NCBI GenBank assembly: GCA_037974665.1
Contig: CM075768.1
Span: 3,498,501 to 3,562,500, forward strand
Reading direction: 5' to 3'
DNA: 64,000 nucleotides
From: Ehretia macrophylla
Taxonomy: Eukaryota > Streptophyta > Magnoliopsida > Boraginales > Ehretiaceae
In this document: positions 1 to 64,000 of the stretch, piece by piece
How positions within the stretch are numbered: the stretch's first letter is position 1
Layout: every line of letters starts with the position of its first letter
Made by a program: the position numbers and the translations under genes
The notes under the pieces: model-generated
Told to the model about the DNA's origin: nothing
The model's input: the letters and a program-made list of their open reading frames with translations, nothing else
The model's database searches: none

Positions 1-1754
1 AGAGGAATGAGCAAAAACTATTGCTCAGCGAGGGCAATTGGTCTCAAGGACGGAGATGAGAGGAGTATGCAATGCAATTAGCCAAGCAATACATACAAAT
101 CATATAAAGATACAACCAAAGCCAGCAATAAAGCAAGGCAAGTATTTACAGCTGCAAACACTCAAATAAAGGATACAATACTCTTTTCACGAGCAACTTT
201 CAAACACGAATTCGATGACGACGCGCCGGCCCAAACCACCTTATAACACCAGTTTGGAATACCCCGGAAGTATCCATCAACCTACGACCCAAATCTCCCT
301 GGGAAGCAACCCAAGCGAGAAAGGGAATAGCAGCGGAGCTAGAGCAACCAACACTGGCAACCCAAGGCTACCCAGAGAGGCCCATCACTCACGCGCGAGA
401 CACTATGCAATGCAAGACTCGATACAAGACGATAAACAAGCGATAAAGCCACACGTGGGAGAATAACAAAGTAGGCTACTCTCGCACGCAATAGCAGCAA
501 TTGATAAGCAATTCAATCCAAAACAACTCAAACAAGTATTTCAAGTAATTCTAAGCATTCTATAGGCATAAAGACAAGAAAACACACAAAAACACAAATC
601 GACCCCAACTATCAAAACGCTACCATTTCCAAACGAGCCACGGGTTCTGCAAACCGACTTCGCCAACCCTCCTAGGTTACCATAAGGCACGTCTAAAGAC
701 CCCGAAACCTTACTTTACCCTAGAACTCGCGCAAAGCCCCGATTTTCCCCCTTTCTCGTTTGAACTACAACTACAACAACCAAACACCCAATCAACGCCA
801 TAATCGCACCAAAAGTGCTTCCATGGCCTCCCGAAGCAATGCCAACACGCAAAACGAGAAAATGCAAAAGTCGATCAAAACGACCCCAACTTTCCCAAAG
901 GCTTAATTCTCATTTTTTCCACTACGCAACCCAAACAAACCACACATTTTAGCATTCTAGCATACCTAGCACATTTCTACATCAATGGAAAGCATAACAG
1001 CGCAATTTCAACGTTTCAAGGTTTTACTATTCACAAAACACTATTCATATCACAATTTAATTTGCAATCACAACATTTAACCGCAGAAAATGTTACAAAG
1101 CTATAAATACATGTTCTACAAATGCCAAGGAACATTCTAGAAGCATCAAATCGCTTTAAATAACGATCTACAGATAAATCTAAAAATTGACAAAGTTAAC
1201 ATATACAACGTATAAATGCGCAAATAACATGCTTCCCTCACCTCAGGTACTCCTAGTCGCTAGGAAAACAACATTGGTTGCCTCGGAAATCACCCCGCAC
1301 GAGCTCACGCGAAGATTGATCGTTTGGAAGGTTGAATATTTTTTTTTTCTTTCTCTCTTGTTTCGGCCAGCTATGGTTCTGTTTTGCTGCTGTTCTTTTT
1401 TTTATTTTGCTTAGTTTTTAGCTTATTTAAGTTTTAAAGGGTCAAAGTTGGTCAAGGGCTAAGTCAAACCACTTAAGACTAGGTCAAAGGCCCCTATTTT
1501 GAGCGTTTTAAAGCCATTTCAGCTAAGGTAAGGTCAATTAAAGCTAGCAACATTTAAAATATAAAAATTAAGTAATCTAAATACTAGTTTCACTATTTTC
1601 TGAGGACTGGAAATCGTTCTCTAGCTATCGCTCCTTAAATGCAATGCACGTTGCGTCGGCGAAAAAGTAACAATTAATTCATAAAGAATTTAAGGAAATA
1701 TAATTTTCAAAATAATAAACAAAGAAAATTCACATTCCGGGCTCAGGTATTACA
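1..1754 (-). repeat. Tek-1 3' LTR (partial)
   Basis: Base 1 aligns with base 7222 of the 5' LTR, and the copies run in step to ...GGTATTACA at 1754, so about 530 bp of this LTR lie left of the window. On the minus strand the LTR starts TGTAATACC directly after the polypurine tract. Open frames here (for example 215-466) are repeated in the other LTR and in other families at non-coding positions, so they are not called genes. Confidence 0.95.
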
Positions 1755-1770
1755 CCCTCTCCCCCTTAAA
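1755..1770 (-). other. Tek-1 polypurine tract
   Basis: On the minus strand this reads TTTAAGGGGGAGAGGG and abuts the 3' LTR. That is the place and composition of the plus-strand DNA primer of an LTR retrotransposon. The gag-pol stop codon TAA (1766-1768) overlaps its upstream end. Confidence 0.9.
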
Positions 1771-2218
1771 ACAATTGCGCCCACGCAATTCTTACCTGGT
1801 CAACAAATAACTCTGGATACTGATCCCGAACTTGGTCCTCTCTTTCCCAAGTCGCTTCCTCAAACCCATGATGATTCCACAGAACCTTTACTAACGGAAT
1901 ACTCTTTCTGCGAAGCTCCTGAATCTTCCGATCCACAATTCTAATCGGTTTCTCTTCATAAGACAACTTTTCTTCAATCTGCAAAGGCTCTGGTTCAAGT
2001 ACATGTGAAGGGTCTGGATGGTACTTCTTCAACATAGACACGTGGAACACATCGTGCAGTCTCGACAAGCTCGGAGGCAAAGCTAATCGATAAGCCAAAG
2101 GACCTACCTTTTCGGTGATCTCATACGGACCCACATACCTGGGACTAAGCTTCCCGCTCTTACCGTGCCGAATGAATCCCTTCCGTGGAGAAATCTTAAG
2201 AAACACCCAATCTCCCAA
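1766..2218 (-). pseudogene. Tek-1 integrase C-terminus and chromodomain
   Basis: Last 150 residues of the Tek-1 polyprotein, in frame with the upstream part across the TAG at 2261-2263. The first half is the integrase C-terminal fold (GDWVFLKISPRKG, GKLSPRYVGPYEI, HDVFHVSMLKKYHPDPSH), which binds DNA non-specifically. Residues about 90-150 form the chromodomain (IRIVDRKIQELRRKSIPLVKVLWNHHGFEEATWE). In related elements this module is thought to steer integration toward marked chromatin. The frame ends at a genuine TAA inside the polypurine tract, so the C-terminus is complete. The Met at 2218 is only the first after the stop, not a native start. Confidence 0.9.
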
Positions 2219-2260
2219 ATCAAACTCAAGATTTCGACGGTGCTTATCCGCATAACTCTT

Positions 2261-3232
2261 CTAACGACTCTGAGCTGTAAGCATACGCTGGCGAATAAGG
2301 TGAACATTATCTACCATCTTAATCATCTCAGGTAACACAGTCGGATCAACTGTTCTCATCTCTCCAACCTCTTCCCAATATAATGGGGATCTGCATTTAC
2401 GACCATACAACGCCTCGTAGGGAGCCATACCTATAGTAGATTGATAACTATTGTTGTAGGCGAACTCCGCTAAAGGCAAAAACTTCTCCCAATTCTTCCC
2501 AAAGTCAAGCACACATGCCCGAAGCATGTCTTCCAAGATCCTGATGGTTCTCTCAGACTGGCCATCAGTTTGCGGATGATATGCAGTACTGAAGCTCAAC
2601 TTAGTTCCCATGGCCTCTTGCAACTTCTGCCAAAAATGAGATCTGAATCTAGGATCCCTATCTGACACTATACTTTGTGGCACACCATGCAATTTCACAA
2701 TATTAGCAACATAAAGTTCAGCTAGCTTATCAAGGCTATCCTGTTTGTTTACGGAAATAAAATGCGTAACTTTAGTCAAGCGGTCCACAACAACCCAAAC
2801 AGAATCACATCTTCTCGGAGATCTAGGAAGATCGGTCACAAGGTCCATTGTTATATGTACCCACTTCCATTGCGGAATCGACAACGGCTGTAGAAGTCCG
2901 GCTGGCCTCTGATGCTCAACTTTAACCCTCTGACAAGTCAAACATCTGGATACATACCCAGCAATCTCCCTCTTCATATTGTTCCACCAGAAGTGTTGCT
3001 TCAAATCTCTATACATTTTTGTACTGCTCGGGTGAATCGTGTACCTTGAATTATGTGCCTCGGACAGGATCTCATTCTTTAACGTCGGATCACCAAGAAC
3101 ACATACCCTGTCCCTGAATCTGAAGATGCCATCTGCATGTAATTTAAACTCCGGCTCTCCCCCTTTAGCTTTCTCTTGGATTTTCAAGATGTGAGGATCA
3201 GTCTTCTGAGCCTCTCTGATCTGTGCTAGCAA
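2261..3232 (-). pseudogene. Tek-1 integrase
   Basis: Segment of 323 residues between two TAG stops. It opens with the RNase H-integrase linker, then the HHCC zinc domain (H-NSRYTIHPSSTKMYRDLKQ, then CLTCQRVK). The catalytic core shows the three acidic positions: MDLVTDLP, SDRDPRF and the E of DGQSERT. These residues join cDNA to host DNA. Nothing in the core looks mutated. The TAG at 2261-2263 replaces a Gln codon (related copies read SRQK), leaving the C-terminal domain untranslated. Confidence 0.92.
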
Positions 3233-3238
3233 TCCTGA

Positions 3239-3634
3239 CTAAATCTGCAAACTAGCAAATCGAATCCCTACCTCAGTAGCTTCTGGTTTCCATGAACAAA
3301 TTTCTTCCAAAGTCTCCCAGTCCTTGATAATCAAGCTTGCAACAGTAGCCTTTCGGCTCAAAGCATCAGCAACAACATTTGCCTTACCTGGCACATAGTT
3401 AATAGAACAGTTATAACCACCCAATAGCTCTAGCCATCTCCGCTGCCTCATATTTAGATCCTTCTGTGAAAACAAATACTTGAGACTCTTGTGGTCAGTA
3501 AATATTTCAAATCTGCAACCCCACAAGTAGTGACGCCACTTCTTCAAAGCAAACACAACTGCAGCTAACTCAAGATCATGTGTAGGGTAGTTGACTTCAT
3601 ATGGTTTCAATTTCCTAGAAGCATAGGCAATCAC
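3239..3634 (-). pseudogene. Tek-1 RNase H domain (C-terminal part)
   Basis: Retroelement RNase H, which degrades genomic RNA in RNA:DNA hybrids. Visible motifs are [30 protein letters not shown] (catalytic Glu), [11 protein letters not shown] (catalytic Asp) and [12 protein letters not shown] (catalytic Asp). The fourth acidic position lies upstream and is mutated (Asn codon at 3680-3682). The segment is bounded by TAG stops at 3644-3646 (replacing Gln in VLMQNGK) and 3239-3241 (Gln of the LQIQ-like linker). The frame is the same as the neighbouring segments. Confidence 0.92.
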
Positions 3635-3643
3635 CTTACCATT

Positions 3644-5653
3644 CTACATTAAAACACAGCCCAATCCTTCCTTAGATGCATTACTATGGACAACAAGGTT
3701 CTCTGTTCCCTCAGGTAAAGCTAGTATAGGAGCTGTAGTTAGTCTTTTCTTCAATTCTTGGAAACTGGATTCACATTTGGCATCCCCGTTGTGAGCAACT
3801 TTCTTCCGAGTCAACTGGCTCAAAGGTCCAGAAATTTTAGAAAAGTCTTTAACAAATCTCCGGTAGTAACCTGCCAATCCAAGAAAACTCCTAATCTCTG
3901 ACACCGTCTCAGGTCTCTTCCAAGATGAAACAACTTCAATCTTAGCTGGGTCCACTGAAATTCCTCGGTCGGAAATGATATGGCCTAGAAAAGATATCTG
4001 ATTCAACCAGAACTCACACTTGCTGAATTTAGCAAAAAGCTTGTTTTCCTGCAAAGTCTGAAGCACAATCCTCAAGTGTTGCTCATGTTCAGCCTCGTTC
4101 TTCGAATACACTAAAATGTCGTCAATAAAGATCACGACAAACTGATCAAGGTAAGGCCAAAAAACTCTCTGCATCAAGTCCATGAATGCGGCTGGTGCAT
4201 TCGTCAATCCAAACGGCAACACAACAAACTCATAGTGGCCATATCTAGTCCTGAATGCCGTCTTTGGTATATCGTCACTCCGAATTCTAAGTTGATAGTA
4301 ACCCTGCCTCAAGTCAAATTTGGAGTAAACACTCGCACCCTGCAACTGGTCAAACAATTCTTCAATCAACGGCAAAGGGTATTTGTTCTTAATCGTGACT
4401 TGATTAAGTCCCCTGTAATCAATGCATAACCGTAGCGTGCCGTCTTTCTTTCTCACAAACAACACAGGCGCACCCCACGGCGAAGAACTAGGTTGTATAA
4501 ACCCTTTCTCAAGCAAGTTCTGAAGCTGAATTTTTAACTCCTGAAGTTCAGCCGATGCCATTCTATAAGGACTCCTAGAAATTGGCACAGTGCCTGGCAC
4601 AAGATCAATCACGAACTCAATCTCCCTATCCGGTGGTAAACCCGGTAATTCCTCGGGAAATACACCAGGGAAGTCTCTAACAATCGGAACCTCATTCAAA
4701 CTCAACTTATCAGCAGGCTGATTGATCAAATAAGCTAAGTAAGCTTCACAACCCCTATTCAACAACTTAGAAGTCTTGATCGCTGATAAAAGTGGAATGC
4801 GGGCAGCCCTGCAGTTCCCAACAATCTCTAGTACCGGTAGGTCAGGAACCTTAAGATAAACGACCTTTGTTCTACAATCCAACTGAGCATAATACTTTCC
4901 CAACCAGTCCATTCCCAAAATGATTTCAAAGTCACGGAATGGTAATATAATTAAATCAGCAGGAAATTTACGGTTCTCAATACATATATCACAAGATTTG
5001 CAAATAGACTCAGTAACAAATTTTGCACCCAAAGGAGTACTAACTTCAACTTCATGAGGCAATTTATCAATGCAAACATTCACAGATCGTGCACATGCAG
5101 GAGTTATAAACGAATGCGTAGCTCCAGGATCAATCAAAACTTTAACTGGCTGAGTATTGAGAAGAAAAGTACCTTCCACAATAGCTGTATTATCGGGCAG
5201 CTCCTCTGCATCTAGTGCAAATACCCTAGCCTGAACTCTCTGTGCTGGTCGTGCACCTGCAGCCCTATTCTGAACACCTTGGCCTCCACCACGGCCCTGA
5301 ACATTATTATATTTAGGGCAATCCCTCACCCTATGATCATCACCGCCACAACCCGTACATTTTCCACTCTTCCTCCAGCAGTTAGCCTCAATATGCCCTG
5401 GTCGATTACAATAATTACACAGCTGATTTTGCCTAACCGCAGTGTTTCCTGTAGGTGCTGGGGCTCTGGTAGGGGTAGGAATTGTACCTCCCTGCTGGGG
5501 TCTAGTCACAGCTGGCCTAGCCTGAATCTGCTGCTGTGGCTGATACGGACGCTGCTGAGGAACCAGTGTAGAAGCCTGATACTGCCTCGGCTGACTCTGG
5601 CTGCTCTGGCCCAAAAACTGCTTCTTACTCGGCTGACTGTTCTCAGCTAACAT
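3644..5653 (-). pseudogene. Tek-1 nucleocapsid zinc knuckles, protease, reverse transcriptase
   Basis: 669 residues. After a Gln/Pro-rich stretch (residues 1-75) come two zinc knuckles, [14 protein letters not shown] and [14 protein letters not shown], which bind genomic RNA. The protease follows near residue 170 with IDPGATHSF; the usual aspartic-protease triad is DSG or DTG, so DPG is odd. Reverse transcriptase covers about residues 330-560, with [11 protein letters not shown], the [10 protein letters not shown] palm motif and the catalytic FIDDILVYS (FIDD codons at 4118-4129). The first RNase H motif reads SNASKEG where related copies read SDASKEG. The segment ends at a TAG. It is continuous in frame with gag through the TAG at 5717-5719. 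Confidence 0.93.
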
Positions 5654-5716
5654 CTCAGCCTTCCGTTTCTCAAACTTCGAGGCTGCCTGAAATGCCTCGG
5701 GAAAAGTAGTGTAGGT

Positions 5717-6382
5717 CTACCCAGTCAAATGCAACTGTATGTCCATTCTCAGCCCACGGACACACCTATCTATCATCCTCCTAGCTGGCCGTACTAACTC
5801 GGGCATATACCTCGACAGGCTAACAAACCTAGCCTCGTACTGTGCAACAGTCATATTTCCCTGCTTCAGGGCCACAAACTCATCTTCCCTCCTCTCCATA
5901 GCCATCTCGGGAATATATTTGTCCCGGAACTCACTTACAAAATCATCCCATAAGTGTGGAACATCCTCACAATCCCACCTCAACCTAACAGTATTCCACC
6001 ACTGCTCTGCATCACCCTCAAATAAGAATGACGCATAGTCTATTCTTGCCTCATCAGTGTACCTCAAAGCGGTGAAAATCTTCTCAACTCGATTAATCCA
6101 TCTCTCGGCCGCCTCATCATCCGGCTCCCCGAAAAACTTTCCCAGCTCGTGCCTCAGAAATTTCTCTAACTGAATGTTCTTAACTCTGTACCCCTGTCCA
6201 CCAGGATTAGCTTGATTACCCTGGGGATTAATCCGGTCGTGCCTCTGCTCATGTAGTACCTGTATGATCCGGTCTACTGCAGTAGTCATGGTAGCCATAA
6301 ACTGCTCAGGCAACAGCTGCTGACCCTGTTCTGCTGCCTCTTCATCTGATCCTATACCTTGAGTACCACGACGTGGCGGCAT
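5717..6382 (-). pseudogene. Tek-1 gag capsid
   Basis: Start of the polyprotein at MPPRRGTQG (ATG at 6380-6382), about 290 bp downstream of the primer site and the first good ATG in this frame. Residues about 75-200 are the retrotransposon gag domain: FFGEPDDEAAERWINRVEKIF, FEGDAEQWW, FRDKYIPEMAMERREDEF, FVALKQGNMTVAQYEARF. It builds the virus-like particle around the RNA. The first stop is TAG at 5717-5719, after which the same frame continues into the nucleocapsid. Confidence 0.93.
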
Positions 6383-6386
6383 AGTA

Positions 6387-6674
6387 GCAACTCACAATAG
6401 CTGGCAACATTTAAAAGCAGTTTATAGACAGAAATATAGCACATAAGATTAGATAACACTCAAGTCAATAACAATCCAACATTCTATCACACAATTCACA
6501 TAAGACAAGTTCAACTTGCCAAACCATTTCACCTAAACACATAAACATTCCAAGTTCACAAAGTCATGCTAGAACATTTTCTTTTCACTTAGCAATCATA
6601 CATAAACACTTTAGCATTTTAGACCGTTACCCCACGGACCGAGAATCATATCCCGGCTCATGCAAGACTATCAT
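6387..6674 (-). other. Tek-1 untranslated leader between primer site and gag
   Basis: About 290 bp of A/C-rich sequence (plus-strand view) rich in CACATAAR-like runs. No credible reading frame is present. A similar A/C-rich leader occurs beside the primer sites of TD-1 (about 47640-48050), which supports kinship of the two families. Confidence 0.7.
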
Positions 6675-6686
6675 GCTCTGATACCA
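6675..6686 (-). other. Tek-1 primer-binding site (initiator Met tRNA)
   Basis: On the minus strand TGGTATCAGAGC, complementary to the 3' end of plant initiator methionine tRNA. It lies 8 bp after the 5' LTR end (TGACA at 6695). Confidence 0.95.
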
Positions 6687-6694
6687 CCTAAAGA

Positions 6695-8977
6695 TGTCAC
6701 GCCCCGACCCGACCCCGCAAAAGGCCAAGCCCGGACCCGACACACGGACGGAGTCTCCTCTGTACCACGGACGATCCGAAAACCCTAAAATCAATATAAT
6801 TCTTGCGAAAGCCATAAAATAATCAAAACAAGCTAACTTTCTTCCAAACATACATTTCTTATTAACCAACTTTCTAAACCAAAAATGATATGCATACTAC
6901 ACAAGTACTTATGCCACTAATCAAATCCATTAGCATGCATTTTCTTACTAGTCACAAGAGTATAAGTTACAACATTACATTCTTCCAACTTATACAACAT
7001 AAGACCATAGAGGCCTCAAACTAGAAAATATAAACAAGGCTACAAGCCTAAAAATTAAGCGACCTCCACGCAATATACATAACATGCAAGGTTCGCACAA
7101 AACTGGTACCAACCACCAGCAAAGCAGAGAAGTGCTATCACAGAAACACCTCCACCTGCTCCTCCTCCTCTATTACCTCGAGAGGGTCTGCTTCAACTAC
7201 TCCTGTAAAAACATATTATAGAGAGGAATGAGCAAAAACTATTGCTCAGCGAGGGCAATTGGTCTCAAGGACGGAGAGGAGAGGAGGATGCAATGCAATA
7301 AGGCAAGGAAGAGATACAAATCATATAAAGATACAACCAAAGCCAGCAATAAAGCAAGGCAAGTATTTAAAGCTGCAAACACTCAAATAAAGGATACGAT
7401 ACTCTTTTCACGAGCAACTTTCACACACGAATTCGATGACGACGCGCCGGCCCAAACCACCTTATAACACCAGTTTGGAATACCCCGGAAGTATCCATCA
7501 ACCTACGACCCAAATCTCCCTGGGAGGCAACCCAAGCGAGAAAGGGAATAGCAGCGGAGCTAGAGCAACCAACACTGGCAACCCAAGGCTACCCAAAGAG
7601 GCCCATCACTCACGCGCGAGACACTATGCAATGCAAGACTCGATACAAGACGATAAACAAGCGATAAAGCCACACGTGGGAGAATAACAAAGTAGGCTAC
7701 TCACGCACGCAATAGCAGCAATTGATAAGCAATTCAATCCAAAACAACTCAAACAAGTATTTCAAGTAATTCTAAGCATTCTATAGGCATAAAGACAAGA
7801 AAACACACAAAAACACAAATCGGCCCCAACTATCAAAACGCTACCATTTCCAAACGAGCCACGGGTTCTGGAAACCGACTTCGCCATCCCTCCTAGGTTA
7901 CCATAAGGCACGTCTAAAGACCCTGAAACCTTACTTTACCCTAGAACTCGCGCAAAGCCTCGATTTCCCCCCTTTCTCATTTGAACTACAACTACAACAA
8001 CCAAATACCCAACCAACGCCATAATCACACCAAAAGTGCTTTCATGGCCTCTCGAAGCAATGCCAACACGCAAAACGAGAAAATGCAAAAGTCGACCAAA
8101 ACGACCCCAACTTTTCCAAAGGCTTAATTCTCATTTTTTTCCACTACGCAACCCAAACAAACCACACATTTTAGCATTCTAGCATACCTAGCACGTTTCT
8201 ACATCAACGGAAAGCATAACAGCGCAATTTCAACGTTTCAAGGTTTTACTATTCATAAAACACTATTCATATCACAATTTAATTTGCAATCACAACATTT
8301 AACCGCAGAAAATGTTACAAAGCTATAAATACATGTTATACAAATGCCAAGGAACATTCTAGAAGCATCAAATCGCTTTAAATAACGATCTACGGATAAA
8401 TCTAAAAATTGACAAAGTTAACATATACAACGTATAAATGCGCAAATAACATGCTTCCCTCACCTTAGGTACTCCTAGTCGCTAGGAAAACAACGTTGGT
8501 TGCCTCGGAAATCACACCGCACGAGCTCACACGAAGATTGATCGTTTGGAAGGTTGAATATTTTTTTTTCTTTCCCTCTTGTTTCGGCTAGCTATGGTTA
8601 TGTTTTGCTGCTATTCTTTTTTTTTTATTTTGCTTAGTTTTTAGCTTATTTAAGTGTTAAAGGGTCAAAGTTGGTCAAGGGCTAAGTCAAACCACTTAAG
8701 ACTAGGTCAAAGGCCCCTATTTTGAGCGTTTTAAAGCCATTTCAGCTAAGGTAAGGTCAATTAAAGCTAGCAACATTTAAAATATAAAATTTAAGTCATC
8801 TAAATACTAGTTTTACTATTTGCTGAGGACTGGAAATCGTTCTCTAGCTATCGCTCCTTAAATGCAATGCACGTTGCGTCGGCGAGAAAGTAACAATTAA
8901 TTCACAAAGAATTTAAGGAAATATAATTTTCAAAATAATAAACAAAGAAAATTCACATTCCGGGCTTGGGTATTACA
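6695..8977 (-). repeat. Tek-1 5' LTR (2283 bp)
   Basis: Minus-strand LTR with TG...CA ends (TGTAATACCCAAGCC ... CGGGGCGTGACA). It carries a predicted intron (7203-8463), the hairpin TGAGCAA-loop-TTGCTCA at 7229-7248, and a CG-rich self-complementary box CTCACGCGCGAG at 7609-7620 next to a TGCATTGCAT motif. The part from about 7840 to 7950 is strongly shared with sLTR-B and TD-1 LTRs. Confidence 0.95.
7203..8463 (-). other. Predicted intron inside Tek-1 5' LTR
   Basis: Minus strand: donor-like CTAAG|GTGAGGG (GT at 8463-8462) and acceptor-like TTTTTACAG|GAG (AG at 7204-7203) preceded by a T-rich tract. Length is about 1.26 kb. The conserved hairpin ends 25 nt before the acceptor. Supported only by the pattern recurring in seven other LTR families; splicing is not demonstrated. 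Confidence 0.5.
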
Positions 8978-9312
8978 TGCGGAGGAGCTGCCCGATACTA
9001 CAGCTAGAGTGGAAGGTACCTTTCTTCTCAATACTCAGCCAGTTAAAGTTTTGATTGATCCCGGAGCTACACATTCGTTTATAACTCCTGCATGTGCACT
9101 ATCTGTGAATGTTTGCATTGATAAACTGCCGCATGAAGTTGAAGTTAGTACGCCTTTGGGTGCAAAATTTGTTACAAAGCCTATTTGCAAATCTTGTGAT
9201 ATATGCATTGAGAACCATAAATTTCCTGCTGATTTAATTATATTGCCATTCCGTGACTTTGAAATCATTTTGGGAATGGACTGGTTGGGGAAGTACTATG
9301 CTCAGTTGGATT
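8978..9312 (+). pseudogene. Protease fragment of a second Tek-1-family copy
   Basis: Plus-strand sequence closely matching the Tek-1 protease (complement of about 4875-5215), beginning at the EELPD linker. It includes [24 protein letters not shown], the [10 protein letters not shown] stretch and [14 protein letters not shown]. It shares the unusual DPG triad with Tek-1. Homology stops abruptly after 9312. It starts exactly where the Tek-1 LTR ends, so Tek-1 probably inserted, in opposite orientation, into another member of its own family. Confidence 0.85.
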
Positions 9313-9613
9313 ATATGCCTAAAGTCCATCTTAGCCTTGGTTATAAAGTCTAACTTATTTTATACCCTTAGTATGATTATTTTTGGGGACAAAAAATATA
9401 TATAGGCATATATATACATATATTCTAAGTATACAACACAATTTTGCCAAAGAAGATTAAAAGTCATATTAATTATTTTTCAAATGTCTTTTAAGTGTAC
9501 ATTTAATCTGAGATCATTTAATAACTCACATATATACATATATATTAATTCAATTAGCATATAAATAAGTGAAAATACATAATTGCAAATAAGGGCAATT
9601 TCGGGGTCTCACA
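9313..9613 (-). repeat. LTR-like fragment
   Basis: About 300 bp, AT-rich with TATATACATATATA runs. Its right end read on the minus strand is TGTGAGACCCCGAAATTGCC, close in form to the TGTGATACCCCGAAC start of sLTR-B, so it may be the first 300 bp of a minus-strand gypsy LTR. I find no matching left end and no target duplication. It may be the residue of a deletion that fused it to the protease fragment. Confidence 0.4.
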
Positions 9614-9801
9614 ACATATACTTAGAAGATCAATAAGATGCTCATTCATGCTTGTGTGGACCAACTTGATCTATTACACTTGTGGGAGCATTAGTCAACA
9701 TTCAAGTGAGCAGACTTCATCTCCTTTGATGGTCTACAAGAGATATAACTTATATACATCTCTTGATTACATATATTAGCTATATATGTGCTTTGATTAT
9801 G

Positions 9802-10260
9802 TTAATTACATGAACACAAGTTTAGGGTTTTATGAACATAATGCTTAATCTTGAAAAGAATTTGAAATTCATGTTTGCTTCTGCTATTGATTAATGCATA
9901 GATAATGTTTATAGCCCTAAATGATCCTTCACATTGACTCGCTCGGCTATACTTCATTTCATTTAAGGCACAATGGAGAATGTTCTCTGCTCTTGAGTTC
10001 TTTGTCATCATAGCAATATCATCATTATCAAACTCATCTTTGGCTTTTAGAACTTTTATTTTCTTGCTATCATCTTCATCAACAATTTCTTTTATTGGAA
10101 TGTAAGGACCTTCTTCAACCAATCTCCAAAGTAAGTAATCTACGGATTGGATATAAGTCTCCATTTTGTTTTTCCAATAGACAAAAATTGTGCCCGTGAA
10201 AAATGGAAGTCTATTCGTTGAATATCCTTCCATATAAGGAGATGTAGTAGTATTTGCCAT
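9802..10260 (-). pseudogene. Copia gag N-terminal remnant
   Basis: 152 residues beginning MANTTTSPYMEG at 10260, about 45 bp from the primer site, so the start is probably native. The NRLPFFTGTIFVYWKNKMETYIQSVDYLLWRLVEEGP stretch matches the Copia gag family, whose usual form is N-PF-F-G-NY-YWK-M-FIQS-D. The later part (LKAKDEFDNDDIAMMTKNSRAENILHCAL) is also typical, but the frame then degenerates and stops. A full gag would run on through the UBN2-type domain and a zinc knuckle. Confidence 0.82.
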
Positions 10261-10302
10261 GATCTTAACTTTACTAGTGGTTAAACTATATGTAAAGCAC
10301 TA

Positions 10303-10316
10303 GCTCTAGATATCAC
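10303..10316 (-). other. Degenerate Copia primer-binding site
   Basis: Minus strand reads AGTGATATCTAGAGC, resembling TGGTATCAGAGC with base changes and an inserted base. It directly follows the LTR end ...GGGTTAACA (10318). Confidence 0.55.
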
Positions 10317-10317
10317 T

Positions 10318-10688
10318 TGTTAACCCAAAATATCCTAAGATGAGGGGTGAATTAGGATAGAAAGGCCATACTACTTTTTTTCGGATATGTTTGCAACAAG
10401 TAAATTCTATCAAGCAATTTAACAAACATTATGCTTGCACAAATATAAAGAGATAAGGAGAGAAAAAAGAAAGAGATGATGCCATCGATTTTAGGGTAGT
10501 TCGCTAATCTAATCCACCACCTAAGGTTTTCCTCCCTTTAGGATTTCTACTAGCTTCACTAGTAGTGTTTCTTTACAAGTTGGTGAAGCACAAACCATCA
10601 ATACAAGTTCCCTCTTGAACCCACAAGTGCAACCCACTCTTGAATCCACAAGAGCAAATACAACAATCTTTTGAACCCACAAGAGATC
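10318..10688 (-). repeat. Sire-1 5' LTR, 3'-end piece
   Basis: Part of one Copia LTR of about 1.6 kb. Pieces are 10318-10688, 20603-20625 and 60318-61517, separated by Tek-2 and Tek-3. The minus-strand ends are TGTTAGCCTAAAGGC (61517) and GGGTTAACA (10318). The text reads continuously across both insertions: CACAAGAGATC, then AACCAAGCTTC, then TAAAGCTC. Confidence 0.8.
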
Positions 10689-13141
10689 TGTGAAACCCCA
10701 CTAATCTGCTTTAACTTGATTTACGTGTTTTGTCTCGTTTTACGTGCATATGACCTGTTTATGTGCTATAGGGCCTAGAATGTTATAATTTTGATATCAA
10801 TACTCCTAATACGTGCTAAATGTGCATTCATGAAATTTTCATCAAAAACAGAGTCAGAAATTTTATCGTCGATTTTTAGTGAATAGTATTTTCGAAACAC
10901 ATCCGCTAAAATTTTGAAACTGGTCTTTTTAACCCTTCTAGACCTATTCCACAGACTTTAATAGACCTGTGTTTGATGAAGACAGTTTTAAAATCGGCTT
11001 TAGAATTTATTAGGATTTTTACACCGACTTTTGCGAAAATCGAGTTTTAAGCCGACTCGGGTGGAATTCTTTGAATGTAAAACTTCTTGTCACCTAAAAA
11101 TAATTTACTTGAGCTATCTTAGGAGTTGCATTTTTTGTTTTGAGCAAGGAGTTAGCTAAAATGCATTTAAAATACAAGAAAATGAATTAAATGACTAAAA
11201 TACTACTTTGACTTTGCATTTTATTTATTTGACCAAGCTTTTAATTGCATTTAGTCATCAACACACACTCAACACAACACAAAACACACTCCACACATAC
11301 ACAAAGGGCCGAGAGCCATAGGAGAAAAAAAGCCAAAGAGTTTCAAGGTTTTCCAAGCAAAAATTCAAAGAAAAACCTAATTTTTGTCCGTAGAACTTCG
11401 TGCCGACTTGGATTCCGCTTGTTGGGCACGCATTGCACGCATTCCTAGGCATATATCACATCAAATGTGAGAGAAAAATTCTGGATCTCAAAACTCAACT
11501 TTTGTATTTTTGCATATAATTGAAAATCGAACAGTTAGAATTCTAATCTGATGATATATTATTGCTCCTTGCATGCTAGGGATCATTTAGCTGTAATACT
11601 ACGAGTTTTTATCGGTTGTAGCATAATTTTTATTTTTCGGGTATTTAAATTTGATTAAATTGTTCAATGTTGATTTAATTGAGTTGTGTTGATCGGAATC
11701 GATTGCCGTCGATTTCTAAATGTTTGATAATTACGTGGTAGCGCCGTTGTAATGCCGAATTTTCGATTATGATGTTTGGGTGAAAATCTGGAAAATTCAG
11801 CCTTGACACCTTAGGGTTTTAGAGTTATCGGGCATGATTTGGAGGTGTTATGGTGGTTTTCCGAGGGGGCTAATGTAGATGGTTGAATGGGTGAGTGTTT
11901 GAAACTGATTTGGAGTTGTTTGGATTAGTAGAATGTAAGATATGATTAATTGAAGTTTAGGTTGTCTTTCTTTAAAATGTTAGATTGAGCCTTAGTTGAT
12001 TGGGTGTGGGTTGAGTGATTGAATTGTGAGTTGTTGATGGGTAAATTAGAGTTTGATTGTGTGTTTAATGCATGTTCGGTTAGATGGCCTACTTTGTCAT
12101 CTAACTTAGTTGTTTGTTGTTTAATTAAATATTGATGTTATATTGATATTATATTGATTGATTATTGAGTACGGGAATCGGGCACTTTCGTTGCTGATCT
12201 CCCAGATTATTGATTGATGATTGATTGAATATTGATGATTGTTATGGAGTCTTGATATGTGTGTGCCACCTCTCGAGTAGCGTTGGGCTGTCAGGTTGAA
12301 AACGGCATGACTGCCAGAGACTACCCCCACCTCACATGACAGAGGTGTCATGGAGGGAGGGGCTAGTGAGGTACCTCGGGTGTGTAAGTAATGGGGAGTT
12401 ATAAGAAGAATGGTTGAGATCGTGATGGCGTATGGAGCTACACCAACTAGAGTATCCTTTATTGAATGGTTATATAGTTATGTGATGATAGTATTATTTA
12501 TGTTATTGTGTGTTTACTGACTCAAAGGATTATTCCAAGGAGTTTAGTAGACCTTGCTCGAGATCTATCGGATCCTCGCTGGGCTTATTTTATATAAGCT
12601 CACTCTCTATTATTGCATGTTTACAGGTGTACTTTCGCAAGATTACGGGTACGTGCCTCCTGAAGAGGAGAATGTGGAAAACGTGCCTTACGTGGATGAG
12701 TCCTATGTTCCAGAGTCTTATCCGTGATGTCGTACATGTTTTATTATCTTGTAAATTAACATAGTAGACTTTTATCTGCTTTGTAGTTTATAATGTATAA
12801 GATGTTGTTAAGTTAATGAATTAGTTGATGTTGTCTTAGTAGCCTTTCTTTTGTTTATGATTAGGTTGCTAAATTGGCTCAATATGTTTTTGGTATTGTA
12901 TATTAAGGTTTATGTATTATGTTGGAACGGAGGCGTATAACGAGGCATGTTTATTGTATGATATAGTCTTGATGTATGTTGTATTTATTGAAGAGTTGTT
13001 TATTATATGGTTTATGTAGTTGTGGTATGATGTCCTATGGAGGTTGGTTTAGAACCTCGGTATCCTATTTACTGTCGTTATACTGCCGAAATTTCGTTGC
13101 GTCCTGACTGGTTATAGGAGGGGTCGAGTTGGGGCGTGACA
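10689..13141 (+). repeat. Tek-2 5' LTR (2453 bp)
   Basis: Starts TGTGAAACCCC and ends GGGGCGTGACA. It contains a donor-like site at 11467, the hairpin TGGGCTTAT-tttat-ATAAGCTCA at 12580-12602 and an acceptor-like TTTACAG ending at 12626. Its middle differs from the other families: no clear GGTTGCGCAACC box is seen. Confidence 0.97.
11467..12626 (+). other. Predicted intron inside Tek-2 5' LTR
   Basis: Donor AAAT|GTGAGAG here. The 3' LTR copy reads the stronger AAAG|GTGAGAG with GT at 18912-18913, so this copy has lost the exon-end G. Acceptor GCATGTTTACAG|GTG. Length about 1.16 kb. The hairpin ends 24 nt upstream of the acceptor. Confidence 0.5.
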
Positions 13142-13147
13142 TTTAAG

Positions 13148-13159
13148 TGGTATCAGAGC
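13148..13159 (+). other. Tek-2 primer-binding site
   Basis: TGGTATCAGAGC, 6 bp after the 5' LTR end; complementary to initiator Met tRNA. Confidence 0.96.
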
Positions 13160-13410
13160 TCATGTTAGTTGTCAGCTGGGGTATTCTCGGAATGTGGGTA
13201 ATGGTCTTAGCATGAAAGTATGTATGAAAAGAAAGGAAAGTGAAAAATGTGTTAACATGATTAAGTGATAAGTGATTATGTGATTAAAGTGCTTATGTGA
13301 TTATGTGAACAATTTTCTTATGTGTTTTATATGAGTTTGTTGTTTAGGTGTTAATAATTGTTTATAATCTGTTTATGTGCTATAACTGTGCTAACTCTTT
13401 GATTAGTAGA

Positions 13411-14058
13411 ATGGCCGGTCGACCGAGAACCAGAGGTAGGCCTGAGATGACTGATGAGACTCCGGGTAACGCGGAACCGGGCCGTGACGGGGGTGATGAC
13501 CGATTAGGGGCAGCTATGGAAAGGATTGCAGAGTTAGTGGCTAGTCAGGCACAGTTATTAACAGGGCAGGCTGCACAGAATCAGGCTATACAGGCTCAGT
13601 TTCTGAATAATCAGGGTGGTAATCACAGGCGTGGTACCCTGAAGGAGTTCTTAGGATATCATCCACCGAGATTTCAGGGGGAGCCGGATGATAGGAAGGT
13701 GGAGGTATGGATTAGCAGGTTGGAGAAGATTTATGATCCACTTGGCTATACTGATGAGCAGAGGGTCTCTTTTGCCGTGTACTTGTTAGATGACGAGGCA
13801 GAGGAGTGGTGGCGCATGGTAAGGACTAGCTGGGCGGCACAGGGTATTCCTTATATTTGGGGTACCTTTCTGATGGCTTTCCGGGCAAAGTATGTCCCAA
13901 GGATTGCGAGGGAACAGAAAAAGGCAGAGTTTTTAGCCTTGGTCCAGGGAGATGCTACAGTGGCTCAATATGAGGCCACATTTACTCGATTGTCCCGGTA
14001 TGCACCGGAGTATGTGGCAGACAAGGAGCGGAGGACTCGCAGATTTATGTTGGGGTGA
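13411..14058 (+). pseudogene. Tek-2 gag capsid
   Basis: I choose the ATG at 13411 (MAGRPRTRGRPEMTDE), because the frame upstream of it is leader sequence. An N-terminal basic and Gln-rich region is followed by the gag domain from about residue 75: FLGYHPPRFQGEPDDRKVEVWISRLEKIY, LLDDEAEEWW, FRAKYVPRIAREQKKAEFLALVQGDATVAQYEATF. At about 14054 one G appears to be missing (TTGGGGTGAGG where LGVRP needs one more), shifting the frame and ending this segment at a TGA at 14056-14058. Confidence 0.92.
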
Positions 14059-14651
14059 GGCCCGAGATTCAGGATGTGATGGCACTGAATCAGTATGATA
14101 TTTTCACTGAGGCTTTTGAGGCAGCTTCCAGACTAGAGAAGAGAAAGGGGGATCAACTTGTTTCTACTCAGCCCAGTAAGAGGCCGTATCAGCCGCAGTA
14201 TCAGCAGGGCACGTATAGGCCTCCCGTACAGCAGGTTGGGTTCAGGCCACCAGCACAGCATGGTTCTTTTAGGCCACAGGGTCAGCAGAGTTACTATCGG
14301 CCTCAGTTTCAGTAGGGGCCATATCAGGTTCAGACTCAGTATAGGCCAGCCCAGTCATAGGGTCAGTACAGGCCTAGTATGGTGAGACCTCCGCAGCATG
14401 TTGTTTCAGCTGTTTCTACAGCTTCTTGTTCTTCCATGGGCAGTGTTAGTGCCACATCATCGTAGTGTAATTACTGCAAGCGCCCAGGGCACGTGGAGTC
14501 CGACTGCAGGGTAAAGCCAGGGACATGGTTGGGTTGTGGTAGCAGCCAGCATAGGGTGAAGGATTGCCCTAGATATTCGAGGGTTGAGGGTCGGGCAGCG
14601 ACTCAGGGTTATCAGGGTAGACCTGCGGCTAGTGCACCTCAGCAGCAGTAG
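14055..14651 (+). pseudogene. Tek-2 gag C-terminus and zinc knuckles
   Basis: Continuation in the frame shared with pol: VRPEIQDVMALNQYDIFTEAFEAASRLEKRKGD, then a repetitive YRPP/QFQQ-type Pro-Gln-rich linker. Two knuckles follow, CNYCKRPGHVESDC (from 14466) and a GCGSSQHRVKDC stretch whose first Cys is not in its usual place. TAG stops lie at 14313-14315, 14358-14360, 14463-14465 and 14649-14651. At three of them the neighbours (QFQ-GPY, AQS-GQY, QQQ-RIQ) point to an original CAG. Confidence 0.85.
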
Positions 14652-15596
14652 CGGATTCAAGCTCGGGCCTACGCAGTTGACTTAGAGGAGATGCCTGAGG
14701 AGACTGCAGTTGTGGAAGGTAACTTCCTTATACTTGATCAACTTGTTAAAGTGTTGATTGATTCTGGTGCTACGCATTCTTTCATTACTCCTGCTTGTGT
14801 GCAACGTGTTAATTTGCAACCTGAAAGATTGCCTTATGTGGTTGAGATTAGTACCTCTTTGACTGATAAGTATGTTACTGGCTTAGTATGTAAGGATTGT
14901 ATAATACATGTTAAGGGGCATAATTTTCCTTCGGACCTTATTTTATTTCCTATCCGGGGGTATGATGTTATCTTGGGTATGGATTGGCTTTCTAAGTATG
15001 ATGCCCAGTTGAACTGTAGAACCAAGGTAGTACAGTTTCGTTTGCTAGATCAGCCAGTAGTTGAGGTAGTAGGGAACCGGGGTGCAAAGACGAGTTTTGT
15101 TATCTCAGCAACTAAAGCCGTTAAGTTGGTGAGTAAGGGGTGTTCGGGTTATCTGGCTTATCTGATCAACAAGCCATCTAATAAGCTACAGCTAGAGGAA
15201 GCCCCAATTATTCGGGAATATCCCAATGTATTTCCTGAGGAGTTGCCAAGGTTACCGCCAGAGAGAGATATGGAGTTTGTGATCAATCTTATTCCCGGTA
15301 CTCAACCTATTTCTAAATCAGCGTACCGGATGGCACCAGCTGAGTTGAAGGAGTTGAAGGAGTTGAAGGAGTTATTGGAGAAGGGATTCATTCAGCAAAG
15401 TTCTTCACCTTGGGGAGCTCCAGTCTTATTTGTGAAGAAGAAGGATGGTACCTTGAGGTTGTGTATTGATTACCATGGTTTGAATCAGGTGACCATCAAG
15501 AACAAGTATCCGTTGCCACTGATTGACAAGTTATTCGATCAACTTCAGGGAGCCAAAGTCTATTCCAAATTTGATTTGAGGCAGGGGTATTATTAG
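14652..15596 (+). pseudogene. Tek-2 protease and N-terminal reverse transcriptase
   Basis: The protease shows the standard [16 protein letters not shown] active site and the [15 protein letters not shown] flap region. The linker [24 protein letters not shown] leads to reverse transcriptase: [40 protein letters not shown] and FDLRQGYY. A short in-frame expansion ([15 protein letters not shown]) repeats a 9-bp unit at about 15346-15374. The segment ends at TAG 15594-15596, where the homologues read YYQL, so the lost codon was Gln. Confidence 0.92.
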
Positions 15597-16775
15597 CTTC
15601 AGATTCGCACGGAGGATGTTCTGAAGTCTGCCTTCAGGACTCGGTACGGGCATTATGAGTTCGTAGTTATGCCCTTTGGTTTAACTAATGCACCGGCAGC
15701 ATTCATGGATCTTATGCATCGGGTTTTCCAGCCGTATTTAGACCAGTTTGTGGCAATCTTTATTGATGATATCTTGGTCTATTCTAAATCTGAATCGGAG
15801 CACGAACAATATCCACGGCTTGTCTTACAGAAGCTGCAGGAGCATCAGTTGTTTGCCAAGTTCAGCAAATGTGAATTTTGGCTGCAACGCATATCTTTTC
15901 TTGGCCATGTTATTACACAGAGCGGTATCTCTGTAGATCCCACTAAGATTGAGGTGGTGATGTCTTGGAAACGGCCAGAGAATGTTTCTGAGGTCCGTAG
16001 CTTTCTTGGCTTGGCGGGTTATTACCATAGGTTTGTCAAGGACTTCTCGAAGATTGCTGGGCCACTTTCTAAGTTGACTCAGAAACGGACTATCTTTAAT
16101 TGGGATGAGAAGTATGAGAGTGGGTTTCAGGAGTTGAAAAAGAGGTTGACTACTGCTCCAGTACTTGCTCTACCAGAGGGGACCGATAATATGGTTGTTT
16201 ACAGTGATGCATCCAAGGAGGGCTTGGGATGTGTTCTTATGCAGGATGGCCGAGTTATTGCCTATGCTTCCCGGAAGTTGAAGCCTTATGAGGTGAATTA
16301 TCCGACTCATGATCTTGAGTTGGCAGCAGTTGTCTTCGCACTGAAGAAGTGGCGTCATTATCTGTGGGGCAGTAAGTTCGAGATTTTCACTGATCATAAG
16401 AGTCTGAAATATTTATTCTCACAGAAGGAGTTGAATATGCGCCAGCGGAGGTGGATGGAGCTTCTTGGAGATTATAATTGTTCTATCAATTATCTGCCTG
16501 GCAAGGCAAATGTTGTAGCAGATGCTCTTAGCCGGAAGGCGAGTATTTCTTGTTTAGCGGTCAAGAAATGGGAGGTTCTTGAGGAATTCACTTATTGGAG
16601 ACCAGAGTTGACTCAGGTTGAGGTGATGTGTTCACATCTCTGTATTCAGCCTTTATTGCTGTCTCAGATCAGGGAAGCTCAGCAACTTGATGTTAAACTT
16701 CAGAAGATCAAGGATCAGATCACGGATGATCAGTCTGACTTTAAACTGCATGAGGATGGTATTCTTCGGTTTTAG
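15597..16775 (+). pseudogene. Tek-2 reverse transcriptase and RNase H
   Basis: Same frame as the preceding segment. It carries [28 protein letters not shown], catalytic FIDDILVYS (FIDD at 15759-15770) and LGHVI. RNase H follows with [16 protein letters not shown] (first Asp intact), [33 protein letters not shown] and [12 protein letters not shown], so all four acidic positions are present. It ends at TAG 16773-16775 in the RNase H-integrase linker. The first ATG (15669) is internal, not a start. Confidence 0.94.
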
Positions 16776-17399
16776 AACATGGTTTGTGTTCCCGATGAAC
16801 CGGGCTTGAGGCGAGGTATTCTGGAGGAAGCTCACAATTCTAAGTACACTATTCATCCCAGTGGAACTAACATGTATCGGGATTTGAAGCAACATTATTG
16901 GTGGAATAACATGAAGAGGGAGGTTGCTCAGTTCGTGTCTAGATGTTTGACTTGTCAGAGGGTGAAAGCCGAGCATCAACGACCAGCAGGTTTGCTTCAG
17001 CCGTTAGCTATACCACAGTGGAAATGGGAGCATATTACGATGGACTTCGTCACTGGTTTGCCTAGAACACCGAGGGGTAATGATGCAGTTTGGGTTGTCG
17101 TAGATCGTTTGACGAAGACAACTCATTTTATTTCGATGAAGATGGGAGATGAGGTTACAAAGTTGACGGATCTTTATTTGGATCAGATTGTTAGACTTCA
17201 CGGGATTCCATCTAGTATTGTCTCAGATCGAGATCCTCGATTTACTTCTCGTTTATGGGAGAAACTTCAGGAGACCTTAGGTACTCAGTTGAACTTCAGT
17301 ACCGCGTATCATCCACAGACCGACGGTCAGTCTGAGCGGACTATTCAGATTCTAGAAGATATGCATAGGGCTTGTGTTATGGACTTCGGGAAGAACTAG
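16776..17399 (+). pseudogene. Tek-2 integrase zinc domain and core
   Basis: Zinc domain: [27 protein letters not shown] and [14 protein letters not shown]. The core has [19 protein letters not shown] and the DGQSERT glutamate, so the D,D-35-E set is complete. It ends at TAG 17397-17399, where homologues have Trp (KNWEKHLPLAEF), that is TGG to TAG. Confidence 0.93.
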
Positions 17400-18062
17400 G
17401 AGAAACATCTACCACTTGCCGAGTTTGCCTATAACAATAGTTATCAAGCTACTATTGGGATGGCACCTTTCGCAGCTCTTTACGATCGTAAGTGCCGTTC
17501 ACCTTTATATTGGGACGAGGTAGGAGAGATGAAGACTATTGATCCGACTATCATGCCAGAGCTTCTAGAGAAGATCGAGAATGTTCAGTTGATCAGGCAG
17601 GGAATGCTTACAGTGCAGAGTAGATTCAAGAGTTATGCTGATAAACGTCGTCAGGATTTGGAGTTTGCAGTCGAAAATCATTTTTTCTTGAGATTGTCTC
17701 CTCGTAAGGGGTTTGTTCGTTATGGTAAAGGTGGAAAGCTGAGTCCGAGATTTGTTGGGCCGTTTGAGATTACCGGCAGGGTTGGTAAGTTGGCATATCG
17801 GTTGGCTTTACCGGAGAACTTCTCTAATGTCCACGATGTATTTCACGTGTCTAATTTGCGGAATTATAATCCAGATCCTTCTCATATTCTTGACCCAGAG
17901 CCGTTACAACTTCGTAAGAATCTGACTTATGACGAGCGTCCGATTCGTATTCTTGATCAGATGGAACGAGAGTTGAGGTCGAAGAAGATTCTGATGGTTA
18001 AGGTGTTGTGGAAGCATCACGGCATTGAGGAAGCTACTTGGGAGAGACGGGATCAGATGTAG
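17400..18062 (+). pseudogene. Tek-2 integrase C-terminus and chromodomain
   Basis: In-frame continuation: LAEFAYNNSYQATIGMAPFAALYDRKCRSPLYW, the integrase C-terminal fold (FLRLSPRKGFVRYGKGGKLSPRFVGPFEI) and the chromodomain (RPIRILDQMERELRSKKILMVKVLWKHHGIEEATWE). TAG at 18060-18062 replaces Gln (QMQQQYPDLF). The true end lies a little further on, just before the polypurine tract. Confidence 0.92.
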
Positions 18063-18115
18063 CAGCAGTACCCAGATCTGTTCAGTACATCAAGTAAGAA
18101 TTTCAAGGGCGAAAT

Positions 18116-18134
18116 TTCTTTAAGGGGGGGAGAA
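18116..18134 (+). other. Tek-2 polypurine tract
   Basis: TTCTTTAAGGGGGGGAGAA immediately before the TG of the 3' LTR. Confidence 0.92.
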
Positions 18135-20597
18135 TGTGAAATCCCACTTATCTGCTTTAACTTGATTTACGTGCTTTGTCTCGTTTTGCGTACATATGAC
18201 CTGTTTATGTGCTATAGGGCCTAGAATGTTATAATTTTGATATCAATACTCCTAATACATGCTAAATGTGCATTCATGAAATTTTCATAAAAAACGGAGT
18301 CAGAAATTTTATTGTCGATTTTTAGTGAATAGTATTTTCGAAACACGTCAGCTAAAATTTTGAAACTGGTCTTTTTAACCCTTCTAGACCTAGACCACGG
18401 ACTTTAATAGACCTGTGTTTGATGAAAACGGTTTTAAAATCGGCTTAAAAATTTATTAGGATTTTTACACCGACTTTTGCGAAAATCAAGTTTTAAGCTG
18501 ACTCGAGTGAAATTGTTGGATTGTAAAACTTCTTGTCACCTAAAAATAATTTACTTGAGCTATCTTAGGAGTTGCATTTTTGTTTTGAGCAAGGAGTTAG
18601 CTAAAATTCATTTAAAAGACAAGAAAATGAATTAAATGACTAAAATACTACTTTGACTTTGCATTTTATTTATTTGACCAAGCTTTTAATTGCATATAGT
18701 CATCAACACACACTCAACACAACACAAAACACACTCCACACACACACAAAGGGCCGAGAGCCATAAGAGAAAAAAAGCCAAAGAGTTTCAAGGTTTTCCA
18801 AGCAAAAATTCAAAGAAAAACCTAGTTTTTGTCCGTAGAACTTCGTGCTGACTTGGATTCCGCTTGTTGGGCACGCATTGCACGCATTCCTAGGCATATA
18901 TCGCATCAAAGGTGAGAGAGAAATTCTGGATCTCAAAACTCAACTTTTGTATTTTTGTGTAGAATTGAAAATCGAACCGTTAGAATTCTAATCTAATGAT
19001 AGATTATTGCTCCTTGTATGCTAGGGATCATTTAGCTGTAATACTACGAGTTTTTATCAGTTGTAGCATAATTTTTATTTTTTGGGTATTTAAATTTGAT
19101 TAAATTGTTCAATGTTGATTTAATTGAGTTGTGTTGATCGGAATCGATTGCTGTCGATTTCTAAATGTTTGACAATTACGTGGTAGCGCCGTTGTAATGC
19201 CGAATTTTCAATTATGATGTTTGGGTGAAAATCCGGAAAATTCAGCCTTGACACCTTAGGGTTTTAGAGTTATCGGGCATGATTTAGAGGTGTTATGGTG
19301 GTTTTCCGAGAGGGATAATGTAGATGGTTGAATGGGTGAGTGTTTGAAACTGATTTGGAGTTGTTTGGATTAGTAGAATGTAAGATATGATTAATTGAAG
19401 TTTAGGTTGTCTTTCTTTAAAATGTTAGATTGAGCCTTAGTTGATTGGGTGTGGGTTGAGTGATTGAATTGTGAGTTGTTGATGGGTAAATTAGAGTTTG
19501 ATTGTGTGTTTAATGCATGTTCGGTTAGATGGCCTACTTTGTCATCTAACTTAGTTGTTTGTTGTTTAATTAAATATTGATGTTATATTGATGTTATATT
19601 GATGTTATATTGATTGATTATTGAGTACGGGAATCGGGCACTTTCGTTGCTGATCTCTCAGATTACTGATTGATGATTGATTGATTATTGATGATTGTTA
19701 TGGAGTCTTGGTATGTGTGTGCCACCTCTCGGGCAGCGTTGGGCTGTCGGGTTGAAAACGGCATGACTGCCAGAGACTACCCCCAGCCCGCATGCCAGAG
19801 GTGTGATGGAGGGAGGGGCTAGTGAGGTACCTCGGGTGTGTGAGTAATGGGGAGTTATAAGAAGAATGGTTGAGATTGTGATGGCGTATGGAGTTACACC
19901 AACTAGAGTATCCTTTATTCAATGGTTATATAGTTATGTGATGATAGTATTATTTATGTCATTGTGTGTTTACTGACTCAAAGGATTATTCTAAGGAGTT
20001 TAGTAGACCTTGCTAGAGATCTATAGGATCCTCGCTGAGCTTATTTTATATAAGCTCACTCTCTATTATTGCATGCTTACAGGTGTACTTTCGCAAGATT
20101 ACGGGTACGTGCCTCCTGAAGAGGAGAATGTGGAAAACATGCCTTATGTGGATGAGTCCTATGTTCCAGAGTCTTATCCGTGATGTCGTACATGTTTTAT
20201 TATCTTGTAAATTAACATAGTAGACTTTTATCTACTTTGTAGTTTATAATGTATAAGATGTTGTTAAGTTAATGAATTAGTTGATGTTGTCTTAGTAGCC
20301 TTTCTTTTGTTTATGATTAGGTTGCTAGATTGGCTCATTATGTTTTTGGTATTGTATATTAAGGTTTATGTATTATGTTGGAACGGAGGCGTATAACGAG
20401 GAATGATTATTGTATAATATAGTCATGATGTATGTTGTATTTATTGAAGAGTTGTTTATTGTATGGTTTATGTAGTTGAGGTATGATGTCCTATGGAGGT
20501 TGGTTTACAACCTCGGTATCTTATTTACTGTCGTTATACTGCCGAAATTTCGTTGCGTCCTGACTGGTTATAGGAGGGGTCGAGTTGGGGGATGACA
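18135..20597 (+). repeat. Tek-2 3' LTR (2463 bp)
   Basis: Copy of 10689-13141 ending GGGGGATGACA, where the 5' copy has GGGGCGTGACA. The hairpin here is the perfect 9-bp TGAGCTTAT-tttat-ATAAGCTCA at 20036-20058, and the donor is intact at 18912. A short tandem GATGTTATATT unit near 19570-19605 is expanded by about one copy relative to the 5' LTR. Confidence 0.97.
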
Positions 20598-20880
20598 AGA
20601 TCAACCAAGCTTCTTGACAAGTAGGTGTGACACCCAAGCCCGATGTCAAATTTTGACTATTTTATTTTTGTGATTTTGCATTTTTCCATGTTACTTGACT
20701 TATATGTTGCATTTTTTCATTATTATTTAGTGCATTGCATATCGAGAGTGTTAGATATAAAAACAATACTGTAAGAATAGTAAAAACAATGTTGTTTTGG
20801 GCTAGCTAGATTTTAAATAAGTTTTGGGCTTTTATATAGCTTTTATTGCATTTATTTTCTAAGCCCAAACTTGTCTACAC

Positions 20881-20891
20881 TATAATATATA
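20881..20891 (+). promoter_or_regulatory. TATA-like element in Tek-3 LTR
   Basis: TATAATATATA after a CTACAC stretch, about 255 bp into the LTR; repeated at 58271-58281 in the 3' LTR. Placement upstream of the donor-like site fits the U3-R border. Confidence 0.5.
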
Positions 20892-21092
20892 CTCATATAT
20901 ACCTATATACACATAACACTTAGCAAAAACAAAACAAAAATAACCAAACCACCACCCCAAAACCCGTTGGCCATCAAAAGGAAAAAGAATGAAAATTGAG
21001 CTAGGGCTTTGAGAAATTTGTGTCATCCAACCTTATTTCAAGGGTTTTCTAACTATACCAATCCAATATCTAGCTACTACAACTCATATTGG

Positions 21093-22381
21093 GTGAGGGA
21101 ATTGCATTTTTATTGCATTTAAAGCTTTGGTTAATTTTATGAAATTTGTTGTTGTGATGTTATATGTTAATATAATACTAGATTGTTGTATAATCTAGTG
21201 TTTTATAAGTGTAAATACTTGTTTATGGTGTTGAATGGCTTGGATTACAAATTTTTGCAAATATCCTAATGTAGAAGATTATGAATAGGAGAATTTGGGC
21301 AAAGTTGATGTTTCTGGATTAAAACCTTGATTATATGTTATCTAAGTGTGCCATAAATGCTATTGAGCCTAGATTAATGTTTAAAATAGGTAGAACTTGT
21401 GTAGAACTTGATATTCTTGTCTGTGAACAAAGGAGCCATGTGTATGTTTTGTTGACCGGGTGTGTTGGTTGGTGTGAAATGTGTTAGGTAATGATTATGG
21501 TACATTTATGGCGTTGTTTTAATGTAAGGATTAGGCTGTTGTAGTATTAATGGACAAAGGGGATTTTGGGGGTTAAGTGGTAGTTGTAGTTAAAATGAGT
21601 TTTCTTAACATTTAAAGGTGTCATAAAGTGTCTACATATGTATGATTTAGTTGAATTGTGCATCACATGGTTTGAGTGCAGTATATTGTATGTAAATGAA
21701 CTAATGGACTAGTATGAAAAGTTATAAAGTTAGATTAAATTTGATAGAATGTTTTAGTATCCATTAGAAGTGGCGTAATTAGTTGTTTATATGTGATTTA
21801 TTGTCTACCTTGCTTATCATACTATTCTAATATGATTGAGGACAACCTACTTTGTTGTTCCTTTTTATGTGCTATCGAATTGAATTATAGATATTTGTAT
21901 GGGTTATACCTTGTGTGCATTGCATCATAGTTGCGCAACCATATTATCGGGACAAATGTGTTGGGTATTCACTAGGCGACAGCGGGCTTGCCAGTGAGTA
22001 TTCAATCTCCGTGCTCTAGTCCCTCACTCGCCTGGTCAAGAGATCGCTAGGGGGTATTGGGCCGTAGGATTTCACGGTACATCCGGAGTACACCCACTAG
22101 AGTGTTTAGAGTTATACCGACAAATTGATCGAGTTCATGGTTCGTAGCTCACGGTTCGTAATCGAGATCCAGACTTTGGAGTGTTTAGGGTTATTGAAAT
22201 CGTATCCTTTTAAATGTTTATTATTTAGTTGTTAAATTGTTATCTATCTTGTATTGCTACTTAATCTTGTGATTATATGTTGCATTGCACGAAAATGGTT
22301 ATGAAAATACCCCGGTTAACTATTTATCTCCTTCACTGAGCAACTGTGTTTTGCTCATTCCTCTTTCTAACATATTTCAAG
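21093..22381 (+). other. Predicted intron inside Tek-3 5' LTR
   Basis: Donor ATTGG|GTGAGGG and acceptor CTAACATATTTCAAG|AG. A CTAAC branch-point-like motif lies between hairpin and acceptor. The 3' LTR repeats the layout (58489-59777), with the hairpin ending 23 nt before the AG in both copies. Confidence 0.48.
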
Positions 22382-22918
22382 AGAAGCTGAGGTAGATCCC
22401 CAGCTGATTGTAGAGGAAAAAGAAGTTCAAGTTGATCCTTTGTCTTAACTTTGCTTGCCTGAGGTTGGATTCATAGCTTGTGTGGCCTATGAGCTCAATC
22501 ATTGCGTAGTATGTGAAAAGTGTTAGCTTGTTGTAATTATGTTCTATTTTGAGTCCTTAAGGGTCTTGTATGTATTTATTTTTCTATGGTAGATTGTAAC
22601 TTCAGTATTAAAGGAGTAGTTGGCATGTAATAACTTAAATGCATAGCTTTCTTGTCTAGTTTAGTATGCATGCTTGAATTGGACTAAGTTAAGGTTATGA
22701 TCATGTTTGGCTAAGTCTAGAACCATCTTGAAAACTTAAATAGGAAGGCCTATGAATGTATAATAGTTATATCTTATGGGTATATGTTTGTATATTGTTG
22801 TTGTGGTGAATTCTTCTGAGTTCAAGGTCTGGATAGTCCATGGTACAGAAGAGTCTATGTCCGTTTGTTGGGTCCGGACTTACCCTCTAGCGTGGAGCTG
22901 GGTCGAGGCATGACATTT

Positions 22919-22933
22919 AGGTATTATTAGAGC
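22919..22933 (+). other. Degenerate Tek-3 primer-binding site
   Basis: AGGTATTATTAGAGC, a decayed and slightly lengthened form of TGGTATCAGAGC, 3 bp after the LTR end. Confidence 0.65.
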
Positions 22934-23256
22934 TTATAGAATGCATGAGCCGGGACAAGTTTCTCAGTCTGTGGGGTAGAGCTTTATATGTGAAAGTAGA
23001 ATTGCATAATTGTTAATTGTATGATTGTCTAAGTGCGTGATTGTTTAAGTAAGAAACATGATAGTATGAATATGTGAATATGAAGTGTCAATTGCATGAT
23101 ATTGTGTGCATATGAAAAGTAAAGAATGTATTGCATGTTAAGTGCTTTGTATGTGACTTTTGTGAATAAGGTGACTTGTATGAAGTTGTTCTTGTGTGAT
23201 ATATCTATGAACTGCTTGTATACTTGTCATAATACTTTTATGTTCTAGTTATCACT

Positions 23257-24075
23257 ATGGGGCCCCGCCATCAAACTAGAGGCCAAAATGCTGAGCAAGC
23301 AGATTTGGGTCAACAGTCGACAAATGAACAGGTTATGGCTAGCATGGCTACTACAATTAACAGAATAATGCAGGTACTGGAAAAACAGAGGCAAGGGGAA
23401 AATCAGTCGGCCGGTAATCCCATAATTGCCCGACACAAAGCTGAGGGTAGTGGTACCACCGGGGGTAATAGTAGTAGTAGTTAGCTTGAAAAATTATTGA
23501 AACACGGGCCGACTAGATTCCTTGGTGAGCCTGATGATGAACAAGCCGAGTTATGGATAGGTCGGGTTGAAAAGATCTTTAATACTTGGGAGTATAATGA
23601 TGAGATGAGGATTTCATTTGTCGTGTTCCTGCTCGACGGTGATGCCGAGCAGTGGTGGCAGACGGTGAGATGGAGATGGGATGTTGAGAATGTACATCAC
23701 ACTTGGGCTAACTTCGTGAAAGAGTTTCGAGATAAGTATATTTCTGAGGTGACCTGAGAAAAGCGAGAAAAAGAATTTGTCACACTGAAATAGGGCAACA
23801 TGACAGTTACTCAGTATGAGGCCACATTTGACAGATTATCTCACTACTGGTACAGCCTGAGAGACTGAGGATTCAGCGATTTATCCAAGGTTTGAGGCTA
23901 GACATTCAGCTAAACTTGTCTACTCATCAGTTTACTACTTATATTGATGTCGTGCATGAAGCGTTGGGATTTGAAAAACTCAAGGCCGAGTTGTTAGCTG
24001 GGTCTAGTCAACCTAATAAGAGGTCATTCCTATCTCAAAGCAACAGAGATAGTATAAGTCACAGAGTTATCTAAG
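23257..24075 (+). pseudogene. Tek-3 gag remnant
   Basis: ATG at 23257 opens MGPRHQTRGQNAEQADLGQQ. After TAG 23482-23484 the same frame continues with the gag domain (FLGEPDDEQAELWIGRVEKIF, LLDGDAEQWWQTVRWRWD, FVKEFRDKYISEV) up to a TGA at 23755-23757. A further TAG lies near 23792, where the context LK-GN implies CAG. A frameshift near 23850 then leads to RLDIQLNLSTHQFTTYIDVVHEALGFEKLKAELLA. Too broken to be expressed. Confidence 0.88.
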
Positions 24076-24226
24076 GCCTGTTCAGACACAGTCACAGCTA
24101 AGACCGATACAGAGTTAGACACAGAGCCAGACCCTACCAGCTGCAGCCAGATCTCAGTAGGGTATCACTGCTATATCTATATACAAATCCCATATGGGAG
24201 GCACTACTGCAAGACAAAACTAGCAG

Positions 24227-24881
24227 TGCAACTACTGTCAACGTAACGGCCATACTAAAGAAAATTACTGGAAGAAGTCAGGTAGGTATACAGGTTGTGG
24301 CAGTGACCAACACAGAGTCAATGATTGCCTCAAATTTAAAGAAGTTCAAGGTCAAGCTTCAGGACAGAGTGGTCAAACCAGAGCTTTAGGTGCAGCCCCA
24401 GCTCAGCGAGCTCAAGCTCGAGTCTTTGCCCTAGACAAGGAGGAGTTCCCAAAGACGATTGCGGAGGTAGAATGTACTTTTCTCATTAATAATTAGTCGG
24501 TTACAGTTTTAATTGATACCGGGCCTATGCATTCTTTTATCACTCCTATGTGTGTACAAACTATTTATTTGAAAGTAGAAAAATTGCCATATAAAATTGA
24601 GGTAGGCACATCAATGGGGACAAAATTCATCACGGAGTCTATATGTAAAACATGTGATATTTGTAATGAAGGTCGTACTTTTCCTGCTAATTTAATTATT
24701 CTTCCTTTTTGGGACTTTGAAATTATTATGGGGATGGATTGGTTGGGAAGATATTACACTCAACTTGATTGTAAAACAAAAGTAGTAAGATTGCAAATAC
24801 CTGACCAACCTGTGATTGAGATAATTGGGAGTCATAAATCAACTGGAACCCCTATAATATCTTCAATTAAAGCTTCTAAAC
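24227..24881 (+). pseudogene. Tek-3 zinc knuckle and protease remnant
   Basis: The knuckle reads CNYCQRNGHTKENY, so the last zinc ligand is Tyr (TAC at 24266-24268) instead of Cys: G to A. The second knuckle is also degraded (YTGCGSDQHRVNDC-like). The protease region begins with a TAG (about 24494, Gln in related copies). The active site reads IDTGPMHSF where others read ATHSF, and LGMDWLG is altered to MGMDWLG. The frame is cut at 24881 by sLTR-A inside the ISSIKASK-LLSKGC segment and resumes at 28229. Confidence 0.88.
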
Positions 24882-27800
24882 TATCACAACCCCAATTTTT
24901 CAATCGCTAATACAATCTCTGATACCATAATAAAATCGTGAATATTCCTGGGATCGTGATGCCACGGGCTTAAGAAGATCGCTCTGCCTAAATCCGCTAA
25001 GGCACAATTACAATAGCCCGAACACTATAATCATAATTCAATTCTGCCAAAGCTATCAAATAGTTTATTCCCAAATGCCAAATTCCAAATTACTAAATTC
25101 CATTTACCTTAGTTGAGGGACTAAATCTGGTTATGGCTTAGTTGATTCAATTACCAATCCATACTTAGTCAAATCATTTACCATTCCATACTTAGTCAAA
25201 TTTTAAACTTATTAATAGATTCCTCGAAATTTGGGCAGCATAACGACTGCAATATGGACATAACAGTTTTTTTTCTTCAACCTGCAAACAAAAAAGCCAC
25301 AAACCACAACTCTAAATCCTTCGCTATAGCTCCTCAACTCCAACTTCCAACAACATAATAGAATTCACCCAACACATACTAAAATGACATCTAATTCCAA
25401 AGTAAAACGTATATCATTTGAATAATCAAAAACTTATATATAAGTACGACATCTAACTATTATATTAATTTAAATACCACATAATATACAAACTTCATTA
25501 CTAGGGATTCAAGTCACGAACATGTTTTCCCTTAGCATAGAATCATCAAATATTGTACTCCGGCTCACTTACACCTGAAAGGGGGAAAAATGAGGGTGAA
25601 CTTATCTAGCACCAAAGCTCAATGAGAGAGGAATCTGGGAAGGTTTTCGAATACATTTTTCTTTTCTTATAAACCGTTTTGTAAATCCGTGGATGCAATG
25701 CAAACAAGATCTGAAATCTAAAAACAGTTCTAGTGTGTGTATATATATATATATATGCAAGTCATATATCACATATGAAGTAAGAAATAACTTACGCTTT
25801 CGAACATCTCCGAGGGAGCCAATGCCCATAAGCGAGAAGAGGATTATAAATCACATAACAACTTACTCTTTCCAGGCGAATCTGATTCAAGCAATAGTAC
25901 TAAGATGTTCAACATCTCCTTCCTTGTCTCTCCCAAGTAGAGTATTCCGAATAATACTAGAATCCTACGACCCGATTCTCCAAGGAAATCAATGTTCTTA
26001 AGTGAAAGGGGAATACGGACCATGGTAGACATAAGATCACTGACACCCCTAGGATGTTTGACGTAGTATGCACACTACCATGCCAAGGCTAGATGGTTGC
26101 AACCTTTTTTCACACCATTTCAAGTTCAAGTTCACATAATATGAGCATTTATAGCAATCAATTAAGCATCGAGTTTAAAACATTCACATAGTTATACATT
26201 TATAGCAAACCGGTAATTAACGAGCAACAAGCAATTTAATCCATGTAAATGATCACACAAGTGTCCTAACATATCTAGAGGTCATATAATATCATTGCAC
26301 ATTAGTATAAACTAATAACTTAGTGTATTTGCCACTTAATCAAATACACTAAGCATTAGAACCTAACTAATCCATCTAAGTCAATGCCTAAGCCGTTACA
26401 ATGACCTAATTTTGGCAAATTAGTTACCTATCTTCCCGAACTCCAAATACTCTGTTTTTAGTATAGAATTAAAGCTCTTCGAGTGTAGATAATTCTGGAT
26501 TCAAGAAAATCTCAATTCCGATCTAAATTGAGAGAGTTATAACCAATTTAATGCATCTATGTCTTGATTGTCCAGATTGAAGGCTATTCTAGGGTTATTT
26601 TGAAAATGGAAAATTCAGATATTTAAAATGATGGAATATGATGTTTTGTAGAACACAAAAGTTGTTCTGAGGTCGTTTACTATTTTTAATGCGCAAAAGA
26701 AACTTAAGGCAGTGAGTTGTCAGATTTAACAAAAATCCCATAACCTATTGTCTCGTGTCTTTTTTAGCATGAAAAAGATTTTTCATGTGGTTTTGTCCAA
26801 CAGAATAAATGTTCCTCTATGAGTCTACTACATCCTGATTTTTTTCCAATTTTCTCTAAAATCATGCATCCATAAAAACGGGCTAAAATTTCTGATTGCA
26901 CAAATCTGTCTAGAAAACTATTTTGAGAATTCTTACATGTTTAGCTTCCAAATCGTCAAGAACATCTACTAAACATTCTAGCAACCTCTAGCAATCTAAA
27001 TATACATTAAACAAGCTTACATTCATAGTTAGATACAAACAACTTCATCCAAGAAGCTTCAACCAACAAGAATGACAACTTTGGTTCAAATCTTCAACAA
27101 ACAAGATCCAACAACTTTTCATCCATAGATTTGTTAATATATCACCATACAAGCCTCATAAATCCATAGATATGCATTTATATCTCAGAAATATCCATTT
27201 TGAAAGAACCCTCACCTTTGATTTTTGGTTGAAAATGCAAGAATCACCTTGAAAATGGCTTAGAATCACCTTGCTAGCTTGTTAATCACCTTTGTTGTTG
27301 TTGTTGTTCACCAAGTTTGCAAGGGAAAAAAAACTCAAAAATCTTCTCTAGGACTCCTATGGTAGGCTGCCCATTTGGAGAAGAAGATGACAAGAAATAT
27401 CTTCTTATTCTTCTCTTGGAAGCTAGGTTAGATTTATTGCCTAATTGCATAATAACCCTTATTACCTTTTTAATTTGTAGATTGACCCCCATTTTGCCTA
27501 GCTTTAGTCATGGGGCCCCTTAGGTAATTAGCCAAACTTAAATCCTAGTTGTAATTCTAATCTTGGTCCCCAAGTTTTACTTTTGGTATTTGCAATTTAG
27601 CCCCCAAAGTTTGAAAGTTTTTCTAATCGTCCCCTAGTGTTTTCTAAAATGTAAAAGTTTTTCCATTTTTTTTCTAATTCGACCGGGGTGTTCCTTGTAT
27701 GATTTAAGATATGTGATATCCAGTTTAAAATGCCAAACTTTGTCCCCATGTATTAGTTCTCATAATTACAATTTTGACCACGAAAGTTCTAAAGTCTCCA

Positions 27801-28228
27801 CTTCTGCCCCTAATTTTTAAAGGACTTTTGTTCTTGACTTTCTTTTCTAATTTCTTATAGTTTTAGGGTCCTAATGAGATTTTGGAAATGTTAATTCTTG
27901 ATTTAGGTTATTTAATTGGCATCCGGGTGAATTTTAGCTAATTACACTTTGGCCCCTAAGTTTTCCATTATTTATAAAGTTACCCCGAAGGATACTTTAC
28001 TTAATTCCTATATTTCTAACTTATTTCTATTGTACCTAGTAAACATTTAAGATATATATGGCATTAAAAGATATTTAGTTAATGTCTACTTTATCCAAAA
28101 CACTCAATGCACGTAAAACTATATAAATGCACATAGAAGTCTGTGAATGCAAGTAAGATAATATAAGTGCACACTGAATACTCATGAACTCATATAAATA
28201 AATGCATGAATATATGCGGGGCTGCACA
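24882..28228 (-). repeat. sLTR-A, 3.35-kb solo-LTR-like insertion
   Basis: Interrupts the Tek-3 protease-RT linker. Flanks are TAAAC (24877-24881) and TAAAT (28229-28233), a 5-bp duplication with one change. Minus-strand ends are TGTGCAGCCCCGC and GGGGTTGTGATA (expected CA mutated to TA). Inside is donor AAAG|GTGAGGG (27215), acceptor CCCTTTCAG (25575) and hairpin TGAACTT-loop-AAGCTCA (25597-25621). A primer-site-like CTCTGATACCA (24917-24927) lies about 36 bp inside the left end, so a deleted element rather than a clean solo LTR is possible. An AT dinucleotide run occurs at 25740-25757. No coding region is visible. Confidence 0.75.
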
Positions 28229-28591
28229 TAAATTGTTGAGTAAAGGTTGTGAGGAGTACTTAGTATATTTGATTAATCAACCTGCTAATAAATTAAAATT
28301 GAAGGAGGTGTTTGTTGTGAAAGAATTTCCTGGAGTATTCCCTGAGGAGTTGCCGGGTTTGCCACCCAATAGGGAGATAGAGTTTGTTATTGATCTATTT
28401 CCAGGGACATCATCTATTTCTAGAACTCTGTATAGAATGACACTACCTGAATTGCAAGAATTGAAAGTACAGTTACAGGGACTACTTGAAAGGGGTTTAT
28501 ACAGCCTAGTTCTTCACCATGGGGTGCACTAGTACTGTTTGTGAAAAAGAAAAATGGCTCTCTTCGGTTGTGTATTGATTACAGGGGTCTC
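28229..28591 (+). pseudogene. Tek-3 linker and reverse transcriptase start
   Basis: [58 protein letters not shown] continues directly from 24881, then the [22 protein letters not shown] helix. A frameshift near 28497 separates it from [20 protein letters not shown]. It is cut at 28591 by sLTR-B within the IDYRGL-SLNQVT motif. Confidence 0.88.
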
Positions 28592-29114
28592 TGTGACACC
28601 CCGATCCCTCTCGAGACCGGGAGTTCTAACAATCAATCTATTCACAACCCAAATCCAAACCCGGGCAAAATTTTGGGGAAAGACGGACAGAGTCTCTCCT
28701 GTTTCTAGGCAAATTGCAAAACCTGTAATATCATATAAATAGACCAATACCGTGTCCAACCATTCAATCACCTCAAGGCCATCCGAGCCTCGGTTCACAA
28801 CAAGCAATTCACAAGTAAATATAAATTCAAGCTTAGCAATTAAACTACACCAACCTATTGCATAAAGTAGACTATCATGACTTTCTATCTTTTTCCCTTT
28901 TTGTCATTACAAATATATATTGAAGTTAAGCTATATTAACTAAATACATAATCTAATGAACTTAAATTACATCCCCTTTAACATTAAATACATATAATAC
29001 ATAAAAGCATACAACTTTACAACTTTGACAACTCAAGTCACATAGGCACGCAGGACAACCCTTCAAGCATGGACTTTCACGAAATCACGAACTTTCCAGC
29101 TAACATGGCATTTC

Positions 29115-30488
29115 CTGAAATGTGGTGGTGAGGAGTGAGTATACACAACACGTATACTCAGTGAGGGCGAGACAGATATTGAGATGGAGAGAAAGAAGAT
29201 CGTGCAATGCAAATAGGTACAGTTAAGCAATACAATCAATAAAAGGCATTCAATATATATAACAATACAATAAACAATTAAGAAAAGCATTAACACAACC
29301 AATCAAAGCTATACCACACTTTGAAGGCTATGGATCACTCGAGCGAGTAATGTACCGATCACGATTCCGATGACATTAACGATGACGCGCCGGCCCAAAC
29401 CACCTTATAACACCAGTTTGGAATACCCCGGGAGTAACCATCAATTCTACGACCCAAATCTCCCTAGGAGGCAACCCAAGCGAGAAAGGGAATAGCAGCG
29501 GAGCTAGAGCAACCAACACTGGCAACCCGAGGCTACCCAGAGAGGCCCATCACTCACGCGCGAGACACTATGCAATGCAAGACTCGATACAAGGCGATGA
29601 GCGAGCGATATCAAGCATTCTCAACAATTGATAAACATTTCAATCAATAATCAACTCTAACAAGCGTAATAAGCATTAACAAGCATTTACAATCAAACAA
29701 GTGACAAAAACAACACCAACTAACATTATCAAGCATTAGCAAGTATTCTATAGGCATTATAAGCATTCTATAGGCAACATAAGTATTCTATAATCAATAT
29801 AAACATACTATAAGCTATATTCTATGAAAACACACAAAATCACAAAAATGACCCAAACTTTAAAACACTACTACTTTCAAACGAGCCACGAGCTTTGGAA
29901 ACCGACTTCACCAGTCCTCCTAGGTCACCATAAGGCACGTCTAAAGACCCCGAAACCCTACTTTACCCTAGAATTCACGCAAAGTCTCGATTTTCCCCTT
30001 TGCTCATTTGAACTACAACTATATCAACCAAACACCCAACCAATGCCATAATCACACCAAAAGTGCTTCCATGGCCTCTCGAAACAATGCCAACATGCAA
30101 TACGAGAAAATGCTAAACTCGACCTAAACGACCCCAACTTTCACCAAGCTGTTTTTCTCCGTTTTTCTATTACACATTCCAATTAAACCACACATTTAGG
30201 CATTCTAGCATATCTAGCACATTTCTACATCAACGGACAGCATAACAGCGCAACTTTATCATTCCAAGGGTTTACTATTCATTAATTACTATTCATTAGT
30301 CAATTTAAATTGTAATTTCGATTTTCAACCGCAGAAAATGCTAAAAAGCTATAAATACATGTTCTACAATCAACAAGAAACATTCTTTAAGCAACAAAAC
30401 GATTAAAACAACAATCTACGCATAAGTTCTAAAAATTAAAGTTTAGATATACATTTTTCAAATGCGCAAATAACGATGAAACCCTCAC
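29115..30488 (-). other. Predicted intron inside sLTR-B
   Basis: Minus strand donor CTAAG|GTGAGGG (GT at 30488-30487) and acceptor CACATTTCAG|GAAATG (AG at 29116-29115). About 1.37 kb. The hairpin ends 19 nt before the acceptor. Confidence 0.5.
29741..29820 (-). repeat. Four 20-bp tandem repeats in sLTR-B
   Basis: Units at 29741, 29761, 29781 and 29801, consensus AAGYATTCTATAGGCAATAT in the plus view. Tek-1 and TD-1 LTRs have a single AAGCATTCTATAGGCAT at the equivalent place, so this is a local expansion inside the predicted intron. Confidence 0.85.
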
Positions 30489-31087
30489 CTTAGATGCTCC
30501 TAGATGCTAGGGAAACCACGATGGATGCCTCGGAAACCACCCCACACAAGCTCACGCGACGAATGAAGATTTGAAGTTAAAATGTTTTTTTTTTCCTCCA
30601 TGGTTTCAGCCATGGCTCTTATTTTTCTAGTTTTTGCTCTTTTGTTTCGTATTTAAACTTAAATAAAAGATGACAAATGGTCAAAGCTTCGGTCAACCCG
30701 CTAAACCAAAACAGCTATGCGCGACCTTACGAAAACGGCCATAACTTCTTTTAGAAAACTCCAATTCACGAACAGTTTGAAGCCTCAGAAACTAGACTCA
30801 TAGAGCTTTCCAACCATATATAATTTGCTACCTAACTCTTCCCCAATTGGTTCAGATTTAATTCCAAACTTGACCCAAAATTTGACTAACTTAACATTGT
30901 ATTTTTTTTTTATTTCTAATCCCAAGTTTGCCCTTTATTAAACATTTCAAAAATTCTCACCTTGTCCTAGTTGGTCAATGTAGATGAAAAGTCAACTAGA
31001 TTGTTCAAAGAAGGTGAAAGGGAAATAAAAAGCAATTTAAATGAACTTTAAATGCTATTGAATACATGCTAGGTTCGGGGTATCACA

Positions 31088-32939
31088 GTCTCAATCAGGT
31101 AACTATAAATAATAAATATCCATTACCTTTGATTGAAGAGTTGTTTGATCAGCTACAGGGTGCCGAGGTGTATTCAAAGTTTGATTTGAGACATGGCTAT
31201 TACCAGCTCAGAATCCAAAGAGAAGATGTACCGAATGCAGCTTTTAGAACCAGGTATGGCCATTATGAATTTGTTGTGTTGCCATTTGGGTTAACAAATG
31301 TACCAGCTACCTTCATGGACTTAATGCAAAGTGTGTTTCAATCGTATCTGGATCAATTTGTTGTGATATTTATTGATGATATATTGGTGTACTTGAAAAT
31401 TGAGGAGGAACATGAACAACACTTGCGGATGGTACTGCAAACTTTGCAAGAACACAAGCTATTTGTTAAATTCAGTAAATGTGAGTTCTAGTTGAATCAA
31501 GTTGCTTTCTTGGGATATATTATCTCGTAGCAAGGGATATATGTGGATCTAGCAAAGATAAAAATGGTGTTATCGTGGAAAAGGCCTGAAACTGTAACTG
31601 AGATTCACAATTTTCTAGGGCTAGCTGCTTACTATAGGAGATTTGTTAAAGACTTTTCAAAGATTGCAGGGCCTTTGACACAACTAACTCAAAAGAAGAC
31701 TATTTTCAATTGGGATGACAAGTGTGAGGCTAGTTTCCAAGAGTTGAAGAAAAGGTTAACCACTGTTCCCATACTTGTTTTGCTTGAGGGAACAGAGAAC
31801 TTTATGATATATAGTGACGCTTCTAAAGATGGTTTGGGCTGTGTACTAATGCAAAAGGGTAAGGTGATTGCATATGCATTGAGAAAACTGAAACCTTATG
31901 AACTCAATTACCATACTCACGATCTTGAGTTAGCTACAATTGTCTTTGCTTTGAAGAAGTGGTGTCGTTACTTGTGGGGCAACAAGTTTGAGATTTTTAC
32001 TGATCACAAAAGCCTGAAATACTTGTTCTCATAGAAAGACTTGAATACGAAGAAAAAACGTTGGTTAGAACAATTGGATGATTACAATTGTACTATTAGT
32101 TATCTGCCGGGTAAAGCCAATATTGTTGCCGATGCATTAAGCCAAAAGACTACAGTTGCCAGCTTGATTATTAAGAATTAGGAGTCCGTTGAAGAAATGT
32201 GCTTGTGGAAACCATAAACTACTGAAATCGAAATTCAATTTACAGGTTTGCAAATTCAATATATGTTGTTGTCAAGAATTTGTGAAGTGCAACAGATTGA
32301 TCCTCAGATATTGAAAATCCAAGAGAAATCAAAAAGGGAAGAGTCGGACTTCAAAGTATATGATCATGGCATCTTTCAATATAAGAACATAATCTATATT
32401 CCTGGTGATCCAGCTTTAAAGAGTGAAATTCTTTCGGAGGCTCATAGTTCTAAATTTACCGTCCATCTTGGTAGTACTAAAACGTAGAGGGACTTAAAGT
32501 AACACTTCTGGTAGAACAACATCAAGAGGGAAATTGTTGAATATGTGTCTAAGTGTTTGACTTGCCAGAAGGTTAAGCAGAGCACTAGAGACCAACTGGG
32601 TTGTTACAGCCGTTGTCTATTCCTCAGTGGAAATAGGACCATGTTACTATGGATTTTATGACGGACTTGCTGAGAACCCCAAAGGATTGTGATTCTGTTT
32701 GGGTTGTTGTGGATAGGTTAACTAAGACATCTCATTACATTGCTATGAACAAGCAAGACAGTCTTGAAAAGTTAGCCGAGCTTTACATTGCAAATATTGT
32801 AAAACTTCACGGGACTCCAGCAAGCATAGTGTCAGACAGAGATTCCCATTTCACATCTCATTTATGGCAGAAGTTACAGAAGGCATTGGGAACTAAATTG
32901 AGTTTTAGCACTGCATATTACCCGCAGACTGATGGGCAA
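31088..32939 (+). pseudogene. Tek-3 reverse transcriptase, RNase H and integrase N-terminal part
   Basis: Picks up at [24 protein letters not shown]. The RT motif IFIDDILVY is intact. A TAG near 31489 (Trp in homologues) and another near 31529 follow. RNase H has [30 protein letters not shown] and [12 protein letters not shown], with TAG at 32032-32034 replacing Gln of SQKD. Further stops and frame changes follow through the linker. The integrase zinc region is degraded (SKFTVHLGSTKT, CLTCQKV). The core resumes at [30 protein letters not shown], with IVSDRDSHF, and is cut by sLTR-C within TDGQ-YERT. Confidence 0.9.
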
Positions 32940-33300
32940 TGTAATACACGAGATTGGTATCATTTTCACATTTAACTGTTCCATAACTTTTGTGCATTTC
33001 TATGTGCAATTAAATGCATTTTCTTGCTTTAAACCTAGGTATCATAAAGAAAATTTAATGTCTAATTTGATCGATTTTATATTTTTTTCCTAGGTTACAT
33101 ATCATCTAAAAAGAATGGAAAAAATGGTATTTTGAATATTAGCCTCGGGGAACGCGTTTAGAAAAGGTTCTTTGTATGATATGAATAGTAAAATAGTAGA
33201 TAACATAGTTAATGAGTTAGTTAGTATTTAATTGAGCTAATTAGTATTAGTTTGGAGCTTAATCTTGCACAATTAGTAAGGTCAAATATTGACCAATTAG

Positions 33301-33310
33301 TCTATATAAT
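33301..33310 (+). promoter_or_regulatory. TATA-like element in sLTR-C
   Basis: TCTATATAAT about 360 bp into the LTR and about 235 bp before the donor-like site; plausible U3-R border. Confidence 0.45.
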
Positions 33311-33543
33311 TTAATTGGCCTCATTAGTCTTCAACACATTCAAAACAATTGCAAAAATTTATTCCTTGTCTCTCTTCCCCCCTCCCCCCCCCCCCCCCCC
33401 CTCTCATCCTCTTAGCCGTGACTTCCATGGAGGAAAAGAGAGAAAATTTGCTTCTTCAACCTTCAAGCTCTAGCTCCTCCAAGCCTATTTCAAGTAGATA
33501 CAAGTGTTCCAAAGCTCAAACCTAGCATTCCTTGATCATTTAG

Positions 33544-34929
33544 GTGAGAGAGAATCATCTTTTTGTGCATTTTTGCTAACTAGGGTTAACTTTTATTTTT
33601 TATAAATGTTGATTATTGCTTTATAAATGCTTATGAATGCTTCTAATACTTTCTAAAATGCCTAGAGAATACTCTTTTGTAAGCTAATAGCATTTGTTAT
33701 GGCTAGAAATTAGAATTGGTAATTGGAGAAGATAATAAATAGTGCCATTGTAGGGTTTTTGAAAGAAATTGCTTATTGGATTGATTTTATACTTGTACTA
33801 GATTCTAGAGATGCTAACTAACATAGAATTATAGTTGTATGGACTTGGAATGCCTAAAACTTGGATAAAGATACAAAATTAGCTTAGGTAACAAAGAGGT
33901 TTCGGGGTAAAAGCGAATCCGGGTTGATTTGATCGATATATCTGGTGTTCTTGGGGTATATAGGTGTTAGATATGCTTTTCTAACGCTTGTTTGGGCACC
34001 GGTTAGGGTATGTGTAGTTCAAATGCACAAAGGGAAAAACCGGTGTTTTGTAGGAAACGAGGGCTATCGGGTGGACTTAAGTGTTAAAAGGGTGTCATAT
34101 TGTGGGGGTTGGAGGATAGGATAGTTCGTTTGTGAATTGGGAACCTTGTCTTCCAGCTAGAAGCTAAAAAGTCTTTGTTAACAAAGGGGAAAAGTGAAAA
34201 ATTGATTGTTTGAGCTCACCTAGTGACTTGTAGATGCTTATAATGTGTGTAAGTGCATTTCTAAAGTAACTGTGAGCTTTTGGTAAAGTTTGTGAGAAAT
34301 GTGGCATTGACCCCCTTTGTGCTCGTATGGTTATTTTCATGTTAATGCTTGTATCATATAGTTATTTTCATGTTAATACATATATTGTACTTGTTCTCGA
34401 GGGCAATCTACCTTGTTGTCCTTCCTATGTGTTATTGTTTTATTTTATTATTATATTGTCATTGGATTTAAATGCATTGCATAGTGGTTGCGCAACCATA
34501 GTGTCAGGAGATGATGTATTGGATATCAGCTGGGCTGCAGTGGGCTTGCCAGTGGATATTCGATCTCCGTGCTCGAGTTCCTCACTCGCCTGGTCCGGAG
34601 ATTGCTAAGGGGTGTTGGGTTGTAGAATTTCCGGGGTACATTCGAAGTACACCCACTAGAGTGTTTGGGGTTCATGTTGGCTTATCGTGATCGAGATCAT
34701 GGTTCGTGGATCGTGGTTGAGAATTGAATAATTGGAGTGATAACCGATTGTATCCTCTTTAAATGTGGTATTTAATTAATTTCTATTGTTTATTACTTAT
34801 TGTTATTAGTGTTTGATATTCCAATGTTGTATTGCACGAATCCCCTTATAAATGTTTTCCCATAACTGTTCCCCTCCCTCACTAAGTATATATTATTTGT
34901 ATACTCACTCCTCATCATGAATCTTTCAG
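33544..34929 (+). other. Predicted intron inside sLTR-C
   Basis: Donor TTTAG|GTGAGAG, acceptor ATGAATCTTTCAG|TTT, about 1.39 kb. Contains the palindromic box and the conserved hairpin 22 nt before the acceptor. Confidence 0.5.
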
Positions 34930-35412
34930 TTTTAGCCAAAGAAAGTGAAGTTCATGTTTCATGATAGTTCGTGCTTGAAAGGATGCATAACGTGTTATGT
35001 AGTGTGGATTGTAAAATGCTGGAAAGATGTTCTTTCGATGAGTTGTATATATTCAAAGTATAAGTAATGTAATTCAAGTTAATTAGATCATTAGGGTAGT
35101 TTGATTTCATAGCTTATGTAATAGGATAGCATAGTTTATATTCAATGCATGTATGTAGTATTTTAAGGAAGAGTAGGTTAGTCTTTGTATTCGGAACTTT
35201 TGTTGTGAACCAAGGCTTAGATGGCCTTGAGGAGTTGTGTATGTTTGGATACGGTACTGGTCCATTTATATGTTGTGTGCAAGTAAACTGTTTGTTCTAT
35301 AAATAGGGGAAACTCTGTCCGTTTTTCCTAAATTTTGTGACCGGGTTGGAATTTGGTTGAGAATAGCATGGTTAATAGAGTCCCCAGTCTTGCGAGGGAT
35401 CGGGGTGTTACA

Positions 35413-35993
35413 GGCAATATGAAAGAACTATCAGAATTCTAGAAGACATGTTGCGAGCTTGTGTCTTGGACTTTAGTAAGAGCTGGGAGAAATACTTACC
35501 TCTTGCGGAGTTTGCATACAACAATAGTTACGAAGCTACTATTGGTATGGCTCCCTATGAGGCATTATATGGCCGTAAATGCAAATCTCTATTGTACTGG
35601 GATGAGGATGGAGAAATGAGAACAGTTGATCTGACTGTGTTGCCTGAAATGGTAAAGATGATAGATAATGTTCACCTCGTTCGGAAATGAATGCTTACAG
35701 CTCAAAGTCGTCAGAAACGTTATGCTGATAGACGTCGACATGACTTAGAATTTGTTGTGGGTGATCAAGTATTCTTAAAAATCTCTCCTCGTAAGGGTTT
35801 GATTCAGCGTGGAAAAGGTGGTAAGCTGAGTCCTAGATTTGTAGGACCATTTGAAATTACTGAAAAAGTTGGTGCTTTAGCTTACATATTGACTTTACCT
35901 CCGAGTTTGGCTAGACTACATAATGTTTTTCATGTATCAATGTTAAGAAAATATCATCCAGATCCTTCACACATCCTTGAGCCAAAACCTTTG
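35413..35993 (+). pseudogene. Tek-3 integrase C-terminal part
   Basis: Continues YERTIRILEDMLRACVLDF, LAEFAYNNSYEATIGMAPYEALYGRKC and, after an in-frame TGA near 35688, MLTAQSRQKRYADRRRHDLEFVVGDQVFLKISPRKG, GKLSPRFVGPFEITEKV and NVFHVSMLRKYHPDPSH. The Tek-3 frame is cut after LEPKPL at 35993. Residues beyond that in the same open frame are sLTR-D sequence, not protein. It resumes at 57798. Confidence 0.9.
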
Positions 35994-37918
35994 TGTAAGG
36001 ACCCGTACTTAAAATCCCGTCATATTAGGAATTTATTTAAACTTAGAAAATATATTAAGTCTAGCATATCAAACTAAGCATTCGTTTCAATTCAAGAGGA
36101 AAAGATTAACTCGGTAGGTACAATAGATAGTTTGAGTGTTAAAAAGTTAGAAATATTAGATCTAGTAACTTCCATGATTTTATTGATTAGTTACCTTGGT
36201 TACGAACTACTAGGAATAATATATGATAGTTATATAACAATCATAACTTATGTAGGAAATTAGCATATTCATTAAGTAGCTAAAAAGATATTTAGCTTTA
36301 AAAGTTTACGAATCAAAGTTATTGATCAACCTTGTATTTACCCTTAAAGCGTGGTTAGTTAACTTTATAGATATTACCTAACTTCTAAAACGATGCTTAC
36401 TATAACTCAGGATACATTTAGACAATATAAACTTAGATAGTAGAGTTAAGTTAAAGGCAATAAACATATTAGACTTATATGAAAGTACTTTCCAATCAAA
36501 AGACTTAGTATATATTAAAAGACACATTAAATAGTTAAGGATTGTAAGTAAATAGCAATGTTAACTCATGAAATGGAAGAGTTGATAAATAAATCTAGTG
36601 GATCGTATTAGGATTAGCACTAAAAACTTTCAAAATAAATTAAGAATAGTAAGCATGGTTCAATTGGTTTTGTTCTACTTGATTAATCGCTCCAGATAAA
36701 ATATAGGAATATATATAAAAATATGACATAGGAAATACAGTAACTGGATAACAAAACTATGTAACATTTATGGTTTTTGAAATAAAAGAAAGGTATGCTA
36801 GCTATATAATATTTTTGTGCTTAGATATTTATTACCAAGTTAGAAGTGTTAATTTATGGATATGGCTATATACTAGTTGGTACGCTAAATAGTTGGGATT
36901 ATAATGAGTTAACTAGATAGCAACTTCAATCTGTAAAATGAAAAGAATGGAAATACTATAATTAGATAGTAGTAGATCTGATACTAACACTTCCAAAATA
37001 AGTTATTAGGGAACGACAAGTTTAAGCAAAATTTACTTGGATTGCTCCATTAGTAATAGGTAGGTTGATAAGTACAAATGGATGATTAAGAATATTAGGA
37101 TTTATCGGGTCTATAGTTTGGATTAATCTTACTGGATTATTAATTTTACTAGATCTATTATTGAAAACAATTAGGCGAATTAAGAACGTTAATGTATTTT
37201 GAGTATTCGGAGCAAGGAACCACTTGGCCAGAAAATTATCTAGATAACCAATTGGCTCCTAGAGGCTACACTTGCACCACCCGTTTCACTAAAATGTTAC
37301 CACCATGGCAAGCTGCAGTATCACATTTACATCGCCACCTTGAGCAGCTTGCCAAAACCTTCTAAACGCCTAATCCTAGCGTAGCCACGATAGCACCCTG
37401 GTCTGCTAGATGGCTTTGTTTGAGGGCCTCGGACATTGCAAGCACAATATCGTGCCTTTGTGCAGCGTAGCAACTTGGCATGCTGATTCATTAAGCAGCC
37501 TGCTAATAAGCATACAAAGTCCACCGAATCAACCTAGTCGAATTAAATGATAGCAGCTGTTAACGTGCTAAGCTTAACGCTTGTCTTCCAAACTCTTTTG
37601 TTTCAATCATTATTATTGCCACCATATGCCAATTAAAGACCAAAGTCATCAGCAGCCTACACGTCTTAGTCCTTCACCATTCACTTAGGAAGATATCATG
37701 AGTCCAATTAGCTTAGTCATTCGACACCACTTTTAGGGACAGCCACCTGGTTGTCTTTAGCATGATCATTGCAAACATAACAATTAAATGCCTAAGGATA
37801 GGTTACACTAATCAACACCGCGTAGCTCCTCCTCGCTGTCATCATGCATGCACGCCTAAAGCTTACACGAGTTGATCAGCTAATGTGTTATCATCACCAC
37901 GATCAAAACCCAAGACCC

Positions 37919-37926
37919 TATATAAA
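37919..37926 (+). promoter_or_regulatory. TATA box in sLTR-D
   Basis: TATATAAA in a CCC-TATATAAA-CTTC context, about 1.9 kb into the LTR. It is followed by leader-like sequence and a possible donor CAG|GTTAGG at 38033, giving an unusually long U3. Confidence 0.55.
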
Positions 37927-38388
37927 CTTCTTACCTTCGGCTGTAGCAAAGTACACCAACTAGTATCTTGATTCACACACAAGTTAATATATATTTCGCC
38001 TTTGCTTACCAAGTCAGCAGCATATGAATCAGGTTAGGAAATTTTATGTAAAGAGCATTTCATTTACTAATATGTATATATAGTTTCTTTAAGGAAGAAA
38101 CTGTGTGTATAGCTAGTTTGCTCTAATCATATATATTGGTAAGAATATATATATATAAGTATAATAGGCTAGCCTATGTACACTAGCTAGTAAGGATTTG
38201 CGTGAGGAGAAGTTCTGTAGAATTCATGTTTACTAATGTATCTATATTATATAAGAAGAAACTCATGCATATGAGGGTAATTTGTTACTGTTGGCTATAC
38301 GAAATTAGTTAGTTTACTTATGGAAGTTTGTTATCATAAGGTCATATACATGAATTACATGTGAGGAAAAATTTCTATAAAACTCATG

Positions 38389-38419
<31 letters not shown>

Positions 38420-39077
38420 AGCTAATATTAGATAGAAACTCGTGCATGTGAGGAGATTTTATTGAAAGTAGCATCTTTATTATGTGTTTATATGTTTACC
38501 AGAAAGTTATAATGAGTTAACCTATGCAGTTTAGATAGTTCGTACGTGAGGTGGATTCATACATTAATTTTGCTAAGTTGTAATGTGTAGTTAGTAGATT
38601 GTAAAATTGTTGATACATGTAAGGTTGATTCTTGGAGAATACAGAGAGAGTTTATAACATGGAAATCTTGATTATAAAAGAGGACACCAGCTTAATTGAA
38701 TCATAATGAACTTTAATAATGTAATGTCCTAAATACGTTAGTTAAGAGTTTAACTAGTGATATAAATACTTTATGTTAATTTAACTTGAATTGTATGTTG
38801 GAGATATGTCCTAATGTTATATAATTAGATGACCTATTTTGAGATATTTTGGCATTAATTTGTACCTAATGACAATTACGTCTATATGTCTGTTTACATA
38901 TTGACTTGTTTGTGACGTTCATATTCTCCGCCATTCCTATTATATGAATGTGTCCTTAATATTTTTCGGAGAAGAAATATATTCTAAAAGAGTTTAGAAT
39001 ACGTTGGCATATATCTTCGATATGATAAACATTCAAAATGATTCATAACCCTAAGATTATTCGACCGGGACTAGAAT

Positions 39078-42000
39078 TGTGACGCCCAAGATCACTACCG
39101 TACACTTATTAACTATTGCATCCACTATTTGCGCATTTTTACTGTGCATTACTTGTTACATTCTGTGGTTACTATTCATCACGTTTTTCAATTACTTATT
39201 TTTTTTGAATTAATATTTTTCTTAAATCATATTAATTATTTTAGGAATGAGAAAAATGAGCATTTGAGCGATTAGTGTTGAGAGCACCCATTTAGATAAT
39301 GTTTTATTGAAACTAGTGAATAGTGTTACGTAGTCTAACTTTATATTTTAGTTAGGTAGATTTTTAAATTGCATTTTAAACTTAATGGAGTAAGTTTTGA
39401 GCTATTACCTAAAGACTAAATCAGCCCCGCTTAATTAATATACCCCTTATACACCACATACATACATATAACATAGAAGAAAATAAAAATTAAAAGCCCT
39501 AAAGAGTGCCCCCCAAACCCGACAGCCCCATAGGAGAGGAAGGAGAGAATTTTGCTCATCAATTCTTGGATTCAAGCCCTTGCAAACTAGGAGCAAGTGT
39601 TTTTGTATGTCCTCTAGCATCCTACAAGCTCCTATACACTTGTGGTGAGGGATTTTTGCATTTTTTTGTATATATAAAGTTTGTATCAAAATGTTGAATT
39701 TCTAGATTTGTTGCTATTGGCTTATGATATGCCCAAATCTTGTTATATATGATGTGTACATGTTGTAGAGACCAAGTTTATGTCATTGTTCCACTTTTTA
39801 AAGGGTTAAATTCGTTGGTTGATTATAGGGTGTGAATAGTGAAGAAATTTTAGGGTTTGGAGGAAATGAGCAATATAGCTTGATTAAATGTTTCAATTAG
39901 TTGCCTTAGATGTTAATGAGGGTAGATTAATGGCCCCGTGTGGTTTAATTGCTCGGAATTTGGCTAAAATGTGAAATTGGTGACTTTTAGAAAGGGGTTT
40001 TGAGTGTAATGCGAATTTGGGTTTATTTAGTCATCACATTTAGTGTTCTTAGGCTATATAGGTGCTAGATATGCTTTTCTAAACCTCGGTTGAGTTCCGG
40101 TTAGGGTACTTGTAGTGTAAATGCATAAAGAGGTAAATTCAGACTTTTCGGGTAATTGTGATTTAAAGTGTGATTTCAATGTACTAAGTGGTGTCATTAA
40201 GTGTCAATAGGAAAGTAGTATAGGTTGGTTGCATATCTTGAACTTCGTATTCTGTTTGGAAGCTAATTAGCCTTGGTGAACAAAGGGGTTTTGGGTCAAA
40301 CGTAAATCCAGGTGAATTTGATTGTTATATTTGGTGTTCTTAGGGTAAGTGGGGACTAAATGTGTTTTTCTAACTCTTGGTTGAGCTTTTGTTAAGATAC
40401 TTGTAGTACAAACACGCAAAGGGGTAATTTGGGCTTTTGTGGCTAATACGGGTTAATGAATGATTTCAAGGGTTCTAAGTGTGCCATAATGTGTAACTAG
40501 AAGATTAGAATAGTTAGTTTGTGAATCTTGAGCCTTAGCCTTCGGTTTGAAGTTAAATGACTTAGGATAACAAAAGGGGAAAACGCGGGAATTGGGTATT
40601 TTGGCACTTGTATTGTCAGGTAGTTGCTTGTTGTGTATTTAAATGCATTCTAGAGTATATTTGAGCTTTTTGTAGAGTTTCGTGAAAAATGTGTTGATAA
40701 CCCCTTTGTGCACATATAGTTATTTTCATATTTAATGTTTAGATCTTGTTCTAATGTTTATATTGCTTGTATTTTGTTAAAGATCAAATTCTAATAGACA
40801 TTGTATGCTAAGTGAGTAGGACTATAAGGATAACTCATCTAGTTATATGATTATTGATTGTTGTAAATAAGAGTAATTGGAATTTATAACTTATAATCTT
40901 AACTTGACGGTATTTGATGCTTTTAATGTCTTATATGCTGTCTAATGACATGGTAAGGTGAACTTTGTAGCCAATTGTATGTGGAATATGAACTTGTGTG
41001 AATAAGTGATTATAAATATAACTTCTATTGCTGTAGGGTTGAGTTAAGTAAGAGTTGAGTTAGAATTGATATAGTTAATTGCTAAACTTATATGAACACC
41101 CTAGGGTTACATATTTGCTCTAATTCGGGAAAGTTGAAGTAAATCGGAGCTATTCTCTTGCGTGCTTGGCTTAATCCAGGTGAGGGAGTCTTCATCCTTA
41201 TGTGCATAATAGTTTATTTACTTGTACATAGATTACGTGCACTTATTGTCTATATCTTGTGTGTGAGGACAACCTACTTTGTTGTCCCTCAACCATGTGT
41301 TTATTGATTTATTCTATTGTTATCATTTTGAATGCATTGCATCGTGGTTGCGCAACCATTTGGGCATGGTAGTGTCGTGAAAACCGTACGGCATCGGGCT
41401 TGCCGGTCTACCTTGGCTACCATGGTTGCCCAGTCCTTCTCTCGCTTGGGATGCCGCCCCGGGAGAGTTGGGTCGTAGGATTTCGGTGTACATCCAGAGT
41501 ACACCCAACTTGGAGTTATAAGGGGATGCTAGCTTATCGTTATCAGTGACATTATTCTTCGGATTTCTGTTCGTGGTTCGAGAATTGGATTATTCAAGAT
41601 CATTGAGATTATATCATTTTATTGTGTGGTATTTCATTAAATTCTTGTGTCTAATTATTGTATAATACATGTATTTGTTGTATTGCACGTACCCCGAGAT
41701 ACTATTCCCGTTTCTCCTTCCTCACTGGGCATACGTGTTTGGTATGCTCACCCTCATTGCTAACAATTTCATATAAAACAAGTTCAGCTTCCCTTGAGCC
41801 TGCTGAGAACAAGACTTGTCAGACTCCTTGACTACGTGATACCTTGCTGCTAATTTTTGTGGATACTTGTATATGCTTCATAGGCCCTAGCGCCAAGTAG
41901 ATGTTAGTTGCTTATAGTCTATTTTGTGACCTATGGTCTTGTATATATTCTCGGCCTTTTGAATGTTGTAAAGTGTTGTAGGTTTAGCCAACATGTTTGG

Positions 42001-42443
42001 CAGGATTGTAAATGACTGTAATAACTTAATGTATTTTCGCTATATGTCTTTCATGCATGCTTGGGTGTGATAAGTAGATGATTGATGGTCTCTAATTACA
42101 AGAAGGGTTTATAGACAAGGTTAGAGTGGTGTGATAAGTGATTTTATAACATAGTATTTCAATGGTTGAATCCCACGCGTGCTTGTGTGCTTATCTTGTT
42201 GTTTTATCTAAGGCCCGGATGGCCTTGAGACGGGGCATAGCTGGTTGGTTAGAGTTGGATTTGTAGAAAAATGTTGGATTATGGTTTTGTGATTATATTC
42301 GGTTGTTCACAGGTTATCAGTTAATCCTATAAACAGGAGAGACTCCGTCCGTTTTTTCTCATTTTTTGTGACTTGGGATTGGGATCGGGTTGTATATAGT
42401 GGATTTATAGAGCTCTATTTCCGTGAGGGAACGGGTTGTTACA
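39078..42443 (+). repeat. sLTR-F, solo gypsy LTR
   Basis: 3366 bp, ends TGTGACGCCCAAGATC and GAACGGGTTGTTACA, perfect duplication AGAAT (39073-39077 and 42444-42448). Donor TGTG|GTGAGGG at 39645. Box TGGTTGCGCAACCA at 41345-41358, perfect hairpin GGTGTAC-atccaga-GTACACC at 41485-41505, and hairpin TGGGCATAC-gtgtttg-GTATGCTCA at 41726-41750 (one G-T pair). The acceptor at the expected distance reads TTTCAT, perhaps decayed; a TTCAG lies at 41782-41786. A degenerate duplication of about 290 bp spans about 39990-40565. Confidence 0.94.
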
Positions 42444-43275
42444 AGAATAATCTAGTACGAGCTATCATATGTAAGTTACCTTTGATTAACATAGAGATGT
42501 TAATGATAAAGGATGGTGAGCCTTGTGCCATAACAGCATAGGGATGCGACTGACTTACATATGGGTGATTGTTAGTTGAACGAATCACTGAATGGGACCA
42601 GAATAACAAACTACATGACTTTGGATTAATAGTTTGTTATTCGTTGCGAATTATGCAAATTAGTCCTTTGACTTGAGAAATTATGGCTACCGGTTATATC
42701 AGGGGCTAAATACTGTGTTTGGACAATATTCGTCTTCCAAAAGGTGGGTTACGGCCTTTCGCGTTTTAGTTTTGTGGTATGAACTGACAGGTAATTATCA
42801 AGATATGATCTGTTAACCTCCAACGTGAGGCGATATCCTATGTGATCTTATTTCGATTGTTGAATGAGGAAGTCCTCGGCCGGAGCACATAACAGATGGA
42901 ATGATGGAAAGGGTTCCATAGGTGTCACCTTTCATTCCACCGATTCGATCTATGCATAGAATCGTTTAGTGGACTTAATCATATCATGGTCCCCACAACG
43001 ATCGAGACATATTTAATGAAAGGATCAGACTCACGCTAATCCGCGACTATAAATAGATTCATAAAAGTTGGACTTCATTACCGTATAAATTGTCATGATA
43101 CGCATATGTTGTTAGACGTAACTCTTGAACATAAGGGTATTCCGGAGAATGACGGAGACATTCTCGGAATAGATTAAAAGTGTTTAATAGTCCCTCATCG
43201 CTATACGGTTATAAATCTAGAAAGTCACACACAAAAAAAACATCGAGAATAAGGCAATTAACGAGCTTGATATTA

Positions 43276-43654
43276 AGTTGGAAACACGTTAAAGAGTTAA
43301 CGTTGTTTATTTTGGACGTTAATAGTTAAGAGGGCCAAAAGTACAAATACTGAAAGTATTGGGGTCAAAGTGCAAATACTGAGTTGGAAACACGTTAAAG
43401 TGTTAACGGTTAAATGGGCCAAAAATGTAATTTTTGAAAGTTTTGGGGCCAAAGTATAAATACTAAAAAGTGTTAGGGCATGAGTGCAAATAGATTTAAG
43501 GGTCAATCTTTAATTAATTATTCTAAAGGGTTTAGAATTAATTAATGTTTGTCTTCACTAAAAGACAAACAACAACTTGCACTGAAAGACAAAATACTAA
43601 AAGACAAAACACAAAAGGACAAAAGACAACTTGTACTAAAAGACAAACAACAAG
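43276..43654 (+). repeat. Degenerate direct repeats in cLTR-E
   Basis: GTTGGAAACACGTTAAAG occurs near 43276 and again near 43383, each followed by GGCCAAAA / CAAATACT / GGGGYCAAAG units. From about 43556 AAAAGACAAA-like units recur several times, continuing past TD-1 at 55043. This occupies the presumed U3. Confidence 0.7.
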
Positions 43655-46206
43655 TGTAACACCCCGATCCCTCTCGAGATCGGGAGTTCTATCAATCAAT
43701 CTAATCACAACCTAAATCCAAACCCGGGCATAATTTTCAGGGAAAACGGACGGAGTCTCCCCTGTTTCTAGGCAAAATATAAAATCTGCAATAGCATTTA
43801 AATGGACCAACGCTGTGTCCAACCAAACAAAACTTCCTCAAGGCCATCCGAGCCTCGGTTTTCAACAATTAAACTCAGCAGGTATACATACATTTTCAAT
43901 TTAAAAGCTAACCTATCTCTTTTCATTTTTGACTAGTACATTCAAACTAGACAATTAACCATACTAAGCTACTGCATAAAATAAACTATCATGCCATTCT
44001 AACTCTTTTCCTTTGGACAATACAAACATGCATTGAAGATAAGCTATGCTAACTGATTACATAAACTAGCTTATCAATTCACCTCAACTACTTAGCTAAA
44101 TTTAAATTATATTTCTTTTAGCAATAAATACCTACAACATATGAAAACATATATCTTTACAACTTCGACACTCAAGCCACATAGGCACGCAAGACAACTC
44201 TTCAGGCAACGAACTTTCACGAAATCACGAACTTCCAACTAACATGACATTTCCTGAAATGTGGTTGTGAGGAGTGAGTATACACAACACGTATACTCAG
44301 TGAGGGAGAGACAAATATCGAGTTGGAGAGAAAGAAAGTCATGCAATGCAAATAAGACAGTTAAGCAATATAACTGATAAATAAGCAACCAAGACAAACA
44401 ATCAATACAATAAGCAATTATTGAAAGCATTAACACAACCATTCAAAGCTATACCACACTCTGAAGGCTATGGTTCACTCATACGAGCAATGTACCATTT
44501 CACGAGCGATACATCAATCTCGAGCTTGATGTTGACAACGATGACAATAAGCGCGCAACCACCTTATAACACCAGTTTGGATACCCTAGAAGTATCCATC
44601 AATTCTACGGCCCAAATCTCCCTAGAAGGCAACCCAAGCGAGAAAGGGAATAGCAGCGGAGCTAGAGCAACCAACACTGGCAACCTGAGGCTACCCAGAG
44701 AGGCCCATCACTCATGCGCGAGACACTATGCAATGCAAGACTCGATACAAGGCAATAAACGAGCGATAGCACAACAATACAAACTAGTGACAACAAACGA
44801 GATAACAAGCAATCACAATCAATACTAACATTCAACTAACTTTTCAAGCATAACAAGCAATAATAAGCTACAATAACACCAATTAAACAAGTATACCAAG
44901 CAACCCTAAGCATTCTATAGGCATAATATCAAAATAACAAGCAAAATCACAAATTGGCCCCAACTATCAAAACACTACCATTTCCAAACGAGCTACGAGT
45001 TCTGGAAACCGACTTCGCCAATCCTCCTAGGTCATCATAAGGCACGTCTAAGGACCCCGAAACCCTACTTTACCCTAGAATTCGCGCAAACCACCGATTT
45101 TCCCCTTTGCTCGTTTGAACTACAACTATACCAACTAAACACCCAACCAACGCCATAATCGCACCAAAAGTGCTTCCATGGCCTTTCGAAACAATGTCAA
45201 CACGCAAAACGAGAAAACGCCAAACTTGACATAAACGGCCCCGACTTTCACTAAGCCGTTTTTCTCATTTTTTTCATTACGCAACCTAAAAAAATCATGC
45301 ATTTAGACATTCTAGCATACCTAGCACATTTCTACATCAACAGATAGCATAACAGCACAACTTTATCGTTTCAAGAGTTTACTATTCACTAATTACTATT
45401 CATTAATCAATTTAAATTGCAATTTCGATTTTCAACTGCAGAAAATGCTAAAAAGCTATAAATACATGTTCTACAATCAACAAAGAACATTCTTTAAGCA
45501 ACGAAACGATTAAAACATCAATCTATGCATAAGTTCTAAAAATTAAAGTTTAGACATACATTTTTCAAATGCGCAACTAACGATGAAACCCTCACCTTAG
45601 ACGCTACTAGACGCTAGGAAAACCACGTTGGATGCCTCGGAAACAACCCCGTGCAAGCTCACGCGAAGATTTGACGATTTGAAGGTTGAAATCTTTTTTT
45701 TTTCTTTTTCTCCTATGGTTTTGGCCCTTTCAATTTTTTTTTCCAGATTTTCGCATGTTTTGTAATGTATTATGCATATATAAGATGACAAGTTGAAATG
45801 GTCAAAGCTTCGGTCAACCCGCTAAACCAAAACAACTATGCGCGACCTTACGAAAATGGCCATAACTTCTTCTAGAAAACTCCAATTCACGAACGGTTTG
45901 AAGCCTCAGAAACTAGACTCATAGAGCTTTCCAACCATATATAATTTGCTACCTAACTCTTCCCCAATTGGTCCAGATTTAATTCAAAAGTTGACCCAAA
46001 ATTTGACTAACTTAACATTGCATTTTTTTAATTTCTGATCCCAAGTTTGCCCTTTATTAAACATTTCAAAAATTTTCACCTTGTCCTAATTGGTCATTGT
46101 AGATGAAAAGTCAAGTAGTTTGGTCAAAGAAGGTGAAAGGTCAATAAAATGCAATTTAAATGAACTTTAAATGCTATTAAATATATGCCAGGTTTGGGGT
46201 ATCACA
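43655..46206 (-). repeat. TD-1 LTR a (leftmost, downstream end)
   Basis: Plus view TGTAACACCCCGATCCC ... GGTATCACA. Predicted intron 44254-45595 with hairpin TGAGTATAC-acaacac-GTATACTCA at 44275-44299; TATATA at 45777-45782 (minus-strand TATA box upstream of the donor). An A/C-rich stretch carries the TGCATTGCAT motif and GCGCGAG box near 44715. Confidence 0.95.
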
Positions 46207-48066
46207 TCCTTCCCCCCTTAAAGCAATTGCATCCTAGCAATTCTTCTTCCAATAGAACTCTGCATCCACTGAAATCCAACTCTGACTAATCTTCTTCAGC
46301 TGCTAAGCAAGTATATTAATCAAGATAACCAATAGGGAAGTTTAAGAAGAAATTCCAAGTAGTAATGCCGAATAAAGGCTCAAATATAGATACCGCACAA
46401 GAATCCCGTTGACACGAATACCGAAAAAGAATAAAATTCTAACCGAAAGCGCCGAGATAATACCAATAAAGACTAAAGCAAAGATACTGTAGATGTCATT
46501 AATACCACACAATAACAACAAAAAGATTACCCCACGCACGAATCTCCAATAGAAGTCTAACTATTACTACCCGAGAATCCCCAAGCAAAAAGCCAAATAA
46601 AGGCCCAATCAAAGGTTCCATCTAGAGGTCCAAAGAATTACCCCGCTGGTCATGAATTTCATAGAAGAATTCCCTGTTAAGAGTGATGGAGAAAATACTA
46701 AGAAACCCAATCAAAGATAGTTCAAAAGTTCCAAAGAAGCCTTCCAAACAATAACCCCATATGACAACCAATTAGATTATGAGTATCGCTATCAAATGCT
46801 GAGAAGAAGGTCTCAGGAATAGCAGAGAAAATATAATGTGCCCAATAAGCCAATCAAGTCGAATAACAAACATAGCTTCCCAGATGGATGAAAACTCCAA
46901 GGATAAACACCGAACTGGTGAACAATATGCCGAAACCAAACTCTAAGGCCTCTTCACTGTTTGCCAAGTGAGAACTTCATACAACCTTGCCAATAAGGAA
47001 AATACCAATAGAACGCCCAATAAGAATTTCAAAGAATACCATAAGTAGTATTATACAATAAGTTTGATAGGAACTCCAAATACCAAACCTACTGAGGAAC
47101 ACTAAAAAAGATATCCAAAACAATGCTCCAATAAGAAACTAGCCAAGTTTTCCAATAAATAAATACTAAATAATTGGCCACTGAGAATTCTATAAAATAC
47201 CATTGAAGAATTTCCAATCAGGAATGCCAGTATCACACCAATAAAGACCGAGATACATATGTCATAGATAATACCATACAGTAAGTCCGATTGAGATCCT
47301 AATAGCCAAGTCCACCGAGAAGTGCCATCAAAAGATTCCAAAGAATACCCAATAAGAAAACCAAAGAATGCTCTCCAAAGAACAGCCAAATAGAACCTTA
47401 AAAGAAAGCTACTATTTCACAGTTGTTAAGCACAGAAGAGGACCCTAGAGATTCGTCAATAACCGAGCTCCAAAAGCAAACACCAACTTCCAAATCAAGG
47501 CTAGTTAAATGCCATTCATTTCCTGCCAATCCATACACCTTGGAAGGCCAGCTGTGAACCACTTCTTCAGGGGAGGAAGGGGACTTACTTACCATTTCCA
47601 TAGGACATGTATGAATGCCAATATATCACAGTTATACACATGCCTTAAACTATTATGCAAGCAAGTTTACAAAATAGTTTATTCAACAAAGTCACTCAAG
47701 CACGGCAATCAAGTCAAGCACAACATAATCAATTCAAATCACGGCATAGCTAATTCAAGACATTCTAATACACACATCACAAGCAATATTCCAAGCACAT
47801 GACAATCCATGAGATCAATTCGATTCACGATGCCAATTCAATAGGTTAATTCAATGCACAACTAGACACTTCACTTTACTTAACACACAATTAACACATA
47901 ACACATAACTATATCACATAGGAGCAAACTTTCAATTTAAGACACACAACCTCACATACAAGCATACACTTTCAGGACACACTTAACAAGCACACATTCA
48001 AGGGTCACTACCCACCAGACCGAGGATCCTGTCCCGGCTTATGAGCTAAATAGCTCTGATACCACC
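46207..48066 (-). other. TD-1 internal region 1, non-coding
   Basis: Between a polypurine tract (minus strand TTTAAGGGGGGAAGGA, 46207-46222) and the primer site (48053-48064). The end by the polypurine tract (GCAATTGC..AGCAATTCTT) resembles the same place in Tek-1 (GCAATTGCG..GCAATTCTT), and the primer side resembles a chromovirus leader. The middle has at least a dozen CCAATA motifs (46249, 46329, 46464, 46547, 46838, 46990, 47004, 47018, 47127, 47154, 47238, 47348, approximate). Minus-strand frames such as 47102-47389 are short, hydrophobic and not held in one frame. I call no gene. Confidence 0.85.
48053..48064 (-). other. TD-1 primer-binding site 1
   Basis: Minus strand TGGTATCAGAGC, 2 bp from LTR b; Met-tRNA type, as in the chromoviruses. 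Confidence 0.95.
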
Positions 48067-50621
48067 TGTAACACCCCGATCCCTCTCGAGATCGGGAGTT
48101 CTATCAATCAATCTAATCACAACCCAAATCCAAACCCGGGCATAATTTTCAGGGAAAACGGACGGAGTCTCCCCTGTTTCTAGGCAAAATATAAAACCTG
48201 CAATAGCATTTAAATGGACCAACGCCGTGTCCAACCATACAAAACTTCCTCAAGGCCATCCGAGCCTCGGTTTTCAACAATTAAACTCAGCAGGTATACA
48301 TACATTTCCAATTTAAAAGCTAACCTATCTCTTTTCATTGTTGACTAGTACATTCAAACTAGACAATTAAACCATACTAAGCTACTGCATAAAATAAACT
48401 ATCATGCCATTCTAACTCTTTTCCTTTGGACATTACAAACATGCATTGAAGATAAGCTATGCTAACTGATTAGATAAACTAGCTTATCAATTCACCTCAA
48501 CTCCTTAGCTAAATTTAAATTACATTTCTTTTAGCAATAAATACCTACAACATATGAAAACATATATCTTTACAACTTCGACACTCAAGCCACATAGGCA
48601 CGGAAGACAACTCTTCAGGCAACGAACTTTCACGAAATCATGAACTTTCCAACTAACATGACATTTCCTGAAATATGGTGGTGATGAATGAGTATACACA
48701 ACACGTATACTCAGTGAGGGCGAGACAGATATCGAATTGGAGAGAAAGAAAGTCGTGCAATGCAAATAAGATAGCTAAGCAATATAACTGATAAATAAGC
48801 AATCAAGACAAATAATCAATACAATAAGCAATTACTGAAAACATTAACACAACCATTCAAAGCTATACCACACTCTGAAGGCTATGGTTCACTCATACGA
48901 GCAATGAAGCATGTCACGAGCGATACATCAATCTCGAGTTTGATGTTGACAACGATGACAATAAGCGCGCAATCACCTTATAACACTAGTTTGGAATACC
49001 CCGGAAGTATCCATCAATTCTACGACCAAAATCTCCCTGGGAGGCAACCCAAGCGAGAAAGAGAATAGCAGCGGAGCTAGAGCAACCAACACTGGCAACC
49101 TGAGGCTACCCAGAGAGGCCTATCACTCACGCGCGAGATACTATGCAATGCAAGACTCGATACAAGGCAATAAACGAGCGATAGCACAACAATACAAACT
49201 AGTGACAAGAAACGAGATAGCAAGCAATCACAATCAATACTAACATTCAACTAACTTTTCAAGCATAACAAGCAATAATAAGCAACAATAACACCAATTA
49301 AACAAGTATACCAAGCAACCCTAAGCATTCTATAGGCATAATATCAAGATAATAAGCAAAATCACAAATTGGCCCCAACTATCAAAACACTACCATTTCC
49401 AAACGAGCCACGAGTTCTAGAAACTGACTTCTCCAATCCTCCTAGGTCATCATAAGGCACGTCTAAGGACCCCGAAACCCTACTTTACCCTACAATTCGT
49501 GTAAAGCCCCGATTTCCCCCTTTGCTCGTTTGAACTACAACTATGCCAACCAAACACCCAACAAACGCCATAATCACACCAAAAGTACTTTCATGGCCTT
49601 TCGAAACGATGGCAACACGCAAAACGAGAAAATGCCAAACTCGACCTAAACGACCCCGACTTTCACTAAGCCGTTTTTCTCATTTTTTTCATTACGCAAC
49701 CTAAACAAATCATGCATTTAGACATTCTAGCATACCTAGCACATTTCTACATCAACAGACATCATAACAGTGCAACTTTATCATTTCAGGGATTTACTAT
49801 TCATTAATTACTATTCATTAATCAATTTAAATTGCAATTTCGATTTTCAACCAAAGAAAATGCTAAAAAGCTATAAATACATGTTCTACAATCAACAAGG
49901 AATATTCTTTAAGCAACAAAACGATTAAAACAATAATCTACACATAAGTTCTAAAAATTAAAGTTTAGACATACATTTTTCAAATGCACAAATAACGATG
50001 AAACCCTCACCTTAGACGCTACCAGACGCTAGGAAAATCACGTTGGATGCCTCGGAAACAACCCCGTGCAAGCTCACGCGAAGATTTGACGATTTGAAGG
50101 TTGAAATCTTTTTTTTTTCTTTTTCTCCTATGGTTTTGGCCCTTTCGATTTTTTTTTTCCAGATTTTCGCATGTTTTGTAATGTATTATGCATATATAAG
50201 ATGACAAGTTGAAATGATCAAAGCTTCGGTCAACCCGCTAAACCAAAACAGCTATGCGCGACCTTACGAAAACGGTCATAACTTCTTCTAGAAAACTCCA
50301 ATTCACGAACGGTTTGAAGCCTCAGAAACTAGACTCATAGAGCTTTCCAACCATATATAATTTGCTACCAAACACTTCCCCAATTGGTTCAGATTTAATT
50401 CCAAAGTTGACCCAAAATTTGACTAACTTAACGTTGCATTTTTTTATTTCTAATCCCAAGTTTGCCCTTTATTAAACATTTCAAAAATTTTCACCTTGTC
50501 CTAGTTGGTCATTGTAGATGAAAAGTCAACTAGTTTGGTCAAAGAAGGTGAAAGGTCAATAAAATGCAATTTAAATGAACTTTAAATGCTATTAAATATA
50601 TGCCATGGTCAGGGTATTACA
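48067..50621 (-). repeat. TD-1 LTR b (central)
   Basis: Serves as 5' LTR for internal 1 and 3' LTR for internal 2. The right end reads GGGTATTACA, where LTR a and LTR c end GGTATCACA or GATATCACA. Predicted intron 48668-50010; hairpin at 48689-48713 perfect. Confidence 0.95.
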
Positions 50622-52481
50622 TCCTTCCCCCCTTAAAACAATTGCATCCTCGCAATTCTTCTTCCAATAGAACTCTACATCCACTGAAATCCAACTCTGA
50701 CTAATCTTCTTCAGCTGCTGAGCAAGTATATTAATCAAGATAACCAATAGGGAAGTTTAAGAAGAAATTCCAAGTAGTAATGCCGAATAAAGGCTCAAAT
50801 GTAGATACTGCACATGAATCCCATTCACATGAATACCGAAAAAGAATAAATTTCTAACCGAAAGCGCCGAGATAATACCAATAAAGACTAAAGCAAAGAT
50901 ACTGTAGATGTCATTAATACCACACAATAACAACAAGAAGATTACCCCACGCACGAATCTCCAATACAAGTCTACCTTTTACTGCCCGAGAATCCCCAAG
51001 CAAAAAGCCAAATAAAGGCCCAATCAAAGGTTCCATCTAGAGGTCCAAAGAATTACCCCGCTGGTCATGAATTTCATAGAAGAATTCCCTGTTAAGAGTG
51101 CTGGAGAAAATACTAAGAAACCCAATCAAATATACATCAAAAGTTCCAAAGAAGCCTTCCAAACAATAACCCCATAGGACAACCAATTAGATTCTGAGTA
51201 TCGCTATCAAATGCTGAGAAGAAGGTCTAAGGAATAGCAGAGAAAATATAATGTGCCCAATAAGACAATCAAGTTGAATAACAAACATAGCTTCCCAGAT
51301 GGATGAAAACTCCAAGGATAAACACCGAACTGGTGAACAATATACCGAAACCAAACTCTGAGGCCTCTTCACTGTTTGCCAAGTGAGAACTCATACAACC
51401 TTGCTAATAAGGAAAATACCAATAGAACGCCCAATAAGAATTTCAAAGAATACCATAAGTAGTATTATACAATAAGTTTGATAGGAACTCCAAATACCAA
51501 ACCTACTGAGGAACACTAAAAACGATATCCAAAACAATGCTCCAATAAGAAACTAGCCAAGTTTGCCAATAAATAAATACTAAATACTTGACCAGCGAGA
51601 CTTCTATAAAATTCCATTGAAGAATTTCCAATCAGGAATGCCAGTATCACACCAATAAAGACCGAGACACATATGCCATAGATAATACCATACAGTAAGT
51701 CCGATTGAGATCCTAATAGCCAAGTCCACCGAGAAGTGCCAACAAAAGATCCCAAAGAACACCCAATAAGAAAACCAAAGAATGCTCTCCAAAGAACAGC
51801 CAGATAGAAACTTAAAAGAAAACTACTCTTTCACACCCGTTAAGCACAAAAGATGACCCTAGAGATTCGCCAATAACCGAGCTCCAAAAGCAAACACCAA
51901 CTTCCAAATCAACACTAGAGAAATGCCATTCAGTTCCTGGCTATCCCTACACTCTCGAAGGCCAGCTGTGAGCCACTTCTTCAGGGGAGGAAGAGGACTT
52001 ACTTACCATTTCCATAGGACATGTATGAATGCCAATATATCACAGTTATACACATGCCTTAAACTATTATGCAAGCAAGTTTACAAAATAGTTTATTCAA
52101 CAAAGTCACTCAAGCACGGCAATCAAGTCAAGCACAACATACTCAATTCAAATCACGGCATAGCTAATTCAAGACATTCTAATACACACATTACAAGCAA
52201 TACTCCAAGCAAATAACAATCCATGAGATCAATTCGATTCACGATGCCAATTCAATAGGTTAATTCAATGCACAACTAGACACTTCACTTTACTTAACAC
52301 ACAATTAACACATAACACATAACTATATCACATAGGAGCACATTTTCAATTTAAGACACACAACCTCACATACAAGTATACACTTTCAGGACACGCTTAA
52401 CAAGCACACATTCAAGGGTCATTACCCACCAGGCCGAGGATCCTGTCCCGGCTTATGAGCTAAACAAGCTCTGATACCACC
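50622..52481 (-). other. TD-1 internal region 2, non-coding
   Basis: Same length and layout as internal 1, with scattered substitutions. Stops and frames differ between the two copies: the hydrophobic minus-strand segments 50757-50969 and 51516-51755 are in one frame here but the equivalents in copy 1 are not. This speaks against selection for a protein. Confidence 0.85.
52468..52479 (-). other. TD-1 primer-binding site 2
   Basis: Minus strand TGGTATCAGAGC, 2 bp from LTR c. A second full primer site within one insertion confirms the duplicated unit. Confidence 0.95.
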
Positions 52482-55037
52482 TGTAACACCCCGATCCCTC
52501 TCGAGATCGGGAGTTCTATCAATCAATCTAATCACAACCCAAATCCAAACCCGGGCATAATTTTCAGGGAAAACGGACGGAGTCTCCCCTGTTTCTAGGC
52601 AAAATATAAAACCTGCAATAGCGTTTAAATGGATCAACGCCGTGTCCAACCATACAAAACTTCCTCAAGGCCATCCGAGCCTCGATTTTTAACAATTAAA
52701 CTCAGCAGGTATACATACATTTCCAATTTAAAAGCTAACCTATCTCTTTTCATTTTTGACCAGTACATTCAAACTAGACAATTAAACCATACTAAGCTAC
52801 TGCATAAAATAAACTATCAGGCCATTCTAACTCTTTTCCTTTGGACATTACAAACATGCATTGAGGTTAAGCTATGCTAACTGATTAGATAAACTAGCTT
52901 ATCAATTCAACTCAACTACTTAGCTAAATTTAACTTACATTTCTTTTAGCAATAAATACCTACAACATATGAAAACATATATCTTTACAACTTCGACACT
53001 CAAGCCACATAGGCACGCAAGACAACTCTTCAGGCAACGAACTTTCACGAAATCACGAACTTTCCAGCTAACATGACATTTCCTGAAATGTTGTGGTGAG
53101 GAGTGAGTATACACAACATGTATACTCAGTAAGGGCGAGACAGATATCGAATTGGAGAGAAAGAAAGTCGTGCAATGCAAATAAGACTGTTTTGCAATAT
53201 AACTGATAAATAAGCCATCAAGACAAACAATCAATACAATAAGCAATTACTGAAAGCATTAACACAACCATTCAAAGCTATACCACACTCTGAAGGCTAT
53301 GGTTCACTCATACGAGCAATGTACCATTTCACGAGCGATACATCAATCTCGAGCTTGATGTTGACAACGATGACAATAAGCGCGCAATCACCTTATAACA
53401 CCAGTTTGGAATACCCCGGAAGTATCCATCAATTCTACGACCCAAATCTCCCTGGGAGGCAACCCAAGCGAGAAAGAGAATAGCAGCAGAGCTAGAGCAA
53501 CCAACACTGGCAACCTGAGGCTACCCAAAGAGGCCCATCACTCACGCGCGAGACACTATGCAATGCAAGACTCGATACAAGGCAATAAACGAGCGATAGC
53601 ACAACAATACAAACTAGTGACAACAAACGAGATAACAAGCAATCACAATCAATACTAACATTCAACTAACTTTTCAAGCATAACAAGCAATAATAAGCAA
53701 CAATAACACCAATTAAACAAGTATACCAAGCAACCCTAAGCATTCTATAGGCATAATATTAAGATAACAAGCAAAATCACAAATTGGCCCCAACTATCAA
53801 AACACTACCATTTCCAAACGAGCCACGAGTTTTGGAAACCAACTTCGCCAATCCTCCTAGGTCATCATAAGGCACGTCTAAGGACCCCGAAACCCTACTT
53901 TACCCTAGAATTCGCGCAAAGCCCCGATTTTCCCCTTTGCTCGTTTGAACTACAACTATACCAACCAAACACCCAACCAACGCCATAATCACACCAAAAG
54001 TGCTTCCATGGCCTTCTGAAACAATTCCAACACTCAAAACGAGAAAATGCCAAACTCGACCAAAACGACCCCGACTTTCACTAAGCCGTTTTTCTCATTT
54101 TTTTCATTATGTAACCTAAACAAATCATGCATTTAGACATTCTAGCATACCTAGCACATTTCTACATCAACAGACAGCATAACAGTGCAACTTTATCGTT
54201 TCAAGGGTTTACTATTCACTAATTACTATTCATTAATCAATTTAAATTGCAATTTCGATTTTTAACCGCAGAAAATGCTAAAAAGCTATAAATACATGTT
54301 CTACAATCAACAAGGAACATTCTTTAAGCAACAAAACGATTAAAACAACAATCTACGCATAAGTTCTAAAAATTAAAGTTTAGACATACATTTTTCAAAT
54401 GCGCAAATAACGATGAAACTCTCACCTTAGACGCTACTAGTCGCTAGGAAAACCACGTTGGATGCCTCGGAAACAACCCCGTGCAAGCTCACGCGAAGAT
54501 TTGAAGATTTGAAGGTTGAAATCTTTTTTTTCCTTTTTCTCCTATGGTTTTGGCCCTTTCGATTTTTTTTTTCCAGATTTTCGCATGTTTTGTAATGTAT
54601 TATGCATATATAAGATGACAAGTTGAAATGGTCAAAGATTCGGTCAACCCGCTAAACCAAACCAGCTATGCGCGACCTTATAAAAACGGCCATAACTTCT
54701 TCTAGAAAACTGCAATTCATGAACGGTTTGAAGCCTCAGAAACTAGACTCATAGAGATTTCCAACCATATATAATTTGCTACCTAACTCTTCCCCAATTG
54801 GTTCAGATTTAATTCCAAAGTTGACCCAAAATTTGACTAACTTATCCTTGCATTTTTTTTTATTTCTAATCCCAAGTATGCCCTTTATTAAACATTTCAA
54901 AAATTCTCACCTTGTCCTAGTTGGTCAATGTAGATGAAAAGTCAACTAGTTTGGTCAAAGAAGGTGAAAGGTCAATAAAATGCAATTTAAATGAACTTTA
55001 AATGCTATTAAATATATGCCAGGTTCGGGATATCACA
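52482..55037 (-). repeat. TD-1 LTR c (rightmost, upstream end)
   Basis: Third LTR copy. Predicted intron 53083-54425; hairpin at 53104-53128 perfect, with loop acaacat. This is the promoter-proximal LTR for minus-strand transcription. Confidence 0.95.
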
Positions 55038-55162
55038 ACAAGTTACACAAAAAGACAAAGAACAAGTTGGCTTGAGTGTATGCATGATTGACACTTGGCA
55101 AAAGTATGATGTCTTGGAAAGACATAACATGCCACTTGTCGCAATCTTACACAACTCAAGAC

Positions 55163-55174
55163 TCTATATAAAGG
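55163..55174 (+). promoter_or_regulatory. TATA box of Copia LTR cLTR-E
   Basis: TCTATATAAAGG in a strong plant-promoter context. It lies only about 125 bp downstream of the TD-1 right edge, so TD-1 separates this promoter from its U3 sequences. Confidence 0.6.
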
Positions 55175-57797
55175 CCAACTATTCTACTTTTTTTGTTGTT
55201 GTTTTTGGGCCAAGACACACAAACATGAGCAAGAAAAATCCTCTCCTTTCTCCTATGGTGTTTTCGGCCATAGTAGAGAAAAGTAGTAGGGAATTTTCTC
55301 TTGCTTTTCTATCAATATATAAGCTTAGATCTATCACCGAGAAGCTAGCACATATACTTGGTTGGTGGTGTTTGTCATTGGATGTTCGTGTGTTTCGATC
55401 TATGACCTTTACACTTGTGAATGAGGCTAGTCCACGCTATCTACGAGATGAGAACTATATCTTCTTCCTTGATGCTCTCGGCCAAAGCACGAAAAAAGAT
55501 AAGTGTTATTCTTTTTGCTTTATAATTATATACAAGCTTATTTCTACTACTAAGTATCTAGCACATTAACTTAGTTTGTAGTAATAACTATTGGATGCTT
55601 GTGTATTTTGATCTAGAGTTGTTGCATGTGTGAAGAAGGCTTGTCCACGTCATAGCATCTCCGTCGTGGTTCTACCTTCACTCGGCTATAAACAGGAGGT
55701 ATGTCGTTTTACCTCTCGTTTACCTTATAGTATATTTGATATATTATATGTTGCATGTTGGTTACCATGGACTTTACTTTGGAAATGCATGTGATTACAA
55801 ATGTTAATGTTGAAAATTTTAAAATGCTGAACGCTTCCGCTTTAACTCTTTTATGTTGTGAATCACATGTTTCCAAGAACCGATCCTTTCATTGTAGAGA
55901 TAAATGCATGACAATACCATAGTTTGTTAACTAATAAGTTTAAAAGGGTGCTTTGCTATATCGCTTAAGAATTTGATGTTAAGTGTTAGCTAAAGAAAAG
56001 TAGAATAGTTGATTAAGAGTTAATGAATGTTAATCCATTGAAACTGGGTTTTTTTTTTAAATAGTTGCATGATAATATAATAATTATAATAGTATTAGGC
56101 TTTGAGGAATAATTATCAGATTTAGGTTTGGCCAGGTGATTTAAATAGTAACGATACTAAAGTTGAATTAATTTTAAATAGCCCAAAATCCTGCCTTTAA
56201 TCTAGATAGCCTTGAAGATATTAAGAACTAATAAGATACCGAGGAATGTAACTTCGTACCTAAACTCGCATTTACCGGAATTATAAATGAAAAGTTATGA
56301 TGTTAACTAGAACTGGAAACTATCAGCTGATGAGTCGGATTAGTAGTTTAAAATCCTAAGAATTAAGTAAATGCTTGGCTTCTTTGATAATGAAATACTT
56401 ACAGGTTGAAAATGTTCAAGGCACATCTAATTAGTTAAGGTTTCACTTAATTGGCAAGAGTTACTAAGGTTGCAGGAAACGTGATTCTTATTTTAAATTT
56501 GAATCTAGTTGGACTGTAATATATAGTTGTCTACTAACTGAAATAAAGAATATAAAATATTTTAAGTGACAATAATGAGTTAGTTTATAGTAACTACTTT
56601 TACAAAGACAATTTACTCAAATGCTACTAGTTGCGTTTTATGGCTCATTAATATGTCTAATTGTTAAATGTGCTTGTTCGGGGACAACCTCTTTCATTGT
56701 TTCCCACTTATGTGTTTATCAAACTGCGCGATCATAAATTGCAAAAGTGTTATCAATTGTGTGTTACATGGTTATTTGTGCATGCTTGTGTGCTATTGAA
56801 ATTGGGGGTTGCAACCTCAGGCACGATAACTTGAACGAATGCCAGGCGGCATAGGGCTTGCTGATGCTCCCGTGTCTATCGTAGTCCTATTCCCTCTCTC
56901 GCTTGCCATTCCACCCTCGGAGAGTTGGGTCGTAGATTTCGGGTACAATCCAGAGTACCCTATTGGGAGAGATAAGAAGTTGAAATCATTATTCGAGGTC
57001 GGCCACCTCTAGAAATGATATCGAAACGTATCCTTTGCAACGTGATATAATTAAGTACTCTTGCTTGGCATTCCACCCTCAGAGTAGAAAATTGATTGTT
57101 TATCTAAATATTGTTACTGTTATTGAAACGTGATTCGAATGTAATAATAATTTCTACTAGTTATCATATGTTATTGTATCTTCTCGTTTATCATATGTGG
57201 ATAGTTTGTTAATATTTTCGTACGTGAATTGCATCATGATTTCCAAAAGGGTCTAACCAAAAGTGTTTTCAAAACTTCTCCTATTTCATCCTCACTAAGC
57301 TTCCCAAGAGCTCACCCTCTTTTTTCCCCTTTTGCAGGTAAAGTCTAGCTTGAAATAATGTGTCTTTTCTGCTTCTTAGAAGACCTGGATCTCTTGAACC
57401 CAAGGCATATTGATGTACACGTACACCAGCATTGCCTACACGATGAAGTTCTTGAGAATCTTAGCGTACCTCACCATTTTGTTTATGACATTATAGTTAA
57501 TGATGTTCTGGTAAACATCGGCTTCGGACCTTGTACGAAAGCCTATGTTATGTACTATAGCCATGACTACGGGGAGTAGGGTTTGTGTAGTAGTTTGGTT
57601 ATCCAGGCTCATTTTGACATAAGCTGAGCTTGGTAGTTGGAAAATAGTTGTAAACCTCAGTGTAATCAAAAAGTTATATAATAAATAGCACAGTTCCTGC
57701 CTTTTACATGTTTGATTAGCAAGTAAATAAGAATGGATTTGCAATTATAGACTCTCTACCTAATCTTGAGAAGGGTTAGGTTTAGGGGGTCGTTACA

Positions 57798-58015
57798 CTT
57801 TGCAAATCAGTGAGACTTTGTCATATACAGAGAAGCCAATTCGAATTGTAGATCGAAAGATTCAGAAAATCGGCACTAAAAGTATTCCGATGGTGAAAAT
57901 TTTGTGGGATCATCACGGGATCGAGGATGCTACATGGGAGAGAGAGTATCAGATGAACAATCGGTATCCAGAGTTATTTTCTGAATCATGTAAGGAATTG
58001 CTAGAACGCAATTAG
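57798..58015 (+). pseudogene. Tek-3 chromodomain end
   Basis: LQISETLSYTEKPIRIVDRKIQKIGTKSIPMVKILWDHHGIEDATWEREYQMNNRYPELF continues the Tek-3 integrase from 35993 and holds the chromodomain core (VKILW-HHGIEDATWE). It ends at TAG 58013-58015 after LLERN, just before a shortened polypurine tract (TTTAAGGG, 58016-58023), so the C-terminus looks native. Confidence 0.92.
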
Positions 58016-58023
58016 TTTAAGGG

Positions 58024-60312
58024 TGTGACACCCAAGCCCAGGGTCAAATTTTGACTATTTTATTTTTCCCATGTTACTTGACTTATATGTAGGATTTGTT
58101 CATTGTTATTTCATGCATTTCATATCGGGAGTGTTAGATATAAAAATGTTTTGGGTACCGTTTGAATAGTAAAAACAATGTTGTTTTAGGCTAGTTAGAT
58201 TTTAAATTAGTTTTGGGCTTTTTTTATAGCTTTTATTGCATTTATTTCCTAAGCCAAAACTTGTCTACACTATAATATATACTCATATATACCTATATAC
58301 ACATAATACTTAGCAAAAACAAAACAAAAATAGCCAAACCACTGCCCCAAAACCCGTCGGTCATCAAAAGGAAAAGGAAAAGGAAGGAAAATCGAGCTAG
58401 GGCTTTGAGAAATTTGTGTCATCCAACCTTAGTTCAAGGGTTTTCTAGCTATACATAACCATTACCTAGCTACTACAACTCATATTGGGTGAGGGAATTG
58501 CATTTTTATTGCATTTAAAGCTTTGGTTAGTTTTATAAAATTTGTTGTTATAATGTTAAATGTTAATATAATGCTAGATTGTTGTATAATTTAGTCTTTC
58601 CTAAGTGTAGAGACTTGTTTTATGGTGTTGAATGGCTTGGATTAGTAATTTTTGCAAATATCCTAATGTATAAGATGATGAATAGTAAAATTTGGGCAAA
58701 GTTGGTGTTTATTGATTAAAAGTTTGATTATATGTTATCTAAGTGTGCCATAAATGCTATTGAACCTAGATTAATGTTTAAAATGGCTAGAACCTTGATA
58801 TTCTTGTTTGTGAACAAAGGAGCCATGTGTGTGTTTTGTTGACCGAGTGTGTTTGGGTATGTTGGCTGGTATTAAATGTGTTAGGTAGTGATTATGGTGC
58901 GTTTATGGCATTTTTTTAATGTAAGGATTAGGGTGTTGTAGTATTAATGGACAAAGGGGATTTTAGGGGTTAAGTTGTAGTTGTAGTTAAAATGAGTTTT
59001 CTTAACATTTAAAGGTGTCATAAAGTGTCTAGATAATTATGATTTAGTTGAATTGTGCATTACATGGTTTGAGTGTAGTATATTGTATGTAAATGAACTA
59101 ATGGACTAGTATGAAAAGTTATAAAGTAGATTGAATGTGATAGAATGTTTTAGTATCCATTAGAAGTGGCGTCATTAGTTGTTTATATGTGATTTATTGT
59201 CTACCTTGCTTATTATACTATTCTAATATGATTGAGGACAACCTACTTCGTTGTTCCTCTTTATGTGCTATCGGATTGAATTATAGATATTTGTATGGGT
59301 TATACCTTGAGTGCATTGCATCATGGTTGTACAACCATATTGTCAGGGCATATGTGTTGGGTATTCACTGGGTGGCTGCAGGCTTACCAGTGAGTATTCA
59401 ATGTCCGTGCTCTAGTCCTTTACTCACCTGGTCCGGAGATCGCCAAGGGGTGTTGGGTCGTAGGATTTCGGGGTACATCCGGAGTATACCCACTGGACTG
59501 TTTGGGGTTATGCTGACAAATTGATCGAGTTCGTGGTTCGTAGCTCGTGGTTCGTAATCGAGATCAAGACTTTGGAGTGTTTGGGGTTATTGAAATTGTA
59601 TCCTTTTAAATGTGTGTTATTTAGTTGCTAAATTGTTATCTATCTTGTATTGCTACTTAATCTTATGATTATATGTTGCATTGCATGAAAATGGTTTTGA
59701 AAACACCCTGGTTAACTGTTCTCCTCCTTCACTAAGCAATTGTGTTTTGCTCATTCCTCTTTCTAACATGTTTCAAGAGAGGCTGAGGTAGATCCCCAGC
59801 TGATTGTAGAGGAAGAAGAAGTTCAAGTTGATCCTTTGCCTTGGCTTTGCTTGCCTGAGGTTGGATTCATAGCTTGTGTGGCCTGTGTGCTCAATCATTG
59901 CGTGGGATGTGAAAAGTGTTAGCTAGTTGTAATTATGTTCTATTTTGAGTCCTTAAGGGTCTTGTATGTATTTATTTTTCTGTGGTGGATTGTAACTTCA
60001 GTATTGAAGGAGTAGTTGCCATGTAATAACTTAAATGCATAGCTTTATTGTCTAGTTTAGTATGCATGCTTGAATTGGACTAAGTTAAGGTTATGATCAT
60101 GTTTGGCTAAGTCTAGAACCTTTTTGAGAACTTAAATATGAAGGCCTATGAATGTATATTAGTTATATCTTGTGGGTATATGTTTGTATATTGTTGTTGT
60201 GGTAAATTCTTATGAGTGCAAGTGTCTGGATAGTCCACGGTACAGAGGAGACTCTATCCATTTGTCGAGTCCGGACTTACCCTTTAGCGTGGGGCTGGGT
60301 CGGGGCGTGACA
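58024..60312 (+). repeat. Tek-3 3' LTR
   Basis: Copy of 20626-22915 with many scattered differences, more than between Tek-1 or Tek-2 LTRs by eye. The self-complementary box is ATGGTTGTACAACCAT (59323-59338). The hairpin at 59733-59753 has one stem mismatch (TAAGCAA / TTGCTCA). Predicted intron 58489-59777. Confidence 0.95.
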
Positions 60313-60317
60313 TTAGG

Positions 60318-61517
60318 TAAAGCTCAAACCTACAACCTCTTCTCCTTTGAATCCACAAAAGATTTTACAACACTCTCTTCTCTTCTATGATTCTCACAAT
60401 CTAAGATATAGAGAGAAATACAACCAAGTATGTGTGTATATGAAAGATACAAAGCTTTAACTCCTATATGAGTTGGATAATACTAATGAAGCTCTTTGAA
60501 TTATTAATGATTTACAAGATAGAGCTCAATAAATGTTCAAGCAATGTGTTTTCAATGATATGAAAGTTTTAGAACAATTTCTTGTAGTTGGAAAAGGTTA
60601 TTTGAGCATTAGGGGTGTTTGAAAATATATAAAAAGCTTTTCCAACGGCTAGTAATGGCTATAATTTCAAACACCGGAAGTGTTCAGTGGTTGTGTTATC
60701 ATGACCGGGTATGAAGCCCGGTAAAGTCGCATTCAAACTGCCCAGAGGGGCAGTCTTGATGAGGGGGTCTTGATATCAAGCCCGAGTATCACCCCCGGGG
60801 TCACTAATTTTTATGTAAAACTTTGTCCAAAACATTTACTATCAAGTCTCTTGATGATATAAAGTTTAAACCTCATTAAAACAATTCTTCAAAAGAGTTT
60901 CTCATGCCATTTAACATCTCAAAATATTTTCTAAACTCTTGATAAAAGAATAAGACTGCTTTTTGCAACTTCAAGAGTTTAAAACAAATTTTCAACTGAA
61001 AATTAATCTTTTGAAAATAGAATGTTTAAACCTTTTAAGAGCATTTTTTCAAAAGATGTTTCAACCCATTTAATCCTTTTCAAATATTTTTAAAACTCTT
61101 AAAGAAAGATTTAAAGACATTTTTTAGCTTTACCGAGCATCTCAAGGTCATTCGACAAATAAGTAGCGGTACCCCTTATGTTACGACTTCTCCTTCTTTG
61201 TGACGCCCTTTTCAATCTTTGTACTTGAGATCTTCTCATGCAAGATGATACTTTGAAGCTTCATAGATTTTCACCTCTGTAGTATTTGAACAAGATTGAT
61301 CATGTTGAGCTCTTCATAGGATCTTCATGATATAATCAACATTTGAGCTTGATCATCACTTCAGTCTTCATGTGTTTGCTTATCAGTTGAACATCCTTGA
61401 ATCTTTGACTAATCTTATAAATCGTAAACTCATACAACATATGATTAGTCAATAGATAAATGTATAATCAAAATTTAGTTATCATCAAAATATATACTTA
61501 AAGCCTTTAGGCTAACA
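60318..61517 (-). repeat. Sire-1 5' LTR, main piece
   Basis: The 5' 1.2 kb of the minus-strand Copia LTR, from TGTTAGCCTAAAGGC at 61517 leftward to the Tek-3 insertion point. The TTTTGATGATAACTAA run near the start is typical of Sirevirus LTRs. A candidate target duplication on this side is GAGAT (61518-61522); the partner is outside the window. No coding content. Confidence 0.78.
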
Positions 61518-62274
61518 GAGATGACATCCATGAAAAAACTTATTTCCATCATTCACGCCTTGGCCAAGGACTTCCTCATTCAATCACCATTCTTAGATCG
61601 CATAGGACATCGCTTCTCAACGGAGGTTAATGGATTATCTCTGGACTATTATCTATCAGTCACTATATTGCAAGTATAAACTATGGGAGGGCGTATCATA
61701 TCTCATGCTTCAAGACAAGCTTTGTCCAAATGCAAGATTTATACCCCAATACATAGGAAAACTATAATGCCACAAGTCAAAGGATTATATGCACAACAAC
61801 AACGAACAATAAATCATTAATCGTAAACCATGTGATTTGTTATTCATGTCACATTCATTGATCTATTCCACTAAAAATCACTCAAATGTTTGTTCGCATC
61901 TCATACTTTTATGGCTAGTGGCTCACCGTCTTTTATCATTAACATCCCCATGTTAATCAAAGGTAACAACACATGTGATAGTCTATAATAGATCATTGAA
62001 GCCCAGATCAAATAATCTAAGGACTATGAATAACTTTAAGTATTTATCATGATAAAGAGATATACCAACATATATTAAACCCCTTTTAGAATACATCTTT
62101 CCTAATGATAAACACTAAGGACACATTCATATGACAAAGAAGGAGAATATGAATGTCATTAATAAGCCAATATGTAAACAAACATATAGACAACTATGCC
62201 ATAATATACAAGTTAATGTCAAAATGGCCAACACAGATGATCCAACTACATAGCATCAGGGTATATCTCTAACA
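61518..62274 (-). repeat. cLTR-G, Copia LTR fragment related to cLTR-E
   Basis: Minus strand begins TGTTAGAGATATACCCTG at 62274 and aligns along its length with cLTR-E (38796-39077 plus 42449 onward): shared blocks include GTTTACATATTG, CATATGAATGTGTCCTTA and CTTTGATTAACAT. It is cut at 61518 by Sire-1; the remaining 3' part must lie outside the window. Confidence 0.78.
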
Positions 62275-62580
62275 CAAGGTAGATCACCCTACCAAATAGG
62301 ATATTCTCTCATTATAACCTTACCATAGTGAAGTGTTCAGCTTCACTTTTCAGTTATGAACCTATAGTTTTTATCCAAGAGTTATACCATAGGCCTTCTG
62401 TGCGGATCACCACACACCTATGCTATTCACTTGTATCATGGAGCCTTATTGCATACATATATCAAATAATATGAGAGAAGTAAACATGCTCAATGAATGC
62501 ACATATTTATTAACTAAATAATATCCCTTATACTGAGATGTCTTAGTGCTAGTGGTCTTTAGGGCATACAATTCCCAACA
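62275..62580 (-). repeat. cLTR-H, start of another Copia LTR
   Basis: Minus strand TGTTGGGAATTGTATGCCC at 62580, an Angela-like LTR opening, continuing about 300 bp until cLTR-G begins. Probably the host LTR into which cLTR-G inserted. The other part is not in the window. Confidence 0.6.
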
Positions 62581-63060
62581 TATACCTATTTATAAGGAGA
62601 GAAATAATGGGAAAAAGAAACGATGAGAACCTGAAACTTCTTGTTGATTGAGGTATGGTAATCAAGGTACATTAAGTAGGGGCGCGTGATGAAAAGACAT
62701 GCTTGTTTGTTTCCGTATACGCGTGTACACGGATTACATTTGGACACCTCCAGCTAGGTCCACTTGCTACCACTTGGCCCTATAAGGAGGGCAGCTAACA
62801 TGTGCAAACATTAACTAGAAACATGGTCTGGTAATTAAGCAACACTTGTCACACTTGTCCACCACAATACAACCCCAAGATATAAACTTTTAGAGGGTCA
62901 GTCAATCTCGACCCAACCTAGGGCCGCCAACTGTGCAACAGCAAGCCTAGTGTTGCATGGTATAATTGCGCCGGAATGTCAAATCCTCCATTAATGGGCA
63001 GCTACAGCAGATGGCACAAATCTATGCTAATGCCATAATACCTCACCTAATGCCAAAAAA
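62581..63060. other. Unassigned flank, possibly U3 of a Tat-like LTR
   Basis: About 480 bp with no reading frame of note and no match to other parts of the window that I can see. Because a TATA box and R-region motif follow, it may be U3 of the element at 63061-63290, but no LTR start was located. Confidence 0.3.
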
Positions 63061-63290
63061 TGGTGCAATCTTCCTTCTATAAATACTCCAAATTCTTTCA
63101 TGATAAAGGTAGACAATATTCACGCAAAAAAACCTCTCATTCTCCTTTGACAATTTTATATATTCAATTTAATTGACTTGAGCATTGGATCTTATCCCCG
63201 AGATTTAGTCCACGTGTTTCATTTATGCAGGTCTTGTACGAGCTAAGTATCGAAGGAGCATTTTCTAACGATAACACTCATAAATTTTAA
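63061..63290 (+). repeat. Tat/Ogre/Athila-type gypsy LTR segment (R-U5)
   Basis: TATA box CTATAAATACTCC near 63078, then TTGACTTGAGCATTGGATC (from about 63172) and ATGCAGGTCTTG (about 63225). The GACTTGAGCGTCGGA motif followed by GCAGGT is characteristic of R-U5 in Tat-clade and Athila LTRs. The boundaries and any primer site were not found. Confidence 0.6.
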
Positions 63291-64000
63291 AAATACGAGG
63301 TTATTAATTAGTATAGTGGGGTTAATCAACGCATTAAATTTACCAACCACTTGGAGTAATATACTCGCCCTACTTTTGAAAACTGGTGGCAAATACTACT
63401 TATCCAAAAATGGCTAATTACTATGCACTTAAATAATAGGGAAAGGGAACTTAAGCTCTCCACATTCCGGAATCATTGGAAGAGTATTTACCAATTATCT
63501 ATTAGAGGCACCATGATGGTTGTCTTCAATTAAATAGGCACTCTTAACTTTCAAATAGGAAAATTATGAGATTAGTAATGTTAAATATACTACACTCAAC
63601 AAGATCAAAAATAAATAGGTTCCTCAAAGGAATTAAAAATTTACTCATATATCACTATAAAACAAAGAATATTTGGTCTTAATTTAGTACTACTTCTGTA
63701 TCTTGTGAATGTTTTGTTTTTTTATTAATTAAGATTTTTCCCTTTTTCTCACTATATTATTAAAAGTTTATACCCTACCTGAAATGGAAAATTTGAAATG
63801 ATCTTGATATGGGTGAAATTAGACTCTATGTGAATAGACGAAATTAACCCTAAAATTTGAGTAAGGTGAAGTCTGAGCCTTCGGCCTGAGGTGGATTGAC
63901 TTGGCCTCGTATATTACAGGGCACCTAACCCTACCTAAATAAGGTACATCCTAACCCGAGTTGTATTTGTCCTGACCTGAGGATGTCTTTAGAGGCTGGG
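63291..64000. other. Unidentified AT-rich sequence
   Basis: About 700 bp of AT-rich DNA. The last 130 bp are richer in GGCCT/CCTGAGG text. I see no coding region, no long repeat and no LTR end. Confidence 0.4.

Follow-up and report, generated by a model that had tools for sequence, protein, structure and literature searches.

The window, a 64,000-nucleotide stretch of the Ehretia macrophylla genome (C5:3498501-3562500), carries LTR retrotransposons and separate LTRs with a common stem-loop (Table 1). Tek-1 and Tek-2 encode gag, protease, reverse transcriptase (RT), RNase H and integrase, identified by Pfam in eight ORF pieces, with the integrase after the RT. TG...CA LTR ends, a primer site and a target duplication are also present, and the elements are Ty3/gypsy LTR retrotransposons. 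The primer site, TGGTATCAGAGC, is presumably of the initiator-Met type. No chromodomain is reported by Pfam at 1e-3 in the same eight ORF pieces, and the last Tek-2 piece yields only SH3_Tf2-1; a tail after the integrase, judged by eye, is presumably chromodomain-like. The interval 43655-55037 on the minus strand is a tandem array of the form LTR-internal-LTR-internal-LTR, with three 2.55 kb LTRs that are about 95.7% alike, 1.86 kb internal stretches between them, and primer sites at 48063 and 52478. A second Tek-3 LTR copy, about 90% alike, lies at 58022-60319; a part of it near 59647-59876 aligns to the Tek-3 hairpin stretch at 92.6%, with no match in the hairpin scan.

Table 1. Hairpins, predicted LTR introns and associated features of the window. 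The sense strand of each hairpin was judged by its flank; a slash marks a predicted splice site.
Feature	Position	Strand	Signals and length
Tek-1 3' LTR, hairpin	8..27	-	acceptor beyond window
Tek-1 5' LTR, intron	7203..8463	-	AAG/GTGAGGG ... TTTTACAG/G; 1261 nt; from donor, acceptor and lineage alignment
Tek-1 5' LTR, hairpin	7229..7248	-	TGAGCAA with TTGCTCA
Tek-2 5' LTR, intron	11467..12626	+	donor AT/GTGAGAG; 1160 nt
Tek-2 5' LTR, hairpin	12580..12602	+	
Tek-2 3' LTR, intron	18912..20082	+	AAAG/GTGAGAG ... TTACAG/G; 1171 nt
Tek-2 3' LTR, hairpin	20036..20058	+	
Tek-3 LTR, candidate intron	21093..22381	+	donor GG/GTGAGGG; acceptor TTTCAAG
Tek-3 LTR, hairpin	22337..22357	+	
sLTR-A, intron	25575..27215	-	AAAG/GTGAGGG ... 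TTTCAG/G; 1641 nt
sLTR-A, hairpin	25597..25621	-	
sLTR-B, solo LTR	28592-31087		target duplication GAGAC
sLTR-B, intron	29115..30488	-	1374 nt
sLTR-B, hairpin	29136..29160	-	
sLTR-C, intron	33544..34929	+	TTTAG/GTGAGAG ... TTTCAG; 1386 nt
sLTR-C, hairpin	34883..34907	+	
sLTR-F, candidate intron	41180..41782	+	short form, ~0.6 kb
sLTR-F, hairpin	41726..41750	+	
TD-1 first LTR, intron	44254..45595	-	TCTAAG/GTGAGGG ... TTTCAG/G; 1342 nt
TD-1 first LTR, hairpin	44275..44299	-	
TD-1 second LTR, intron	48668..50010	-	1343 nt
TD-1 second LTR, hairpin	48689..48713	-	
TD-1 third LTR, intron	53083..54425	-	1343 nt
TD-1 third LTR, hairpin	53104..53128	-	
sLTR-D, hairpin	57296..57314	+	
sLTR-D, acceptor	ends 57337	+	TTTTGCAG/G

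The original prediction described a hairpin with a covarying stem, shared by eight LTR families at one fixed place. Arms and coordinates are right for all 11 sites that it listed, and two unlisted hairpins were found, one in the Tek-2 5' LTR and one in the Tek-1 3' LTR. Of these LTRs, sLTR-B and TD-1 are a single type, and the fixed place holds roughly, at about 530-620 nt 5' of the LTR 3' end in Tek-1, Tek-2, sLTR-B and TD. Read in the sense direction, the sLTR-A hairpin is TGAGCTT...AAGTTCA. Pair 2 is an A-C mismatch in two of the listed stems, those of sLTR-C and sLTR-D (TAAG with CTCA). The pattern CCTCRCTRRGN{6,20}CTCAYYC has 59,361 matches (29,564 + 29,797) in the genome of 1.58 Gb and 20 contigs, compared with 593 (307 + 286) for the reversed pattern. 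Narrower patterns give 2,037, 4,712, 14,847, 226 and 3,337 matches, with none in their controls, and the first and last of these counts represent A-T and T-A at pair 6, respectively. The abundance of the hairpin exceeds chance. In viral contigs a related hairpin pattern has 30 matches, several of them repeating one another, and the first AG falls at 19-27 nt in none of the 30. A scan of the window against Rfam at gathering scores returned no family.

Covariation of the stem was analyzed in 72 LTR copies with 69 distinct hairpins, 9 from the window and 63 from the genome, the latter all but two on C1 (from the first ~100 matches listed). The copies were picked by hand for diversity among the matches listed, some are closely related to each other, and two (L103 and L112) were re-cut after an initial match that ended early. 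The predicted folding energy averages -7.5 kcal/mol, with a range from -11.8 to -1.3, over the 72 copies. Pairing was scored in 50 distinct hairpins whose 3' letters are unfixed by the search patterns at pair 5 and inward; some of these patterns fix the 5' letter at pair 5 and its class at pair 6, and 19 copies from a pattern that fixes both pairs were excluded from the tests of those pairs. Pair 6 is paired in 48/50 hairpins (25.5 expected if independent), as A-T in 18 and T-A in 28, and pair 7 in 47/50 (25.0 expected), as T-A in 24 and A-T in 19. Pair 5 is paired in 42/50 (35.9 expected; C-G 29, T-A 9, T-G 4), a count lowered by the search pattern for L107, L108, L109 and L112, which requires a purine at position 5. 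Pair 8 is paired in 25/40 (18.8 expected). The true register pairs more often than shifted ones at pairs 5-7; at pair 8 it is outdone by the neighbor two further in, which pairs in 28/31. The outer pairs T-A, G-C, A-T and G-C hardly vary, in part as a result of the search patterns, by which they are fixed.

The families have a common LTR ancestry, and kept pairing could reflect common descent without selection on the stem. A tree was derived from flanking sequence with the hairpin left out, and the null consisted of 2,000 simulations with an equal number of changes placed at random, a simplified version of our own of the R-scape idea rather than R-scape itself. By the G statistic, the null reaches the observed value in none of the 2,000 simulations for pairs 6 and 7, in 66 for pair 5 and in 23 for pair 8. 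By the count of paired copies, only pair 7 exceeds the null (63/72, with a null maximum of 52), and the null reaches pairs 5, 6 and 8 in 519, 283 and 417 simulations. On that count these three pairs speak for descent alone, as does the single deep change on the tree that accounts for pair 6. Pair 7, by contrast, switches repeatedly between T-A and A-T along the tree, with six two-sided changes and more flips that parsimony routes through inferred unpaired ancestors. Given pair 7, descent without selection on pairing is barely plausible. The covariation predicted for the inner stem is thus borne out for pairs 6 and 7 by the G statistic and for pair 7 alone by the paired-copy count, and is weaker at pairs 5 and 8. 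G-U pairs are present at pairs 3 to 8, which favors pairing in RNA over pairing in DNA.

Judged by its sequence, the region 3' of the hairpin resembles the 3' splice sites of plants. The first AG lies 19-27 nt beyond the hairpin in 69/72 copies and at 30, 32 and 34 nt in the other three, among them sLTR-F, a copy that has its AG at 32 nt and lacks the usual CAG near 22 nt. This first AG reads CAG in 51 of the 72 copies, AAG in 12, TAG in 6 and GAG in 3, such that 57/72 have YAG, and the following base is G in 58/72. No AG occurs in the first 10 nt after the hairpin; its frequency is 0.011 per dinucleotide in the next 10 and then rises to 0.16. A YAG acceptor after an AG-free tract is a feature of U2-type introns. 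Pyrimidines make up 71% of the tract between hairpin and AG, and purines 57% of the 60 nt past the AG.

The CTCAY of the 3' arm is a candidate branch point. The arm fits YTNAY in 72/72 copies, although in the 63 genome copies CTCAYYC (or CTCA) was already set by the search patterns; in 54/72 the stretch from the arm to the AG at 15-50 nt has no other YTNAY. A rival TRAY, often CTAAC or TTAAC, is present 8-14 nt 5' of the AG in 34/72 copies. In many families such a TRAY lies between hairpin and acceptor and could serve as a second branch point or as a factor site. The flanks were originally described as fixed while the inner stem varies; the fixed outer bases may follow from the splice context, with CTCAY fitting a branch point, TGAG its complement, and CCTCRC complementary to the donor.

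In several families the ~60 nt after the acceptor contain a one-phase open frame that is rich in acidic residues and ends in a stop, as in Tek-1 (below 7203, minus strand), Tek-2 (from 20083) and Tek-3 (from 22382). This frame could be coding or merely purine-rich exonic enhancer sequence. A coding exon 2 was considered and set aside; in Tek-1 a TAA stands just 5' of the junction in the open phase, and by eye no joined frame is seen. A protein-level comparison of the LTR frames gave scattered matches only.

Alignments upstream of the hairpin reveal a common donor in two LTR lineages, AAAG/GTGAGAG and CTAAG/GTGAGGG, and a GT donor in AG/GT context is again a U2-type feature. The exact word AGGTGAGRG occurs in 16/30 upstream stretches and in none of the reversed sequences. 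When the 30 stretches are placed in 22 groups by shared words, the exact donor is found in 10/22 groups and is absent within 1480 nt upstream in the other 12. Further stretches have candidates with one mismatch, some of which are expected by chance. Within the 1480-nt limit, exact donors lie at -540 to -1390, measured from CCTCRC; others are further upstream, at -1594 in sLTR-A, at -1779 in two copies of the TTCAT family and, as GAG/GTGAGGA, 1967 nt upstream in L107, a relative of sLTR-D. For sLTR-D itself no donor with one mismatch or fewer was found in the 2300 nt upstream, and the donor search found none for L108, L044 or L055, the last of them scanned to 1480 nt. The LTR introns of the window would range from 603 to 1641 nt. 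A short intron form, in which only ~540-580 nt separate donor and hairpin, occurs in a group of LTR families (L005, L001 and sLTR-F).

In a hand-made list of 25 copies, some of them with donors that are imperfect or borrowed from the copy's relative, GTGAGRG of the donor is complementary over most of its length to the 7 nt directly 5' of the hairpin. The mismatches are A-C at +6 in 8/25 and T-C at +5 in 2/25. Covariation between the two segments is almost nil, with one A-T at +7 and wobbles at +1, +2, +5, +6 and +7. This pairing may hold the donor beside the hairpin.

If spliced RNA is copied to DNA, then LTRs that lack exactly the intron should exist. The genome was searched with exon 1-exon 2 junctions of four families, with up to three mismatches and with reversed junctions as controls. 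The TD/sB junction is present at two loci, L069 and L070, that match the TD LTR as far as the donor and then continue with exon 2, such that the predicted intron of the first TD-1 LTR is precisely missing from both. L069 is a solo LTR of ~1.36 kb with the target duplication ATGGG; a search for the 5' end of L070 found none. The junction of the Tek-2 lineage is present at two sites on C14, 2,525 bp apart, which are the two LTRs of one element; they are 97.2% alike, and both lack precisely the interval predicted as the intron of the Tek-2 3' LTR. The element has a primer site and the target duplication AACCT. The TTCAT-type junction is found at two loci, each without exactly the 1.8 kb interval, and no target duplication was found at either. 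The genome search with the Tek-1-type junction found none, and the reversed controls gave none in all four families. Exact exon-exon joining, a further U2-type feature, is seen as genomic junctions in three of the four families tried. Reverse transcription of spliced RNA best accounts for the exact absence of the predicted interval in these three families, two of which also show hallmarks of integration.

These junctions also bear on the role of CTCAYYC, which we take to resemble a plant initiator. That likeness and the pyrimidine-rich flanks would suit a core-promoter (initiator) element, or an R-region or poly(A) hairpin at the transcript end. The hairpin sits within the interval removed as an intron, however, and TATA-like words lie 105-228 nt 5' of the donor, and hence far 5' of the hairpin, in 10/16 stretches examined, a count made without a chance control. 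An initiator with a TATA box was considered for CTCAYYC and dropped, given the position of the hairpin in the removed interval, and a promoter or transcript-end role is very improbable. In Tek-2 there is also a CA-rich stretch that resembles a plant leader.

Tens of thousands of copies bear the hairpin, which suggests that intronless copies seldom spread. Their rarity would also be expected if splicing were a parasitic side reaction, with promoter or packaging sequence held in the intron and a hairpin that suppresses harmful splicing. The spliced integrated retrotransposed elements (SpIREs) of human L1, which the available part of one study describes as generally dead ends (PMC5860796), point in the same direction. 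An unwanted intron should nonetheless lose its splice sites, but AG/GTGAGRG and CAG/G are common to diverged families, and we regard a parasitic side reaction as distinctly unlikely.

We consider it probable, on the sequence features described above, that the LTR encloses an entire spliceosomal leader intron, with the hairpin as its branch-point element, and that the hairpin tempers splicing. The hairpin would mark the 3' end of the intron because an acceptor AG lies ~23 nt downstream, CTCAY matches a branch point and a common donor is found 0.5-2 kb upstream. The selection on RNA structure proposed in the original prediction then finds support in the pairing of the inner stem, but the structure would be the branch-point side of an intron rather than a free-standing element of the LTR. 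The LTR promoter would start the RNA shortly 5' of the donor, exon 1 would end in AG/GTGAGRG, and the intron of ~0.6-2 kb would be followed by an exon 2 that spans U5 to the primer binding site and gag. In the hairpin, CUCAY of the 3' arm would pair with the nearly invariant UGAG of the 5' arm, usually 19-27 nt before CAG/G. This pairing of the branch point is predicted to temper splicing, such that enough intron-keeping RNA remains for copying, and pairing of the donor with CCCTCRC just 5' of the hairpin perhaps helps to keep splicing partial. A branch point paired with a near-invariant UGAG, next to inner pairs that change while pairing is kept, is what is expected of a structure that tempers splicing.

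The hairpin could instead aid splicing, by presenting the branch point, hiding AGs of the inner arm and compacting the region for efficient removal. The splice signals are conserved, and the stem would hide an AG that is frequent in inner arms (AAGCTCA, TAGCTCA). The near-invariant TGAG-CTCA pairs, however, engage the branch-point candidate itself, and spliced copies are very rare in comparison with hairpin-bearing ones, although this rarity may reflect a choice in RNA packaging. Such a helper role is less likely but far from negligible.

Under the tempering role that we prefer, the spliced RNA would serve expression and the intron-retaining RNA would be the template able to rebuild an intact LTR. 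An intact LTR needs the intron in the RNA that is copied, so the spliced RNA would be another, non-propagating pool. With an assumed RNA start, removal of the intron reduces the upstream ATGs from 54 to 28 in Tek-1 and from 72 to 36 in Tek-2; many remain, and a simple role in cleaning the leader for translation is therefore not supported. It is conceivable, at somewhat less than even odds in our judgment, that a retrovirus-like splicing switch resides in each LTR throughout a whole group of plant LTR families, with donor GUGAGRG and CYCUCRC in one helix and branch point CUCAY and UGAG in an adjacent one, to divide spliced mRNA from LTR-rebuilding, intron-retaining genomic RNA.

In HTLV/BLV and foamy viruses, a splice donor lies in R and the acceptors lie outside the LTR. 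The donor within the LTR is alike here, but the predicted acceptor is inside the LTR too. Stem-loops in retroviral LTRs can cause conserved blocks; those covered in the accessible portion of one paper are R-region structures, and a plant chromovirus hairpin is not described there (PMC3601003). Plant LTR elements are generally without introns according to the available part of a 2025 review, with Ogre and EVADE as exceptions (PMC12786077), whereas tens of thousands of copies carry the hairpin described here. Ogre and EVADE resemble the present elements in having functional introns and differ as exceptions that make subgenomic RNAs, with no LTR-internal intron described for them in that part of the review (PMC12786077). 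BARE1, a Copia element, has a spliced gag RNA and separate RNA pools, as the available sections of its report state (PMC3735527). It is similar as an LTR retrotransposon of a plant in which spliced and unspliced RNAs divide the roles of translation and copying, as proposed here, but its 104-nt intron is in the coding region (PMC3735527). The predicted intron of the present elements, with a conserved hairpin at its 3' end, falls entirely within the LTR. In sunflower elements, the portion of the study available reports splicing in coding regions and Tekay missing from the expressed set (PMC7730604). The L1 SpIREs are the nearest parallel for spliced retrocopies: a spliced leader RNA is occasionally reverse transcribed and integrated to give intronless copies, in a non-LTR element for which the excerpt available describes splicing as inhibitory, whereas here splice sites and a hairpin are common to families (PMC5860796). 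Palindromes at target sites are the subject of another paper, seen in excerpt (PMC6911290). A literature search for a plant LTR-internal intron or hairpin, to which subscription journals and preprints were mostly external, found none, and such a description may be in print.

If true, an LTR-internal intron helps explain the length of these LTRs, shifts the probable RNA start far upstream, and places the retroviral problem of spliced expression and unspliced genome in an abundant type of plant element. As a small RNA structure whose pairs covary and whose predicted effect is defined, the hairpin makes this reading testable. Caution is needed with intronless LTRs in genomes of this kind, since such LTRs can be spliced retrocopies. 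Most Tek-type LTRs also have a motif like TTGCATTGCAC inside the predicted intron, ~45 nt ahead of the hairpin (at about 22280-22290, for instance) and again ~400 nt upstream.
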